Virus record (IMG/VR): IMGVR_UViG_3300032053_000146 | Coordinates: 1 to 45,522 of that record | DNA length: 45,522 nucleotides | Strand: one strand, 5' to 3' | Source of the DNA: a virus | In this document: piece after piece, positions 1-45,522 of the stretch | How the letters are laid out: each line of letters opens with the position of its first letter | Numbering within the stretch: the first letter of the stretch is position 1 | Translations under genes and position numbers: made by a program | The notes under the pieces: generated by a model | Told to the model about the DNA's origin: nothing | The model's database searches: none | The model's input: the letters and a program-made list of their open reading frames with translations, nothing else

Positions 1-191
1 GTATCGAATGCGACGACAACCAACAACCGTTGCTGACCTGTGTACGCTGCGGCAGTAGGCGTGCTGATATGCAAGCGCTTGGCCTTTGTGCGTTCTGCCC
101 GTACCGCTCGACGGCGATAAACGCCGTACCGGATGAAGCGAAAAATCTTGACGAACTGCTGGCTGAGGATGCCGCAGACGAGGAGGAATAA
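1..191 (+). CDS. Zinc-ribbon protein, 3' part (continues from the window end)
   Basis: This is the C-terminal 63 codons of a small acidic protein whose start lies at 45384. Joining the window ends after removing the 18-base overlap gives an uninterrupted 103-residue reading frame. The part seen here holds CVRC and CAFC pairs 14 residues apart, so a second zinc ribbon is likely, and it ends in a run of Asp/Glu. The stop TAA is at 189-191, and the Shine-Dalgarno sequence (AGGAGG) of the next gene lies inside the last codons, so the two genes are probably translated together. Function unknown; zinc ribbons of this size are often DNA-, RNA- or protein-binding early phage proteins. Confidence 0.8.
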   Translation, partial: IECDDNQQPLLTCVRCGSRRADMQALGLCAFCPYRSTAINAVPDEAKNLDELLAEDAADEEE

Positions 192-194
192 ACG

Positions 195-467
195 ATGAAA
201 ACTTCAAGGCGTAGATTAGTGCGTGCATTGGCCGGTAATGAAAACGTCGGCCTTTGCGCGTGGTGCCAGAGCTACTACCATCATGGAAGCGGGCTGCGTT
301 TGTTGACCTTAACCAAGGACGAATTCGAAAAGACGCGGCATGACGGCACCAGTCACGGCATATGTGGCGGATGCAAAACCAGCGTCAAATTGGGTCGCTC
401 TCCGCTCGACCCGGTGGTGCAAGGCATATCCTCAATACGGATCGCATATGCGATTTGGGAAAGGTAA
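195..467 (+). CDS. Small zinc-ribbon protein
   Basis: A 90-residue basic protein with two Cys pairs (CAWC near residue 22 and CGGC near residue 57), which suggests one zinc-binding fold. AGGAGG lies about 9 bases before ATG, giving a clear start. It follows the previous gene by 3 bases inside the early plus-strand operon. I do not recognise the family; a role in host takeover or nucleic-acid binding is inference only. Confidence 0.8.
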   Translation: MKTSRRRLVRALAGNENVGLCAWCQSYYHHGSGLRLLTLTKDEFEKTRHDGTSHGICGGCKTSVKLGRSPLDPVVQGISSIRIAYAIWER

Positions 468-473
468 ACGACA

Positions 474-611
474 ATGGATACGAAATGTGTCGAACTTACG
501 CGGTTTTGGGCGACGCATTCCGGTGGTGGGCAGGCGTTGCTGGAGACCGTGCCTTGGCCGTGTTGTTTGTTGATGGCGGCCAATGGCCTGAACCTACAAA
601 ACCCGAACTAA
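474..611 (+). CDS. Hypothetical 45-residue protein
   Basis: This small reading frame exactly fills the gap between the genes ending at 467 and starting at 625. It starts at ATG 474 with an AAAGG motif about 9 bases upstream and ends with TAA at 609-611. The protein has no recognisable domain. The fit into an otherwise gapless operon supports it, but a longer alternative frame (362-628) overlaps it, so confidence is moderate. Confidence 0.5.
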   Translation: MDTKCVELTRFWATHSGGGQALLETVPWPCCLLMAANGLNLQNPN

Positions 612-624
612 GAGAGGAGCAAAT

Positions 625-960
625 ATGAAAACGAAAACCGAACCGAATGCGTACAATTTGATCGCCGACATCATTAGCGATTACGGCGTGGAATTGCTCC
701 GCAAGCGTGACGCCTTGAAGGCGGAGCTTAAGCTGGTCGATGACGAAGTGCGCATGTTGGTGGACAACGGCGTCAAAAAATATGGCGTCGGCGTGCACGC
801 GGTCAATGCTCATTTGAATGTTGAGCTTAAAGAATCGGAGCGTGCATCGGTGTCGTGGAAAGCGTTAGCGTACGCGGTAGCGACCGAGGACATCATAAAC
901 GACCAATTGCCGATCTTCACCGAAGCTTACAAAATCCGGTCGGCCAAGGTGGTGCAATGA
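625..960 (+). CDS. Hypothetical protein, N-terminal helical segment
   Basis: A 111-residue protein with a strong ribosome-binding site (GAGAGGAG) before ATG 625. Residues 15-50 are rich in charged residues and Leu and look helical or coiled-coil. The stop overlaps the start of the next gene (ATGA at 957-960), indicating translational coupling. Family not recognised. Confidence 0.8.
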   Translation: MKTKTEPNAYNLIADIISDYGVELLRKRDALKAELKLVDDEVRMLVDNGVKKYGVGVHAVNAHLNVELKESERASVSWKALAYAVATEDIINDQLPIFTEAYKIRSAKVVQ

Positions 961-1541
961 AAACCAAGATTTGCTCAAACCCTGAATGTGCGCACAAGGG
1001 CGTGGCACAACCGCTCGAACGTTTCAGCAAAAACGGGCGTGGCGGTAAGCATACGCAATGTAAGGCGTGCGACAATAAGCGTATGCGCGAATATCACCGA
1101 CAACCTGTTGTGAAGGAACGTAGCCGACAACGACACCGCGCACGTCGTCAGCAGCTAAAGCGTGCTGCAATGGAACGCCTTGGTGGCGCACACTGCGTGT
1201 TATGTGGATGCATCGAGGAAATCTTTTTGACGATAGACCACGCAAACGGTGACGGTGCGGCACATCGGAAACAGTTAAGCGGCAGGCACGACAATAAAGG
1301 TGGTGGTACCCGCATACATTGTTGGATTTTGAAGGCGTCTGATGTTGAACTTGCTGCGGCGAATTTGCGCGTGCTGTGTGCTCAATGCAACGCCGCCCTG
1401 CAATTCCACACCGAAGCCGAACTGGAAGCTGCTATCGCACGCAACAACGCCCGTATTGCCCTAAAATCGGGTTTTATCCGCACACACCGAAATCACCTAT
1501 ATTCAGAGCGCCAAATTGGCGTAGAAGGAACACTGCGATGA
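957..1541 (+). CDS. HNH-nuclease-like protein with N-terminal zinc finger
   Basis: A 194-residue protein. The N-terminal 45 residues have a CSNPEC...CKAC zinc-finger pattern with an FSKNGR element, common in phage HNH and endonuclease VII-like proteins. The C-terminal half has CVLC, then LTIDHANGDGAAHRK (the His-containing HNH core), then LCAQCN, the pattern of a common phage HNH-like family. It is probably a DNA nickase or endonuclease, either free-standing and homing-like or active in recombination. The start at 957 overlaps the previous stop (ATGA); a longer start at 855 would run through the upstream gene and is rejected. Activity is not shown. Confidence 0.75.
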   Translation: MKTKICSNPECAHKGVAQPLERFSKNGRGGKHTQCKACDNKRMREYHRQPVVKERSRQRHRARRQQLKRAAMERLGGAHCVLCGCIEEIFLTIDHANGDGAAHRKQLSGRHDNKGGGTRIHCWILKASDVELAAANLRVLCAQCNAALQFHTEAELEAAIARNNARIALKSGFIRTHRNHLYSERQIGVEGTLR

Positions 1542-1834
1542 ATGCGAAACGAACCGAGAAAACCGACCAAGAGTTCGAAGACGAACTCAACGACTGTTTT
1601 GGCGAGGTCGACATTTGCGGTAGGCTTTATTACGCTGGATATGCCTTGCGCCAAATAAGCCCGACCACTTTTCGTTGCATGTTGGCGAATGAACCTGAGG
1701 TCTGGCAATGCGAGGAATGCGAAAAAACCTACGACGACGAGATCGACGCTGAGATTTGTTGCGCCGAAGAATGTAAGGACGACTTGCTCGTCTCGGACGA
1801 CGACGACGAACTAACCGATGACGGCGACAAGTAG
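1538..1834 (+). CDS. Acidic Cys-rich hypothetical protein
   Basis: A 98-residue protein. CEECEKTYDDEIDAEICC (about residues 60-77) gives four or more Cys that could bind zinc, followed by a strongly acidic tail. Start ATG 1538 has AGAAGGA upstream and overlaps the previous stop (ATGA). The acidic tail resembles DNA-mimic or inhibitor-type early phage proteins, but that is inference; the family is unknown. Confidence 0.75.
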   Translation: MNAKRTEKTDQEFEDELNDCFGEVDICGRLYYAGYALRQISPTTFRCMLANEPEVWQCEECEKTYDDEIDAEICCAEECKDDLLVSDDDDELTDDGDK

Positions 1835-1853
1835 ACGCCGGGAAAGGAACCGT

Positions 1854-2039
1854 ATGACGACCAAAAACGACAAAGCGACGGTGACATCGTTAATCAAGGC
1901 GGTTCACCGTCGTAATCCAACAGACCAAGCCAATATTCTGTTATCCCTTTTGATGCGTGCGGAAACCGAGACGCAAGAAAAGGTGGTGTCGGAATATATG
2001 GCATATTTACGCAAGAAAGGGGCACGACGATGGCGTTAA
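1854..2039 (+). CDS. Hypothetical 61-residue basic protein
   Basis: A 61-residue, mostly helical, Lys/Arg-rich protein. I chose ATG 1854 because GGGAAAGGA lies immediately upstream; an in-frame codon at 1818 lacks such a site and overlaps the previous gene. Its 3' end overlaps the next gene. Function unknown. Confidence 0.65.
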   Translation: MTTKNDKATVTSLIKAVHRRNPTDQANILLSLLMRAETETQEKVVSEYMAYLRKKGARRWR

Positions 2040-2362
2040 GCATGAATGAATTGTTCAGGTCTTGGTTGTTGGATGCGGTCGAAGAAAAAATCCGGGAACT
2101 CAAAGATAAGCCTCTGACCACCAAGCGCACCATCAGGGTGAAAATGCCGAATGATGGCGAATATAAAATCAAATGCAACATTTTCGGTATGGAAAAGATT
2201 CGCGACCTGTTGCTAAGATTCTCGGTATTCAACGAAGCTGGTACCTTTCCGCACGAAAGCCGACCGCATGTGACGGCCTATCACGGCAAAAAAGGGGCTT
2301 TGCAGAAGCATATCGAAGCAGGTCGCGTGGTATTCACACCCAAGATGCAGAAAGGCAGGTAG
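2030..2362 (+). CDS. Hypothetical protein
   Basis: A 110-residue protein with an AAAGGGG ribosome-binding site before ATG 2030. It has a helical N-terminus (about 30 residues) followed by a mixed basic region. No family recognised. It overlaps the previous gene by 10 bases, as expected within this compact operon. Confidence 0.75.
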   Translation: MALSMNELFRSWLLDAVEEKIRELKDKPLTTKRTIRVKMPNDGEYKIKCNIFGMEKIRDLLLRFSVFNEAGTFPHESRPHVTAYHGKKGALQKHIEAGRVVFTPKMQKGR

Positions 2363-2369
2363 ATAAACA

Positions 2370-2573
2370 ATGAATCACGCGGAGTTGACGGAATATCTCG
2401 ACCAAAACTTTCGGGAATTGCTTGCACGCCTCCGGAAAAAATACGGCGGTCAATGTCCAACATGCGGTCACCGAATGACTGAGGTTGAGTTTCTGGAAAA
2501 AATCAAGGAAACGCTAATCGATGCGACCGAATTTGAGAGGGGATATCCGGTAAAGGGCAATGACACACAATAA
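2370..2573 (+). CDS. Small protein with one CxxC knuckle
   Basis: A 67-residue protein with a helical N-terminus (ELLARLRKKYG), then CPTCGHRM, a single zinc knuckle or rubredoxin-like half site, then another helix. With only one Cys pair it may dimerise around zinc or not bind metal at all. Family unknown. Confidence 0.7.
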   Translation: MNHAELTEYLDQNFRELLARLRKKYGGQCPTCGHRMTEVEFLEKIKETLIDATEFERGYPVKGNDTQ

Positions 2574-2615
2574 CCACGAAATCAAGCAACTTACAAAAAC
2601 CAAAGGAGTTTTCTC

Positions 2616-3131
2616 ATGTCGAATTCAACGGACTTTAGGCTTAACGGCAAGACCATTAAGGACGCGCTCAAGGCGAATCGCATTAAAGCCGACCGTCCTG
2701 CTATTCTCAAGCGGTTTCTCGAAGCCGCCATTAAGAAAGGTGGCACTCGTCGGGCTGCGGCTGCGCTCTTAAGCGTAGAACCTACGCAGTTTTACCATTG
2801 GATTCACCAAGCGGGAATGTCGGTCGATAAGACGGCTTCTCAATATGGCGCATTGGCCGGGCCGAATTCGATCGCCGGTGTGCAAGGCAAGACCGGGCGA
2901 GACCCCGGAAGCAATAAGGCAACCACGAAGAAACCTAAGACGGCGAAGAAAACCAAGGCGACCAAGCATACCAAGCCGCTCAAAGGCAGCGAACTGCGGA
3001 GCGAAAAGACCGCCAGACGTCGTGGTCACCCTCGCAAGATGCAGCAGGCTAACGCCATACCGCCAATGGAGAAGGTCGATACCGACAATATGAATAAGAC
3101 CGCTGTTGGCGACCCGGCAACCGATGAGTAA
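2616..3131 (+). CDS. HTH protein with long basic Lys/Thr/Pro tail
   Basis: A 171-residue protein with AGGAG before ATG 2616. Residues 27-68 form a helix-turn-helix of Fis/transposase type (GGTRRAAAALLSVEPTQFYH is the core). Residues 95-145 are a low-complexity Lys/Thr/Ala/Pro/Arg-rich tail resembling histone H1-like or nucleoid-binding tails. It is probably a DNA-binding regulator or nucleoid-like protein. A small-terminase role is possible but nothing specific supports it. It is the last large gene of the early operon and overlaps the next start. Confidence 0.75.
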   Translation: MSNSTDFRLNGKTIKDALKANRIKADRPAILKRFLEAAIKKGGTRRAAAALLSVEPTQFYHWIHQAGMSVDKTASQYGALAGPNSIAGVQGKTGRDPGSNKATTKKPKTAKKTKATKHTKPLKGSELRSEKTARRRGHPRKMQQANAIPPMEKVDTDNMNKTAVGDPATDE

Positions 3132-3225
3132 GCCAATATGGCGACCATCGGGCATGATGCGCTGGTATTTGATTACGGTGATTGTGCTGCTGGTGATTGT
3201 GCTGGTGCGAGGCCGGGTTCTCTGA
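3124..3225 (+). CDS. 33-residue single-pass membrane miniprotein
   Basis: A short frame starting inside the end of the previous gene (ATGAGTAA, stop and start overlapping). The protein has a short basic N-terminus and then a hydrophobic helix of about 19 residues (YLITVIVLLVIVLV is the core), ending in Arg-Gly-Arg. There is no separate ribosome-binding site, so translation would be coupled to the upstream gene. The transmembrane pattern and the position just before the terminator support it. Function unknown. Confidence 0.55.
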   Translation: MSKPIWRPSGMMRWYLITVIVLLVIVLVRGRVL

Positions 3226-3243
3226 TTCCTTAACTTCCGTCAC

Positions 3244-3281
3244 ACGCCGGTGCCTTGTGGTTGGGGCACCGGCGTTTTTTT
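3244..3281 (+). terminator. Rho-independent terminator of the early operon
   Basis: A perfect 11-bp stem (ACGCCGGTGCC / GGCACCGGCGT) with a 10-base loop is followed by seven T. It lies 19 bases after the last plus-strand gene and just before the end of the convergent minus-strand sigma-like gene. The T-run is on the plus strand only, so it ends the rightward early transcript. Confidence 0.92.
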
Positions 3282-3285
3282 GTGC

Positions 3286-3792
3286 CTAATATCCGAGTGT
3301 GCGCATGCGACGATTGATAAAAGTGTACCAATCAGCAAGCCAACGAGCAACGGTAGAATGGTCAACACCATATTGTTCAGCGATTTGTTCTTGTGAAATA
3401 CCCTCTGCAACGAGGAGAAGAGTATCCAATATTGGTACCACGTTATTTGCACCATCGGTAATATGGTATTCTGCAGCAATTCTGGACGCAGCTAAAATGC
3501 GGTCGTCGTGGTAGCATAGGTGCTCAAGTTCGTGCACCATCAATCCACCGGAACAGTTCTCTTTGTTTCTTTCGGCTGTTGTTGCTTGCTCGTGAAAACT
3601 AATAGCTGCATTCCGTGCGATAGAAGAGCAAAAGCCTTTAATACCCTCGTCGTGTATTTCATGCTTGGTGATAAGTAAATACATGTAGATATTTTGTCGC
3701 ACATCTTGAGCATCGTCTAATGACAGACCACGCACACGCAAACAGGTAAGTAGATATTTACCATATTCCCGGTGTAACTTTTCAACCGTCAT
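3286..3792 (-). CDS. Sigma-70-like (ECF-type) RNA polymerase sigma factor
   Basis: A 168-residue protein. Residues 5-70 match sigma region 2 in pattern (YGKYLLTCLRVRGLSLDDAQ, then DVRQNIYMYLL, then FCSSIARNAAISFHEQ). Residues 128-158 are a region 4-type helix-turn-helix (EGISQEQIAEQYGVDHSTVA). It would bind host core RNA polymerase and redirect it to phage promoters, possibly those of the late operon. Its start overlaps the end of the gene upstream. It is the last gene of the replication operon, a plausible place for a middle-to-late switch. A non-sigma HTH regulator is the alternative. Confidence 0.65.
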   Translation of the reverse strand: MTVEKLHREYGKYLLTCLRVRGLSLDDAQDVRQNIYMYLLITKHEIHDEGIKGFCSSIARNAAISFHEQATTAERNKENCSGGLMVHELEHLCYHDDRILAASRIAAEYHITDGANNVVPILDTLLLVAEGISQEQIAEQYGVDHSTVARWLADWYTFINRRMRTLGY

Positions 3793-4480
3793 TTTCGTCG
3801 TCCTCGTCGTTTTCGTTATTTTCTAAAAGTTCACATTCCGCTAATGGAATGGTCGGTTGTTTGTGGAGCATTGCATCGTCAACGGCTGCCCGCAATTCCA
3901 CGAGTTCTCTGATGGACAATGCTTTGAAATCGAGTTGGTGGATGCCGCCAATTTCGTGTCTGAGCATCATGAATAATTCTTGCAGCATAACCGGATTGAT
4001 ACTCACGAATTTTGGATTGGCCAATAATATCCGAGTACTGCCTACCGAAGCCAAAGCTTCCCGGTCGGCGTCGGCAGATTCCTCTTTTCGCATCTGTTCA
4101 ATCATTAAGCGCAATTGGGACAATAGGTCGGTTTTTTCTTCAATTTCACCGTCCTTAAGTGCCTTCATGAGCCGGTCGATTAGTCCAGAGATTCCTTGCA
4201 TGCGAGAAAGTGTGGTCGCCCACCGTAGATTTTTTATCTTTTCTTTCCATTCGGTGCGGGCTTGGGCGATTTCCTCTGCCGGTAAATGTGTCGCACGCCA
4301 ACGAAAAGAATCAAAAGTGTGCACCTTCGGGTCGAGCGGGGATACGCCGACTTTTTGCTCAAGCTCCGGGTCGGTCACTTCCTCATACATTTCCCTGTAT
4401 GTAAGATTCGCAGCACGCAAATCAATCACATATTGCCTGATTGCAAGCGGCCAACGCGGTGTGGGGTTTTTCTTAGCCAT
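3782..4480 (-). CDS. HTH-like, helical protein of unknown function
   Basis: A 232-residue protein, ATG chosen at 4480 with AAAGG upstream (a GTG three codons earlier is possible). The N-terminal 75 residues look like a DNA-binding helical domain (IRQYVIDLRAANLTYREMYE). Residues 95-150 are Leu-rich and likely coiled-coil. The C-terminus is strongly acidic (Glu/Asn/Asp). Phage proteins of this build include small terminase subunits, and no other clear small terminase was found, but the gene is far from the large subunit. Function open. Confidence 0.7.
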   Translation of the reverse strand: MAKKNPTPRWPLAIRQYVIDLRAANLTYREMYEEVTDPELEQKVGVSPLDPKVHTFDSFRWRATHLPAEEIAQARTEWKEKIKNLRWATTLSRMQGISGLIDRLMKALKDGEIEEKTDLLSQLRLMIEQMRKEESADADREALASVGSTRILLANPKFVSINPVMLQELFMMLRHEIGGIHQLDFKALSIRELVELRAAVDDAMLHKQPTIPLAECELLENNENDEDDENDG

Positions 4481-6599
4481 TATCTTCACCTTTAATTAAA
4501 TCAGTCGGGTTTTGTGGTTCTGCCGATGCACAATAGGATACAATATTTCCGGCACCTGTTTTTTTATTGATTTTTATTTCACCCTCATCACATATTACTT
4601 TTATCGCATCCGAAAACGTAGCTCTTGGTATAGCGCCACCGACGATGTTTTCGCACACCCGGAGCAAATCTCCGGTAGATATCCACCTTTCCGGGTTTTC
4701 TTTAAACCATTCGTATGCTGCATATTGAGCCACAGCTTTTTTGGATATTTTAAGATTTTTCATGCCCTCTTCTACCGGCAAATGTGACGGTGGCGGAACA
4801 CGCGATAAATCATTGGTATGAACGAGGTAGCCATTAGGCGGGCCTACGTAATTTAAGGTGGTATTCATCAAAGCATTAGTGCGACGACCAATATAGCTTA
4901 ACGTGCGTAAACGTGAAGTCGGCCCTTCTCCATAAGGCATCGTCACCGTAATTACTTCATCGACGGCAGCAGTAATACCGACCGAACCGATAGCAGTATT
5001 GCTTTGCTTGTTCGCATGGTGAATCCAAATCAGCGCGATATTCTTGCATATGACAAGCGGACGTAAATAACTTACCAAATAATGCCAACGTGACGTGTCG
5101 CTGCTGTCCGGCGTTTTCGGGTCAATACGTGCGAGTACGGAATGTACGCTGTCCAATACCACCATATCGGGCTTATATTTAATTAGGTCAAAAACGATTT
5201 CGTTCCATGTGCACGGCATGCGGTCAAGTGTGGGTATAAACAAATTCGATTCAAATTCGGTCGCATCACCAAGGTATGCTTTGAATCGTAATAATACATC
5301 TTGAATGCTTTCCTCCGGCGTCAACCAATATACGCGTTTGCCTTTCTTTAAAGCTTGTACGGCTTCATATGTAGCAATGGTAGATTTACCGGCTTGTTTT
5401 TCACGACCGACCAGCAGCGTAATGCGACCGGGCCAGCTAATATATTGGCCGAGAGCTTCCAGTTTCTCCTCTAAGTTGATTTCTTGTAGCAACTCACCAT
5501 AAGTTTTTACGTTTTCGCGTTCTCTACCTGTGCGACCACCGCTTGGTTGGGCGAATTGGTCGATTAATTCTTGCATCAAATATATTTCGGCTTGCTCTCG
5601 TGCGAGACGTAAGGAAGAGTTGTTTAAACCGAAATCGTAGCCTGCGCCGGTATATGCCGACCGCACAACGGTTTTAATACTATCTTCCGGTAAAGATTGT
5701 TCGTTGGCAGCATTCCATGTGGATATTAAGGATAAGCAGGTATTTTCATCGTAACCAAGTTTGCGACCTTCACTTGCGCGTAATAAAGCTTCATTATTAC
5801 GGCAACCTTGCACCGCAAGAGTTTTTAATAGGATTTGCTCAAATGCGTACTTAGCAATCGCACGTTGTTGGTCTGTGAAAGGGAAAGCGTCCACATTGAT
5901 TATCGGTCGTGCGGCGTATCCTTCCTCGGCGTCTTGCGCAAAACGGGTCAAAGTTGCTTCAATGTTGTCGTCACACATCAAATATCGAGGTGTGCGTGGG
6001 CCGTCGTAGTTCTCAACAAAATGTTGTATTTCTTCGGCTGTGGCTGTTTGTGCAAAAGCAATATCGAGTCTCGTTTTACGCAGACCGCTTTTCCCGTGTA
6101 TGGTATCAACAAGCCTCCATAACCGATTATGGTTATAGATTCGTGTATCAATATCAATATTGACCAAGGATGCGATTTGCTCACAAATACTGCGCATTTG
6201 TGCCGGTAAGTCCTTAGATGGTGCAAGACCGAATAAACCCGAAGCCACGCCAATATGGTACCCTTTATTGCCGGATAAATAAACCTGCGTATATGCGAGC
6301 GCGTCTAAGGTTTCAAGACCGCGTAACAATTTTTGCATCTGTGTAGTCGCAAGTGCCACTGTTTCAGCATCAATATCAAAATATACGAAATCCGACCAAC
6401 AAGCAAAATTACCGGCTCCTCGCACACTTCCGGTAGCTTGGACGTGGTTACGATATTCCTCTTTAAAGCGAAACATCGTAGCGAAGCAATCTACCCCATC
6501 GACCGGTATCTGTAAATCACATATGTTGATAATGGTGTTACGGCTTCGCACGCCACCAAGTGCGGCGTCTATATATTTAAAATCAGATAAATTCTTCAT
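4473..6599 (-). CDS. PrimPol-helicase fusion (primase plus RepA-like ATPase)
   Basis: About 708 residues. The N-terminal third is an archaeo-eukaryotic-type primase/PrimPol: FVYFDID carries the DxD metal motif, SGNKGYHIG the second motif, and RLWRLVDTIHGKSG the third region. A helical linker leads to a RecA-fold ATPase with Walker A GREKQAGKST and Walker B MVVLDS, then IWIHH. It would prime and unwind DNA at the phage fork. Start 6599 has AAGG at good spacing and overlaps the upstream gene; 6611 or 6614 are alternatives. The aminoadenine cyanophage S-2L also replicates with a PrimPol, so this pairing with PurZ is notable. Confidence 0.85.
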   Translation of the reverse strand: MKNLSDFKYIDAALGGVRSRNTIINICDLQIPVDGVDCFATMFRFKEEYRNHVQATGSVRGAGNFACWSDFVYFDIDAETVALATTQMQKLLRGLETLDALAYTQVYLSGNKGYHIGVASGLFGLAPSKDLPAQMRSICEQIASLVNIDIDTRIYNHNRLWRLVDTIHGKSGLRKTRLDIAFAQTATAEEIQHFVENYDGPRTPRYLMCDDNIEATLTRFAQDAEEGYAARPIINVDAFPFTDQQRAIAKYAFEQILLKTLAVQGCRNNEALLRASEGRKLGYDENTCLSLISTWNAANEQSLPEDSIKTVVRSAYTGAGYDFGLNNSSLRLAREQAEIYLMQELIDQFAQPSGGRTGRERENVKTYGELLQEINLEEKLEALGQYISWPGRITLLVGREKQAGKSTIATYEAVQALKKGKRVYWLTPEESIQDVLLRFKAYLGDATEFESNLFIPTLDRMPCTWNEIVFDLIKYKPDMVVLDSVHSVLARIDPKTPDSSDTSRWHYLVSYLRPLVICKNIALIWIHHANKQSNTAIGSVGITAAVDEVITVTMPYGEGPTSRLRTLSYIGRRTNALMNTTLNYVGPPNGYLVHTNDLSRVPPPSHLPVEEGMKNLKISKKAVAQYAAYEWFKENPERWISTGDLLRVCENIVGGAIPRATFSDAIKVICDEGEIKINKKTGAGNIVSYCASAEPQNPTDLIKGEDNG

Positions 6600-6864
6600 T
6601 GGTGCCTTCATCAAGGTTTATACTGGGCCGCTTGATCGATTTCAAATACCGCAAAACAGAATCACCTTCACTTGCTTCAAAAATCCACCCGGTGCCTTTG
6701 CATTTATGGCATTGTGGTCGCATACTACCGGCAAGTTGCTTGTTTAAACAATCCGTTACAATATTTTGTGGTATTGCTGGTGTAGAACGTAGGTTACGTT
6801 CTGTGACGGTAAGCAACAAACCAAAACCAAAGCAATCAGTACACAACACAATGCGGTAATGCAT
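6583..6864 (-). CDS. Small DnaJ-like zinc-finger protein
   Basis: A 93-residue protein with CTDCFGFG near the N-terminus and CHKCKGTGW in the middle, two CxxCxGxG-type knuckles as in DnaJ zinc domains. ATG 6864 has GAGG upstream; longer frames would run into purZ. It sits between purZ and the primase-helicase and overlaps the latter, so it may be an accessory of replication. Function not known. Confidence 0.75.
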   Translation of the reverse strand: MHYRIVLCTDCFGFGLLLTVTERNLRSTPAIPQNIVTDCLNKQLAGSMRPQCHKCKGTGWIFEASEGDSVLRYLKSIKRPSINLDEGTNEEFI

Positions 6865-6866
6865 GA

Positions 6867-7934
6867 TTACATCCTCACTACTGAATATTCGCTGGCATTG
6901 CACGGATGCATTCCCGTACCCACTAAGGTAACTTTCACGCCACTTATTACCTGTATGTGGTGAATGGAACCCCATAATGGCATCGTAAAATCAGGGGTTG
7001 TGATGCCTCGTATAGATGGAGCAATATAGTCGGCAAAAGTCAGAGCGATTTCGGTCGGGCCGTGCAATCGCACACATTGTTTAAGCAACGCATCGTCCCA
7101 TTCGGCTATACGTCGTATTTTGTGCGTGACGGTGGTATATTCCTTTAAATCCGGTACGCCGATACGCTCTCCTAAGGTTTTCCACGTGATTTCATTAGCC
7201 AAAGGGCCACTAGCACCTGCAACGCGTATTGGGTAAGAACGGAAAACGGCAATAATGCGATTTACCGCACGCATTGGTATTCCTACATCGGCTGCAAGTT
7301 GTGCCGGGCCGGGGTCGGTGCTGGTGCAATACGGCCATTCACCATGAATAAGTGATAGACCTTGACCTTGCGCTCCTTCAAGCATAATGCGGCTACCTGC
7401 ACCAATTGCGCGCTCCAAGTAAAGGGTCGTATTTATTCCAGCAAAACGGGCAAACCGTTCATCATCTCGACATAAATCACGGAATAAACGGAATTTATTC
7501 GGGTCGCGTGCGATACGGGCCGCACGCGCCGGGCCGACGCCTTCTCCGGTAGAACCGATTCGCTTGTGCATTTCCCCGTTAACACCGCCTTCTGCAGCGT
7601 GGAAATTCGTATCCAGCACGCCACATTTTTCGTCGATGTAGAGGCGGTCATATATGGTGGGGTCTACCGTTGCAACCGCTTCTATTTCCTCTTGGAGCAA
7701 TTGTGGATTTATGAGACCACCACGTCCAATCATTATGCGGGCGTTCGGGTTTATCCATCCGACCGGAAGCGTCTGCATTTTCCATGCTCTGCCATTGTGT
7801 ACAAAGGTATGCCCGGCATTGGGTGCGCCTACTCGTACATGTATGGCATAATCATTTGCCAATGCTGCAACAATAACGCCTTTCCCCTCACTGCCGTATT
7901 GCCCGCCAAATACAATATCTACTGCCCTACTCAT
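6867..7934 (-). CDS. purZ: PurZ, 2-aminodeoxyadenylosuccinate synthetase
   Basis: 355 residues, adenylosuccinate-synthetase fold. PurZ joins aspartate to dGMP, giving the precursor of dZMP (2-aminoadenine nucleotide). The P-loop reads GGQYGSEGKG at residues 10-19: Ser15 stands where PurA has the catalytic Asp (GDEGKGK), the known hallmark of PurZ. GSTGEGVGPARAARIARD and LEGAQGQG with CTSTDPGP match the IMP/dGMP-binding and catalytic regions of the family. It is shorter than bacterial PurA (about 430 residues), as phage PurZ proteins are. AAGAAAGGG precedes ATG 7934. Neighbours are nucleotide-pool enzymes and a family A polymerase. A host-type PurA is unlikely because of Ser15 and the context. 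Confidence 0.93.
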   Translation of the reverse strand: MSRAVDIVFGGQYGSEGKGVIVAALANDYAIHVRVGAPNAGHTFVHNGRAWKMQTLPVGWINPNARIMIGRGGLINPQLLQEEIEAVATVDPTIYDRLYIDEKCGVLDTNFHAAEGGVNGEMHKRIGSTGEGVGPARAARIARDPNKFRLFRDLCRDDERFARFAGINTTLYLERAIGAGSRIMLEGAQGQGLSLIHGEWPYCTSTDPGPAQLAADVGIPMRAVNRIIAVFRSYPIRVAGASGPLANEITWKTLGERIGVPDLKEYTTVTHKIRRIAEWDDALLKQCVRLHGPTEIALTFADYIAPSIRGITTPDFTMPLWGSIHHIQVISGVKVTLVGTGMHPCNASEYSVVRM

Positions 7935-7939
7935 ATTTA

Positions 7940-8461
7940 TTACCCTTTCTTGTCCGATTGAATGTATATGATTTTTGGGCTGTTATATATCTCGTGCTCC
8001 AAAGTTTCCCCGTACCAATGTCCAATATGTGCGACTACAGATTCAAGTATTGAGTCGAACGTTTGACTTTTCTCCTCGTCGATGAAGAAAATATGCGTGC
8101 ACAACGAACGTGTCCAAAAATGGTCAGCAAGATAGCGTTCATTGGTGATTAGAATAACTGGAATACGACGCTCCCATGCATATATAATTTCACACGGTGT
8201 ACCAAAACTCGTATCTCCACATTTCATCATGACAGCCAGCACCACATGAGCGCGTTCAATATCCTGCAAATCACGCACCACAACTTCATTAGGAGATAAA
8301 TCACTCCACCCGGACGCCTGATATTTTCCACGTAAAGGGTCGAGTGCGTGTAAACCATGCGCTCGCAATTTTGCAGCAATTTTGGTGCGATATTCAGTCG
8401 CATCATGGCCGATTTTGATTTTACCGGCCAAATAAATATAACGTTTATCACGTAATGCCAT
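7940..8461 (-). CDS. Nucleoside 2-deoxyribosyltransferase / dNMP N-hydrolase-like enzyme
   Basis: 173 residues. The pattern fits the nucleoside deoxyribosyltransferase superfamily: YLAG (10-13), ALDPLRGKY (39-47), RDLQDIERAHVVL (63-75) with Asp64/Asp67, and SFGTPCEIIYAWERRIPVI (85-103), where Glu91 aligns with the catalytic Glu. Members swap bases on deoxyribose or hydrolyse dNMPs (Rcl/DNPH1 type). It lies 5 bases upstream of purZ in the same operon, with GAAAGG before the start. In this context it could remove dA or dAMP, or salvage deoxyribose, for Z-DNA synthesis; substrate and reaction type are inference. Confidence 0.78.
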   Translation of the reverse strand: MALRDKRYIYLAGKIKIGHDATEYRTKIAAKLRAHGLHALDPLRGKYQASGWSDLSPNEVVVRDLQDIERAHVVLAVMMKCGDTSFGTPCEIIYAWERRIPVILITNERYLADHFWTRSLCTHIFFIDEEKSQTFDSILESVVAHIGHWYGETLEHEIYNSPKIIYIQSDKKG

Positions 8462-9019
8462 TTATTCGCCCTTTCTGATATTCGCATCATATGGCGTGAA
8501 AAATTCCGTCACCGCTTCGGGCGTAATATCGGTCGGTCTATCGTCTGTACCGGTATGATGGAGTGAATACTCCAACAAAAACAATAGATTGGCTATAGCG
8601 TGCGCCAAATGCGGTAGGCCAGATTCATCGTCATTCTCTTCTCGCATTACCCATTTGACGAAATGACGCATGGCGGAACCGATACAGCGCGACCAACTAA
8701 AACCGGCTTCCCAATTGTGGTCACCATAATGGTACGCACCGAATGTCATTACCTTAGCCACAAGAGTAAGAGAAGCCCAGGGTAACAAATCAAAGCGTAC
8801 TTTTTGTAGAGCCGAGCGTATGGACACACCGTCTGTTTTATCGCAACCCGGCTCTCCGATATCTGCGAATGTTTGCCAAGATTCAATTTGAATTGTTGGC
8901 GTGTTGAGTTCGCACAACTTAGCATAACCGGCTTGGTACCACTCATTTTGTCCGGTGCCTTCTACCTCAAAACTATGTTCTGTGCGGTCTGTTAAACGAA
9001 AAAGAATGCGTGTTTTCAT
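8462..9019 (-). CDS. dATP/dGTP diphosphohydrolase N-terminal-domain-like protein
   Basis: 185 residues. Residues about 68-150 (RFDLLPWASLTLVAKVMTFG, YHYGDHNWEAGFSWSR, MRHFVKW, SGLPHLAHAIANLLFLLEY) match the conserved pattern of the phage domain annotated as dATP/dGTP diphosphohydrolase N-terminal (DUF5664-like). In Z-phages, MazZ-type enzymes make dGMP from dGTP, the PurZ substrate. The first 65 residues form an extra, unrecognised domain. ATG 9019 follows GAAAGG. It is one base from the next gene and 12 bases after the polymerase gene. Activity is inferred from family and context. Confidence 0.75.
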   Translation of the reverse strand: MKTRILFRLTDRTEHSFEVEGTGQNEWYQAGYAKLCELNTPTIQIESWQTFADIGEPGCDKTDGVSIRSALQKVRFDLLPWASLTLVAKVMTFGAYHYGDHNWEAGFSWSRCIGSAMRHFVKWVMREENDDESGLPHLAHAIANLLFLLEYSLHHTGTDDRPTDITPEAVTEFFTPYDANIRKGE

Positions 9020-9030
9020 GGTTGACCTTT

Positions 9031-11115
9031 CTATTTCGCATTTGCCCAATTTTTACCACAACCGATATCGACCGTCAAAGGCACCCAACCTGGCCCAATT
9101 TCCGGAAATTCCATATTTTCACGAATTAGCGCATGTGCTTGTTCGGTGATTTTAGCCGGGTGTTCAAAGACGATTTCATCATGCACCGCTAAGAGCATTT
9201 TGATTGGAAGTTTGCTCTTTACAATAGCTGCATATACGTTAATCAAGGCGATTTTCATAATGTCGGCTGCCGTGCCTTGAATGATGTGTGATAAAGCGGC
9301 ACGTTCCCCTTCACGAATTACCGCTTTGTATGACACGTCCCATAACTCCTCTTCGGTAAATCGGTGTGCCCAAGGTTTTCTGCCTAAATAATCAACAAAC
9401 TGTGCGGTTGTTGCCGGAGTCGGTTTTTGAATCTCCGGTAGCATGCGACGACGCCCAAAATATGTGTCCATATACCCTTGAACGCGCCCTTGACGATAAA
9501 TCTCCTGAATCCATTTATATACGCCGTTGTATGTTGTGTTCCATGTTTTGATTAGCCGTATAGCTTCCTCCACCGATGCGATTGCTCCTCGGTTTACCAC
9601 ATAAAGCCTTTCTCCACCGACGCCGGTCAATACGCTAAAATTGATTCGTTTGGCGACACGGCGTTGTACTTCCGTCGGGGTATCGGTCTTGAATATATCG
9701 CGTGCGGTTGTGACGTGCACATCGAATTTGGGGTCGTAATAGGCATCAATCCATTTAGGTTCTCTTGATAATGATGCAACAACCCGCAATTCCATTTGCG
9801 AATAATCCGCCGAAGTCAAGACATTTCCTTTTGCCGGAACAAACACTTCGCGCACGTGCACCACATCTGTGTCCTCGTCATCCTTACTAATACCTTGCAT
9901 GTTGGGATTAGTGCAGCTAAAACGTCCGGACACCACACCAACATGCCATAATGATGGATGAATGCGACCGGTCAACGGATTGACCATTGTAGGTAATTTT
10001 TGCGTGTAAATAGTGCGCCGGGTATTCGTTTTTGCGTATCGCATAATAGCCGGTACAATTGGATGCACATGTGCAATTTCAGATAATGCATCTTGGTCGG
10101 TGCTGTAACCGCTTTTTACCTTACGGGTCGGCGGTAAACCCATTACATCAAATAACAATATCTGTTTTTGACGAAACGAACCTAAATTCAGTCCGGTCTT
10201 TTTCGTCAGTCGCCGCAATTCCGGGTGTGCGAATACGGTAGCACCGGTCTTGTCGTCCACAACGGTGTCACATGCTTCCATTGCATATATTTCCACATCT
10301 TTACGACATTTTTCGGCTTCAGTCTCAAGTAGCGTATCTAATTCTGCACACCGCTTTGCATCAAAACCGACGCCATTTTGCGCCATTTCGATAACAGGGT
10401 CAATAACCCATGTATCTATGTCCCATATTCCCTTGGCGTTTTGTATGGCTATTTGTATACGCTTATCTCGCCATATTTGCATTGTGATATCGGCATCCTG
10501 ACAACCATATATCCGCTGTTGGTCGGGCGTCAACAAGGTAAAATCAATTTCACCCTCTGTGATTTTCTCCTTGTTCAAATTGGATGCGATAATATCCTTG
10601 AGTGTGATGGTCGGTAAACTTAACAGCAATCTGGCTTGGTCTTTTAATCCTCGATTCTCCTTGTATTCAGTGGTATCCCGGTGGAAACACGCAACCATCA
10701 CATCACGCACGTCATCAATTTTAACGGGTAAACCGTAGCGACGCAGCATTTGCATATCGAACACAGCATTGAACATAAGAATAAGAGCGCCTTTGGTAAG
10801 TGTGCGTAACAAGCGCAGTTGCGGGTCATTAGCTATTGGTACCCAATATGCCTCGTTTGGCTTAAAGCTGAATGAATACCCCAAGAGTGAACAAGTTAAG
10901 GTATCGACACCGGTTGTTTCCGTATCGACCGCAATTTCCACAAGACCGCCAACAGCTTCGTAACGTGGCCACACAAAAAGCATAAACTCCTTGACGTCCA
11001 CTGTGCGATATGTGCTCATGGCGTCCCATTGTTTCAGCATTTCTTCTGCGTAATTAAAAGTGCGTTCCTTTTGCATACCGATCGTATTCACATTTTTTTC
11101 GTCCTCGTCCACTTT
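9031..11115 (-). CDS. dpoZ: Family A DNA polymerase with 3'-5' exonuclease (DpoZ-like)
   Basis: About 694 residues. The exonuclease domain has DTETTG (motif I), FNAVFDMQ (II) and YGCQDAD (III). The polymerase domain has motif A DYSQMELR, motif B RRVAKRINFSVLTGVG and motif C VHDEIVFEHP, so both active sites look intact. In motif B the O-helix Tyr (YG in Pol I) is Thr (LTG), an unusual change near the nascent base pair. Purine-Z phages carry such polymerases (DpoZ) near purZ. I prefer GTG 11115, which has AAAGGA 6 bases upstream; ATG 11148 lacks a good site. No 5'-3' exonuclease domain is present. Confidence 0.9.
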   Translation of the reverse strand, partial: KVDEDEKNVNTIGMQKERTFNYAEEMLKQWDAMSTYRTVDVKEFMLFVWPRYEAVGGLVEIAVDTETTGVDTLTCSLLGYSFSFKPNEAYWVPIANDPQLRLLRTLTKGALILMFNAVFDMQMLRRYGLPVKIDDVRDVMVACFHRDTTEYKENRGLKDQARLLLSLPTITLKDIIASNLNKEKITEGEIDFTLLTPDQQRIYGCQDADITMQIWRDKRIQIAIQNAKGIWDIDTWVIDPVIEMAQNGVGFDAKRCAELDTLLETEAEKCRKDVEIYAMEACDTVVDDKTGATVFAHPELRRLTKKTGLNLGSFRQKQILLFDVMGLPPTRKVKSGYSTDQDALSEIAHVHPIVPAIMRYAKTNTRRTIYTQKLPTMVNPLTGRIHPSLWHVGVVSGRFSCTNPNMQGISKDDEDTDVVHVREVFVPAKGNVLTSADYSQMELRVVASLSREPKWIDAYYDPKFDVHVTTARDIFKTDTPTEVQRRVAKRINFSVLTGVGGERLYVVNRGAIASVEEAIRLIKTWNTTYNGVYKWIQEIYRQGRVQGYMDTYFGRRRMLPEIQKPTPATTAQFVDYLGRKPWAHRFTEEELWDVSYKAVIREGERAALSHIIQGTAADIMKIALINVYAAIVKSKLPIKMLLAVHDEIVFEHPAKITEQAHALIRENMEFPEIGPGWVPLTVDIGCGKNWANAK

Positions 11116-11125
11116 TGTTCCTTTC

Positions 11126-11605
11126 TTATCTGTTGCTGTGTATATCATTAAGGTCAGGAAACCATCTATCCATATCCCAATTGATGCGATTGCCGACCTT
11201 GATTTGCATTATTTCGTATTCACTAAAAACATCGGCCAAGTTCACACGTTTCATGTTTTGTGTGCGTTCCACCCATACTTCCACCGGAATAAAATAAAGA
11301 ATTTTATCCTGTGGTGACCGGTAATGAATAATCGCTAAAAACCCATCACCACACGCAGTATTGATTGCCCGAAGGGTATTAATTTGTCCCGGTCGCACGC
11401 GGTCAGTAGCAAATGCCCCCGACCGGTGGAGTTTCCATTCAATACCGAGTAATCGACCAGCCACGCAAAGTATGGTATCGACCGCACGTTCGTTGCTGTA
11501 GTTATGGCCGGGGCGAAAATAATCGGGCACCTTAATCCACCAAAAATACTTAAACTGCCGTTGCCAATTTTTTAATATGCCTCTTGTGGCGTCTGTTTCG
11601 TTCAT
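11126..11605 (-). CDS. PD-(D/E)xK nuclease, possibly Holliday-junction resolvase or VRR-NUC type
   Basis: 159 residues. AVDTILCVAGRLLGIEWKLH carries the D...ExK metal-binding core of PD-(D/E)xK nucleases, preceded by a Trp/aromatic-rich segment, followed by RPGQINTLRAI and a beta strand (GFLAIIHY), as in VRR-NUC and RecU-like enzymes. It probably resolves branched phage DNA or acts in recombination. The start overlaps the previous stop (ATGA) with AAGGA upstream, and it lies between the MazG-like and polymerase genes. Confidence 0.75.
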   Translation of the reverse strand: MNETDATRGILKNWQRQFKYFWWIKVPDYFRPGHNYSNERAVDTILCVAGRLLGIEWKLHRSGAFATDRVRPGQINTLRAINTACGDGFLAIIHYRSPQDKILYFIPVEVWVERTQNMKRVNLADVFSEYEIMQIKVGNRINWDMDRWFPDLNDIHSNR

Positions 11606-11853
11606 TGTGTTTCCTTGGGAAGAACCAAGAGAAATCTCATAGCCATTGCTGCTGTGTGAATGGCTTCCGTACGAAGCACGTTAATATCATGGTGCCGATT
11701 ATTTTCGTAATCATTGCATGATTGCACCAATTCTCCGCATTCCTCTTGCACAATAGCAGCAGCATGTATGTAATCGGTAGGCCAGCCGGGAAATTTCATT
11801 TCAGCCCTGCGCACTTCTGTGCATATCGCAGCAAATACTTCTGATACCGTCAT
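11602..11853 (-). CDS. MazG-like NTP pyrophosphatase domain protein
   Basis: 83 residues. FPGWPTDYIHAAAIVQEECG with E37-E38-x-x-E41 is the first metal-binding helix of MazG-type all-alpha pyrophosphatases, and TEAIHTAAMAMRFL is the second helix, where the usual ExxD has become E-A-I-H. Small phage proteins of this type hydrolyse dNTPs to dNMPs. In Z-phage S-2L a MazG-like MazZ supplies dGMP for PurZ, so this is a candidate MazZ. Start ATG 11853 (GGAG upstream) rather than TTG 11871. Substrate is inferred. Confidence 0.75.
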   Translation of the reverse strand: MTVSEVFAAICTEVRRAEMKFPGWPTDYIHAAAIVQEECGELVQSCNDYENNRHHDINVLRTEAIHTAAMAMRFLLVLPKETQ

Positions 11854-12161
11854 TTTAATATCTCCGTCCAAGCATTCTTGGCTAGTGTTTTAACATTAGC
11901 GACAAAACCAACATCAAAGCAACATTCGCTGTGTGGTGTACGACGGGCAATACCCAATTCCACAAGAATCTCCCATAAAACGGATTGCAAACGTATAACT
12001 TCGTCCAAAAGTTCCTCTTTGGTGCGTTTAGCCAAATCATCTTTGGCAGGTAGTTCATGTTCACCAACGCCTCGTAAAGGCAAATTTGTGGTTCTTGCTT
12101 GTCTGTGCGTTGTTTTTGCTGCAGGTGCTACACCAAAACCTTTATTAATCTTATTTGCCAT
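11850..12161 (-). CDS. Hypothetical protein, coiled-coil middle
   Basis: 103 residues. The N-terminal 45 residues are basic and low-complexity; residues 45-75 form a Leu-rich helix (KEELLDEVIRLQSVLWEILVE). It overlaps the genes on both sides by a few bases, so it is clearly part of the operon. It may be a small partner of the adjacent MazG-like protein, but no family is recognised. Confidence 0.7.
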   Translation of the reverse strand: MANKINKGFGVAPAAKTTHRQARTTNLPLRGVGEHELPAKDDLAKRTKEELLDEVIRLQSVLWEILVELGIARRTPHSECCFDVGFVANVKTLAKNAWTEILK

Positions 12162-13158
12162 TTTTCACCCATAAACCATAACCGGGAAAAGATGTTTTTA
12201 TTGTATCGCTTTGGCCTGTGTAAAACAACTCCATTACACGCCAATATTCTTTCACACGTTGCTCCAAAGTGTGAAAGAATAATATGTCTTTTTGTCCTTG
12301 TCTTGCAATCTGTTCCCTTTCTACTTCATGCATCAAATAATAATCAATTGCCGTGCGTAAACCATTAAAGGAATCATCATAAGTGACGCAATGCTCGCCC
12401 TCTTGCCACATCAAATTAAGATGCTGCACCTTGTGATTAATGAAAAATGCTCCGCTGCCCATTGCGTTGTATGCACGGTTGCTGGTGACGAATGCTCCGG
12501 GGTTGATAAACAATGCACGTTGAATATTGAATGCGATACGACTTTGCGCATAAGCTTCGGCCATGCGCCACCCACGTATTTCATTGAGCATACCGGGCAC
12601 GTGAATAACGAAATTGCAATTATAGTGTTTATTTAATTCATCAAGCCAACGTTTTCTGTGGTCGTCCACGCTTCCGATAAACACAATGTCGGATATTGGT
12701 TTAATAGGGTCGAGCCGTTTAGGCAATCCGATTGTCTCACCGGAATTATTCTTGGAACAGAAAATATGGTCAAAATACTGCGGCATCCATAGCACACAAG
12801 GAGCAAGTTCACGGTACCGGGTCGCCGTCTCCATTATGGAAAAGATTAATATATCCGCCACATTATTCAATTGTGTACGCCACATGCGGTCGCGTCTACA
12901 TTCCGTCATATCGGGGTACCACAAAACAAGTTTTGCTCCGGCTTCTCGCATTTTACGGTAATAAGGCACACAATGAGCGCGTGCGACATCGGAGAAAACG
13001 AAATCCGGCTTATACTCCTGAAATGCTGCTAAGGCATTTTCCGGATGTTCTCTGCTTCCGGTAACCGCCACATTCAAGCCTTGACGCTGCATTTCTTCGG
13101 CAATAAACACACCGGCAAAACGTCTCTCAAAACCGCAAGACCATATCAACACTCTCAT
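12151..13158 (-). CDS. Glycosyltransferase, GT-B fold, CgeB/family 4-like
   Basis: 335 residues. MRVLIWSCGF starts an N-terminal Rossmann domain. The C-terminal half has SDIVFIGSVDDHRKRWLDEL, an R-x-AFNIQRA segment, AYNAMGSGAFFINHKV and a GEHCVTYD element, matching the glycosyl transferase group 1 / CgeB-like pattern (sugar-nucleotide binding around the E/D-rich loop). It probably transfers a sugar to phage DNA, a virion protein or a host surface glycan; nothing here decides which. ATG 13158 has GGAG upstream and begins the fold; an in-frame ATG at 13218 would add 20 residues. Confidence 0.75.
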   Translation of the reverse strand: MRVLIWSCGFERRFAGVFIAEEMQRQGLNVAVTGSREHPENALAAFQEYKPDFVFSDVARAHCVPYYRKMREAGAKLVLWYPDMTECRRDRMWRTQLNNVADILIFSIMETATRYRELAPCVLWMPQYFDHIFCSKNNSGETIGLPKRLDPIKPISDIVFIGSVDDHRKRWLDELNKHYNCNFVIHVPGMLNEIRGWRMAEAYAQSRIAFNIQRALFINPGAFVTSNRAYNAMGSGAFFINHKVQHLNLMWQEGEHCVTYDDSFNGLRTAIDYYLMHEVEREQIARQGQKDILFFHTLEQRVKEYWRVMELFYTGQSDTIKTSFPGYGLWVKNGK

Positions 13159-13220
13159 GGGTCGCTCCACACTATCGTAAACCTTACGCCAACCTTGCCG
13201 TCTGTTGTGATGCCACATAT

Positions 13221-13496
13221 TTATTTACCACAGCACCGTTTGTGTTTTAAACCGCTATGACAGGGGCACAACTCATTGCGTCCGATTTTGCGAAATGGGC
13301 GACGATATGTGCCACGCATTTGTGAATCCCACAATAACCGGACGAGTCGCGCTATTTTACGCAATCTCTTTGGTGACGCCGGTATTTGAGTTTCTTGCGT
13401 TTGTGCCGCTACGCGTCGTTTAAACCAGCGTGCGAATAACCATTGCCAAAAAAGCGCAATGAGCGGTATTCGGGTAAACCAGTTAAATAATTTCAC
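13221..13496 (-). CDS. SEC-C zinc-motif protein with N-terminal membrane helix
   Basis: 91 residues. The C-terminus [20 protein letters not shown] is a complete SEC-C zinc motif, as at the end of SecA. The N-terminal 25 residues are hydrophobic and aromatic (a likely membrane helix), joined by a basic stretch. GTG 13496 overlaps the previous stop (GTGA), with AGGAG 9 bases upstream. It lies between two glycosyltransferase genes, so it might tether that machinery at the membrane; this is inference. Confidence 0.8.
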
Positions 13497-14374
13497 GTGG
13501 TCACTCCTAATATATGAATAGTTGCTTTGAGTATTTCATCCATCGACGGCATCCACCGCATACGTTTTTTCCAATAAGCATCAGTCGGTGACGGTAAAAC
13601 ATGCACGTTTACGTCAAACGGGTTCCAGAATTTTACCATGCGAACAGCATGTTCTGAACAAGTCTGCCATGCTACTTGTGGTAATTCACATAATGTAGCA
13701 AAATGAATCGGGCCACATTGTGGGCCGACGATTACGCGTGCTCTGGACATTATATATGCCAAATGGAAAAGCGGAATATCGCGTAAATCAGCGGTTCCAT
13801 CAATGTGTGCGGCTGAATCGCTTCTACCAACGCAACCAATCCGTATATTTTCGTCCGTTTGTTGATGCAATTTTCGTACGAATTCCTCAGCGTGCTGTAT
13901 TGACCAATTACGAAAGCCAGTATTGCATTTATCCGTATTGCGCACAATCAATAGTGCGTCAACGGGGTCATATTCCACAAAAGGCACAAACATTCGGAAT
14001 TGTCCACGTTCGAACATTGTCCGATACGATATGAAATGATGTTCTGTTTTTATACCATCAACCCACCACCGACGTGGGCCAGATGTACCACAAAACCAGC
14101 GTATGTTGGAGTCGGGTGGCATTGTTAACCGTTCGTAGTCGGCTTTATGTACTGCGTAATTTTTCCACATATCGGTCTCTTCACCTTCTGGAATATAAGA
14201 CCGAATATGCTGTGCGAAATCGGTATAAAGAAAACCATGACCGGGCCGACAAATAACCGTCACATCGTGGTCTCGAAAATCACGTGCGACGGTAGCGCGT
14301 ATCCAAGCTTGCCAGCAAAAAAGCTCCCACCCAAATTCACCAACCCAAGGGCCAAAAATAATGCGCTTAAGCAT
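13493..14374 (-). CDS. Glycosyltransferase, family 9 (heptosyltransferase)-like
   Basis: 293 residues. The C-terminal half shows [26 protein letters not shown], then [27 protein letters not shown], the GT-B nucleotide-sugar pocket of family 9 and related enzymes. The N-terminus ([15 protein letters not shown]) resembles a class found in gene clusters for surface sugars. ATG 14374 has AAGG upstream. It is read with the SEC-C and CgeB-like genes and so belongs to a small glycosylation module within the replication operon. Acceptor unknown. Confidence 0.75.
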
Positions 14375-14470
14375 GATTCGTACCTTTTTCGCTTTTTGTC
14401 CTAGGTTTTCGCATTCCCTCTTCGAGTCGCCGGATATATTTATACCAGCGAAATGCGCCTCTCAATAGAG

Positions 14471-14498
14471 ACGGGTGCGGACGGTCACCCGCACCCGT
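14471..14498 (-). other. Strong hairpin in the 14375-14528 gap
   Basis: A perfect 10-bp stem (ACGGGTGCGG / CCGCACCCGT) with an 8-base loop lies in the 154-base gap after the probable ssDNA-binding gene. On the minus strand no T-run follows, so it is more likely an RNA-stability element or a factor-dependent pause than a classic terminator. Confidence 0.6.
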
Positions 14499-14528
14499 TT
14501 GTTGTGTATGGAGGAGCGTCAACCGAAT

Positions 14529-15200
14529 TTACCGTTTCACTTTTTGCGTCGGGTTCGCAGCCGATTTAGGGGCGCTGGCATCAAGAGGCGAACCAATCGC
14601 TTCCCGGAACTCTTCCTCCGTCATAGTGCGTGCGATAAACTTGTCGATATCACGATACCGGTATACCTTCCATAACTTCTCCACCCGGTCGGCCATACCG
14701 ACCTTGGATGCGAAGGAATCCTTGGCAGCCACGCTGACATTCAGGTTGACATATTGACCGCGCTTTATACCTTCAATGAGAAGGTCTTTTCCCATCAGCT
14801 CGTCGCCGCCCCATTCGCACGCCAATTTGAATATCTGACGCTGTGTGGGCGTGTAATACGTCCAAAGCATGATGCGAAAACCGGCGTCCTTGGGAGAAGC
14901 AGCCAGCACATTGCCTGCCGCGTCGGTATCGTACACCAGCACCGGAGCCATATAGGTCACCTGCGGGTCTTTACCGAGCAACTCGACATCCACACCGGCC
15001 TTGATGATTTCGCCGGTCTCTTCGTTGTGTTCGCTGAACGAGCGGACAAAACCGATATCTGGAATAAAATGTACGCGTGCGTATGTCGGCAATGCGAGCA
15101 GTTTCACACGTGCGGTCTTGCCGCCTTCAACTTTGAGGAACTCTTTACCAGGCCCCTCAACCACATTTGGGTCTACCCAACCTACGGGTTTTTCACTCAT
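14529..15200 (-). CDS. Possible single-stranded DNA-binding protein
   Basis: 223 residues. KTARVKLLALPTYARVHFIPDIGFVRSF, then a beta-rich body with aromatics (GFRIMLWTYYTPTQRQIFKL) and LLIEGIKRGQYVNLNVSV, resembles phage OB-fold ssDNA-binding proteins, and the gene sits in the replication operon followed by a strong hairpin. The usual acidic C-terminal tip is absent: the tail is Ala/Pro/Lys-rich. ATG 15200 has AAGGACGAG upstream. The assignment is tentative. Confidence 0.5.
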   Translation of the reverse strand: MSEKPVGWVDPNVVEGPGKEFLKVEGGKTARVKLLALPTYARVHFIPDIGFVRSFSEHNEETGEIIKAGVDVELLGKDPQVTYMAPVLVYDTDAAGNVLAASPKDAGFRIMLWTYYTPTQRQIFKLACEWGGDELMGKDLLIEGIKRGQYVNLNVSVAAKDSFASKVGMADRVEKLWKVYRYRDIDKFIARTMTEEEFREAIGSPLDASAPKSAANPTQKVKR

Positions 15201-15213
15201 TGTGTTCTCGTCC

Positions 15214-15555
15214 TTACTTAGGGGTTTCAGACACGGAACCACCACACTTGCCTTTATTCCAAGGTGGGATTCCAGTTTTTATACCTTTGTTCCAAGGAAT
15301 TTTGCCTTGTAACGCTCGACTTATTTTCATCTTCACGCTGTCCGACAAAGGGCCACGCCGCATGTTCTTGGTGTCTATTGCTTTCCGCACGCGCTTTCGA
15401 GCTTTAGCAAAACTTGTCGCAAGTTGTGCTACAGGTACGCCTTTGCATATATCGCATGTATGTGAAAGCCCATCAGCCGAGCGTTTATTTGGGCTGAATA
15501 AAGCAAGCGGCATTATCTTCCCGCATTTAACACATTTGCGTGTGGCTTTGCTCAT
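15214..15555 (-). CDS. Zinc-finger / NUMOD3-like DNA-binding protein
   Basis: 113 residues. The N-terminus has CVKCGKIMPLALFSPNKR...CDIC, a zinc finger like those in phage HNH proteins. The C-terminus has SDSVKMKISRALQGKIPWNK followed by a second PPWNKGK, typical of NUMOD3 DNA-binding repeats of homing enzymes. No nuclease core is visible, so it is either a DNA-binding protein or the remnant of a homing endonuclease. ATG 15555 has AAAGGA upstream. Confidence 0.7.
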   Translation of the reverse strand: MSKATRKCVKCGKIMPLALFSPNKRSADGLSHTCDICKGVPVAQLATSFAKARKRVRKAIDTKNMRRGPLSDSVKMKISRALQGKIPWNKGIKTGIPPWNKGKCGGSVSETPK

Positions 15556-15571
15556 CGTGTTCCTTTCGTGT

Positions 15572-15892
15572 TTAGGGTTGTGGGTAAACGTCGCCATTTT
15601 CGGCGATTTTGCCATTTTCGTAAGGCGCAACCACACGCCTTAAGAATTCTTGTTTGACACATTCCAGCACGCCGACGATTTCATTTAATCCGGCGTAGTT
15701 GAAAGCACACGCGGCTTGTGGGTGTGGCGCGTGGGATTTCAGGTATCCAAGTATAACGCGTGTGATTACGTAATTCAACTCACCGACATTCCGAATATCT
15801 GGCCGAAGAATAGACATACCGGGCGTATCAATAAAAAAATGCTCTAATATTAACTGCAGTATCACACGCCGCTCTTGGGCTATGTAAGGCAT
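15572..15892 (-). CDS. Conserved phage/bacterial protein, DUF6899-like
   Basis: 106 residues beginning MPYIAQERR, with GELNYVITRVILGYL and ending LNEIVGVLECVKQEFLRRVV-APYENGKIAENGDV. This is the pattern of a widespread small family of unknown function (which I know as DUF6899). The start overlaps the previous gene's end and follows AAGG. Role unknown; it is common next to nucleotide-metabolism genes. Confidence 0.8.
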   Translation of the reverse strand: MPYIAQERRVILQLILEHFFIDTPGMSILRPDIRNVGELNYVITRVILGYLKSHAPHPQAACAFNYAGLNEIVGVLECVKQEFLRRVVAPYENGKIAENGDVYPQP

Positions 15893-16284
15893 GCCGGGCC
15901 TTTTTCGGTGGTCAGAGATTTCACCGCTTTCTCCATTGATGCCTCGGAAACATATCGGGTATTTTCCAAATGCTGTCGCATCAAAACCGCCAGTTCTTCC
16001 TCCGTAAATGCGATTCGGTCGAGCGGAAGATGGTGCGTATTATAATTTTCACCTTCTGCTACCTGCACAATAAGCGTCTCCGGAGGAAAGTTGGGACAAT
16101 ATCGCGTGCGTGTGCTGGGGTTGTAGTTAAGGGAGATCGATCGAATATTCACGCACCGCCACTCATCACACAACCGCACAAATCCGCGACCATCGGAAAA
16201 TACGCGCACTGCAAGTTCACCAATGGTTCCTAAAAGACTGCGTGTGGTCTGTCCTTCTCCGTCCAGTTTTCCGGGTAATAGCAT
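15880..16284 (-). CDS. Hypothetical protein
   Basis: 134 residues, with a beta-rich N-terminal half (LGTIGELAVRVFSDGRGFVR) and a helical C-terminal half. AAAGGAG lies 10 bases before ATG 16284 and within the end of the small membrane-protein gene upstream. No family recognised. Confidence 0.7.
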   Translation of the reverse strand: MLLPGKLDGEGQTTRSLLGTIGELAVRVFSDGRGFVRLCDEWRCVNIRSISLNYNPSTRTRYCPNFPPETLIVQVAEGENYNTHHLPLDRIAFTEEELAVLMRQHLENTRYVSEASMEKAVKSLTTEKGPACLT

Positions 16285-16288
16285 TTCT

Positions 16289-16381
16289 TCATTTCTCCTT
16301 TGATTTATGGATGAATAACCAATAACCGAAAGCTACAAGAATTACAATAGCAACCGGCAATGGCATTAGCCACGTCTCCAT
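16289..16381 (-). CDS. 30-residue single-pass membrane miniprotein
   Basis: A short frame between the phosphoesterase and the next gene. METWLMPLPVAIVILVAFGY forms most of one membrane helix, followed by a basic tail (HKSKEK). It overlaps the end of the phosphoesterase gene, and its last codons carry the AAGGAG site of the following gene, so it fills the gap exactly. Function unknown. Confidence 0.5.
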   Translation of the reverse strand: METWLMPLPVAIVILVAFGYWLFIHKSKEK

Positions 16382-17214
16382 TTTATAATTGAGCGTGGTT
16401 TACGCCCGTCAATATGGTGTGACAACAAAGAGCATTGGCCGTCGATAATGTTGACCATGTGGACGGTAAAACGCCCGTTTCCCCACCAATCCACAATAGC
16501 AAAAGCCTGCCCCCAGTTCGTCGAACGAAAAGCGAGCCATTCATTAGCACCCGGCTCCAGACGTTTCAATGTCCCTATGCACCATGCTCCTTTTGCGCCG
16601 TCGTCATGGGTAAGGCTGCAATATTGGACATCATGCCAATGTCCATACATAATATTGACGCCCATTTTCCGTAAGTGATTCATCGTGTGATAGATTCCGC
16701 CGTATAAATGACCGTGATAGAATCGAAGCGAACCAATTGCGAACCGCTCACCACACGGGTGTACCGTCCAACCGCGTTTTTTCCAATCAAACACTTGGTC
16801 AAACCCATAACCAATTTTACCATTTCCCCACGCAACGTGGGCATAATCGGGATTGATATCTACAAAGCGATTCAACCAATTGTCGTGGTTACCGGTCAAT
16901 ATATCCCGGTGCATGACGCCACCCTTATCACACGCTTCATCGAGCAAATCCAGAAACTCGTGCTCAATAGCTATAACGTCTTGTTGAATATCTTGAGCAA
17001 TCATTTCCGGCGGCGGTTGCCGTTTGCGTTTCCATTCGTGATGACATACCGAATGAAACTCGCCCAAATCGCCAAGATGTATTACACGGTCGGGTTTAAG
17101 TATTTCGATTGCTTGTAGCACACATTCGACCGCTTTCCGGTCGTGTAATGGTGCGTGCGTATCAGGCATAACGATTGCACGGTGGGTTATTGTTGTCTCT
17201 CTGTTCTTTTTCAA
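16366..17214 (-). CDS. Calcineurin-like metallophosphoesterase
   Basis: 282 residues with the full motif series: PDTHAPLHD (DxH), VIHLGDLGEF (GD), LTGNHDNW (GNHD), FYHGHLYGG and YGHWHDVQ (GHxH). It is a two-metal phosphoesterase, acting on nucleic acid, nucleotides or phosphoproteins; the substrate is not visible. The start appears to be TTG 17214 with AGG about 11 bases upstream, since the first beta strand begins only about 12 residues later. Confidence 0.85.
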   Translation of the reverse strand: MKKNRETTITHRAIVMPDTHAPLHDRKAVECVLQAIEILKPDRVIHLGDLGEFHSVCHHEWKRKRQPPPEMIAQDIQQDVIAIEHEFLDLLDEACDKGGVMHRDILTGNHDNWLNRFVDINPDYAHVAWGNGKIGYGFDQVFDWKKRGWTVHPCGERFAIGSLRFYHGHLYGGIYHTMNHLRKMGVNIMYGHWHDVQYCSLTHDDGAKGAWCIGTLKRLEPGANEWLAFRSTNWGQAFAIVDWWGNGRFTVHMVNIIDGQCSLLSHHIDGRKPRSIIKWRRG

Positions 17215-17225
17215 AATGGCGAATC

Positions 17226-17957
17226 CTATTTGTACGTTATTTTGGTAAAAACAACGATATCGACCCGGATACCGATATTCTCGAAAGTCTGCCGTATGCG
17301 GCCCTCCAAAAAGGCCGTCATGCGAGATTCGTCCAAAGCAGTGAATGCGGTAAAACCTCCTTCAATGTTCAAAACTGATTTATTCCTCAAAGTTATCGTA
17401 GCTTCGTAATCAAGACGCCGGTCGCCTCGTGGTTTTGCAGCGGGAATCTTACGTAACGAGTCGGTGTGTGATGTTGGATTGGGGTTTGGCGATGACAAAG
17501 GGCTTGTGTCTGCGGATGGAGAATCCGACTTGGTGGGTTCTTCGGGGAGTTCTTTCACACACCGACCGGTTACGAGAGATTTAATATAGGCTCCGCTGTT
17601 GGCAGAGTGCTCAAGCGATGCGATAATCATTGCAACAGTATAAGCATTTACGTCGGCCAAAAAATGTCTCGTCCCGGTAGCGTTCTTGCCTAAAATCTTG
17701 CGAATCGTTTCCTTAATACGGACGTCACACACCAGCCGGTCGAGTTGTTTTTTCGCTTTCGGCGTCACAAAAGGCATATCTTTACCACACATAAGCTGGC
17801 AGACTGCTATCTTGGGTGCAATCTCTTCTGCTGAAATCGTCACCACACGGCAGACCTCTGCATCAAGGTCACCCAAAAAATCTTTTGTGATTAATGCCGT
17901 TTTCCGCCTGTTGCGGATGAATCGCTTGACCTTTGCATCAACAACGTGCCCAATCAT
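17226..17957 (-). CDS. Hypothetical protein, possible N-terminal histone-like helical domain
   Basis: 243 residues, the first gene of the replication operon, with GGGAG before ATG 17957. Residues 5-75 are helical, with a KVKRFIRNRRKTALITKDFL segment and later FVTPKAKKQL. This weakly resembles bacterial histone-fold proteins, but the match is by eye only. The middle (about 140-170) is Ser/Pro-rich and the C-terminal 65 residues are beta-rich. Family not recognised. Confidence 0.65.
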   Translation of the reverse strand: MIGHVVDAKVKRFIRNRRKTALITKDFLGDLDAEVCRVVTISAEEIAPKIAVCQLMCGKDMPFVTPKAKKQLDRLVCDVRIKETIRKILGKNATGTRHFLADVNAYTVAMIIASLEHSANSGAYIKSLVTGRCVKELPEEPTKSDSPSADTSPLSSPNPNPTSHTDSLRKIPAAKPRGDRRLDYEATITLRNKSVLNIEGGFTAFTALDESRMTAFLEGRIRQTFENIGIRVDIVVFTKITYK

Positions 17958-18100
17958 GTTACGCTCCCTTCGCTAAAGGTCGAGGCCACAAAAAGAAATA
18001 TCCAGCAAGAAATAAGCAAAGCTCATGCCAAATCGGAAAATGTGCACCGCAATGCATATGCGTCGGATTTCGGCGTCGGGGTGCCTTAAATGGCACCAAG

Positions 18101-18154
18101 AAAAAAATCCGACGCCCGGAAGCTCAACGGACGAAATAACTTTCGGGTGTCGGA
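18101..18154 (-). terminator. Terminator-like hairpin ending the late operon
   Basis: Stem arms at 18108-18122 and 18140-18154 (15 bases each, 13 pairs plus two A-C mismatches on the minus strand) enclose a 17-base loop. On the minus strand it is followed by seven T (18107-18101). It lies after the last gene of the leftward late operon. A 54/61 identical copy lies at 44320-44380. Confidence 0.75.
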
Positions 18155-18181
18155 ATGCAGACCCCGCTCCGACATAGCTTT

Positions 18182-18225
18182 CGGGCGTCGGAACCTTTCG
18201 AGAGCAAGGGTCGGCCCGACGCCCG
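18182..18225. repeat. Second hairpin of the same GC-rich family
   Basis: CGGGCGTCGG (18182-18191) and CCGACGCCCG (18216-18225) are perfect inverted arms with a 24-base loop, directly beside the terminator-like hairpin. CCGACGCCCGACGCCCGAC also forms a short direct repeat on the right arm. Confidence 0.65.
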
Positions 18226-18324
18226 ACGCCCGACACAGCGCATTTGCTTGCAAACATTTTGCACCGCGCTGCATTTCATTATGCACCGACGTTCGTTCTC
18301 TGTCGGTGTCGGATATGCTTGATT

Positions 18325-19002
18325 TTAAGGGAAAAGTTTTGGTTCGCCCGTCTGCAAATGCCAACTGCGCGCCATTCGTCCAGTGTGATTGATGACGGTA
18401 TCAGGGTATACGCTACCGTTCAAATATCCTTTATTTTGTGCGTTCCGGAAATATCGCGTATCAACCGTTCGAATCAAACGAGCCGTATCCCATGCGCCTG
18501 TTCGCTGATATATGTCGTCTGCAATCATTACGCAGCATCCGGGGGGAAAACGCACAATATTTATTTGGGTTGTTTTGCCTTGTCGTACATCTAATTGATG
18601 GGTCGGCCAACGCATACCGCTCAACCCACACAAAGGCAGACTTTTGTGGTCTTCGTATGTGTCCACCATTTTCTTATGCCAGCCGGGCAAAAACTCAAGG
18701 TCATTGTCGCAGAATAAATAATGCGTTGGTTTTGGCTTGTTGAGTATTTTGCACCGTTCAATCGCAACAGACACGCCAAGATTCCACGCATACGGCTTAC
18801 CGCAATTTTTAGACATCAACACAAGATTGTCGATATGTTTTCGGTATTGCACCAACAAACCAATTGTTTCATCAAGCGAACCGTTGTCAACTACCGTAAT
18901 GCTTATGCGGTCGTCTTTTGTTGCCAATAACGACCGCAATGTTGTACACATTAATTCGGTGCGCCCAAAGGAAACAATAATGACGGCTGTGTGGTGTTCC
19001 AC
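18325..19002 (-). CDS. Glycosyltransferase family 2-like
   Basis: 225 residues, GT-A fold: AVIIVSFGRTELMCTTLRSL, then SITVVDNGSLDETIGLL, LNLGV-like NLGVSVAIER and YLFCDNDLEFLPGWHK, where DND is the DxD metal motif. It transfers a sugar from an activated donor; the acceptor may be a virion protein or a host surface glycan. It is the last gene of the late operon, right after the endolysin. GTG 19002 overlaps the endolysin stop (TAGTG), so translation is coupled. Confidence 0.85.
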   Translation of the reverse strand: MEHHTAVIIVSFGRTELMCTTLRSLLATKDDRISITVVDNGSLDETIGLLVQYRKHIDNLVLMSKNCGKPYAWNLGVSVAIERCKILNKPKPTHYLFCDNDLEFLPGWHKKMVDTYEDHKSLPLCGLSGMRWPTHQLDVRQGKTTQINIVRFPPGCCVMIADDIYQRTGAWDTARLIRTVDTRYFRNAQNKGYLNGSVYPDTVINHTGRMARSWHLQTGEPKLFP

Positions 19003-19442
19003 TATACCGCCCGTTCGAAATGTGGCCCATCGAAAAAACTGCTAAAAGTTCCACCCCAGCGCAAATTTACGCCTTGCTCTGCAGCGACCGCCATAATCAC
19101 ACCTGCCAGATAGAAAAATGCTCCAATGCGGCGCGTGTATTCTTTGGTCGTTTGTTTTAGAGGGTCGGGCCACGCTACCGGGTATGGAGCGATATCGACA
19201 GCATCAGCCAAATTGTAATTGGTTATGCCGTCCTTTCCTCTTGATTTGTTGTGATTGCTGTTAGGCCATGCTACATTAGTAACCTTTGGTCTCTGCGCAT
19301 ATAGCGCGTCTTGTGTTTCTTTCGTGCGGTGACCACAAAGAATCGTAAAATCGGTGATTTTAATGGCCGCACGCAGCACCTTTTGAATATCGGGATGGCA
19401 GGTGCTTAGCCGCTCTTCGCTTTGTTGATTAAATACCGGCAT
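19002..19442 (-). CDS. Endolysin, L-alanyl-D-glutamate peptidase (M15)
   Basis: 146 residues. ITDFTILCGHRTKETQDALY, SNHNKSRG, ADAVDIAPYPVAW and the terminal DGPHFERA match M15 peptidases such as the T5 endolysin; H, D and H are the zinc ligands. It cuts the stem peptide of Gram-negative peptidoglycan. No signal peptide is present, so export depends on the adjacent holin. AAGGAGG precedes ATG. Confidence 0.9.
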   Translation of the reverse strand: MPVFNQQSEERLSTCHPDIQKVLRAAIKITDFTILCGHRTKETQDALYAQRPKVTNVAWPNSNHNKSRGKDGITNYNLADAVDIAPYPVAWPDPLKQTTKEYTRRIGAFFYLAGVIMAVAAEQGVNLRWGGTFSSFFDGPHFERAV

Positions 19443-19454
19443 ATGCCTCCTTAT

Positions 19455-19739
19455 TTATTGTACACATATTTTGATAAATTCCCATGCAAGTCCTAATCCT
19501 GCGCTTGGTGTGATTATCCACAAAAAAATACGTTTAGTGCGCAATCGAAATCGGGTATTATCGCTTGTATCGCGCGCTAATTTTTGGTGTGATTCTCCGT
19601 GCTGTGCCCGATATTCTCGCCATTCCTTTTGTAGCATGTCGAGTTTGTCGGAAAGGTCGCTTTGCCCGGTCTCAACCCGCACCAAGCGTTCAGCGTCTCC
19701 ACGTGTGAACTCAATAGGTTCGTTTTGTCCGTTTGCCAT
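19455..19739 (-). CDS. Holin-associated or second holin, XhlA-like
   Basis: 94 residues: an acidic or mixed N-terminus, a coiled-coil (LVRVETGQSDLSDKLDMLQK), then one hydrophobic segment at the C-terminus (IFLWIITPSAGLGLAWEFI). This soluble-coil plus C-terminal membrane anchor resembles XhlA-type lysis accessory proteins. It sits between the 3-TM holin and the endolysin. No separate spanin pair was found. Confidence 0.6.
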   Translation of the reverse strand: MANGQNEPIEFTRGDAERLVRVETGQSDLSDKLDMLQKEWREYRAQHGESHQKLARDTSDNTRFRLRTKRIFLWIITPSAGLGLAWEFIKICVQ

Positions 19740-19741
19740 AT

Positions 19742-20152
19742 TTACTCCTTTGATGCGGTTATTTTATCCATAATCGTTGGTATAATTTTTTCCGCAGTGC
19801 GGCCTACGACATATCCGCTAATGCCAAGTTGCAATAGTGTCCACGCTTCGGGTGCCAACGGATTTTTTAACCATCCGAAACTATCACACACCACCAAAAC
19901 GAGAAAAGTCAACATGGCAATCGGTCGCCATGACCGCTGTATCCATGATTCGCCTGCGGCTTCTGCTGTAATGACGGTAACTTTCATTTCCGTCATCTTG
20001 GCTTCGTAATCCAATAATTTTTCGGCGAAACCATTTTCAACGCGTGCAAGTTCGTTTTTCAGTATGCCTTTTTCTTCATCCGATGTGTGGAGTTCGTCGA
20101 TAATATCCGCCACCGGTTTAATGATGCTTGTAATTGCAGCAAGAATGCTCAT
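19742..20152 (-). CDS. 3-TM holin (GTA_holin_3TM-like)
   Basis: 136 residues. An N-terminal amphipathic helix (AAITSIIKPVADIIDELHTS), a charged coil, then SWIQRSWRPIAMLTFLVLVV and LQLGISGYVVGRTAEKIIP match the pattern of the 3-TM holin family known from gene-transfer agents and phages. It forms membrane holes releasing the endolysin. AAAGGAG precedes ATG. Confidence 0.85.
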   Translation of the reverse strand: MSILAAITSIIKPVADIIDELHTSDEEKGILKNELARVENGFAEKLLDYEAKMTEMKVTVITAEAAGESWIQRSWRPIAMLTFLVLVVCDSFGWLKNPLAPEAWTLLQLGISGYVVGRTAEKIIPTIMDKITASKE

Positions 20153-20162
20153 ATATGCTCCT

Positions 20163-23000
20163 TTATCGCCACGTATAGGCTTTAAGTTCGGTATGCTTCA
20201 ATGGCGTTCCATTGTGCGCATATAAATTATAGTTTTCCGTAAAGATTTGCACATAGCGTGCGGTATGTGTGACGGACAAATCAAGTAGAATAATACCGGC
20301 AACAGTGCCAGCACGGCTACAAGGGTCGAATGATTGCGCTAATGCCCATGTATTACCGTCGTCTGATACATAAACATCAATCTGGTCGTGTGAACCATAA
20401 GGGAATATTCCGGGATCAGCGCCAGAAGTATAATCGAGCAACATTAGCCGGTCAATATCCTGTGCGCTGCCAAAATCAATGCCTAATGCTTGGTAATTAT
20501 CTTGTACTGCGAGCACCCAAGTTGTTACATTACTATCAATCACTTGAGCATTTGCACTAAGTGTCACATTAACCGGCGACCACTTAGTGCTGCTCCCTTT
20601 ACTTAATCCGGCAGACGGTATAATAAAATAGAATGCTTCCGGTGACGGCGACGGTGACGGCGACGGAGAAGGCGACGGTGACGGCGACGGAGAAGGCGAC
20701 GGTGACGGCGACGGAGAAGGCGACGGTGACGGAGAGGGCGATACCGGCAAAGGTGACGGTGAAAGTGATGGACTCGCACCACCAAGATGTTCGTATAATT
20801 CGACGGCTATGATTGTGGTGGAATTCATGTTACGTTCCACATCGGTAATCAATAAAGACTTACCTGCCCACGTTACACCAAAAGCCGTACGTATTTCATC
20901 AATGTCGTCACTAAAAGCAATCCAATCTCCGGGCTGTAATGCTGAATGCGAAAAACCGGGTGTCGTAAATTCAACAACGATATGCTCTTTAGACCATACG
21001 CCATCGGTGGTATTAACATAATGCTCCGCAATGTGTGTTGCAGCAATACCAAGGGTATTCGGCCAGCTAAAAGATGCTTTTCGCACACCAAGAATACTTT
21101 GTGATGCAGCATCTTCATATATATCCACATCCAAGTATCGGTCACACTCATTTTGCCAACGTGAACTTAACGTTAAATGATTTATGATGTGTGCTGTTTT
21201 TCCCATGTAAAAATCATCTTCAACTAATTGACGGCGTGCGATTGTCGCGCTAATAGCAGGCGTTTTATCATTAAGAGGAACACAACGCAATTGTCCAGCA
21301 CCGGACGCAGCTACCACAAAAGTGCTTTGTTCAGAAACCTCTTGAACGACTTGGCTTAGCATGCGGTTTTGGTCGACAATATTAATACGCGCTTGTACGT
21401 TAACATTACAAGCCGCATCAAAACTATCCATATCAATATCGGCATCAGACAAACCAAGTATTGTGCGGTAAAGGTCTTCAATAATTAGTGCAGGGTCTTC
21501 GTTTACGTGGTTGTCGTCTCCGTCATAAGGATTTCCCACACGTGCGAGGTCACCGTACACCTTACCACTACATGCAACCCACTGGTTTTTATGAAATTGC
21601 ATATCGGTATATGTGTAGCGGAGTTTCATATCACCGCATCGCGCAATTATTTGGTCACCCACAACTCCATTAGCAGTACCACCAACACCGCCTGCATTCC
21701 ACCGCACACCGACAGCAAATTCGTTTCCGGGTGTTTCGGTTCCACTTATTTGCGACCCAGTTATTTCATTAGTTGCGTCACCGGGGAATATCCAATTACC
21801 GCTTCCCCACACCACAGGAACGCCGCCACCAGCACCGGTATCATTAGCAGCTGCACATTGGAGTTTTTCGTCTCCACCTTCTAATCCATAATAAAAATCA
21901 ATGCCGAATCCGTGTACCTCGATTTGTGGAAAATCTTGGTCTGCTAAGGTATTGCGATACCCGCCTTTTATATACCCACCATTGTCTAAATGTGCGCGTA
22001 GAATATGTGAGTAAAAAAGACCCCATAATGCTTTTCCCCACACATATGTACCATCATCACTATACCGGTCTTTAAAAATGCAAAACGTATCAAGTGTTTC
22101 ATCAGCTAAATTTTGGCGGTTAGGGTTTAAGCTCTCAAAATAGCTTTCATCTGCATACACATCCGGCAATGTAGGATTAAGCAAAAATTTTAACTGACAA
22201 GTTACATGCGACGCTGCCCAAGCGATACCGTCGTCGTCTGTATCTTGATTTGCGTATACCGCCGGTAAGACGGTAGGCCCACCAACATCACGATACATGT
22301 TATAAACGGAACCACTATCAGACATTTGGTGAATCGTCTTAACTGCATGGTCGGCAACCACACAACGTGGATTTAGTTTATTAGGTTGGTAATTAACCGC
22401 ACGACAAAGACCGGTCGCATCAGGTTCGTCATTGTAACAATCCGGCGTATCGAATACGCCATACACAAGCGGTATGGCTTCAAGTTTTGTCTCTGTCGGA
22501 GCGTCAACCCACTCGTCTTGCACCAAACGTAACGGAATTCTCGTATCCCACAAACAACTGCGGTCTTTGGCCGTAAATCGTACGCGATTATTCTCTACGT
22601 CAGGAGCTTGTAAGATATACCCGGAAAAGAATAACAAACAATCAGATATGTCGGTAATCCCATCAACCCATTGGTATATTTCGCACATCGCATTATTCAA
22701 ATTAGACAATAAACGCGACGCCTGTATTGGTTGTGTACCGGTTTGTGGGTAATATGGGTCGTCTGCAAGGAGTATGGTCACATCAGAAACACGCCATTGC
22801 TTTGTGGTAATGTCAATACTTTCTCGCTGTGTGGAATGTGATACCAACATTGGGTATACCGGTTTACTGTTCAGCCCTTTTGGCATTGGTCGTGTGGAAA
22901 AATAATATTCCACCGCATTGATGGTGACAACAAGAACCACATCACGCTGATGACCGGATACCGCCGCGTAAGAATCAAAAAGAATACTTGTACTTAGCAT
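20163..23000 (-). CDS. Large tail-tip protein with Ser-Pro linker and C-terminal discoidin-like domain
   Basis: 945 residues, starting at ATG 23000 in a TGATG overlap with the previous gene. Residues 1-750 form a large tail protein, presumably the central hub or receptor-binding part. A Ser-Pro run (20640-20778) then links to a C-terminal domain of about 150 residues with SSTKWSPVNVTLSANAQVID, LGIDFGSAQDIDRLMLLDYT, IDVYVSDDGNTWALAQSF and ARYVQIF, the layout of F5/8 type C (discoidin) domains that bind sugars. It is likely part of host recognition. Confidence 0.75.
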   Translation of the reverse strand: MLSTSILFDSYAAVSGHQRDVVLVVTINAVEYYFSTRPMPKGLNSKPVYPMLVSHSTQRESIDITTKQWRVSDVTILLADDPYYPQTGTQPIQASRLLSNLNNAMCEIYQWVDGITDISDCLLFFSGYILQAPDVENNRVRFTAKDRSCLWDTRIPLRLVQDEWVDAPTETKLEAIPLVYGVFDTPDCYNDEPDATGLCRAVNYQPNKLNPRCVVADHAVKTIHQMSDSGSVYNMYRDVGGPTVLPAVYANQDTDDDGIAWAASHVTCQLKFLLNPTLPDVYADESYFESLNPNRQNLADETLDTFCIFKDRYSDDGTYVWGKALWGLFYSHILRAHLDNGGYIKGGYRNTLADQDFPQIEVHGFGIDFYYGLEGGDEKLQCAAANDTGAGGGVPVVWGSGNWIFPGDATNEITGSQISGTETPGNEFAVGVRWNAGGVGGTANGVVGDQIIARCGDMKLRYTYTDMQFHKNQWVACSGKVYGDLARVGNPYDGDDNHVNEDPALIIEDLYRTILGLSDADIDMDSFDAACNVNVQARINIVDQNRMLSQVVQEVSEQSTFVVAASGAGQLRCVPLNDKTPAISATIARRQLVEDDFYMGKTAHIINHLTLSSRWQNECDRYLDVDIYEDAASQSILGVRKASFSWPNTLGIAATHIAEHYVNTTDGVWSKEHIVVEFTTPGFSHSALQPGDWIAFSDDIDEIRTAFGVTWAGKSLLITDVERNMNSTTIIAVELYEHLGGASPSLSPSPLPVSPSPSPSPSPSPSPSPSPSPSPSPSPSPSPSPSPEAFYFIIPSAGLSKGSSTKWSPVNVTLSANAQVIDSNVTTWVLAVQDNYQALGIDFGSAQDIDRLMLLDYTSGADPGIFPYGSHDQIDVYVSDDGNTWALAQSFDPCSRAGTVAGIILLDLSVTHTARYVQIFTENYNLYAHNGTPLKHTELKAYTWR
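20640..20778 (-). repeat. (Ser-Pro)n-coding DNA repeat 1
   Basis: A 6-base unit (GACGGY or GACGGA on the plus strand) repeated about 17 times, then degenerating. It encodes the Ser-Pro linker of the large tail-tip protein. The same unit fills 30227-30649 and 31642-31932. Confidence 0.9.
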
Positions 23001-23851
23001 CACATACCCCATGTTCTATATTCAGCACGACCACCTATCCACACAGGTATGCGCTTAAACCCTATTTCGCGTAAGGTAATGGTCGGCTCGTATGTGTCAT
23101 ACGCTATGCGATGTTCGCATAGTGTGTCTTCAAACATAAAAACAGAGAGTACGGCAGATTCTAAATCGCTTTGGAAAATGATTGGCAAATGCGAACCGTG
23201 CGCAGCTTTGTACGCGTCGCGCAAATTATTCCATTGGTCGGTTGCAGTCGTAAAAAGGAAACTTCGTTGAATATTCCGTTGTTTTCCAACAGCACCAACA
23301 TCTGATACATATGTGCTACCGGAGCGCATTGTCGATATGCGATTATGGTAAAGCAATTTGTTTGTTTCCGGTATTTGGTGGCACCAAGGCAAGGAATAAT
23401 CAATCATAAACCACACAGCGCTGATTTCCGGTAAAATTGTTACAGGCGGTAATTCAAAATTAATAAAATCAATACGCCAATATCGCGCAGTTTTAGGTAA
23501 GCCGGTTGTCCATGTTACCACAGGTACATAGCCGGAACGTGCGGTTGCAAAAAGAATTGGCACACCAAGCGGGGTGTATGTCGTGTTATCTGTGCTGTAA
23601 TATATGCGCCACGCTTTAGGATTTTCATATTCTTCATTATAGTTGTGCAGCCAAATGGGTATTGCATCCACCGATACATCCGTACCAAGGTCGATGTACA
23701 AACTGGATGTGTCGTATGTATGAGGCATCCACCAAGAATCAATGTCATTGTCTAAAGTTTGCTTGGCTTGGTGGCCAGACATATACGATATTGTGCGACC
23801 TGCTGTAATGCGAGGAATCGCATCTACCGGAGCATAAAGTATTCGCGCCAT
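23000..23851 (-). CDS. Discoidin-like tail protein (second of a tandem pair)
   Basis: 283 residues. SLYIDLGTDVSVDAIPIWLH, WRIYYSTDNTTYTPLG and LPKTARYWRIDFINFELPPV give the F5/8 type C-like pattern in the first 150 residues; the C-terminal half is a separate domain. The order of elements matches the preceding gene (23851-24693), so the two are paralogues. The start overlaps the previous stop (TAATG). Probably a distal-tail or tip component. Confidence 0.7.
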   Translation of the reverse strand: MARILYAPVDAIPRITAGRTISYMSGHQAKQTLDNDIDSWWMPHTYDTSSLYIDLGTDVSVDAIPIWLHNYNEEYENPKAWRIYYSTDNTTYTPLGVPILFATARSGYVPVVTWTTGLPKTARYWRIDFINFELPPVTILPEISAVWFMIDYSLPWCHQIPETNKLLYHNRISTMRSGSTYVSDVGAVGKQRNIQRSFLFTTATDQWNNLRDAYKAAHGSHLPIIFQSDLESAVLSVFMFEDTLCEHRIAYDTYEPTITLREIGFKRIPVWIGGRAEYRTWGM

Positions 23852-24693
23852 TAATGTACCTTATCCTTTTGCACAATAGGCCACTGTGTTATTTTAGCCG
23901 TCACAAGGTAAAAATCCGTGTCCAGTATTGTTTCTTCAAAACTATCCACAAACTGGCATAACCGATGTTCCCCATCATTTTCAACCAACAAAAAAGGGCG
24001 ATACCCGCCATTGCATTTTTTGATTGCTGTCAGCAATATGTCATATTCGGTGTGCGATACTCCCCAAGTGCGCGTAGATATAGTAGATGGGTTTATGCTA
24101 TGCCCGGTCGTAAAACGTGAACCACACGAAGTATCGAATACGTCGCCCGGATATGCGATTACATCATCAAGGGGCGTCCCCGGCCCTTTGTCTATAAAAT
24201 GATACGTAAACAGCCACAACATGCTGATTCGCGCGTCTTCCGGTGCGTAAAAAGGATATTCCAGACCGGCTACCGTAAACCGCCAATAACGCGCTGTGGT
24301 CGGAGCATTCGTCAAATGGCGTATTTTGATTAGGTGGACAAAATCGTCACCATCATCAATCGCGTCACCGTATGCGTCTTCAATCGGTTGTGTTGTCCAA
24401 TTCAAGGCATTGTTCGATGATTCGCACGTGATAGAAATACCTGAATAAACAGGCGACGGCCCTTCTGATTCCGTTTCATGATGAATAAAAGAATATCCGT
24501 CTACCACGTGCGACGCACCAAGGTCAATCACAATTACGTGTTGTACGCCATTTTCGTCTGTTTGCCATGCAAAATTCGGCTCCAATGGACGAATGGCATG
24601 CTCTGCCGGGTGGTTCGTTTCTTCGGACGATACGCTGGAAATAATCGCATTGTCCATCACTTCGTATGTATAAAATCTACTCAGTACGGACAT
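23851..24693 (-). CDS. Discoidin-like tail protein (first of a tandem pair)
   Basis: 280 residues from ATG 24693 (AGGAG upstream, inside the tape-measure gene end). HVIVIDLGASHVVDGYSFIH, ISITCESSNNALNWTTQPI and TTARYWRFTVAGLEYPF form an F5/8 type C-like domain, then FIDKGPGTPLDDVIAYPGDV leads to a second domain shared with the next gene. It follows the tape measure, where distal tail proteins lie in siphoviruses. Confidence 0.7.
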   Translation of the reverse strand: MSVLSRFYTYEVMDNAIISSVSSEETNHPAEHAIRPLEPNFAWQTDENGVQHVIVIDLGASHVVDGYSFIHHETESEGPSPVYSGISITCESSNNALNWTTQPIEDAYGDAIDDGDDFVHLIKIRHLTNAPTTARYWRFTVAGLEYPFYAPEDARISMLWLFTYHFIDKGPGTPLDDVIAYPGDVFDTSCGSRFTTGHSINPSTISTRTWGVSHTEYDILLTAIKKCNGGYRPFLLVENDGEHRLCQFVDSFEETILDTDFYLVTAKITQWPIVQKDKVH

Positions 24694-26740
24694 CACGCGC
24701 TCCTGTGCTGTGTTCTTTACGTAATGCCAACAGATTACGGCCACCCATAGCTAAAGCTTGGAGTTTAGGGCCAAGTGTTTTTTCCACGTATGCGTCGCTC
24801 ATCACATTACCGGTAACGGTAACATGCATAATTACGCTACCACCGCCACCACCGACGCCTATCCCTGCAGGCACAAGACGATTAGACGACCGTGTGATAC
24901 CGGTCGCTAACTCCGTACCGCCATTGAGTTCGGCCAATGCACCACGTGTAAACCATTGTGCGAAATGGTGCCCTTGTTCAGCCGCCATACGGTCGTTGGT
25001 CGGGGTATCGAATATCCCACCAAGAATCGAACCAAGACCGGGTATGAACACGTTCAACAAGGATGCTAAAGCCTGCTGAATGAAGAAAGATGCAAAATCC
25101 ATTGCGATACCTTTAAAAACCTCACCAAGATTTCCGCGTCCTTCGACGGCAGCACTTACAAGACTGCTAAACGCATTCGCCGTCATGTTTTTCATTGTGG
25201 AGACTAATTGCTGGTGACGTTGTGCGTGCTCCTCAGCCAATTGCATTTTCGCACGTTCAACGTCCATCCATCCGATTGCCTCTTGTGCGGTTATTTCTCC
25301 GCGTGAAACCGCACCCATTGCAGCAATTTCAATCATCTGGTCTTGTGTCGTTTTGGCTACATCTACAAGCCGTTTGAAATCTTCAATTGCCCCTTCATTA
25401 CCCGATACGAGAGGCATGAATTTTTCAGGAGCAAGTTCCATATCGTCAAGTGCTTTTGGTATCGCAACCAGGGATTGAACGCTGGTTTTAATGGCATTTG
25501 TCATCGTTTCTACGTTTACCGGCAACCATGCAATCTCTTCGTTAACGAGTTTAACGCCGTCCACAACACCGACTATACCGTCAATCAAATCGGTGAAATC
25601 AGTATCAAGTTCGTTAATCGCTTTTCCTGTGTCGGTAAAAGATGATTTAAGTGCGTCCCATGCGCCTTTAAAATCACCGTGTGCGAGTTCGATTGCGGCC
25701 TCCAAAAATAGCTTCATTGGTTGCGTTGTGATTTTAACCATGTCGGCTACAAGTTGTACAGCGTTACTTACAACTTTACCACCACCGACCATTATTTTAA
25801 CCCACCCCGCAGCCTCCTCTTTCATCACACGCAAATAGCGCACAATGTTGTCCGTGCTGGTAACAACTAATTTACCTTGTGCATTAAATTGGTCGCCGAA
25901 TACGGCTGCATTAAATTCATCAATAAACGCAATTGCAACGTTCGTAAGTTCTTTCAATACCGGTAATACCTGACTACCGATATTTTCTTGCAAATCACTG
26001 AGCTTTTGTTGCATTGTTTCAACACGTACGCCGTATTCATTCGCCGCAGCCGTCGCCGCTCCACCAAAATTATTGCTCAGCTGGGTAAGAGCTTGGTCTA
26101 ATTGGGTGGAAAAAGCGGCAGTATTATCGACGGTCACACCGTATTTTTCCATATCGACTTTTCCGCGACCTACGGTGTCGGCCATCTCATTTAATACGCG
26201 TGTGACATCTTTATTCTTTGATGCTGCTATATCCGATGCAGCTGCCACCAATTTAAACGATTGTTCAAGTGTTGCTCCCCGGTCAACCATCGTTATTATC
26301 GCTCTGCCATATTCTTCATCCGCAATACCGGTAAGGGTCTGCATCGAGTCTGCAAATTTACGTGCTTGTAAAATATTCGCATCCGTAGCAAGGCCATGAC
26401 GAGTTAAAGCAGCCGTCACCTGTGTCCATACCTTTTCGCTTTCGGCTGCTGCGCCAATGGTACCAAGCAACGCTGCTTTTACCTGCCCAAATGCAGATAC
26501 GACGGCATTGGCCACAATATTGCCGACCGCAATTCCTTGTGTGAATCGCGTAAAAATGCCATGACTTTTTTCAACTGTCGGCGATAGCGAACCAATGCTA
26601 CGCTCCAATTTCTTGATTTCCGCATTTGCTTTAACCAAATCCGGGCCACCAAGCGCAGCAAGTTGCTTTTGTAATGCCGCAATTTTTTGAGACGCAGTTT
26701 CTTTCGCGTCAAGTATAAGTTCGTATCGTTCATTTGCCAT
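24677..26740 (-). CDS. Tail tape measure protein
   Basis: 687 residues. A long, mostly helical protein with an N-terminal coiled-coil (KIAALQKQLAALGG, ANAEIKKLERSIGSL), a hydrophobic middle (TQGIAVGNIVANAVVSAFGQ) and a central tape-measure-like segment (LTGIADEEYGRAI...MVDRG). The C-terminal half has hydrophobic stretches and a Gly-rich end. It sets tail length; at about 0.15 nm per residue it predicts a tail near 100 nm. It directly follows the frameshifting chaperone genes, as in most siphoviruses. Confidence 0.88.
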   Translation of the reverse strand: MANERYELILDAKETASQKIAALQKQLAALGGPDLVKANAEIKKLERSIGSLSPTVEKSHGIFTRFTQGIAVGNIVANAVVSAFGQVKAALLGTIGAAAESEKVWTQVTAALTRHGLATDANILQARKFADSMQTLTGIADEEYGRAIITMVDRGATLEQSFKLVAAASDIAASKNKDVTRVLNEMADTVGRGKVDMEKYGVTVDNTAAFSTQLDQALTQLSNNFGGAATAAANEYGVRVETMQQKLSDLQENIGSQVLPVLKELTNVAIAFIDEFNAAVFGDQFNAQGKLVVTSTDNIVRYLRVMKEEAAGWVKIMVGGGKVVSNAVQLVADMVKITTQPMKLFLEAAIELAHGDFKGAWDALKSSFTDTGKAINELDTDFTDLIDGIVGVVDGVKLVNEEIAWLPVNVETMTNAIKTSVQSLVAIPKALDDMELAPEKFMPLVSGNEGAIEDFKRLVDVAKTTQDQMIEIAAMGAVSRGEITAQEAIGWMDVERAKMQLAEEHAQRHQQLVSTMKNMTANAFSSLVSAAVEGRGNLGEVFKGIAMDFASFFIQQALASLLNVFIPGLGSILGGIFDTPTNDRMAAEQGHHFAQWFTRGALAELNGGTELATGITRSSNRLVPAGIGVGGGGGSVIMHVTVTGNVMSDAYVEKTLGPKLQALAMGGRNLLALRKEHSTGARDVRTE

Positions 26741-27520
26741 GCGGTACGCTCTTGATTAAAGCCTGATATTTCTGTGCGTCCCTAACAGTCCGCACTTTGT
26801 CTATGCGTGCAATCTCGTTATCTATTACATCACACGCATCAACCCAAAAAGCCGGTAGATTGTAGAAACTCCGGTATGTCTCGTTCCCGGTGCCATTTAT
26901 GCGCCGGTGTAAATACCACAGCCGATGCGATAATTGCGTAATGATGGAGGGTAAACACACACCATAATAATTCATTAATGCAACCCACGCTGGTGTGTCT
27001 TTACCGGTAAGTCCTCGCACCGCTTCCACAATATGCCACCAATCCTCTTGTTTTATACGCAATACAGGCATGTTTTGCCCATGTGCGGTTATAAAACCGT
27101 TCGAATCTGCGTGATTAAAACACGCACGCCGCCCGGTGCGGCATTTCTCCCCGCATTCCCCGTCGATTCCGGAATAAGCTGCACCGACGAGGAGAATCAG
27201 TTTTTTCGTTCGGTATCCGTTAAACGGCAATGGTTAATGACAGCCGCCACAATTTCCCGTAATTGCCCGATTTCTTCGATTCGTCCGAGAATCACACGAG
27301 TTTCATCGGAATAATCACCAATTTTGGTAATTACCGGAGCGATTATGTCCAATAATCGGTCAAAAGCCAAACTCGTGTCATCGGCAGAAACAATACCGAT
27401 ATTTCCCAGTTTGTGGACGAGTTCTTCCTTCTCGCGTACGGATAAACTGACGATGTTGATGGTGGTATCACACACCTGAACGGGATAGGTGCGGTCTTTG
27501 TTTACGAGGCGTAATGACAT
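26730..27520 (-). CDS. Tail assembly chaperone GT product, made by -1 frameshift
   Basis: Slippage of one base back at 27200-27206 joins the 107 residues of the upstream chaperone to 156 residues encoded downstream, giving about 263 residues. The downstream frame has no good start of its own; its only upstream in-frame candidate is TTG 27230, before the slip site. The T part holds two CxxxC-like pairs (GECGEKCRTGRRAC) and a helical C-terminus. G and GT proteins load the tape measure in lambda-like tail assembly. Confidence 0.85.
27197..27520 (-). CDS. Tail assembly chaperone G
   Basis: 107 residues from ATG 27520 with AAGGAG upstream. A short beta-rich N-terminus (LRLVNKDRTYPVQVCDTTIN) is followed by helices (LSVREKEELVHKLGN; LDIIAPVITKIGDY). 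Located between tail tube and tape measure. The stop lies right after the slippery heptamer, so most ribosomes make G and a minority make GT. Confidence 0.85.
   Translation of the reverse strand: MSLRLVNKDRTYPVQVCDTTINIVSLSVREKEELVHKLGNIGIVSADDTSLAFDRLLDIIAPVITKIGDYSDETRVILGRIEEIGQLREIVAAVINHCRLTDTERKN
27200..27206 (-). other. -1 ribosomal slippery heptamer A-AAA-AAC
   Basis: On the minus strand the bases are AAAAAAC, read CGA-AAA-AAC-TGA in the first frame; the TGA stop follows at once (27199-27197). After a -1 slip the reading continues AAA-AAA-CTG into the downstream frame. This is a canonical X-XXY-YYZ site placed where siphoviruses frameshift their tail chaperones. Confidence 0.9.
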
Positions 27521-27537
27521 GATAAATCTCCTTAGAG

Positions 27538-27567
27538 AAATGCCCACCGCCGTAACGATGGGCATTT
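27538..27567 (-). other. Hairpin between tail tube and chaperone genes
   Basis: AAATGCCCA and TGGGCATTT form a perfect 9-bp stem with a 12-base loop in the 62-base gap after the tail-tube gene. It may act as a partial terminator or 3' stabiliser, giving more tail-tube than chaperone mRNA. No long T-run follows. Confidence 0.55.
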
Positions 27568-27582
27568 ATTTATGGTTGTTGT

Positions 27583-28584
27583 TTAGGCTGCGGGCCAAGA
27601 ACGGTCAATATCGTTTTGAATAACGTAAGTTAATGGCGTCCCCCACGCACCCGCCGTATAGCTTGCAAACATGCGACAAGTCAAGGATTCGGCCAGAAGC
27701 CCTTCTGCGTCGGCTTCGATTGATTCGATTTTACCGCTTATTTGCGCCGTGAATACGCCGAAATCCAAGGAAAACTGAATCAGTTCACCGGCTTTAAGGC
27801 TGATAATGGCTTCATCAGCAATCGCATCACGAAGCAAATTGATTTTGAAAGAACCACTACGATTCTTAAGGCCAAAACTTTCAAAACCAAGAGATGCGCT
27901 ATGGCCGATTTTTTCAGCTTCGTGTACGGTTTCTATTTCGAATGAGCGTAATGTCAATGCGACCGGCGACGTCAATCCCACACCAATTGAAAGAGTCGCA
28001 CTTTGTAAATCATTGAACATCAAAATACTCGCTCCGGTTACGGGCGTCCACGTACCGCCCGGACTTGCCACATCGTTCCCTGAACCGACACTTATCCAAT
28101 CGGATTCAAAGTGGATGAAACCGTCGCGTTCACCAAAAATTTTGAGACGCGGTGCGATGCAGCTACCGACAATTTGCGAGGTATTCGTAGCCGGTTGACG
28201 ACGGTACCACGTGAGAAAATGTCCAGCATCAAGAGAAAAATCTGGGTGGTCGGTGAACAAGGTAAAAGTTTTTGTGAACTCCGTATCGGCAAGTTCCACA
28301 ACTTTCTGTGTGTGGGCGTAGATAATTTGGTCAACGTAACCCAAATCAAACGGGCCGCTGACGGAAAATCTAGCCGCACTGCCTTGTACAGAATGTTTGG
28401 TAACCTGCTCCACCGGATGCCGCGAACCGTGTTCTGCTGGTAATTCGTGAATCATCACATCAGGGTCAATAGTAAAAGGTTCGCAGGTAATTTCTGTTAC
28501 GGCTGCGGCAGCATTTTCCGGCACACCAAATACCGTCTGCTCCTTAAAACCATAACGTCTTTGTCTTGATTCATACGTCGGCAT
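27583..28584 (-). CDS. Major tail (tube) protein
   Basis: 333 residues from ATG 28584 (GAAGGAG upstream). MPTYESRQRRYGFKEQTVFG is a typical tube-protein N-terminus, followed by a beta-rich body (EITCEPFTIDPDVMIHELPA; LTSPVALTLRSFEIETVHE). Its place just before the chaperone pair and its beta-rich content support a tail-tube role. A start at 28632 would lie inside the previous gene without a ribosome-binding site. Confidence 0.75.
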   Translation of the reverse strand: MPTYESRQRRYGFKEQTVFGVPENAAAAVTEITCEPFTIDPDVMIHELPAEHGSRHPVEQVTKHSVQGSAARFSVSGPFDLGYVDQIIYAHTQKVVELADTEFTKTFTLFTDHPDFSLDAGHFLTWYRRQPATNTSQIVGSCIAPRLKIFGERDGFIHFESDWISVGSGNDVASPGGTWTPVTGASILMFNDLQSATLSIGVGLTSPVALTLRSFEIETVHEAEKIGHSASLGFESFGLKNRSGSFKINLLRDAIADEAIISLKAGELIQFSLDFGVFTAQISGKIESIEADAEGLLAESLTCRMFASYTAGAWGTPLTYVIQNDIDRSWPAA

Positions 28585-28843
28585 ATTTGCTCCTTCGTGG
28601 TTTATTGTCGAGTGTGATTCCGGGTAGTGCAATATCGGTTGTTTGCGTATCTTTATCTACACGTTGAACCAAATCAGCCGCAAGCAATAAGTATGCAATT
28701 GCAGTTGCAACCTCTACAACATATCCCTGTTGCAAATCACGCGCATCATCCATACTTATATGAAAACGGCGTACAAGTATGCTGATTTTCTGTTGGTTCA
28801 ATTTATCCGTCTTTGCGACGGCTATTCGATTAACTTTGTGCAT
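28571..28843 (-). CDS. Hypothetical small tail-region protein
   Basis: 90 residues, AGGTGG before ATG 28843. A basic N-terminus, then a helix (SMDDARDLQQGYVVEVATAI) and a hydrophobic stretch (AYLLLAADLV). It overlaps both neighbours. Family not recognised. Confidence 0.7.
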   Translation of the reverse strand: MHKVNRIAVAKTDKLNQQKISILVRRFHISMDDARDLQQGYVVEVATAIAYLLLAADLVQRVDKDTQTTDIALPGITLDNKPRRSKYADV

Positions 28844-29282
28844 AAAAAGCCACCTTGTGAATGTTTATGAGAATTTCTGCTCCAGTTGTGCCGCTTGTGT
28901 CGTGCGATACACCAAACCGCACACCTACCTGAAATAACCAATACCCTTCACCTAAGTTTACATGCTGTCTTAAGAGCGTGACTATTTCATCCGTAATGGT
29001 GCGTGCAAGTATTGTATTATGCGGCCCTAACCGCCATCCGGTATGCACACGAACCATTATTTGAATCAAACGATTATCGACCATTTCATTAGCGTCAATT
29101 GCAGCATCACCTAATATTGGCTCATCAAGCACGGTTTCAACGCTAAATGATGGTATCTCCATATCAGCGGTCGCATGCTGTGAATACGTATCGTACCAAC
29201 TCGGTGACGGCGACGGAACAGGAGACGGGCCTACTATCAGCAAATCGACGATTTTGGTCTGTGCTGTAACTGCGATACCCAT
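28830..29282 (-). CDS. Tail terminator / head-tail joining-like protein
   Basis: 150 residues; AGGAG before ATG 29282 in a TAATG overlap. Beta-alpha content with RLIQIMVRVHTGWRLGPHNT and ARTITDEIVTLLRQHVNLGE resembles the small neck proteins around the tail terminator. The N-terminus contains a short PSPVPSPSPS insert, a miniature of the long Ser-Pro linkers elsewhere in the genome. Exact role uncertain. Confidence 0.6.
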   Translation of the reverse strand: MGIAVTAQTKIVDLLIVGPSPVPSPSPSWYDTYSQHATADMEIPSFSVETVLDEPILGDAAIDANEMVDNRLIQIMVRVHTGWRLGPHNTILARTITDEIVTLLRQHVNLGEGYWLFQVGVRFGVSHDTSGTTGAEILINIHKVAFYAQS

Positions 29283-29689
29283 TAAAACGCTCCTTTTGTC
29301 GCAACATATGTAATGGTAATGACAATACGTGTTGAACTATACGAGTCCGCATCTACGAGAGCCACATCCTCTTGCCCAACAACACAAATATGCTTTGCGC
29401 CAATGGTCGCAGCCAAAGAGGATGTATAAAGCAATTGCTTTACTGCGTCCAAGGTTTTTTCAATATCCCTACCTCGAACCAACAAAACTAAATCCACATC
29501 TAACTCGTACCGTACGTGTGTGGTATCTTCCACAATCGCCTCTTCCGTGCCTGCAATCAGACCAGCATAAGGGACATTTTTCCGTGCATTCTGCGGTGAC
29601 AATAAAATACGGGTTGTTGTTTTTATTTCCGGCAAAGAGATTATTTGCGTTATTAAAGTATCGAGTACGCTTGTTTTAGTGTGTGCCAT
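29282..29689 (-). CDS. Minor tail / tail terminator-like protein
   Basis: 135 residues; GAGGTAATA before ATG. VRYELDVDLVLLVRGRDIEK and STRIVITITYVATKGAF are beta strands around a helix (TLDAVKQLLYT), as in gpU-like tail terminator proteins. Together with its two neighbours it makes the neck/terminator block of a siphovirus tail. Confidence 0.6.
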   Translation of the reverse strand: MAHTKTSVLDTLITQIISLPEIKTTTRILLSPQNARKNVPYAGLIAGTEEAIVEDTTHVRYELDVDLVLLVRGRDIEKTLDAVKQLLYTSSLAATIGAKHICVVGQEDVALVDADSYSSTRIVITITYVATKGAF

Positions 29690-29691
29690 TA

Positions 29692-30099
29692 TTACCTCGT
29701 AAAAATGTGTGACATATACTCCCGCAATATCCGCTTCATGAACTTTTCGTTGCGCTTAATTGCTACGTCCACGTATGGCCGCGCAGGAATATATGTTGCG
29801 TGCCCTGCACCCGTCCATCCGCCGAAATTATGAATGCGTGCATAAGCACAATCCGAACCTGTAACCAATCGCCATCCGCCGCGTACGATTTGCATTTCCC
29901 ATGCCCATGAATTATATAGGGTGCCTGTTCGTTTATGCAGCATGCGACCGGCAAGATTATATTTAATACTGGTCACTAAATGCGCTCCAATTTCCGATAA
30001 TGAATATGGAGCTTGACGCAGTTGTCGCAAAGCATTTTTGAGCACCGGCGAATCAAATCCGACCGGTCTTGCGTAAATGGACATTTGCAGAATCATCAT
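29692..30099 (-). CDS. HK97 gp10 / gpG-like tail completion protein
   Basis: About 136 residues. [20 protein letters not shown] and [28 protein letters not shown] give the IHNFGG...IPARP signature of virion-morphogenesis / head-tail joining proteins. The start is uncertain: ATG 30099, 30096 or 30084, all overlapping the end of the upstream gene in another frame. Confidence 0.75.
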
Positions 30100-31138
30100 C
30101 TGTTTCTTTTCTTTTTTTCTTCCTTTTAAAATATGCCATACGTGCACGTATTTCTTGGTCACGTTGATGCAATATTAAACATATGTAATGGCCGCGTCGC
30201 AACGTCGGCGGCTCCGGGCTTGGTTCTGGCGACGGCGACGGAGAAGGCGACGGTGACGGCGATGGTGACGGCGACGGTGACGGCGACGGAGAAGGCGACG
30301 GTGACGGCGATGGTGACGGTGACGGCGATGGTGACGGCGACGGTGACGGCGACGGAGAAGGCGACGGTGACGGCGATGGTGACGGCGACGGTGACGGCGA
30401 CGGAGAAGGCGACGGCGACGGCGACGGTGACGGCGACGGTGACGGCGACGGAGAAGGCGACGGTGACGGCGACGGAGAAGGCGACGGCGACGGAGAAGGT
30501 GACGGCGACGGTGACGGCGACGGAGAAGGCGACGGTGACGGCGACGGCGACGGTGACGGCGACGGAGAAGGCGACGGAGAAGGCGACGGCGACGGTGACG
30601 GAGAAGGCGACGGCGACGGCGACGGAGAAGGTGACGGTGACGGCGACGGCAAAACGATGGTGTATGTGACCGCAATTGTCTGTGGGCTATTATCCGCGTT
30701 AGCGCTAGCTACTGTAATAGTACCATAATATATCCCCGCATCTTTATTGGTCGTGTTTATCGCAACCGTAATTGTCGCATTACCCTCGCCTGAGGTCGGA
30801 TTTTCAATAAGCATCCAAGGTGCGTTGTCCGATACACTCCATGCAAGCGGGTCACTTCCGCTTGCAGTATTAGTTATTGTAAAGGTTTGGTCTTCCGGTA
30901 AATCTCCATTCTCTACTGCGATAAAACTTAAGGTCGATTTATTTAGTTCAATATGCGGGTTCGGGTATGTGACGCCGTAAATACATAGCGTAACTTTATT
31001 GGTCGAATTTTTTGTCCAAATATCGGGCCAATCCAGAAAGGTGTCAGCATGTACCTCAGAAACGAAATCATTGGTAGGTGCGCCGTTTGGACTAATGCGA
31101 TACCAACCAAATACTTTATTACCCGGTGTTTCGCCCAT
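30053..31138 (-). CDS. BACON/Ig-like surface protein with 141-residue Ser-Pro linker
   Basis: 361 residues. Residues 62-160 form a BACON-type all-beta domain ([56 protein letters not shown]). Residues 164-304 are P(SP)70, followed by [14 protein letters not shown] and a strongly basic tail. GGAG precedes ATG 31138. Such domains bind carbohydrate in other phage virion proteins, so this may be a head or neck fibre on a rigid stalk. The tail after the linker matches that of the 482-residue gene upstream. Confidence 0.75.
30227..30649 (-). repeat. (Ser-Pro)n-coding DNA repeat 2
   Basis: About 423 bases of the 6-base unit GACGGN, with a higher-order pattern in which GGAGAA units recur every 18-42 bases. 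It encodes P(SP)70. Expected to change length by slippage or recombination. Confidence 0.92.
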
Positions 31139-31141
31139 TTA

Positions 31142-31510
31142 TTATGTTGGCTCCTCGTAATCCGCAGTATCGCCAAACTGTAGTGCAAGCCAATATGTCG
31201 TATTCTGTTCTATTGGGCAATGATAAGACATATTAATAGTACGCCACGCAAATGTTGCGCCCTGTAGCAACACACCACATCCAATACTCAATAATTCATA
31301 TGGTCGATTATTTGTTGCGTCATGGCTATATATCCCAACACGTATACTCACTGGCCCGCTATTATTTGGGTCACCACAATATATTTTTATTTTTTGTAGT
31401 GGGCCGTCTATCGAATCAGATACGACTTTATTACAAGAAATATATTTAGAATATTGGCTGCCCTGTGTTGCATCCGTTAAGTTGTCTTTTCCGAAATTAC
31501 CATAAGACAT
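31142..31510 (-). CDS. Single-domain adhesin-like protein (paralogue of the upstream gene)
   Basis: 122 residues; starts YGNFGKDNLTDAT and carries IRVGIYSHDATNNRPYELLS and NTTYWLALQFGD. These match each of the two domains of the 482-residue protein upstream, so this is a third copy without the Ser-Pro linker. The motif resembles beta-sandwich surface domains (ITAxTxYWL). Probably a virion surface protein. Confidence 0.7.
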   Translation of the reverse strand: MSYGNFGKDNLTDATQGSQYSKYISCNKVVSDSIDGPLQKIKIYCGDPNNSGPVSIRVGIYSHDATNNRPYELLSIGCGVLLQGATFAWRTINMSYHCPIEQNTTYWLALQFGDTADYEEPT

Positions 31511-31512
31511 AC

Positions 31513-32961
31513 CTATTGTCCAATCTTATTTTGTGATGGATTATTGTTTTTTGTCGCATTGTGACGGTTAAGCGTTTCTTTAAGCTTCCCTGCAAGAAAT
31601 ACATAATGCGTGCGTCTTGTTGGCGGTTCCGGACTTGGTTCTGGTGACGGCGATGGTGACGGCGACGGTGACGGCGACGGAGAAGGCGACGGCGACGGCG
31701 ACGGTGACGGCGACGGCGACGGTGACGGCGACGGAGAAGGCGACGGTGACGGCGACGGAGAAGGCGACGGCGACGGAGAAGGTGACGGCGACGGTGACGG
31801 CGACGGAGAAGGCGACGGCGACGGAGAAGGTGACGGCGACGGTGACGGCGACGGCGACGGCGACGGCGATGGTGACGGCGACGGTGACGGCGACGGAGAA
31901 GGCGACGGTGACGGCGACGGAGAAGGTGACGGAGCACTTACGACATCAGCATAAATGGCATGTGTAGTTCTGGCACTACTCACACTTATCCATGGATCAG
32001 CCCAAACTTCCCACCCATCTGTAACATATGTTGCTGATGAATATGTAAATATACAATAACCGTTTGCAGTATTTTGCCATTTCTGAAAATACCCACTTGC
32101 ATTACTAAATTCAAAACATAACCAATACTTAGTGTTAGCCATAATGCTGGCCTTCAACGTCATGGGCGCAACTCGCCAAGCGGCAGCGGCATTCTTAGCT
32201 AATGTAAAATTGCCATAATCAAGCAGATCAAGCGGTTTATTGTTTGTCTCATCATGGCTATAAAGGCCACAATAAACAACGGTTGGGCCTTTCCCGTCGG
32301 CATCACGGCAATAAAAATATATGTTCTCTATTTCACCCTCGACACTCCTGCTATTCGTTCTAAATTGTCGAACATTCCGTGCATTTTCATTACCAGAAGA
32401 TAAACCTATTAAATCAGTTTTCCCAAATGTCCCCGGCCCAAGTGCCGGAGGCTCACTCGTCTCTGCATATATGGCATGCGTAGTTTTTGCACTACTAGCA
32501 TTTATCCACGGATTATCCCAACCAAGATAAGGCCTTTCTTCAGTCACAGTATCGGATGAAAAATTATTAGTATCCGAACCATCAGAAGTTTTTCTTTTTA
32601 TGCTAAAGGTTTTTGAAACGCCTGAAAGAACAAAAGACAACCAATATATGGTGTCAGCAGTTATTAAAACTCGCTCGGTAACTACTGCAGAACGCCAACC
32701 AAACGCAGCATTCTGCGGCAATACAAAACTACCCCAATCGAGAAGATTAAGTGGTCGATTATTTACAGCATCGTGGCTATAGATAGCACAATAAATTCCG
32801 TATGGCCCCGCATTAAGCGGGTCCGAACAATAAAGATATAATTTCTCTAATATTCCATCAACAGAACCGCTATTAACTTTATACTGAACTATTGTCCGAC
32901 TTACTTGTGTACCAGTAACTAATCCAACTATATCAGTTTTTCCAAAATTTCCGCACGCCAT
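31513..32961 (-). CDS. Two-domain adhesin-like protein with 97-residue Ser-Pro linker
   Basis: 482 residues. Two tandem domains (about 3-165 and 177-340) each start with G-N/T-FGKTD, contain IYSHD...NNRPLNLLDWG or its variant LYSHDETNNKPLDLLDYG, then YWLSF or YWLCF, and end SSAxTTHAIYA. Then come P(SP)48 (344-440) and a short tail [13 protein letters not shown]. With the 122-residue gene, this makes three copies of one domain. Position between head connector and tail genes suggests head or neck fibres. Sugar binding is a guess. Confidence 0.75.
   Translation of the reverse strand: MACGNFGKTDIVGLVTGTQVSRTIVQYKVNSGSVDGILEKLYLYCSDPLNAGPYGIYCAIYSHDAVNNRPLNLLDWGSFVLPQNAAFGWRSAVVTERVLITADTIYWLSFVLSGVSKTFSIKRKTSDGSDTNNFSSDTVTEERPYLGWDNPWINASSAKTTHAIYAETSEPPALGPGTFGKTDLIGLSSGNENARNVRQFRTNSRSVEGEIENIYFYCRDADGKGPTVVYCGLYSHDETNNKPLDLLDYGNFTLAKNAAAAWRVAPMTLKASIMANTKYWLCFEFSNASGYFQKWQNTANGYCIFTYSSATYVTDGWEVWADPWISVSSARTTHAIYADVVSAPSPSPSPSPSPSPSPSPSPSPSPSPSPSPSPSPSPSPSPSPSPSPSPSPSPSPSPSPSPSPSPSPSPSPSPSPSPSPSPSPSPSPSPSPSPSPSPSPEPSPEPPTRRTHYVFLAGKLKETLNRHNATKNNNPSQNKIGQ
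31642..31932 (-). repeat. (Ser-Pro)n-coding DNA repeat 3
   Basis: About 291 bases of the same 6-base unit as repeats 1 and 2, encoding P(SP)48. The sequences flanking its 3' side are homologous to those flanking repeat 2, so the tail and repeat were probably duplicated or exchanged together. Confidence 0.92.
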
Positions 32962-32964
32962 ATT

Positions 32965-33531
32965 TTACCAGCCCGTCTTATATCGCATGATAGTTTTAAC
33001 CGCTTGTATCGGTAGTTCGTCCTTGTAAGAGAAATTTTGTTCGCCGTCCTGTTGTGAACTAATGCCTTGCCGCTCTGCTTGGTCTACAAAATACTTAGTA
33101 ATTGCATAACAAGCCCACCGCAAATCGTCCGGAAACGCGGTGTAACCGTACGAATAAGTAATGCGAATATTCTGATAGCCTTTGAAAAATTTGTGTCCTT
33201 CCGTAAAATATACGGCATTTGAACCGGGTTTAAAGGTATATGGGCAAGTAACAAGTTCGTATTCGTACCACAACGTGCCAGACCAATACTCAATTTTCGT
33301 TATCGTAACTAAAGGTGTATTATGCACGAATAATCGACCGACGCCTTTACCGTCCAAAACTTCTACAATATCGACCGGTGAAGGGCCAATCAGTTCAAAA
33401 GTGCGACCGGCTTTTGCTTCCACAACTTTCATGGCCGAAGTAATCGCTTGTTCAATCTGTGCCGTGTTTTCAATCGGACTTGGCGTGTTGTCGAAAACCT
33501 CGTATTCTTCTACGGTAATTAAGTTAGCCAT
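32965..33531 (-). CDS. Head-tail connector, HK97 gp6-like
   Basis: 188 residues from ATG 33531. LITVEEYEVFDNTP, IEQAITSAMKVVEAKAGRTF, IDIVEV-like VDIVEVLDGKG and NIRITYSYGYTAFPDDLRWA-CYAIT are the classic order of the DNA-packaging/connector family (gp6-like). It forms a ring under the portal. An ATG four codons earlier (33543) is possible. Confidence 0.85.
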   Translation of the reverse strand: MANLITVEEYEVFDNTPSPIENTAQIEQAITSAMKVVEAKAGRTFELIGPSPVDIVEVLDGKGVGRLFVHNTPLVTITKIEYWSGTLWYEYELVTCPYTFKPGSNAVYFTEGHKFFKGYQNIRITYSYGYTAFPDDLRWACYAITKYFVDQAERQGISSQQDGEQNFSYKDELPIQAVKTIMRYKTGW

Positions 33532-33547
33532 GCCATACCCCATAAGA

Positions 33548-33577
33548 AAGACCGCACGCGGTTAAGCGTGCAGTCTT
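33548..33577 (-). other. Hairpin after the repeat-built head protein gene
   Basis: AAGACCGCACGC and GCGTGCAGTCTT form a 12-base stem with one wobble-type position and a 6-base loop, followed on the minus strand by TCTTATG. Its core (CCGCACGCGGTTA) is shared with the hairpin at 34429-34456. Likely an attenuator or 3' stabiliser. Confidence 0.6.
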
Positions 33578-33596
33578 AGGTTTAAGAATAGCGGAT

Positions 33597-34406
33597 TTAG
33601 ACGTCAAGGTCGTTGGCTTTCTGCCAAAAAACCCACAACTCCGCACCAAGTGTCGCAGTAGGAGAAGGCTCATCAATGGCAAGCACGCCATCACTTACGA
33701 CCGATGTTACCACAGCCAACTCGTAAAGCGCATCTTTGTCGATTTCATCGGTGCACAATACCACCAATGGCGTATCTCCGACGCGGATTGCCGCCAAAGT
33801 TGCCGATGAAGGGTCGGTGTTCGGTGATACGTCAATATTGGCAAGGCCGAACTGCAAATTGAGCGAGCTAAATGCACGTGGTCCCGACCTATCCATCCAC
33901 ATCACGAACAGATGTTCACCAGCCGTACTTTGGTCACACCGCACGACATTCGCTGCATAAATTATCGAATTTACCGTACGGTCAGTCCAAGCTCCTCCGG
34001 TCGCGTCATTGATGGATACGACGGAAATGAGCAAATCGGTCGTATTAATGCCTGAGCAGATAATACTGGCATTTGCACCTGCACCGACACCGACAGCCGC
34101 CTGCACAAACGGTGAATCTACCTGACGATCAGCATCACGCGCCATCCACCATACCACAATCACATCATTGGCAGACGCCGGTACGGTAATTTTTCCACCG
34201 GCAATAATAGCCGATGCCGCCGTGCGGTCAGTAGGTGCGTTTGTGGTCTGCGCCAGTTCAACGCATCCGATAATAGTATCATTCAGCGTAATGGCGGTTC
34301 CGTCCTCTGCCGCGATAGCTAAACCTACCGTATCGGAATTGCCTGCTCCGGTCACCAAAGCGAACTTGATGAGACCCGCTCTTGTCGCACGAGTCATACC
34401 ACCCAT
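33597..34406 (-). CDS. Probable capsid decoration protein with three tandem repeats
   Basis: 269 residues, AAAGGA before ATG 34406. The sequence can be read as three units of about 75-85 residues ending in VIVVWWMARD, LFVMWMDRSG and LWVFWQKAND, each preceded by a DRT/Ser-Val stretch. Directly follows the capsid gene and is flanked by hairpins, fitting an abundant capsid-binding or decoration protein. No exact family known to me. Confidence 0.65.
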   Translation of the reverse strand: MGGMTRATRAGLIKFALVTGAGNSDTVGLAIAAEDGTAITLNDTIIGCVELAQTTNAPTDRTAASAIIAGGKITVPASANDVIVVWWMARDADRQVDSPFVQAAVGVGAGANASIICSGINTTDLLISVVSINDATGGAWTDRTVNSIIYAANVVRCDQSTAGEHLFVMWMDRSGPRAFSSLNLQFGLANIDVSPNTDPSSATLAAIRVGDTPLVVLCTDEIDKDALYELAVVTSVVSDGVLAIDEPSPTATLGAELWVFWQKANDLDV

Positions 34407-34428
34407 AATGTTATCCTTTCTTGATGCA

Positions 34429-34456
34429 AAACCGCACGCGGTTAGACGTGCGGTTT
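34429..34456 (-). other. Hairpin after the capsid gene
   Basis: AAACCGCACG and CGTGCGGTTT form a perfect 10-bp stem with an 8-base loop in the 69-base gap after the protease-capsid gene; on the minus strand it is followed by TGCATC, with T-rich sequence only in the stem. Related in sequence to 33548-33577. Probably a partial terminator or mRNA-end protector. Confidence 0.6.
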
Positions 34457-34475
34457 AAGCAAGATTTGTCCGCAC

Positions 34476-36599
34476 TTAGGCCGTGTGCTGAGCGTTAATC
34501 ATTTCGGAAACCGGCGCAATGGAACTGGCGCAAACTTTGCCAAAATCCCAACGAGCGGTCGCCACGAACTGCTGTTGCTGCGTCATGATATTCTTGTTGA
34601 ACTCAAGGGTAATGCCACGACGCTGCGCAATACGGAAGGAAGGAATATGTACACTACAAAGCGAAGTATGCTTGACATCACCAGCCGTCTGCACCCCAGC
34701 AGAATCCTGAGATTCATTGTAGAGACCGGAGACGTAAACGTCCGTGCCGTCAATGGTCGGAAGCGTACCGGAAATCATGAAAGCCAACACGCCGAGAGCA
34801 TCCTCTTTAAATAATGCATTCTGCACGAGCGTGCGACCTTTGATTCCTGTCACATACAAACATTGAGTAGGGCGTAGACCGGCAATGCCCATATCTCGCT
34901 TGGCATCGGTAAAATTGACCAGTTCGAGCGAATTAACACCGGTCGTAGCTGAAGAATCCTCAATATCGCGTGAATTGCTGATACCAAGTTTGCGCAATCC
35001 TTTGAAAGCCGTCTCAACCGCATAACCCGCATACGGCGTTGAACCACCGGCGTTATCGAAATGCGTAACGGAATCGTCGCCGTTAATGAGCGCACTTTCC
35101 AGACCCTCCAACAGCGCTACCGCAAGCTCTCTGCGGATAAATTCGACCATATCAAGAATCGTATCCTCGGTCAGTTCCTCAGACGACACCAATGCGCCGA
35201 TGAAAACGGTAGGCGTGAAGGTTTTGACATCAGTCGCAATATTGGTCTTGCGAGCTTCCTCTGCGTTATCCACAAGAGCTTCCCCACCCTTGTATACGAC
35301 CGCCTTACCGTTCTGGAACGGGTACTTAGCGGACGAACCTTTGGGCATATTCCAAGTGAGGAACTTGGACGGAAGCATCGGCTCCACACGCAGGATTTCG
35401 TTGAACTCCGCCGACAATTCTTCCGGAAGCCATTCCGCACCATAGCCGGTATTGCCACCAGCCATAGCGCAGGAAACATCTTTGTCGAATTTCGCGGTAG
35501 CATCGACCAATTGCGTAAACAACCGCGATTTCCGGAGGCTGTACCGGTCGCGCTGTTTGAAACGGCCCATCGCATCAGCGATAATTACGGCATCATGCAG
35601 ATTGCGTAAGTTGCGCAATTCGTACCCTGCTTCCATTTTGTCGTAATCAACCGGCATCTGGAACAGGCAATACGCCTTGTGCGCAATCTTCGGTAGCTTG
35701 TTGCCGTTTTCGTCGGTAAGCCAATCAAATTCGGTGATGAGGGAACGATAATCGCAATAAGCAACCTTGGTCGCGTTGTAGGCCGTCTGATTTTTGGCCG
35801 TTTCGACCTCTTTGCGAATATCCTCCACATCTTTTGACATTTTCTCAAGACGTTCAGCCAATTCTGCTTTGGTAATCAGATTGGCCGCAAACTGCGTCTG
35901 CGCCGTCTTGATTTCGGCGACCAAACCATTAAGAGACGTGTATTTGGTTTCCAAATCAGTCTGCTTGGCTACAAAAGACGTAGCATCGAACTTGTCGTTC
36001 GCATCGGGATTGGTTTCTTTCTTATCCAATGCGTTATTCCTTTCGTTTAGGTGTATTAAATTATTTGTTTGCTTTTGCAAAGCGTTTCGCACTACAAAGA
36101 GTGCGTCCGGATTTGCGCCGATATTGACGATTGAGACTTCCCGCAACTCAGCTTTGGTGACGGTGACAATTTCGGTCTCTTCGTTGAAAGACCACTCCAT
36201 CGGTGCAAAAGAGATTGAGAAAGCATTCAGAACTTTCTCGCGAATCGCACGCAGAAACAAGGGATCGTTCTCTTTCCACACGCGAATATTGCCACGTATG
36301 CCTTTCTTTTTGACCGTATCAAGCACCATCACTTCACCGACCGGCGTATTTAGAATATCGTGAAAGGCAAGCACACGACCGTTAAATTTGGCGTACCCCT
36401 CATCGTGTGAAAAGGCGTCCCAACTAACGACCATGTTATGCGACGGCATATATGTTTCCGTAATGAACCAACCGGAAATGTTTATATCCCCGTCTTGCTC
36501 GTCCGTCACCGCCAATCGCGTTTCCGGATTCGTCATTGTGACGAGACCGCGTGGGTCAGTTATCTTTTCGAGGATTTCACGTCCTCGATTTGATTTCAT
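34476..36599 (-). CDS. Prohead protease - major capsid protein fusion (HK97 fold)
   Basis: 707 residues. Residues 25-185 are an HK97-family prohead protease (VTDEQDGDINISGWFITETY; VLNAFSISFAPMEW; LREVSIVNIGANPDALFVV). Residues 200-300 are a helical scaffold-like segment. Residues 370-707 are the HK97-fold capsid (MPKGSSAKYPFQNGKAVVYK; FIGALVSSEELTEDTILDMV; GRTLVQNALF). The protease would cut itself off during maturation. AAGGAG precedes ATG 36599. Separate genes are more usual; an internal start is marked separately. Confidence 0.9.
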   Translation of the reverse strand: MKSNRGREILEKITDPRGLVTMTNPETRLAVTDEQDGDINISGWFITETYMPSHNMVVSWDAFSHDEGYAKFNGRVLAFHDILNTPVGEVMVLDTVKKKGIRGNIRVWKENDPLFLRAIREKVLNAFSISFAPMEWSFNEETEIVTVTKAELREVSIVNIGANPDALFVVRNALQKQTNNLIHLNERNNALDKKETNPDANDKFDATSFVAKQTDLETKYTSLNGLVAEIKTAQTQFAANLITKAELAERLEKMSKDVEDIRKEVETAKNQTAYNATKVAYCDYRSLITEFDWLTDENGNKLPKIAHKAYCLFQMPVDYDKMEAGYELRNLRNLHDAVIIADAMGRFKQRDRYSLRKSRLFTQLVDATAKFDKDVSCAMAGGNTGYGAEWLPEELSAEFNEILRVEPMLPSKFLTWNMPKGSSAKYPFQNGKAVVYKGGEALVDNAEEARKTNIATDVKTFTPTVFIGALVSSEELTEDTILDMVEFIRRELAVALLEGLESALINGDDSVTHFDNAGGSTPYAGYAVETAFKGLRKLGISNSRDIEDSSATTGVNSLELVNFTDAKRDMGIAGLRPTQCLYVTGIKGRTLVQNALFKEDALGVLAFMISGTLPTIDGTDVYVSGLYNESQDSAGVQTAGDVKHTSLCSVHIPSFRIAQRRGITLEFNKNIMTQQQQFVATARWDFGKVCASSIAPVSEMINAQHTA
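36027..36044 (-). promoter_or_regulatory. Internal ribosome-binding site and TTG start for free capsid protein
   Basis: Inside the fusion gene the minus strand reads GAAAGGAATAACGCATTG: an AAAGGA-type site 8 bases before an in-frame TTG (codon 191), immediately after the protease domain. Translation from it would give a 517-residue scaffold-capsid protein without the protease. Confidence 0.5.
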
Positions 36600-36623
36600 G
36601 TGCGATTCTCCTTATCTTTGACG

Positions 36624-38405
36624 TTATTTAGTATGTATCATTGTTTCAATATTGTTTGTCAGACAATTTGTTATGCCGTCCATTGTCGCCACAATAAAAC
36701 TCGGTAGTATTAGATGGACGTTATCTTGCGTGTGTACGGCAGCAAATAGAGAGCGAATCTCTCTGATTAGACGCGGCAAATGCCAATGGTATTTATCAGC
36801 GTTCTCCAAAAGTAATTGCGTTTGCACCAACATCTGGTCAACTATTGATTCCAGCGTAATTTGTGTGGCCTGCATAACACCTTGAAAAGCCGCATGCTTT
36901 CCATCAAAAATACGCCCAACCGCATTAAATTTGGTTACTCCACGTTCTACAATAATTTGCTGCATTACGGGCATTACGTTTTGCCGTAAAGCGCGATTCA
37001 ATCCCAGCACATCAAATACTTTGTGGGCTTGATGCTCCGGGTCGCACAAGACCGACATGCAACGACCGTGTGCTGTAAGCGTTTGCACTTTATCAACTGT
37101 CAACTCGCAATATTGCCGCATAGTAGCATAAAGCGCATTTTCAACGTTCTTTTCCTCTTCCTCCGTAGGTTGAACTTCCTTGTTAACAGGCGGAGCGTTA
37201 ATCTCTTCCGGTGCAGCATCCTCTGAAATGTTCAGCTGTTCTCGCACGTAAGCTGCGCTAACGATACCCTCTTTTTTGAGTTTGACAAGACGCTCAACTT
37301 GCTCGTTCGTATCGCCTTTCAAAGCCGGAACACTGCTCAAATCAAATTTGAGACAAATATCCGGGCCGAAAAAAGGCCACAAAAGCTGTTTATTAATCGC
37401 ATCCTCAATGACTTTAAGGATTGGCTTAACGGTATTAAGCCAGAAATCCTTGTCCTGTGCGGCTGCATTCGCATAATTAGCGTATTCCATAACGCCACCA
37501 CGAAAAGGTGGTAGACCATATACGCCAAAAATGCGCTCACGTATAGCCGACAGCAACGTTTTAAAAGCGATATCTTTGTGTTTTTGGTCGGGGTGCTCGA
37601 ATTTTCCGCCATAGCGGTTGATGAATATACGGAAAGCGTTTTCCTGATTGTCAACATCGGCGTTCATTGCATCCAAAATTTGCTGGTGTTGGTCTTCCGT
37701 CAAATCATGGTCGGGCGTGAACATCAAATTGATGGTTGCGCCGTTACGGAAGAAACCGGAGTTGAAACGTGCAATATACCAGTCCATCATAATTTCTTCA
37801 CGCACCGTGTTCACACGACCGATCCCCCAAAACGGGTCTCCTGCCGACATATCACGAACGTGCACAATACGATTACGGGGGTAAGTGCGTTCGGCTACGG
37901 TGTGCGCACCGAATTTATAAATATTGCGGTTGGTACTGATTTCCACCGTGCGTGGGTCACGCGGCCAGATTTCGATTCCTGCATATGGGCCGGTGTTTGC
38001 TTCAACGGTAAGAATCGCATTGCCGTCGTTCAGGAATGCTTTAACAATATAACTTACGATGTCCGACCAAGAATGTTCCATGTTTGGCGTACGGATAATT
38101 TCGTTAGCCGGATGGTCGATGTCTTCAACTTCACGTTCCACGCCGCCTACCCTCTGTATTTCTACGATGTGGACGGGTAAACTTTTCACGGCGTCATCAA
38201 TCGCACGTGTAGCGATGTATACGTTGGGATTGACCTTATCGGCGTCTATGTCGTACCGCGTCTTGGGGTCACGTTGCGCCCAGTTCAACGAACCATATTT
38301 GCGCGTAATTTCAACTTGTTTTGCCCGGTCGCGCAAATCCACACGAAATTGGGTTTTTTGCTTTTTGCCGAACATGCGCAGCATCCAATCAAATATTCTC
38401 AGCAT
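36624..38405 (-). CDS. Portal protein (HK97 type)
   Basis: 593 residues from ATG 38405 (GAAAGG upstream; an in-frame TTG lies 7 codons earlier). RAIDDAVKSLPVHIVEIQR, HPANEIIRTPNMEHSWSDIV, GNAILTVEANTGPYAGIEIW and FFRNGATINLMFTPDHDLTE with ERIFGVYGLPPF are HK97-like portal features. The C-terminal 180 residues are helical and unusually long. It overlaps the FkbM gene end (ATGCTGA). It forms the DNA entry ring. Confidence 0.9.
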   Translation of the reverse strand: MLRIFDWMLRMFGKKQKTQFRVDLRDRAKQVEITRKYGSLNWAQRDPKTRYDIDADKVNPNVYIATRAIDDAVKSLPVHIVEIQRVGGVEREVEDIDHPANEIIRTPNMEHSWSDIVSYIVKAFLNDGNAILTVEANTGPYAGIEIWPRDPRTVEISTNRNIYKFGAHTVAERTYPRNRIVHVRDMSAGDPFWGIGRVNTVREEIMMDWYIARFNSGFFRNGATINLMFTPDHDLTEDQHQQILDAMNADVDNQENAFRIFINRYGGKFEHPDQKHKDIAFKTLLSAIRERIFGVYGLPPFRGGVMEYANYANAAAQDKDFWLNTVKPILKVIEDAINKQLLWPFFGPDICLKFDLSSVPALKGDTNEQVERLVKLKKEGIVSAAYVREQLNISEDAAPEEINAPPVNKEVQPTEEEEKNVENALYATMRQYCELTVDKVQTLTAHGRCMSVLCDPEHQAHKVFDVLGLNRALRQNVMPVMQQIIVERGVTKFNAVGRIFDGKHAAFQGVMQATQITLESIVDQMLVQTQLLLENADKYHWHLPRLIREIRSLFAAVHTQDNVHLILPSFIVATMDGITNCLTNNIETMIHTK

Positions 38406-39109
38406 ATATCGCCTTTCACGAAACAAAGCGTCTTTACCTGTGGTTCTCGCATTTTAGCATATCGCATGCGGTCTTCCTTACGAGCAAAGCGAAACCCACT
38501 ACGTTGTATAAAAGACAACAGTTGTTCTGTCGTGTAGCCGAACCGCCTTTGCCATCCAATGCTGAATTCGACCACTAGTATTAAATTATCGTTCGCACCC
38601 AATAATTGCCGCAATCCATTAAGTGCCAATAATTCCGCACCTTCTATATCCAACTTAATGCCGTCAATACGCGTTTTGTTACCCGTAATCATATCGTCTA
38701 ATGCGATTGCTTTTACCTTGGTGACTGTCTCTCCTTCTCGGTCGTCCACGCTGACGTAATTCCCCGCACTCATCGCAGTGCTTTTAAGGAATAAATCCTG
38801 CGTACGGTTCCACAAAGCAAATTGTATTGGTGTGATTCCACCTTGCGCCGCAGCGTTCTGTTGTAATATCTTAAAAGTGCTGCCATTCGGTTCAAAGGCA
38901 AATATATTGTGGACAGTTCGACGTTTGGTATAATGTTGTGCAATATTCAAACTCCACAATCCCACGTGCGCTCCACCGTCAATAAATACGCCGGTTACTT
39001 TACCCGCTTTGATTAACCGGTCTAAGTATTGATGGACGCATTTTCTCGCGTTATATTCGTAGTGTGGAATATTACAAGCGGTACATTTCTCGTCCGTACA
39101 TTTAATCAC
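38399..39109 (-). CDS. FkbM-family methyltransferase
   Basis: 236 residues. GVFIDGGAHVGLWSLNIAQH is the SAM-binding loop, IFAFEPNGSTFKILQQNAAA the acidic loop, and IDGIKLDIEGAELLALNGLR the FkbM signature. The N-terminus has CTDEKCTAC, a likely metal-binding extra. It is a class I SAM methyltransferase, usually acting on sugar hydroxyls. The GTG start overlaps the terminase stop (GTGA), an unusual place for this family. Confidence 0.85.
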   Translation of the reverse strand: MIKCTDEKCTACNIPHYEYNARKCVHQYLDRLIKAGKVTGVFIDGGAHVGLWSLNIAQHYTKRRTVHNIFAFEPNGSTFKILQQNAAAQGGITPIQFALWNRTQDLFLKSTAMSAGNYVSVDDREGETVTKVKAIALDDMITGNKTRIDGIKLDIEGAELLALNGLRQLLGANDNLILVVEFSIGWQRRFGYTTEQLLSFIQRSGFRFARKEDRMRYAKMREPQVKTLCFVKGDIC

Positions 39110-40797
39110 TTAATGCGCCACCCTTTTTTCTTAGGTTGCTCTACGAGCGGTTGCACCACACCGCCTAAAATACGAGATTTCGGTTCCATATTGGGCGCAG
39201 CACTTGTGCGTTGTTTGCGCCAGCTTGTTCCCAAGGAAACGCTGTTGCTCATACCGGACACCAATTTAGCTAAAAAACGGTATCCACTGGCATGAAAGAA
39301 ATGGTCAACGCCTTTCGTCCACACCGCACGTCCACCGGCGTCCGTAGTGCGGGCCGGTACAATCATTTGTTTGGCATAAGCACCACCAACACATGCAATA
39401 TAATCAGCCGGTATTCTCGTTTTGTGATTTTTTACCGACATTGCCATAAGGTCAAGTATTTCCGTGCGATTCGTCTCCAGTACTTGCTCTTCGTGATTGA
39501 TGTTAAAAATCGTTTTAATTTGGTCTTTCGGTCGGTAGTAGCACATCCACCGGCGTCCATCTGCAGCCACAAAATCACGCGTCTCCGCGTATCCACCACC
39601 TTGTGCGTCAATGACGGTACAAATCACATTATAGGTTTGCTCCAGAGCGGCCACTTCTGCCTGCGTTCGCACGTTGGCATAGTGAATGTCGTAAATTACG
39701 CCGTCGATTACGACGCTGACCACGCATGTATAATGCTTTCCTTGGTCTACACCCATTATAGCACGATAAGTGTTGGGGTCGTAGTCTTTGATGCGGTCGT
39801 ACACAGCTTTTTGCAGAAGGTCACGTGTGATTTTGAAATCAGACCGCTCGTATACGGCAGCCAAATAATTGTTATGAAAATTCTCTAATGCGGTCGGATT
39901 ATTCTGCGCTCGAATGAATTTACGGAACATGTAAATAATGTCATTCGGTGATTTGTGTTTCTCCACAAACAGACGCGATACCCGGTACCCGCTTATGGTG
40001 CTACCGGAATTTGCCGCAATCCACTGACCTGCGCCACACCGGTCGAAATCCTTACCGCATTGCAAACAAATCGGTCGTCCAGCCGGATGCCGTAACTTCC
40101 ATTTCCCATCCTCTTCAACGACAAAATGCTCGTACCAATCTAGTGTTTGTTCATGCCCGCAGTGTTCACACACCACATTCCAGTCCTTTTGGTCGGACAA
40201 TAACCATTCACCATGAATACCCACGCCGTCTCGCGTCGGGTTACCGAATTTCCAGATTATCGCATCAGGAGCGTTCTCCACACGGTCGTATGCATACCAC
40301 AGATTTTCTTCATCGAGCAAATCGTATTCGTCCATCATCAGCACTTCGCACGGAAACTCGAAGAAATCCGAACGCACGTTGGAGCCGACGAATTTCCAGC
40401 CCATGCCGAATATTGATTTGTAGACATTGCTGTCGGCTTCGGCCAGACCAGCTTTAATGGCCTTATCGTATAGCGGGCTGCGTTCTTTCAGGCGATTTAT
40501 GCGGTCGGATACGAATGTTTTCCGGTGTTCTTTCGACGGAAGAATATACATGCCGCGTTTGCCTTGGTGGGCAAAGGTGAACATGGCGCACAGCGCATGC
40601 TCCGTCATATGCACCTGCGAACATTTGACGATGACGAGTTCGCGGCTATTGTCCATATATATCTGCCGTAACCACTCTTTATCGGAAAACGTCAGTGGTT
40701 CGCCCTTGGTCGTTTTATGGTGCACTAATGCCATAAACAAACGCGGGTACCGGTCGGCTATAATTGCCAGGGGTTCTTGTCCGGTCGTACCGAGCAT
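39106..40797 (-). CDS. terL: Terminase large subunit, gpA-like
   Basis: 563 residues. ATPase: ELVIVKCSQVHMTEHALC (Walker A region of gpA type) and EVLMMDEYDLLD (Walker B). A zinc ribbon (CEHCGHEQTLDW, CLQCGKDF) follows, typical of gpA terminases. The nuclease has IMGVDQGKHYTCVVSV and VIDAQGGGYAETRD. It packages and cuts phage DNA. ATG 40797 overlaps the previous stop (TAATG); a GTG at 40815 is in frame. No small subunit is recognised beside it. Confidence 0.88.
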   Translation of the reverse strand: MLGTTGQEPLAIIADRYPRLFMALVHHKTTKGEPLTFSDKEWLRQIYMDNSRELVIVKCSQVHMTEHALCAMFTFAHQGKRGMYILPSKEHRKTFVSDRINRLKERSPLYDKAIKAGLAEADSNVYKSIFGMGWKFVGSNVRSDFFEFPCEVLMMDEYDLLDEENLWYAYDRVENAPDAIIWKFGNPTRDGVGIHGEWLLSDQKDWNVVCEHCGHEQTLDWYEHFVVEEDGKWKLRHPAGRPICLQCGKDFDRCGAGQWIAANSGSTISGYRVSRLFVEKHKSPNDIIYMFRKFIRAQNNPTALENFHNNYLAAVYERSDFKITRDLLQKAVYDRIKDYDPNTYRAIMGVDQGKHYTCVVSVVIDGVIYDIHYANVRTQAEVAALEQTYNVICTVIDAQGGGYAETRDFVAADGRRWMCYYRPKDQIKTIFNINHEEQVLETNRTEILDLMAMSVKNHKTRIPADYIACVGGAYAKQMIVPARTTDAGGRAVWTKGVDHFFHASGYRFLAKLVSGMSNSVSLGTSWRKQRTSAAPNMEPKSRILGGVVQPLVEQPKKKGWRIK

Positions 40798-41285
40798 TAG
40801 ATACCGGCTTTCCACCCAAAAAGATTCGCTGTTCCCAACACGGCTTCGTGTGATAGTTTAACGAAGAATATCAATGATTTTCCCCTTACCACAAAAAGAG
40901 GTTGCGGTTTATAGAATGCCTCTTTGAGCGCGCTCTCCGCAATTACCCATTCGCCATATTCGGCATGACAGCCCATAATACCGTTTTCCTGCTTAATCGT
41001 AACCGGCGTCAACATAACACAGGTCGAATCGCTGATATCGCATAACGCAACCGCTTGTAAATCAAGCAAGGTGTCGGTACAATAAACGTACAGAAAGCGA
41101 AAATATACGCTATCGCTATCGTAAGGACGGTACAACTCACAACGCAGATTCGATGTTTCCACAAGAGTTACGATTATGGCGTTGGTGGTTGTTATGCTCT
41201 GCACGTTCGGCTTGTTGGCTGCCGGTATTGCACAACCAAAAATAAGAAAGCCGCACAGCATCAATGTGACAATATTGCGTTTCAT
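40797..41285 (-). CDS. Lipoprotein with signal peptide
   Basis: 162 residues. MKRNIVTLMLCGFLIFGCAI is a type II signal peptide with lipobox LIFGC (Cys at about 18). The rest is beta-rich (LRCELYRPYDSDSVYFRFLY) with several Cys. GGAG 9 bases before ATG 41285. Phage lipoproteins of this size can exclude other phages at the cell surface; its place just before the terminase is unusual for a lysis gene, so function is open. Confidence 0.8.
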   Translation of the reverse strand: MKRNIVTLMLCGFLIFGCAIPAANKPNVQSITTTNAIIVTLVETSNLRCELYRPYDSDSVYFRFLYVYCTDTLLDLQAVALCDISDSTCVMLTPVTIKQENGIMGCHAEYGEWVIAESALKEAFYKPQPLFVVRGKSLIFFVKLSHEAVLGTANLFGWKAGI

Positions 41286-41366
41286 AAACCACTCCAAAAT
41301 TTAAGCAGAGCGGCCACATTACGCAACCGCCCTGCCCGGACGAGTAAGGCTACCCGGAAAAATCGC

Positions 41367-41540
41367 TCAAGCTTTATGCGTATCGCCCCACTTGTTGGGC
41401 GTATAAGCTACGTTACTGATCTGCCGCACCATCTTGCCGCCGCAATCACCACACACCAACGTGCGGTCGCGGTCGTTTACGTTTCGCAATTCCTCTTTGT
41501 CGGAACCGCAATCTTCGCATACGTAGGTAAATATCGGCAT
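41367..41540 (-). CDS. FmdB-like zinc-ribbon protein
   Basis: 57 residues. MPIFTYVCEDCGSDKEE and LVCGDCGGKMVRQIS are the two Cys pairs of the FmdB/CxxC_CxxC regulatory-protein family. GAGGG before ATG 41540. The 81-base gap after it, up to the lipoprotein gene, shows nothing clear. Function of phage members is unknown. Confidence 0.85.
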   Translation of the reverse strand: MPIFTYVCEDCGSDKEELRNVNDRDRTLVCGDCGGKMVRQISNVAYTPNKWGDTHKA

Positions 41541-41544
41541 TGTT

Positions 41545-41790
41545 TTAGCCCTCAGGCATCTTGTTGGGGTCGAGGATGCCTTCCTCCACAAGTTTATTGA
41601 CCTGACAAGGCGTAAGTCCACGCCGTTGTGCCCATTCAATGAGCAAAGCATGTTTCTTATCCCACGCGCTTTCACACACCGCACGGCGTTGTGCGGCACC
41701 GGGATATTCGCGATTCATCACACCATTACTCATGCAACGGCTAATGAATTTGTCTTTGGTTTCGCCCTTATGCGGTGATGGAATTGGCAT
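41545..41790 (-). CDS. Small conserved phage protein (PSPxxGE...DDFISRCM type)
   Basis: 81 residues. MPIPSPHKGETKDKFISRCM, then EYPGAAQRRAVCESAWDKK, matches a short motif often found in phage head-module proteins. The C-terminal 25 residues are helical. GGAG before ATG. Overlaps the upstream gene. Function unknown. Confidence 0.75.
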   Translation of the reverse strand: MPIPSPHKGETKDKFISRCMSNGVMNREYPGAAQRRAVCESAWDKKHALLIEWAQRRGLTPCQVNKLVEEGILDPNKMPEG

Positions 41791-42199
41791 TTTTCCGCTC
41801 CGCTATCGCTTTAGCCGTCTGCTTCCATTCATTCAACCATACCTGCGCCTGTCGGCCACACCGACGCCGTTGCTCTCTGTTGAGTTTTTGGTCGTGCGAC
41901 GCTGCGTACAAAGCTTCGTATTGATGGTGCGCATGATACGGGCATTCTGCGATTTGCTCCATGACACGCGGTCGTTTTTTGAGGAACATCGGCGCATAAC
42001 AACGTGGACAAACTTCAACGGGCGTAAATACAGCGGAACGCGGCACAATCAGCGTTTCACCATCGGTCACACGCCGAACGACGATTTGGTCAAGATGCTC
42101 CGGCACATCACCCATAACACGGAACGCAGCACCGGGGTCATTCACGAAACCGAGCACGTTAAACGGCACGTTGCCTTTTATTGTGGATGTAATCAGCAT
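41768..42199 (-). CDS. Hypothetical zinc-binding protein
   Basis: 143 residues. A beta-rich N-terminus (LIVPRSAVFTPVEVCPRCYA) with CPRC and later CPYHAHH gives a possible zinc site in the middle, followed by a basic helix. The start overlaps the previous stop (ATGCTGA) with AAAGG upstream. Family not known. Confidence 0.7.
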   Translation of the reverse strand: MLITSTIKGNVPFNVLGFVNDPGAAFRVMGDVPEHLDQIVVRRVTDGETLIVPRSAVFTPVEVCPRCYAPMFLKKRPRVMEQIAECPYHAHHQYEALYAASHDQKLNREQRRRCGRQAQVWLNEWKQTAKAIAERKNANSITA

Positions 42200-42744
42200 T
42201 TGTCACCTTTTGGCGTGGATGCCGGTATGATACTAGGCCGATGCGGTGACGGAATTGGGTCACCATCGTGTGATTCGTATTCCGGTCTTGGTGTGCTAGT
42301 TGGTTGTCCGTGCCATTTGGGTTGACAATCAACACACCCCCCAGCGCATCCTAAGCGCAGAGGGCGTCGCACGCCTGCGCACTTGGCGGCATATTCCATC
42401 AATCCTTGACCAAGTTCGGTTTTTTCGCGTTTGTCGCCGTCTTTTTCAGGGCCGACGTAGTTGCCGTTCTCGTCACGGTCGCTTGCACAATCGGCGTGCG
42501 TCGCATACATTGACCATCCGGCATAAAGCGTCACATACCATAGCGAAATCTGCAACGTCACATATTGCGGATGAAGCGACAGCGTAAAATCCAAGTCACG
42601 CTCGTCATATCCTTCAATACCGATATCGTAAGCGAACTGCCCACACCACAATACACGTGTTTCCGCCTCAACGCTGATGCGGCGTTGTATTGGATGCACG
42701 ACGGCGATAAACGCCGCCACAAAGAAAAGAATAATCCACGTCAT
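42193..42744 (-). CDS. Membrane-anchored hypothetical protein
   Basis: 183 residues. One N-terminal hydrophobic helix (MTWIILFFVAAFIAVVHPI), then a beta-rich, Tyr/Trp-rich domain and a Cys-rich stretch (KCAG, LGCAGGCVDC), ending in a Pro-rich tail. Start overlaps the DUF2061-like gene (ATGA). Function unknown. Confidence 0.75.
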   Translation of the reverse strand: MTWIILFFVAAFIAVVHPIQRRISVEAETRVLWCGQFAYDIGIEGYDERDLDFTLSLHPQYVTLQISLWYVTLYAGWSMYATHADCASDRDENGNYVGPEKDGDKREKTELGQGLMEYAAKCAGVRRPLRLGCAGGCVDCQPKWHGQPTSTPRPEYESHDGDPIPSPHRPSIIPASTPKGDKC

Positions 42745-42935
42745 TTCACTTCGTCCTGTTTGTTAGTTTTACGTGTGATTATTTTAAATACCAGTTCGTA
42801 CGCAGGAAAGGTAATCACACGGTAACCTACCCACGCCAGAGAAAAACCGATGTCGCCGGTGTAAACGCACAACGACAACACGCCAAGTGCTTCCCACAAT
42901 ATGCCTTTGAGGAATGACCTGCGTGAAATCATCAT
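42741..42935 (-). CDS. DUF2061-like small membrane protein
   Basis: 64 residues. SRRSFLKGILWEALGVLSLC, then TGDIGFSLAWVGYRVITFPA, matches the R-S-x-x-K-x-x-x-W...TG(D/N) pattern of the DUF2061 family of two-helix membrane proteins. Start overlaps the previous stop (ATGATG). Function unknown. Confidence 0.7.
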   Translation of the reverse strand: MMISRRSFLKGILWEALGVLSLCVYTGDIGFSLAWVGYRVITFPAYELVFKIITRKTNKQDEVK

Positions 42936-43117
42936 GCGCCGCCGTTGGTTAAACGGTTAAGCGCAGCCACCAACTTGTGCATAAGCGCCGTCAACGACTT
43001 GATGCGTAAACCCTCGCGTACGTGCACTTGGTTGCTTTCTTCGAGTTTGAGCATCAGCGCGTCGATTTTGGCGTCAAGCGCGGCCTGTTTAATACGGTCG
43101 GTATTCGTCCAATCCAT
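42932..43117 (-). CDS. Small coiled-coil protein
   Basis: 61 residues, nearly all helical (IKQAALDAKIDALMLKLEES; LRIKSLTALMHKLVAALNRL). Start at ATG 43117 in a TAATG overlap with the previous gene (a GTG at 43129 is also in frame). Function unknown. Confidence 0.7.
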   Translation of the reverse strand: MDWTNTDRIKQAALDAKIDALMLKLEESNQVHVREGLRIKSLTALMHKLVAALNRLTNGGA

Positions 43118-43374
43118 TAGGTCTTCCACAACCGCTTTATTTCACGGTCAAACGCGCGCAGCAAAGACGGCCCTTGCAAGCGCGACAACCGCTTAGCCGT
43201 GCTCGATATGCGCAACTTGCTCAACCAATCGGACGCCGCAACCAATGACGCATATATCGAACCCGGATGCTGCGCCGCAATGTCCCGCATTGAAACAAAA
43301 GCGTGCTTGGTGTGGATTTTCGCAACCGGTCTTTGCCGACCGGTGCCACGCCAGAATAAATCTTTTCGCATCAT
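43117..43374 (-). CDS. Basic small protein, first gene of the late operon
   Basis: 85 residues (one fewer if the second ATG at 43371 is used), rich in Arg and Lys with two helices. AAGGACGAG precedes the double ATG. It is the promoter-proximal gene of the 25-kb leftward operon, and an operator-like inverted repeat lies just upstream (43392-43417). It could be a regulator or small terminase, but no domain is recognised. Confidence 0.65.
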   Translation of the reverse strand: MMRKDLFWRGTGRQRPVAKIHTKHAFVSMRDIAAQHPGSIYASLVAASDWLSKLRISSTAKRLSRLQGPSLLRAFDREIKRLWKT

Positions 43375-43391
43375 ATTCTCGTCCTTGTTTT

Positions 43392-43417
43392 GTTTACATT
43401 TTCAAGCGAATGTAAAC
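43392..43417. promoter_or_regulatory. Operator-like inverted repeat upstream of the late operon
   Basis: GTTTACATT and AATGTAAAC are perfect 9-base arms with an 8-base spacer, 18-43 bases upstream of the first late gene. The position and symmetry fit a dimeric repressor or activator site. Confidence 0.6.
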
Positions 43418-43543
43418 GGATTTAATCACACGTTGGCGTGCGACGCCCTCTGCGCTTATCTTTTCACCGAGGGTGAAATGTCCTTAACTTGAACGAGTGC
43501 ACGGTTTATGACGTCGCACGGCAGCGTGTGACAAAGTTGGCAC

Positions 43544-43978
43544 GAAAATTGCTGTGGTCTGACGAATGCCCACGCCATAAGCACATTTCGTGCCAAGTTG
43601 AGCGTGAAATTTCGGCATGACGCTTTCAACGTAGCACAAAACGTGCCAGAATTACGCTGTTCAACCGTAGCGCACATACAGGGAACGCGCCCATACGTGG
43701 AGCCGCAAGACCATATCGACTGGCTGCGCCGCCGTTCCACGCCGGAAAGCCGTTCCACGTAGGAGCCGCAAGACCATATCGACTGGCTGCGCCGCCGTTC
43801 CACGCAGCACAAAACGTGCCAAGTTGAGCGTAAATTTTCGGCATGAAAATTGCTGTGGTTAAAACCCATGCTCCACGCCGTAAGCACAAAGCGTGCCAAG
43901 TTGAGCGTGAAATTTCGGCATGGCGTTTTCAGCGTAGCACAAAGCGTGCCAAAACTATGCTGTTCAATCGTAACACAT
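43544..43978. repeat. 133-base imperfect direct duplication
   Basis: 43544-43676 and 43845-43978 share the same order of blocks: GAAAATTGCTGTGGT, GCACxxxxCGTGCCAAGTTG, AGCGTGAAATTTCGGCATG, GTAGCACAAA and CTGTTCAA. A third partial copy lies at 43805-43845. Each copy contains two iterons 53 bases apart. Confidence 0.8.
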
Positions 43979-44026
43979 GGGCGTCACCCCATGCTCAAAG
44001 CGTGCACATCAGCAAATAGCGTGCCA
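43581..44026. repeat. Seven iteron-like repeats GCACAAARCGTGCCA (candidate origin)
   Basis: Copies at 43581, 43634, 43807, 43884, 43937, 43993 and 44012 (15 bases each; the first and the last two degenerate). The core GCAC-N5-GTGC is itself symmetric. Repeats of this kind in a divergent non-coding region are typical binding sites of a replication initiator. Confidence 0.65.
43699..43805. repeat. Perfect 44-base direct repeat
   Basis: 43699-43742 and 43762-43805 are identical over 44 bases, beginning GGAGCCGCAAG and ending GTTCCACGC, with 19 different bases between them. Only two copies, so not a CRISPR. Confidence 0.9.
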
Positions 44027-44146
44027 AGTGAATTTTCCAAAGAACGCGACCCCGGACGCTCAACGCGTACGAGGCCTTTTCTACCCTTTTTACGGCGACG
44101 AACGGAAAATTGTGCAGAGCGACCTAAGTTTTTGACGGCCCTTGGT

Positions 44147-44185
44147 GTTCAAATTTTGAACAATTTTTCTGTTCAAATTTTGAAC
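44147..44185. promoter_or_regulatory. Pair of palindromes GTTCAAATTTTGAAC
   Basis: Identical 15-base palindromes at 44147-44161 and 44171-44185, centre to centre 24 bases. A variant pair lies at 44654-44700. Likely operators for a dimeric phage regulator. Confidence 0.65.
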
Positions 44186-44319
44186 AATTTCTGCCAATAT
44201 CGCATTTGTTTGCACATTTTTCCCTGTCGGTTGCATACTTGGGCCGGTAAACATGCCCGACAAAGCCCGACGTGCGCGTCGGAATGCCCGTCGGAAAGGT
44301 GTATATTAATACACATTTT

Positions 44320-44380
44320 AAAAAATCCGACGCCCGGAAGCTCATTGTGGGAAACAACTTTCGGGCGTCGGAATGCAGAC
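44320..44380 (-). terminator. Terminator-like hairpin, copy of 18102-18162
   Basis: TCCGACGCCCGGAAG (44327-44341) and CTTTCGGGCGTCGGA form a 15-base stem with one non-Watson-Crick position and a 17-base loop. On the minus strand six T follow. 54 of 61 bases match the copy at 18102-18162. There is no minus-strand gene to its right, so its terminator role is unclear. Confidence 0.6.
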
Positions 44381-44431
44381 GGCGTCGGAAGCCGGGGAAT
44401 ATAACTCCGACACCTATATTCCTTCGAGCGG

Positions 44432-44458
44432 AAGTTATTTCGTCCGTTGAGCTTCCGG
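44432..44458. repeat. Inverted 27-base copy of the hairpin loop at 18116-18142
   Basis: Its reverse complement is identical to 18116-18142 (CCGGAAGCTCAACGGACGAA and on to AATAACTT). The loop sequence is preserved, while the outer stem here is shortened to CGGAAG/CTTCCG. Confidence 0.85.
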
Positions 44459-44653
44459 ACGGTTATTTAAAGCATTACTTTAAGCCGACGCCGAAAGTTA
44501 TTTCCTCGCTTCAATGTCGGAGCGTCGGCCATGTCGGCGTGGGTATGGGTCGGGGGATTCCGACAAATCCGACCGATATTCCTATCGGAGCGCCGTATTG
44601 CAAATCGTTGCATATATGCCATATTGGCAGAACGGTCGGCCATGGTGGCAGGT

Positions 44654-44700
44654 GTTCAAATATTGAACATATGAACGGTTGCTGTGTTCAAATATTGAAC
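44654..44700. promoter_or_regulatory. Pair of palindromes GTTCAAATATTGAAC
   Basis: Copies at 44654-44668 and 44686-44700, centre to centre 32 bases. One base differs from the pair at 44147-44185. Together they make four sites flanking the hairpin cluster. Confidence 0.65.
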
Positions 44701-45179
44701 AGCCCCTCCGAGCCTCCCCCTTGCCTTCAAGGCGGTCTAAGGCCGGTCGATACCTCAGAACGCGCTCGAAACCCAGGGCGACCCCTCGTCTGGTCTTCGC
44801 CGGGTATCGGTGGCGTACGCGGCGATATTCGCTCCGGGCGTCGGCGTGGGTGTGGGTTTTCTCCCCCTCTTATTTGTCGGGCGACCGGACGTGAAGCCGC
44901 GTCGGACGGGCTTTTCCGGGCCGTATGGTGGCGATGCCTATACATTGCGGGGTTTTCCCCATAAATTTGCCGATATTTTGCTACGCCTTGCAGGGTCGAA
45001 ATCAGGCCGACCACAACCGCTTGTATTTTTCCGGGCCACGACCCCTACCGGTGGGTTTTGGCATCATCTGGCACGCACCTTGCTATATATCTTATTGACA
45101 CCGACGAAAAGCAAGCACGCGCTCTTTGAAATCTGAATCCCGACCTTCGAATCTTTTGTCGATAGAGAGGAGATTTAAA

Positions 45180-45368
45180 ATGAAACCGAAACCCCCGAAA
45201 ATGCAAGCTTTACGTGATGGGCTGGAAATGCCTGTTGGTTATGCCGACGTAAAACGATTTTACGCCGTATTGCGATTATACACCGACGCGGGTCAGCGTG
45301 ATTTTTCAGCTTTGATGACCAAGATACGTGAAGCCTACCCGGAAATTGATTTCGAATCTTTTCAATAG
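45180..45368 (+). CDS. Hypothetical 62-residue protein, first early gene
   Basis: 62 residues, GAGAGGAG before ATG 45180. Helical (YADVKRFYAVLRLYTDAGQR) and mildly basic at the N-terminus. First gene of the rightward early operon. Family unknown. Confidence 0.75.
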   Translation: MKPKPPKMQALRDGLEMPVGYADVKRFYAVLRLYTDAGQRDFSALMTKIREAYPEIDFESFQ

Positions 45369-45383
45369 AGAGGAGCTTTAGCC

Positions 45384-45522
45384 ATGTTGAATAGCGAGGA
45401 TTTTGAACCGGAATCGACGCAGGAATGTGTCGCTTGTCATATACGGAAGCCTTTGCAGGATTTCGATTTCGACGGCCAGACGGAAAACGGCAGACGGTAC
45501 CGGTGTATCGAATGCGACGACA
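45384..45522 (+). CDS. Zinc-ribbon protein, 5' part (continues at position 19)
   Basis: The first 46 codons of the 103-residue protein completed at the window start. AGAGAGGAG lies about 10 bases before ATG 45384. Contains CVACHIRKPLQDFDFDG and CIEC, the first zinc ribbon (a pattern like the N-terminal finger of HNH proteins in this genome). Confidence 0.8.
   Translation, partial: MLNSEDFEPESTQECVACHIRKPLQDFDFDGQTENGRRYRCIECDD
45505..45522. repeat. Terminal 18-base direct repeat (same as 1-18)
   Basis: Bases 45505-45522 are identical to bases 1-18. One gene reads through the join in frame, so the molecule is circular or circularly permuted; unique length about 45,504 bases. Confidence 0.9.

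What the first reader, a model, noticed from the sequence alone, without database searches (positions are those of the whole stretch)
6867..11853. Z-genome (2-aminoadenine DNA) biosynthesis and polymerase cassette
PurZ, a deoxyribosyltransferase-like enzyme, a dATP/dGTP-diphosphohydrolase-like protein, a family A polymerase, a nuclease and a MazG-like protein are transcribed together. In known phages PurZ plus MazZ-type enzyme plus DpoZ makes and uses dZTP so that A is replaced by 2-aminoadenine. The gene set here suggests the same for this phage, with a partly different enzyme complement.
Basis: partly seen in the sequence, partly recalled or inferred. Interest (0 to 1): 0.93.

Follow-up and report, generated by a model that had tools for sequence, protein, structure and literature searches.

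The report
Phage cassette for 2-aminoadenine DNA
This uncultured phage carries a compact gene set that very probably makes a chemically altered DNA in which adenine is replaced by 2-aminoadenine; it has a deep, unstudied version of the key enzyme, and its DNA polymerase and one nucleotide enzyme differ from those of all the known phages of this kind compared here.

Summary
In detail: on the minus strand, window 6867-11853 holds purZ, an NDT-family gene, a DUF5664 dNTP-diphosphohydrolase gene, polA, a RecU-like nuclease gene and a MazG-like gene, overlapping or nearly so. A sister phage (L100, 59.9 kb) keeps the order GT, small ORF, nuclease, polA, DUF5664, NDT, purZ, primase. The PurZ has the diagnostic Ser for Asp13 and a GTP-type Asp, and falls in a supported uncultured phage clade (100/99) apart from PurA, PurZ, PurZ0 and a cellular paralogue. 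Most relatives carry a family A polymerase, Dut, DUF5664 or NDT beside purZ, so 2-aminoadenine (Z) metabolism is the best reading. The 'same system' claim needs correction. The polymerase is not a recognised DpoZ (148 and 59 bits against cut-offs 500 and 350; O-helix gate Thr, Asn in the sister). The NDT is not a DmtZ (essential Asp12 is Lys, Asn77 is Asp, other branch of the tree). DutZ and DatZ are absent, and no MazZ was found. PurZ itself is below NCBI's PurZ cut-off (237 against 300), as are its kin tested. Verdict: new variant of a known kind; probably Z-DNA, not proven. The catalytic Ser alone is no proof: many bacterial chromosomes encode a kinase/PurZ-like fusion with the same Ser.

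The parts
6867..7934 (-). purZ-type succino-amino-deoxyadenylate synthetase, 355 aa
   Evidence: PF00709 3.1e-51, phrog_1211 3.2e-71; motif GGQYGSEGKG with Ser15 at PurA Asp13; LTFADY Asp302 at the GTP-base position; own phage clade 100/99
7940..8461 (-). NDT-superfamily dNMP N-glycosidase / deoxyribose-phosphate transferase, 173 aa
   Evidence: PF05014 1.9e-10; predicted fold pLDDT 78, Z 14-16 to NDT, DNPH1 and MilB structures; Tyr10, Lys16, Pro42, Asp64, Ser85, Glu91
8462..9019 (-). DUF5664 dATP/dGTP diphosphohydrolase family; ATG at 9019 preferred over the TTG at 9049
   Evidence: PF18909 1.7e-29, phrog_801 1.2e-36; relative of the biochemically active Wayne DUF5664 (PMC12884076); AGAAAGG upstream of the ATG
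9031..11148 (-). family A DNA polymerase with 3'-5' exonuclease, 705 aa
   Evidence: PF00476 1.2e-90; exo motifs DTETTG, NAVFD, YGCQDAD; O-helix INFSVLTG with Thr508 at the Klenow Tyr766 position
11126..11605 (-). RecU-like Holliday-junction resolvase, 159 aa
   Evidence: phrog_843 1.7e-8, weak RecU
11602..11853 (-). MazG-like all-alpha protein, 83 aa (ATG at 11853)
   Evidence: EECGELVQ...EAIHTAAMA motif; homologous domain fused to DmtZ in the purZ phage L077; fold model inconclusive
11850..12161 (-). small conserved protein upstream in the same run, 103 aa
   Evidence: conserved in the sister phage L100
4473..6614 (-). primase/RecA-like ATPase downstream of purZ
   Evidence: PF08708 2.1e-7, PF13481 8.5e-7; same position in L100

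Best explanation
The operon makes dZTP and clears its competitor, so that the phage copies its genome with 2-aminoadenine in place of adenine. Inferred route: DUF5664 (perhaps helped by the MazG-like protein) hydrolyses dGTP and dATP to dGMP and dAMP; PurZ joins dGMP and aspartate, probably with GTP as phosphate donor, to succino-amino-dAMP; host PurB and kinases finish dZTP. The NDT-family enzyme removes dAMP by hydrolysis to adenine, and may move its deoxyribose-phosphate onto free Z base as DmtZ does. The PolA then copies DNA from a pool poor in dATP and rich in dZTP; whether it also prefers dZTP itself is unknown. Shown here: gene content, order, conserved catalytic residues, clades, conserved linkage. 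Inferred: every reaction and the Z content of the DNA.
For: Ser at the PurA Asp13 position in all 89 PurZ-type rows aligned (window, phages, IMG/VR) and in neither of the two PurA controls; PMC12884076 reports Ser in all 147 phage PurZ sequences. Asp302 at the guanine-binding position as in PurA/PurZ0, whereas phiVC8 and SH-Ab 15497 have Asn and S-2L has Gln. PurZ in a supported phage clade. Linkage of purZ with PolA, Dut, DUF5664 or NDT recurs in most of about 90 IMG/VR relatives. DUF5664 of phage Wayne hydrolyses dATP and dGTP (PMC12884076). The sister phage L100 keeps polA-DUF5664-NDT-purZ, with NDT (65%) and PurZ (61%) the best conserved of the genes compared. No dUTPase or HD-type DatZ in the window, no dUTPase in all of L100, so DUF5664 and NDT are the main dATP-removing candidates found. 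S-2L shows that dATP removal can do without a Z-selective polymerase (PMC8065100, PMC8342488).
Against: PurZ scores below NCBI's PurZ cut-off (237 against 300) and slightly better on the archaeal-type PurA model (249, itself under its cut-off 368), while Wayne, Sapo and phiVC8 pass. Ser is not exclusive to Z phages. DUF5664 and the MazG-like domain also occur in many phages not found by the PurZ search. The polymerase is not a DpoZ. Lys at the DmtZ Asp12 position leaves the NDT's base preference open; a dGMP hydrolase would work against PurZ. No chemistry was measured.
Confidence: 0.7

Rival explanations
1. The PurZ-like enzyme is a phage PurA (IMP to adenylosuccinate) that boosts ordinary adenine nucleotide supply; the DNA has normal A.
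For: Scores slightly better on the archaeal PurA model NF003295 (249 bits) than on NF038379 PurZ (237), and below both cut-offs.
Against: The catalytic Asp of PurA is replaced by Ser, invariant in its clade; neighbours belong to families that can destroy dATP (DUF5664, NDT), the opposite of boosting A.
Confidence: 0.08
2. Partial or regulated replacement: dZTP is made and dATP lowered, but the polymerase has no Z preference, so the DNA holds a mixture of A and Z.
For: Polymerase outside both DpoZ clades and below both DpoZ cut-offs; no DatZ; O-helix residue not the Phe shared by studied DpoZ.
Against: S-2L has an unselective PrimPol and still replaces A completely, because dATP is removed (PMC8065100).
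Confidence: 0.17
3. The PurZ-like enzyme makes another nucleotide, for example a different dG-derived base or a signalling nucleotide, as may be the case for the cellular kinase/PurZ-like fusions with the same Ser.
For: A large cellular family with the same Ser and GTP-type Asp exists, function not found.
Against: Window PurZ lacks the kinase domain, lies outside that clade (100/99), and sits in a replication operon of the kind seen in Z phages.
Confidence: 0.05

Closest known systems
PurZ0 phages Wayne (Arthrobacter) and Ghobes/Sapo (Gordonia): PurZ0, DmtZ, DutZ, DUF5664-1, DpoZ (PMC12884076)
   Same: Ser-type PurZ with GTP-type Asp; DUF5664 and an NDT-family gene near purZ; PolA with exonuclease
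   Different: Own PurZ clade; no DutZ; NDT lacks DmtZ Asp12 and Asn77; PolA is another lineage with Thr at the gate; no phage PurB recognised
phiVC8 and SH-Ab 15497: PurZ, DatZ, MazZ/DUF550, DpoZ
   Same: purZ near polA; SH-Ab MazZ carries a DUF5664 domain
   Different: No DatZ, no DUF550/MazZ found; Asp in place of Asn at the nucleotide base; polymerase lacks the DpoZ signature
Cyanophage S-2L: PurZ, MazZ, DatZ, PrimPol
   Same: Possible logic: dATP removal may replace polymerase selectivity
   Different: Other enzymes for dATP removal and another polymerase family
DNPH1/Rcl and MilB, dNMP/NMP N-glycosidases (PMC10603095, PMC3834327)
   Same: Fold; Tyr/Asp/Glu triad, basic residue at DNPH1 Arg30, Ser at phosphate-binding Ser98
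   Different: Keeps the transferase-type Pro (Pro42) and lacks the Glu55-His56 pair of DNPH1
Sister phage IMGVR_UViG_3300037560_000117 (L100)
   Same: Same gene order from GT to primase, same NDT type, no dut, gate residue also non-aromatic
   Different: Asn, not Thr, at the gate; no MazG-like gene found; Cys-rich NDT tail

Membership tests
PurZ / PurZ0 | Ser in place of PurA catalytic Asp13 | tested here: met
   Ser15; but also present in cellular paralogues
PurZ / PurZ0 | Groups with phage PurZ, not with host PurA | tested here: met
   Separate from E. coli and Pyrococcus PurA (100/100); own clade 100/99 beside PurZ0 and PurZ; only two PurA rows were available
PurZ / PurZ0 | NCBIfam NF038379 score of at least 300 | tested here: not met
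   237.3 bits; L100 217, L010 236; Wayne 367, Sapo 318, phiVC8 397
PurZ0 | GTP-type Asp at the donor-base position | tested here: met
   Asp302 in LTFADY
PurZ0 | Clade with Wayne/Ghobes PurZ0 proper | tested here: not met
   PurZ0 rows form their own 100/100 clade without the window
PurZ / PurZ0 | Makes succino-amino-dAMP from dGMP and aspartate | not testable with these tools
   needs enzyme assay
DpoZ | NCBIfam DpoZ_1 or DpoZ_2 cut-off | tested here: not met
   147.9 of 500 and 59.5 of 350; Wayne 1144.7, Sapo 418
DpoZ | Phe in place of the O-helix Tyr, shared by both DpoZ subfamilies (PMC8599892) | tested here: not met
   Thr508; L100 Asn. Most purZ-linked PolAs here have Tyr, so this mark is not general
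DpoZ | Belongs to one of the two DpoZ clades | tested here: not met
   Window+L100 form a separate branch (approximate tree, deep support moderate)
DpoZ | Prefers dZTP over dATP | not testable with these tools
   needs assay
DmtZ | NDT fold with catalytic Tyr and Glu | tested here: met
   Tyr10, Glu91; predicted fold
DmtZ | Asp12, essential for activity in Ghobes DmtZ | tested here: not met
   Lys16; 69 of 83 aligned rows have Asp
DmtZ | Asn77 | tested here: not met
   Asp in window and L100
DmtZ | Transferase-type Pro57 | tested here: met
   Pro42
DmtZ | Groups with the DmtZ of purZ phages | tested here: not met
   Window+L100 with Moorella phage NDT (92), outside the 70-row set (81); few columns
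DUF5664 diphosphohydrolase | PF18909 domain above cut-off | tested here: met
   102 bits against 27
MazZ (S-2L) / DUF550 | MazZ or DUF550 domain | tested here: inconclusive
   No DUF550 hit for the cassette proteins scanned and no MazZ profile hit, but that profile found only one of the two phages with a known MazZ, S-2L being missed; the MazG-like protein did not align to S-2L MazZ
DatZ | HD-domain dATP triphosphohydrolase gene | tested here: not met
   No PF01966 in the window, no DatZ profile hit
DutZ | dUTPase-family gene | tested here: not met
   No PF00692 in the window or L100; present in 9 of 14 relatives searched

The most novel reading that the evidence does not exclude
A Z-DNA system assembled separately from the two known ones: a third PurZ clade, a polymerase recruited apart from both DpoZ groups and selecting (or tolerating) Z with a non-aromatic O-helix residue (Thr/Asn), and a non-DmtZ NDT enzyme that took over dAMP removal and possibly dZMP synthesis, with DUF5664 in place of DutZ/DatZ/MazZ.
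Probability: 0.4. Interest if true: 0.72.

Novelty: new variant of a known kind. Interest (0 to 1): 0.57.

Why it matters
If true, adenine replacement by Z was put together at least once more from other parts around PurZ. It would give a polymerase with no DpoZ signature in which to ask what makes a polymerase choose Z over A, a question PMC8599892 left open, and a second NDT-family route for clearing dAMP. It also warns that the Ser motif alone should not be used to call Z genomes.

Tried and rejected
Single-sequence IMG/VR scan with PurZ found no relative; alignment-based scans did. Genome scan with the NDT alignment found no cellular relative. MazG-like: structure model (pLDDT 72) matches only three-helix bundles, no hhalign match to S-2L MazZ, PDB profile hits to MazG proteins only at E 0.16-0.33: called MazG-like on motif alone. 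First thought that the NDT was a DmtZ orthologue: a DmtZ profile finds it (4e-11), but finds the NDT of a Moorella phage that lacks PurZ about as well, and the key residues and tree say no. First thought that Phe at the polymerase gate marks Z polymerases: among 48 aligned PolAs, nearly all from purZ loci, 33 have Tyr, so it is not a good test. DNPH1-like hydrolase as a full label rejected: Pro42 is transferase-like and Glu55-His56 is missing. The genome search with a cellular centre was not possible.
Full report
What the window is. The window is a whole IMG/VR virus record of 45,522 bases with terminase, portal, major head and tape-measure genes, so a tailed phage; host unknown, no tRNA genes.

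Observation. The minus strand carries, in order of transcription, a glycosyltransferase (12151-13218), a small ORF (11850-12161), a MazG-like gene, a RecU-like nuclease, polA, DUF5664, an NDT-family gene, purZ, a small ORF and a primase. From the glycosyltransferase to purZ, neighbours overlap by up to 23 bases or lie at most 5 apart.

PurZ. PF00709 3.1e-51 and phrog_1211 3.2e-71. The GGQYGSEGKG motif has Ser15 where E. coli PurA has catalytic Asp13; all 89 PurZ-type rows aligned share it, both PurA controls have Asp. PMC12884076 reports Ser in all 147 phage PurZ sequences. Asp302 in LTFADY aligns with the Asp of PurA (TKLD in E. coli; its role in binding the guanine of GTP is from general knowledge); phiVC8, SH-Ab 15497 and the Bacillus phage have Asn, S-2L has Gln. 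PurZ0 uses GTP and PurZ uses ATP (general knowledge of the PurZ0 work; PMC12884076 cites it, though one sentence of that paper states the preferences the other way round), so GTP is predicted here. In a careful tree the window and sister L100 pair (100/99) inside a 13-row uncultured clade (100/99), apart from PurZ0 (100/100), PurZ (100/96) and a cellular clade (100/99); how these clades join is not resolved.

Limits of the PurZ call. NCBI's PurZ model gives 237 bits against a cut-off of 300, and 217 and 236 for kin L100 and L010, whereas Wayne, Sapo and phiVC8 reach 367, 318 and 397. A scan of bacterial and archaeal genomes found 166 relatives; of the 80 kept, 79 could be read at both columns and all have Ser and Asp there; the scan pattern itself asked for the Ser motif, so this shows that such genes exist, not how common they are. 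Most are about 540 aa; the examined one is an N-terminal P-loop kinase fused to the PurZ-like domain and followed by a DUF7002 gene. So Ser alone does not show Z metabolism; the operon context carries the argument.

Context. Of about 90 IMG/VR relatives, most have PolA, Dut, NDT or DUF5664 beside purZ. The nearest clade usually shows PolA-purZ-Dut-DUF5664 or PolA-purZ-Dut-NDT. The window and L100 instead have polA-DUF5664-NDT-purZ and no dUTPase. L100 keeps the block from the glycosyltransferase to the primase at 36-65% identity, with NDT (65%) and PurZ (61%) the best conserved. No HD-type DatZ was found.

NDT. The model (pLDDT 78) matches NDT, DNPH1 and MilB structures (Foldseek 1.8e-6; Z up to 16.5, rmsd 2.1 over 129 residues). 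Residues: Tyr10 and Glu91 match the catalytic Tyr and Glu; Lys16 stands where DmtZ has Asp12 (D12A and D12R lose activity on dAMP, PMC12884076) and DNPH1 has Arg30; Asp64 where DmtZ has Asn77 and DNPH1 has Asp80; Ser85 aligns with DNPH1 Ser98, which binds the 5'-phosphate; Pro42 matches the transferase-type Pro57 (PMC10603095). In the tree, window and L100 join the NDT of a Moorella phage (92) that has no PurA/PurZ gene, outside the 70-row set with the DmtZ of purZ phages (81); only 145 columns, so moderate evidence. Best reading: a dNMP-acting glycosidase, perhaps also a transferase, recruited separately; base preference open.

DUF5664. PF18909 at 102 bits, aligned with Wayne DUF5664, which hydrolyses dATP, dGTP and dUTP in vitro (PMC12884076). 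The family occurs in 937 phage records, whereas the PurZ search found 217, so it is not specific to Z phages.

MazG-like. Motif EExxE and EAIxxAAMA. In L077, a purZ phage, the same domain is fused to a DmtZ domain, where relatives have DmtZ-DutZ. This hints that it can serve the dNTP-to-dNMP step. It also occurs in phages unrelated to this finding, and L100 seems to lack it (no positive control).

Polymerase. Exonuclease and polymerase motifs are intact. It fails both DpoZ models, one of which Wayne and Sapo pass. In an approximate tree, window and L100 (99) lie apart from the Wayne-like group, the phiVC8-like group and the PolAs of the nearest PurZ kin. At Klenow Tyr766, where both studied DpoZ groups have Phe (PMC8599892), the window has Thr508 and L100 has Asn; among 70 PolAs 52 have Tyr and 13 Phe. 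This is a sharp, testable oddity, but since most purZ-linked PolAs have Tyr it does not by itself speak for Z selectivity.

Mechanism and verdict. Most likely dGTP and dATP are cut to monophosphates, dGMP feeds PurZ, dAMP is destroyed, host enzymes finish dZTP, and the polymerase copies a dATP-poor pool. S-2L is a precedent for replacement by dATP removal without a selective polymerase (PMC8065100, PMC8342488). Shown: genes, residues, clades, linkage. Inferred: all activities and the DNA chemistry. The system is filed as a new variant of PurZ-based Z-DNA synthesis; DpoZ and DmtZ membership were tested and not met, and PurZ membership is met by residue and tree but not by NCBI's curated score.

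Noticed in passing
L189:7446-9722, L165:7425-9730, L163:7431-9757: Bacterial chromosomes and a plasmid encode a ~540-aa protein: P-loop kinase fused to a PurZ-like domain with the same catalytic Ser and GTP-type Asp, followed by a DUF7002 gene. About 71 of 80 genome hits fall in this clade; the kinase part weakly hits the PADLOC model VakA (8.4e-6). Function not found; could be a defence or nucleotide-modifying operon.
   Followed up: partly
L077:11259-12092: In this purZ phage a DmtZ domain is fused to a MazG-like domain in place of the usual DmtZ-DutZ fusion; no dut was found near it.
   Followed up: partly
L100:8949-9614: The sister phage's NDT has a cysteine-rich C-terminal tail that the window's NDT lacks.
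   Followed up: no
L100:6003-8069: Sister polymerase has Asn at the O-helix gate (ANFSILNG), so this position is non-aromatic in both phages but not conserved between them.
   Followed up: partly
window 12151-13218 and 13493-14374: Two glycosyltransferase-like genes in the same run as the Z cassette, one 54% identical in L100; possibly glycosylation of a surface or of DNA.
   Followed up: no
window 38399-39109: A methyltransferase-like gene (phrog_8156, 3.6e-22) sits next to the terminase large subunit gene.
   Followed up: no
window 855-1541: Endonuclease VII-like gene on the plus strand, against the main direction (phrog_1035, 1.2e-10).
   Followed up: no
L147:7986-9496: A contig binned as Bacteroidetes carries a window-clade purZ (49% identity) with a PolA-length gene upstream and a Dut-like gene after; a faint host hint only.
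   Followed up: no

What the first reader, a model, noticed from the sequence alone, without database searches (positions are those of the whole stretch)
7940..8461. Deoxyribosyltransferase-fold gene next to purZ may replace DatZ
No HD-domain dATPase is visible, yet Z-phages need to remove dATP. A nucleoside deoxyribosyltransferase or dNMP N-hydrolase beside purZ could destroy dA or dAMP, or convert it to other nucleotides. This would be a different way of excluding adenine.
Basis: inference. Interest (0 to 1): 0.85.

Follow-up and report, generated by a model that had tools for sequence, protein, structure and literature searches.

The report
Independently acquired deoxyribosyltransferase-fold enzyme beside purZ
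Next to the gene that lets this virus build DNA without adenine sits a gene for an enzyme that probably breaks down adenine nucleotides; a related enzyme with that job was described in 2026, but this one looks like a separately acquired stand-in that lacks two residues the known one needs.

Summary
The ORF at 7940-8461(-) is real: 173 aa, NDT fold (PF05014, E 1.9e-10; AlphaFold pLDDT 81; best PDB matches NDT, DNPH1, MilB). It sits in a tight run pol - DUF5664 - NDT - purZ (gaps -19, 0, 5 bp). PurZ has the diagnostic Ser; no DatZ (PF12917) and no dUTPase (PF00692) match exists in the record. Asp12 and Asn77, which DmtZ needs for full activity, occur together in 43 of 49 other purZ-locus NDTs; here and in one 66%-identical relative they are Lys16 and Asp64. 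Trees put both with NDTs of records without purZ (100/100), and descent with their own PurZ clade's NDTs is rejected (AU p 0.007). Window PurZ also falls outside the published PurZ and PurZ0 groups. Best reading: a second, independent recruitment of an NDT-fold dNMP N-glycosidase, working after the adjacent DUF5664 (dATP to dAMP) to remove adenine nucleotides. Substrate is untested and base preference is open.

The parts
7940..8461 (-). NDT-fold gene, 173 aa. By alignment to Ghobes DmtZ: Tyr10 (Y6), Lys16 (D12), Pro42 (P57), Asp64 (N77), Ser85 (T97), Glu91 nucleophile (E103), Trp116 (W124)
   Evidence: fold; residue mapping
8462..9049 (-). DUF5664 / PF18909 dATP/dGTP diphosphohydrolase-like gene (listed from TTG; an in-frame ATG at 9019 may be the true start)
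   Evidence: (PF18909 E 1.7e-29); start is my reading of the sequence
6867..7934 (-). purZ, 355 aa, Ser in the GSEGKG motif
9031..11148 (-). family A DNA polymerase with 3'-5' exonuclease domain; scores under the cut-offs of both NCBIfam DpoZ models and groups with neither DpoZ set
11602..11871 (-). 89-aa MazG-like (EECGEL) small protein; a homologous segment is fused to the C-terminus of a DmtZ-type NDT in L088
4473..6614 (-). primase/helicase downstream of purZ, same order in L002

Best explanation
The gene encodes an NDT-superfamily 2'-deoxynucleoside 5'-monophosphate N-glycosidase that this phage lineage acquired independently of DmtZ. The adjacent DUF5664 enzyme would cut dATP to dAMP, and the NDT enzyme would then break dAMP through a Glu91-linked deoxyribose 5-phosphate intermediate into adenine and deoxyribose 5-phosphate (possibly also passing the sugar phosphate to free Z), so that adenine nucleotides cannot be recharged and the polymerase sees dZTP made by way of PurZ. 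Shown: fold, catalytic-residue pattern, operon-like arrangement, conservation in L002, absence of DatZ- and dUTPase-family genes, placement outside DmtZ. Inferred: 5'-monophosphate substrate (Ser six residues before the nucleophile, as MilB Ser97/Glu103), adenine preference, hydrolysis rather than transfer, and that the phage DNA carries Z.
For: NDT fold and triad Tyr10/Asp64/Glu91. Close contact with DUF5664 and purZ, same order kept in L002 with NDT the best conserved of 10 gene pairs compared. NDT within 4 kb of purZ in 29 of 57 well-flanked purZ loci, 24 of the 29 also with Dut or DUF5664; none with DatZ. NDTs at purZ loci are fused to other candidate dNTP pyrophosphohydrolases: dUTPase (many loci), DUF1599 (L015 over the cut-off; L024, L120 below it), MazG-like (L088). 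DmtZ and DUF5664 biochemistry in print (PMC12884076). Independent origin: Asp12+Asn77 in 43 of 49 other purZ-locus rows, Lys+Asp in window and L002, Asp at position 77 in 12 of 12 NDTs from records without purZ; split 100/100; vertical descent with own PurZ clade's NDTs rejected, p-AU 0.007.
Against: No activity is known for any close relative. DmtZ's adenine-contacting Asp12 is Lys here; in DmtZ D12A and D12R abolish dAMP hydrolysis and N77D cuts kcat/Km about 100-fold (PMC12884076). The nearest relatives lie in records without purZ, one of which (L094/L095) has NDT and DUF5664 near each other without purZ, so the pair can exist without Z-DNA. 25 of 57 purZ loci have neither NDT nor DatZ within 4 kb, so an NDT is not always needed. 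A single clade of all purZ-locus NDTs was not rejected in one row set (p-AU 0.27) and only just in another (0.047). Fold scores do not separate transferase from hydrolase.
Confidence: 0.55

Rival explanations
1. It is a fast-evolving true DmtZ ortholog, with the same dual hydrolase/transferase activity, that lost Asp12 and Asn77.
For: Same position beside purZ; shared Pro42, Gly87, Pro89, Glu91 and Trp116 with Ghobes DmtZ; one tree set does not reject a single clade of all purZ-locus NDTs (p-AU 0.27).
Against: 41 DmtZ-side rows against 13 rows with window split at 100/100; clade with NDTs of the window's own PurZ clade rejected (p-AU 0.007); tblastn with window NDT against 50,697 phages hits two records, neither with purZ, although 217 records match its PurZ.
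Confidence: 0.12
2. It is a dNMP N-glycosidase with another base preference (dUMP, dCMP or a keto base), a general phage nucleotide-pool enzyme that merely lies in this operon.
For: Sister genes in records without purZ; Lys16 lies where MilB has Arg23, a pyrimidine-recognising residue (PMC4081090, passages; my register); the Wayne DUF5664 also acts on dUTP (PMC12884076).
Against: Tight linkage with purZ and DUF5664 kept in L002 at 66% identity; recurrent NDT-purZ pairing across purZ lineages.
Confidence: 0.22
3. A transferase: it swaps adenine of dAMP for free guanine, making dGMP, the substrate of PurZ.
For: Pro42, which the DmtZ paper calls a transferase feature (Pro57), and a basic residue in place of the adenine-accepting Asp; DmtZ itself transfers from dAMP to Z (PMC12884076).
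Against: Of the bases tried with DmtZ only Z accepted the sugar phosphate (PMC12884076); Pro42 is present in all 63 NDT rows here, so it does not single out transferases.
Confidence: 0.08

Closest known systems
[quoted passage not shown] 2026, PMC12884076)
   Same: NDT fold, purZ neighbourhood, no DatZ, catalytic Tyr and Glu, conserved Pro and Trp; DUF5664 also in Wayne
   Different: Lys16 for Asp12, Asp64 for Asn77; no dUTPase gene in the record; PurZ outside the PurZ0 clade; NDT groups with NDTs of records without purZ
DNPH1/Rcl and MilB 5'-monophosphate N-hydrolases
   Same: Fold (VIA Z 14.2 and 14.1), Asp in the triad, Ser six residues before the nucleophile as in MilB (Ser97/Glu103), basic residue at the MilB Arg23 position (my register of the F-L-(G/A)-(G/A)-P-F-(R/K) motif)
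   Different: 15-20% identity in the structural alignments; conserved Pro42 that the DmtZ paper calls a transferase feature; phage operon
NDT genes in phages with 7-deazaguanine clusters (Rhizobium X3_2, Edwardsiella ZHS, Aminobacter Erebus)
   Same: Same NDT branch, also beside a DNA-base-modification pathway
   Different: No purZ; QueC and other preQ0 genes instead; function unknown
DatZ
   Same: Proposed net role, removal of adenine deoxynucleotides
   Different: HD hydrolase that turns dATP into dA (PMC12884076); unrelated fold; not found in the record

Membership tests
NDT superfamily (PF05014) | Profile match over the curated cut-off and alpha/beta NDT fold | tested here: met
   41.3 bits against 28.8; Foldseek and VIA top rows NDT, DNPH1, MilB
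NDT superfamily (PF05014) | Catalytic Tyr, Asp/Asn and nucleophilic Glu | tested here: met
   Tyr10, Asp64, Glu91
DmtZ | Asp12, needed for activity and proposed to select adenine | tested here: not met
   Lys16 in window and L002
DmtZ | Asn77 in the triad | tested here: not met
   Asp64; 43 of 49 other purZ-locus rows have both Asp12 and Asn77
DmtZ | Single clade of purZ-phage NDTs | tested here: inconclusive
   Best tree puts window and L002 outside (41 against 13 rows, 100/100) and one clade of all purZ-locus NDTs gives p-AU 0.047, but 0.27 with fewer rows
DmtZ | Companion dutZ and PurZ0-type PurZ | tested here: not met
   No PF00692 in the record; PurZ in a separate 16-row clade (SH-aLRT 99), PurZ0 names in another of 48 rows
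DmtZ | dAMP hydrolysis and dAMP-to-Z transfer | not testable with these tools
   needs purified enzyme
PurZ (the neighbour) | Ser in place of PurA Asp13 | tested here: met
   GGQYGSEGK
5'-monophosphate N-hydrolases (DNPH1, MilB) | Ser that binds the phosphate, six residues before the nucleophile | tested here: met
   Ser85/Glu91 against MilB Ser97/Glu103 and DNPH1 Ser98 (its Glu number recalled)
5'-monophosphate N-hydrolases (DNPH1, MilB) | Hydrolysis, not transfer | not testable with these tools
   fold scores are close to those of transferases
DatZ | YfbR-like HD domain (PF12917) | tested here: not met
   0 matches in the window record

The most novel reading that the evidence does not exclude
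A third lineage of purZ phages replaced DmtZ by an NDT of separate descent, taken from phages without purZ, and this enzyme handles adenine in a new way: with Lys16 instead of Asp12 it may accept both adenine and a 6-keto purine and convert dAMP plus guanine directly into dGMP, feeding PurZ while removing adenine.
Probability: 0.08. Interest if true: 0.8.

Novelty: new variant of a known kind. Interest (0 to 1): 0.5.

Why it matters
If right, NDT-fold enzymes were drafted at least twice into the cassette that makes adenine-free DNA, each time beside a dNTP pyrophosphohydrolase. That would show that the pair 'dATP to dAMP, then dAMP to free base' is a repeatable solution, extend the published convergence story (PMC12884076) to a third PurZ lineage and a second NDT lineage, and give a natural enzyme in which the residues thought to set DmtZ's adenine choice are absent, so that the rule can be tested directly. 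The same NDT branch also occurs in 7-deazaguanine phages, which hints at a wider use in DNA-base replacement.

Tried and rejected
Direct DmtZ orthology: considered first, after the paper was found, and lowered by residues and trees. A second, hidden DmtZ in the window: only one PF05014 match and one local-profile match. A dUTPase or DatZ elsewhere in the record: none. Solved-structure search by sequence: no hit at E 1. Bacterial relatives by scanning genome contigs with A3: none confirmed. PurZ as a single query in viral contigs: none confirmed, so alignments were used. Structure comparison could not tell transferase from hydrolase. L106, whose PurZ is 60% identical to the window's, ends shortly upstream of purZ, so presence of the NDT there is undecided.

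Rows dropped: PurZ row L034 (too short); NDT rows L041 and L042 (weak, odd); also L080, L051, L066, L026, L055, L005, L100, L028 (long branches) and L071, L074 (near-duplicates); identical NDT rows were merged. The Pfam search was given 50 of the 91 sources then at hand (the window plus L002-L091): L003, L004 and L053-L091 were not given to it, but all were in the local survey. PF12917 was searched in 34 records and 40 others. Of the 80 loci, 13 records were given to the Pfam search and 70 new loci to the local profiles, which printed 39 of them. Deoxyribosyltransferase genes in 7-deazaguanine phages: one search found 6 papers, passages of 4 were read; none of those passages assigns a role to such a gene in such a phage.

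Full report
What was checked. The finding names an ORF at 7940-8461. It exists on the minus strand, 173 aa from ATG, matches PF05014 (E 1.9e-10) and PF15891 (E 1.5e-7), both over their cut-offs, and is the only PF05014 match in the record. The record is a virus record of 45,522 bases, all of it in the window.

The neighbourhood. On the minus strand the order is DNA polymerase A (9031-11148), DUF5664 (8462-9049), NDT (7940-8461), purZ (6867-7934), with gaps of -19, 0 and 5 bases, then a primase/helicase (4473-6614). Its Pfam name is 'dATP/dGTP diphosphohydrolase, N-terminal'. PurZ carries GSEGKG, Ser where E. coli PurA has Asp13; of the 88 purZ-like rows scored, 87 show Ser and one (L027) did not fit my pattern. 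The window record has no PF12917 (DatZ family), no PF00692 (dUTPase) and one PF18909.

Literature. One paper in the library holds the words PurZ, deoxyribosyltransferase and phage together: Poubanne et al., NAR, February 2026, PMC12884076. I read its abstract, introduction, sections 22 to 26 in full, and passages of others. [quoted passage not shown] In that paper all 98 PurZ0 genomes have dutZ and 85 have dmtZ; purZ phages mostly have datZ; DmtZ is a single clade.

Is this gene DmtZ? I mapped Ghobes DmtZ residues onto an alignment of 63 NDT rows and counted. Of 49 purZ-locus rows other than window and L002, 43 have Asp12 and Asn77; the six exceptions are L090, L026, L055, L080, L042 and L041. 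Of 12 rows from records without purZ, none has Asp12 and all 12 have Asp at position 77. Window and L002 have Lys and Asp. In the paper, D12A and D12R abolish dAMP hydrolysis and N77D lowers kcat/Km from 2.64e5 to 2.76e3. Tyr10, Pro42, Gly87, Pro89, Glu91 and Trp116 match DmtZ.

Trees. With 51 rows, window and L002 group with 11 rows from records without purZ at 100/99; holding all purZ-locus NDTs together was not rejected (p-AU 0.27). With three more purZ-locus rows (54 in all) the split is 100/100, all purZ-locus NDTs together give p-AU 0.047, and window plus L002 with the NDTs of six others placed by PurZ similarity in or near their own PurZ clade (L015, L024, L025 by the tree; L108, L120, L128 by the search, not in that tree) give p-AU 0.007. 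I therefore favour independent acquisition; the test against a very deep common origin with DmtZ is weak. The relatives: Moorella phage MTATph1, viral contigs L093 and L095-L097, Rhizobium phage X3_2, Edwardsiella phage ZHS, Aminobacter phage Erebus, PhiCh1, HRTV-29, a Bradyrhizobium plasmid. A PF00709 search found no match in any of 13 records, these relatives plus L094 and L100. Three of the phages (X3_2, ZHS, Erebus) have QueC and keep the NDT inside or beside the preQ0 cluster.

Which PurZ? In an 89-row tree with E. coli PurA as outgroup (quick method, SH-aLRT only) window PurZ lies in a 16-row clade (99) with L002 and the 14 loci L012-L025, apart from the 48-row clade (100) that holds Wayne, Ghobes and Galactica (PurZ0) and from phiVC8, SH-Ab 15497 and S-2L (100). 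This looks like a third lineage. Gene content in that clade varies: Dut with DUF5664 in the nine-row subclade (L013 and relatives), Dut alone (L012), DUF5664 alone (L017), DUF5664 with NDT (window, L002), NDT alone or with Dut (L015, L024, L025). The polymerases of window and L002 form a pair outside both DpoZ groups and outside the polymerases of their own PurZ clade (33-row quick tree).

Survey. Local profiles, iterated from seeds, were run on the loci at hand; 89 have purZ. Of 57 with at least 4 kb on both sides, 29 have an NDT within 4 kb, 24 of these also Dut or DUF5664; 3 have DatZ and none has both; 25 have neither NDT nor DatZ. The nearest NDT lies on the purZ strand in 53 of 54 loci. 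The loci were chosen by similarity to window PurZ and include near-duplicates, so these are not frequencies for all purZ phages; datZ phages are under-sampled. In named phages, tblastn with Ghobes DmtZ finds 116 records (105 Arthrobacter, 6 Gordonia, 5 Streptomyces), the same genus counts as among the 217 records matching window PurZ; identity of the records was not checked one by one. Window NDT itself matches two phages only, Moorella MTATph1 and Rhizobium X3_2.

Fusions speak for the two-step logic. Besides dUTPase-NDT fusions, an NDT is fused to DUF1599 in L015 (over the cut-off) and probably in L024 and L120 (below it), and in L088 to a segment homologous to the MazG-like 89-aa protein at window 11602-11871. 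If these partners are dNTP pyrophosphohydrolases, which I infer, then purZ loci repeatedly combine an enzyme making dNMP with an NDT.

Mechanism. The AlphaFold model (12-row alignment, mean pLDDT 81, pTM 0.77) matches NDTs (VIA Z up to 15.2), DNPH1 (14.2) and MilB (14.1), too close to choose. Ser85 stands six residues before Glu91, as MilB Ser97 before Glu103; Ser97 contacts phosphate (PMC4081090, passages); DNPH1 Ser98 also binds phosphate (PMC10603095, one passage). Lys16 falls, in my register, at MilB Arg23, which touches base and phosphate. This favours a nucleotide substrate. Base choice cannot be read from sequence; adenine is inferred from context.

Assessment. Observation confirmed. 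Interpretation partly supported: known in kind through DmtZ, but here carried by a different NDT branch, paired with DUF5664, in a PurZ lineage outside the two published ones. The substrate is untested.

Noticed in passing
window 11602-11871: 89-aa MazG-like protein; a homologous segment is the C-terminal part of a DmtZ-type NDT ORF in L088, so it may be a dNTP pyrophosphohydrolase serving Z metabolism.
   Followed up: partly
L004, L098, L099: NDT-fold genes inside or beside preQ0/7-deazaguanine DNA modification clusters of three phages, on the same NDT branch as the window gene.
   Followed up: partly
window 9031-11148 and L002 7055-9121: Polymerase pair outside both published DpoZ groups and unlike the polymerases of the same PurZ clade; perhaps a third Z-accepting polymerase lineage.
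   Followed up: partly
L121 9031-11472: Uracil-DNA-glycosylase domain fused to a family A DNA polymerase directly after purZ.
   Followed up: no
L015 10986-11783: DUF1599 (nucleotide modification associated domain 1) fused to an NDT in a purZ locus; weaker signs in L024 and L120.
   Followed up: partly
L094 2989-4521 and L095 7507-9341: Records without purZ that carry a window-branch NDT and DUF5664 close together, with a MazG-like gene beside them in L095.
   Followed up: partly
window 20163-23012, 30053-31138, 31513-32961: Long Ser-Pro repeat tracts in predicted proteins of the structural-gene half of the window.
   Followed up: no
window 12151-13218, 13493-14374, 18325-19002, 38399-39109: ORFs that look by eye like glycosyltransferases and an FkbM-type methyltransferase, the last between terminase- and portal-like ORFs (names recalled, not searched).
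   Followed up: no
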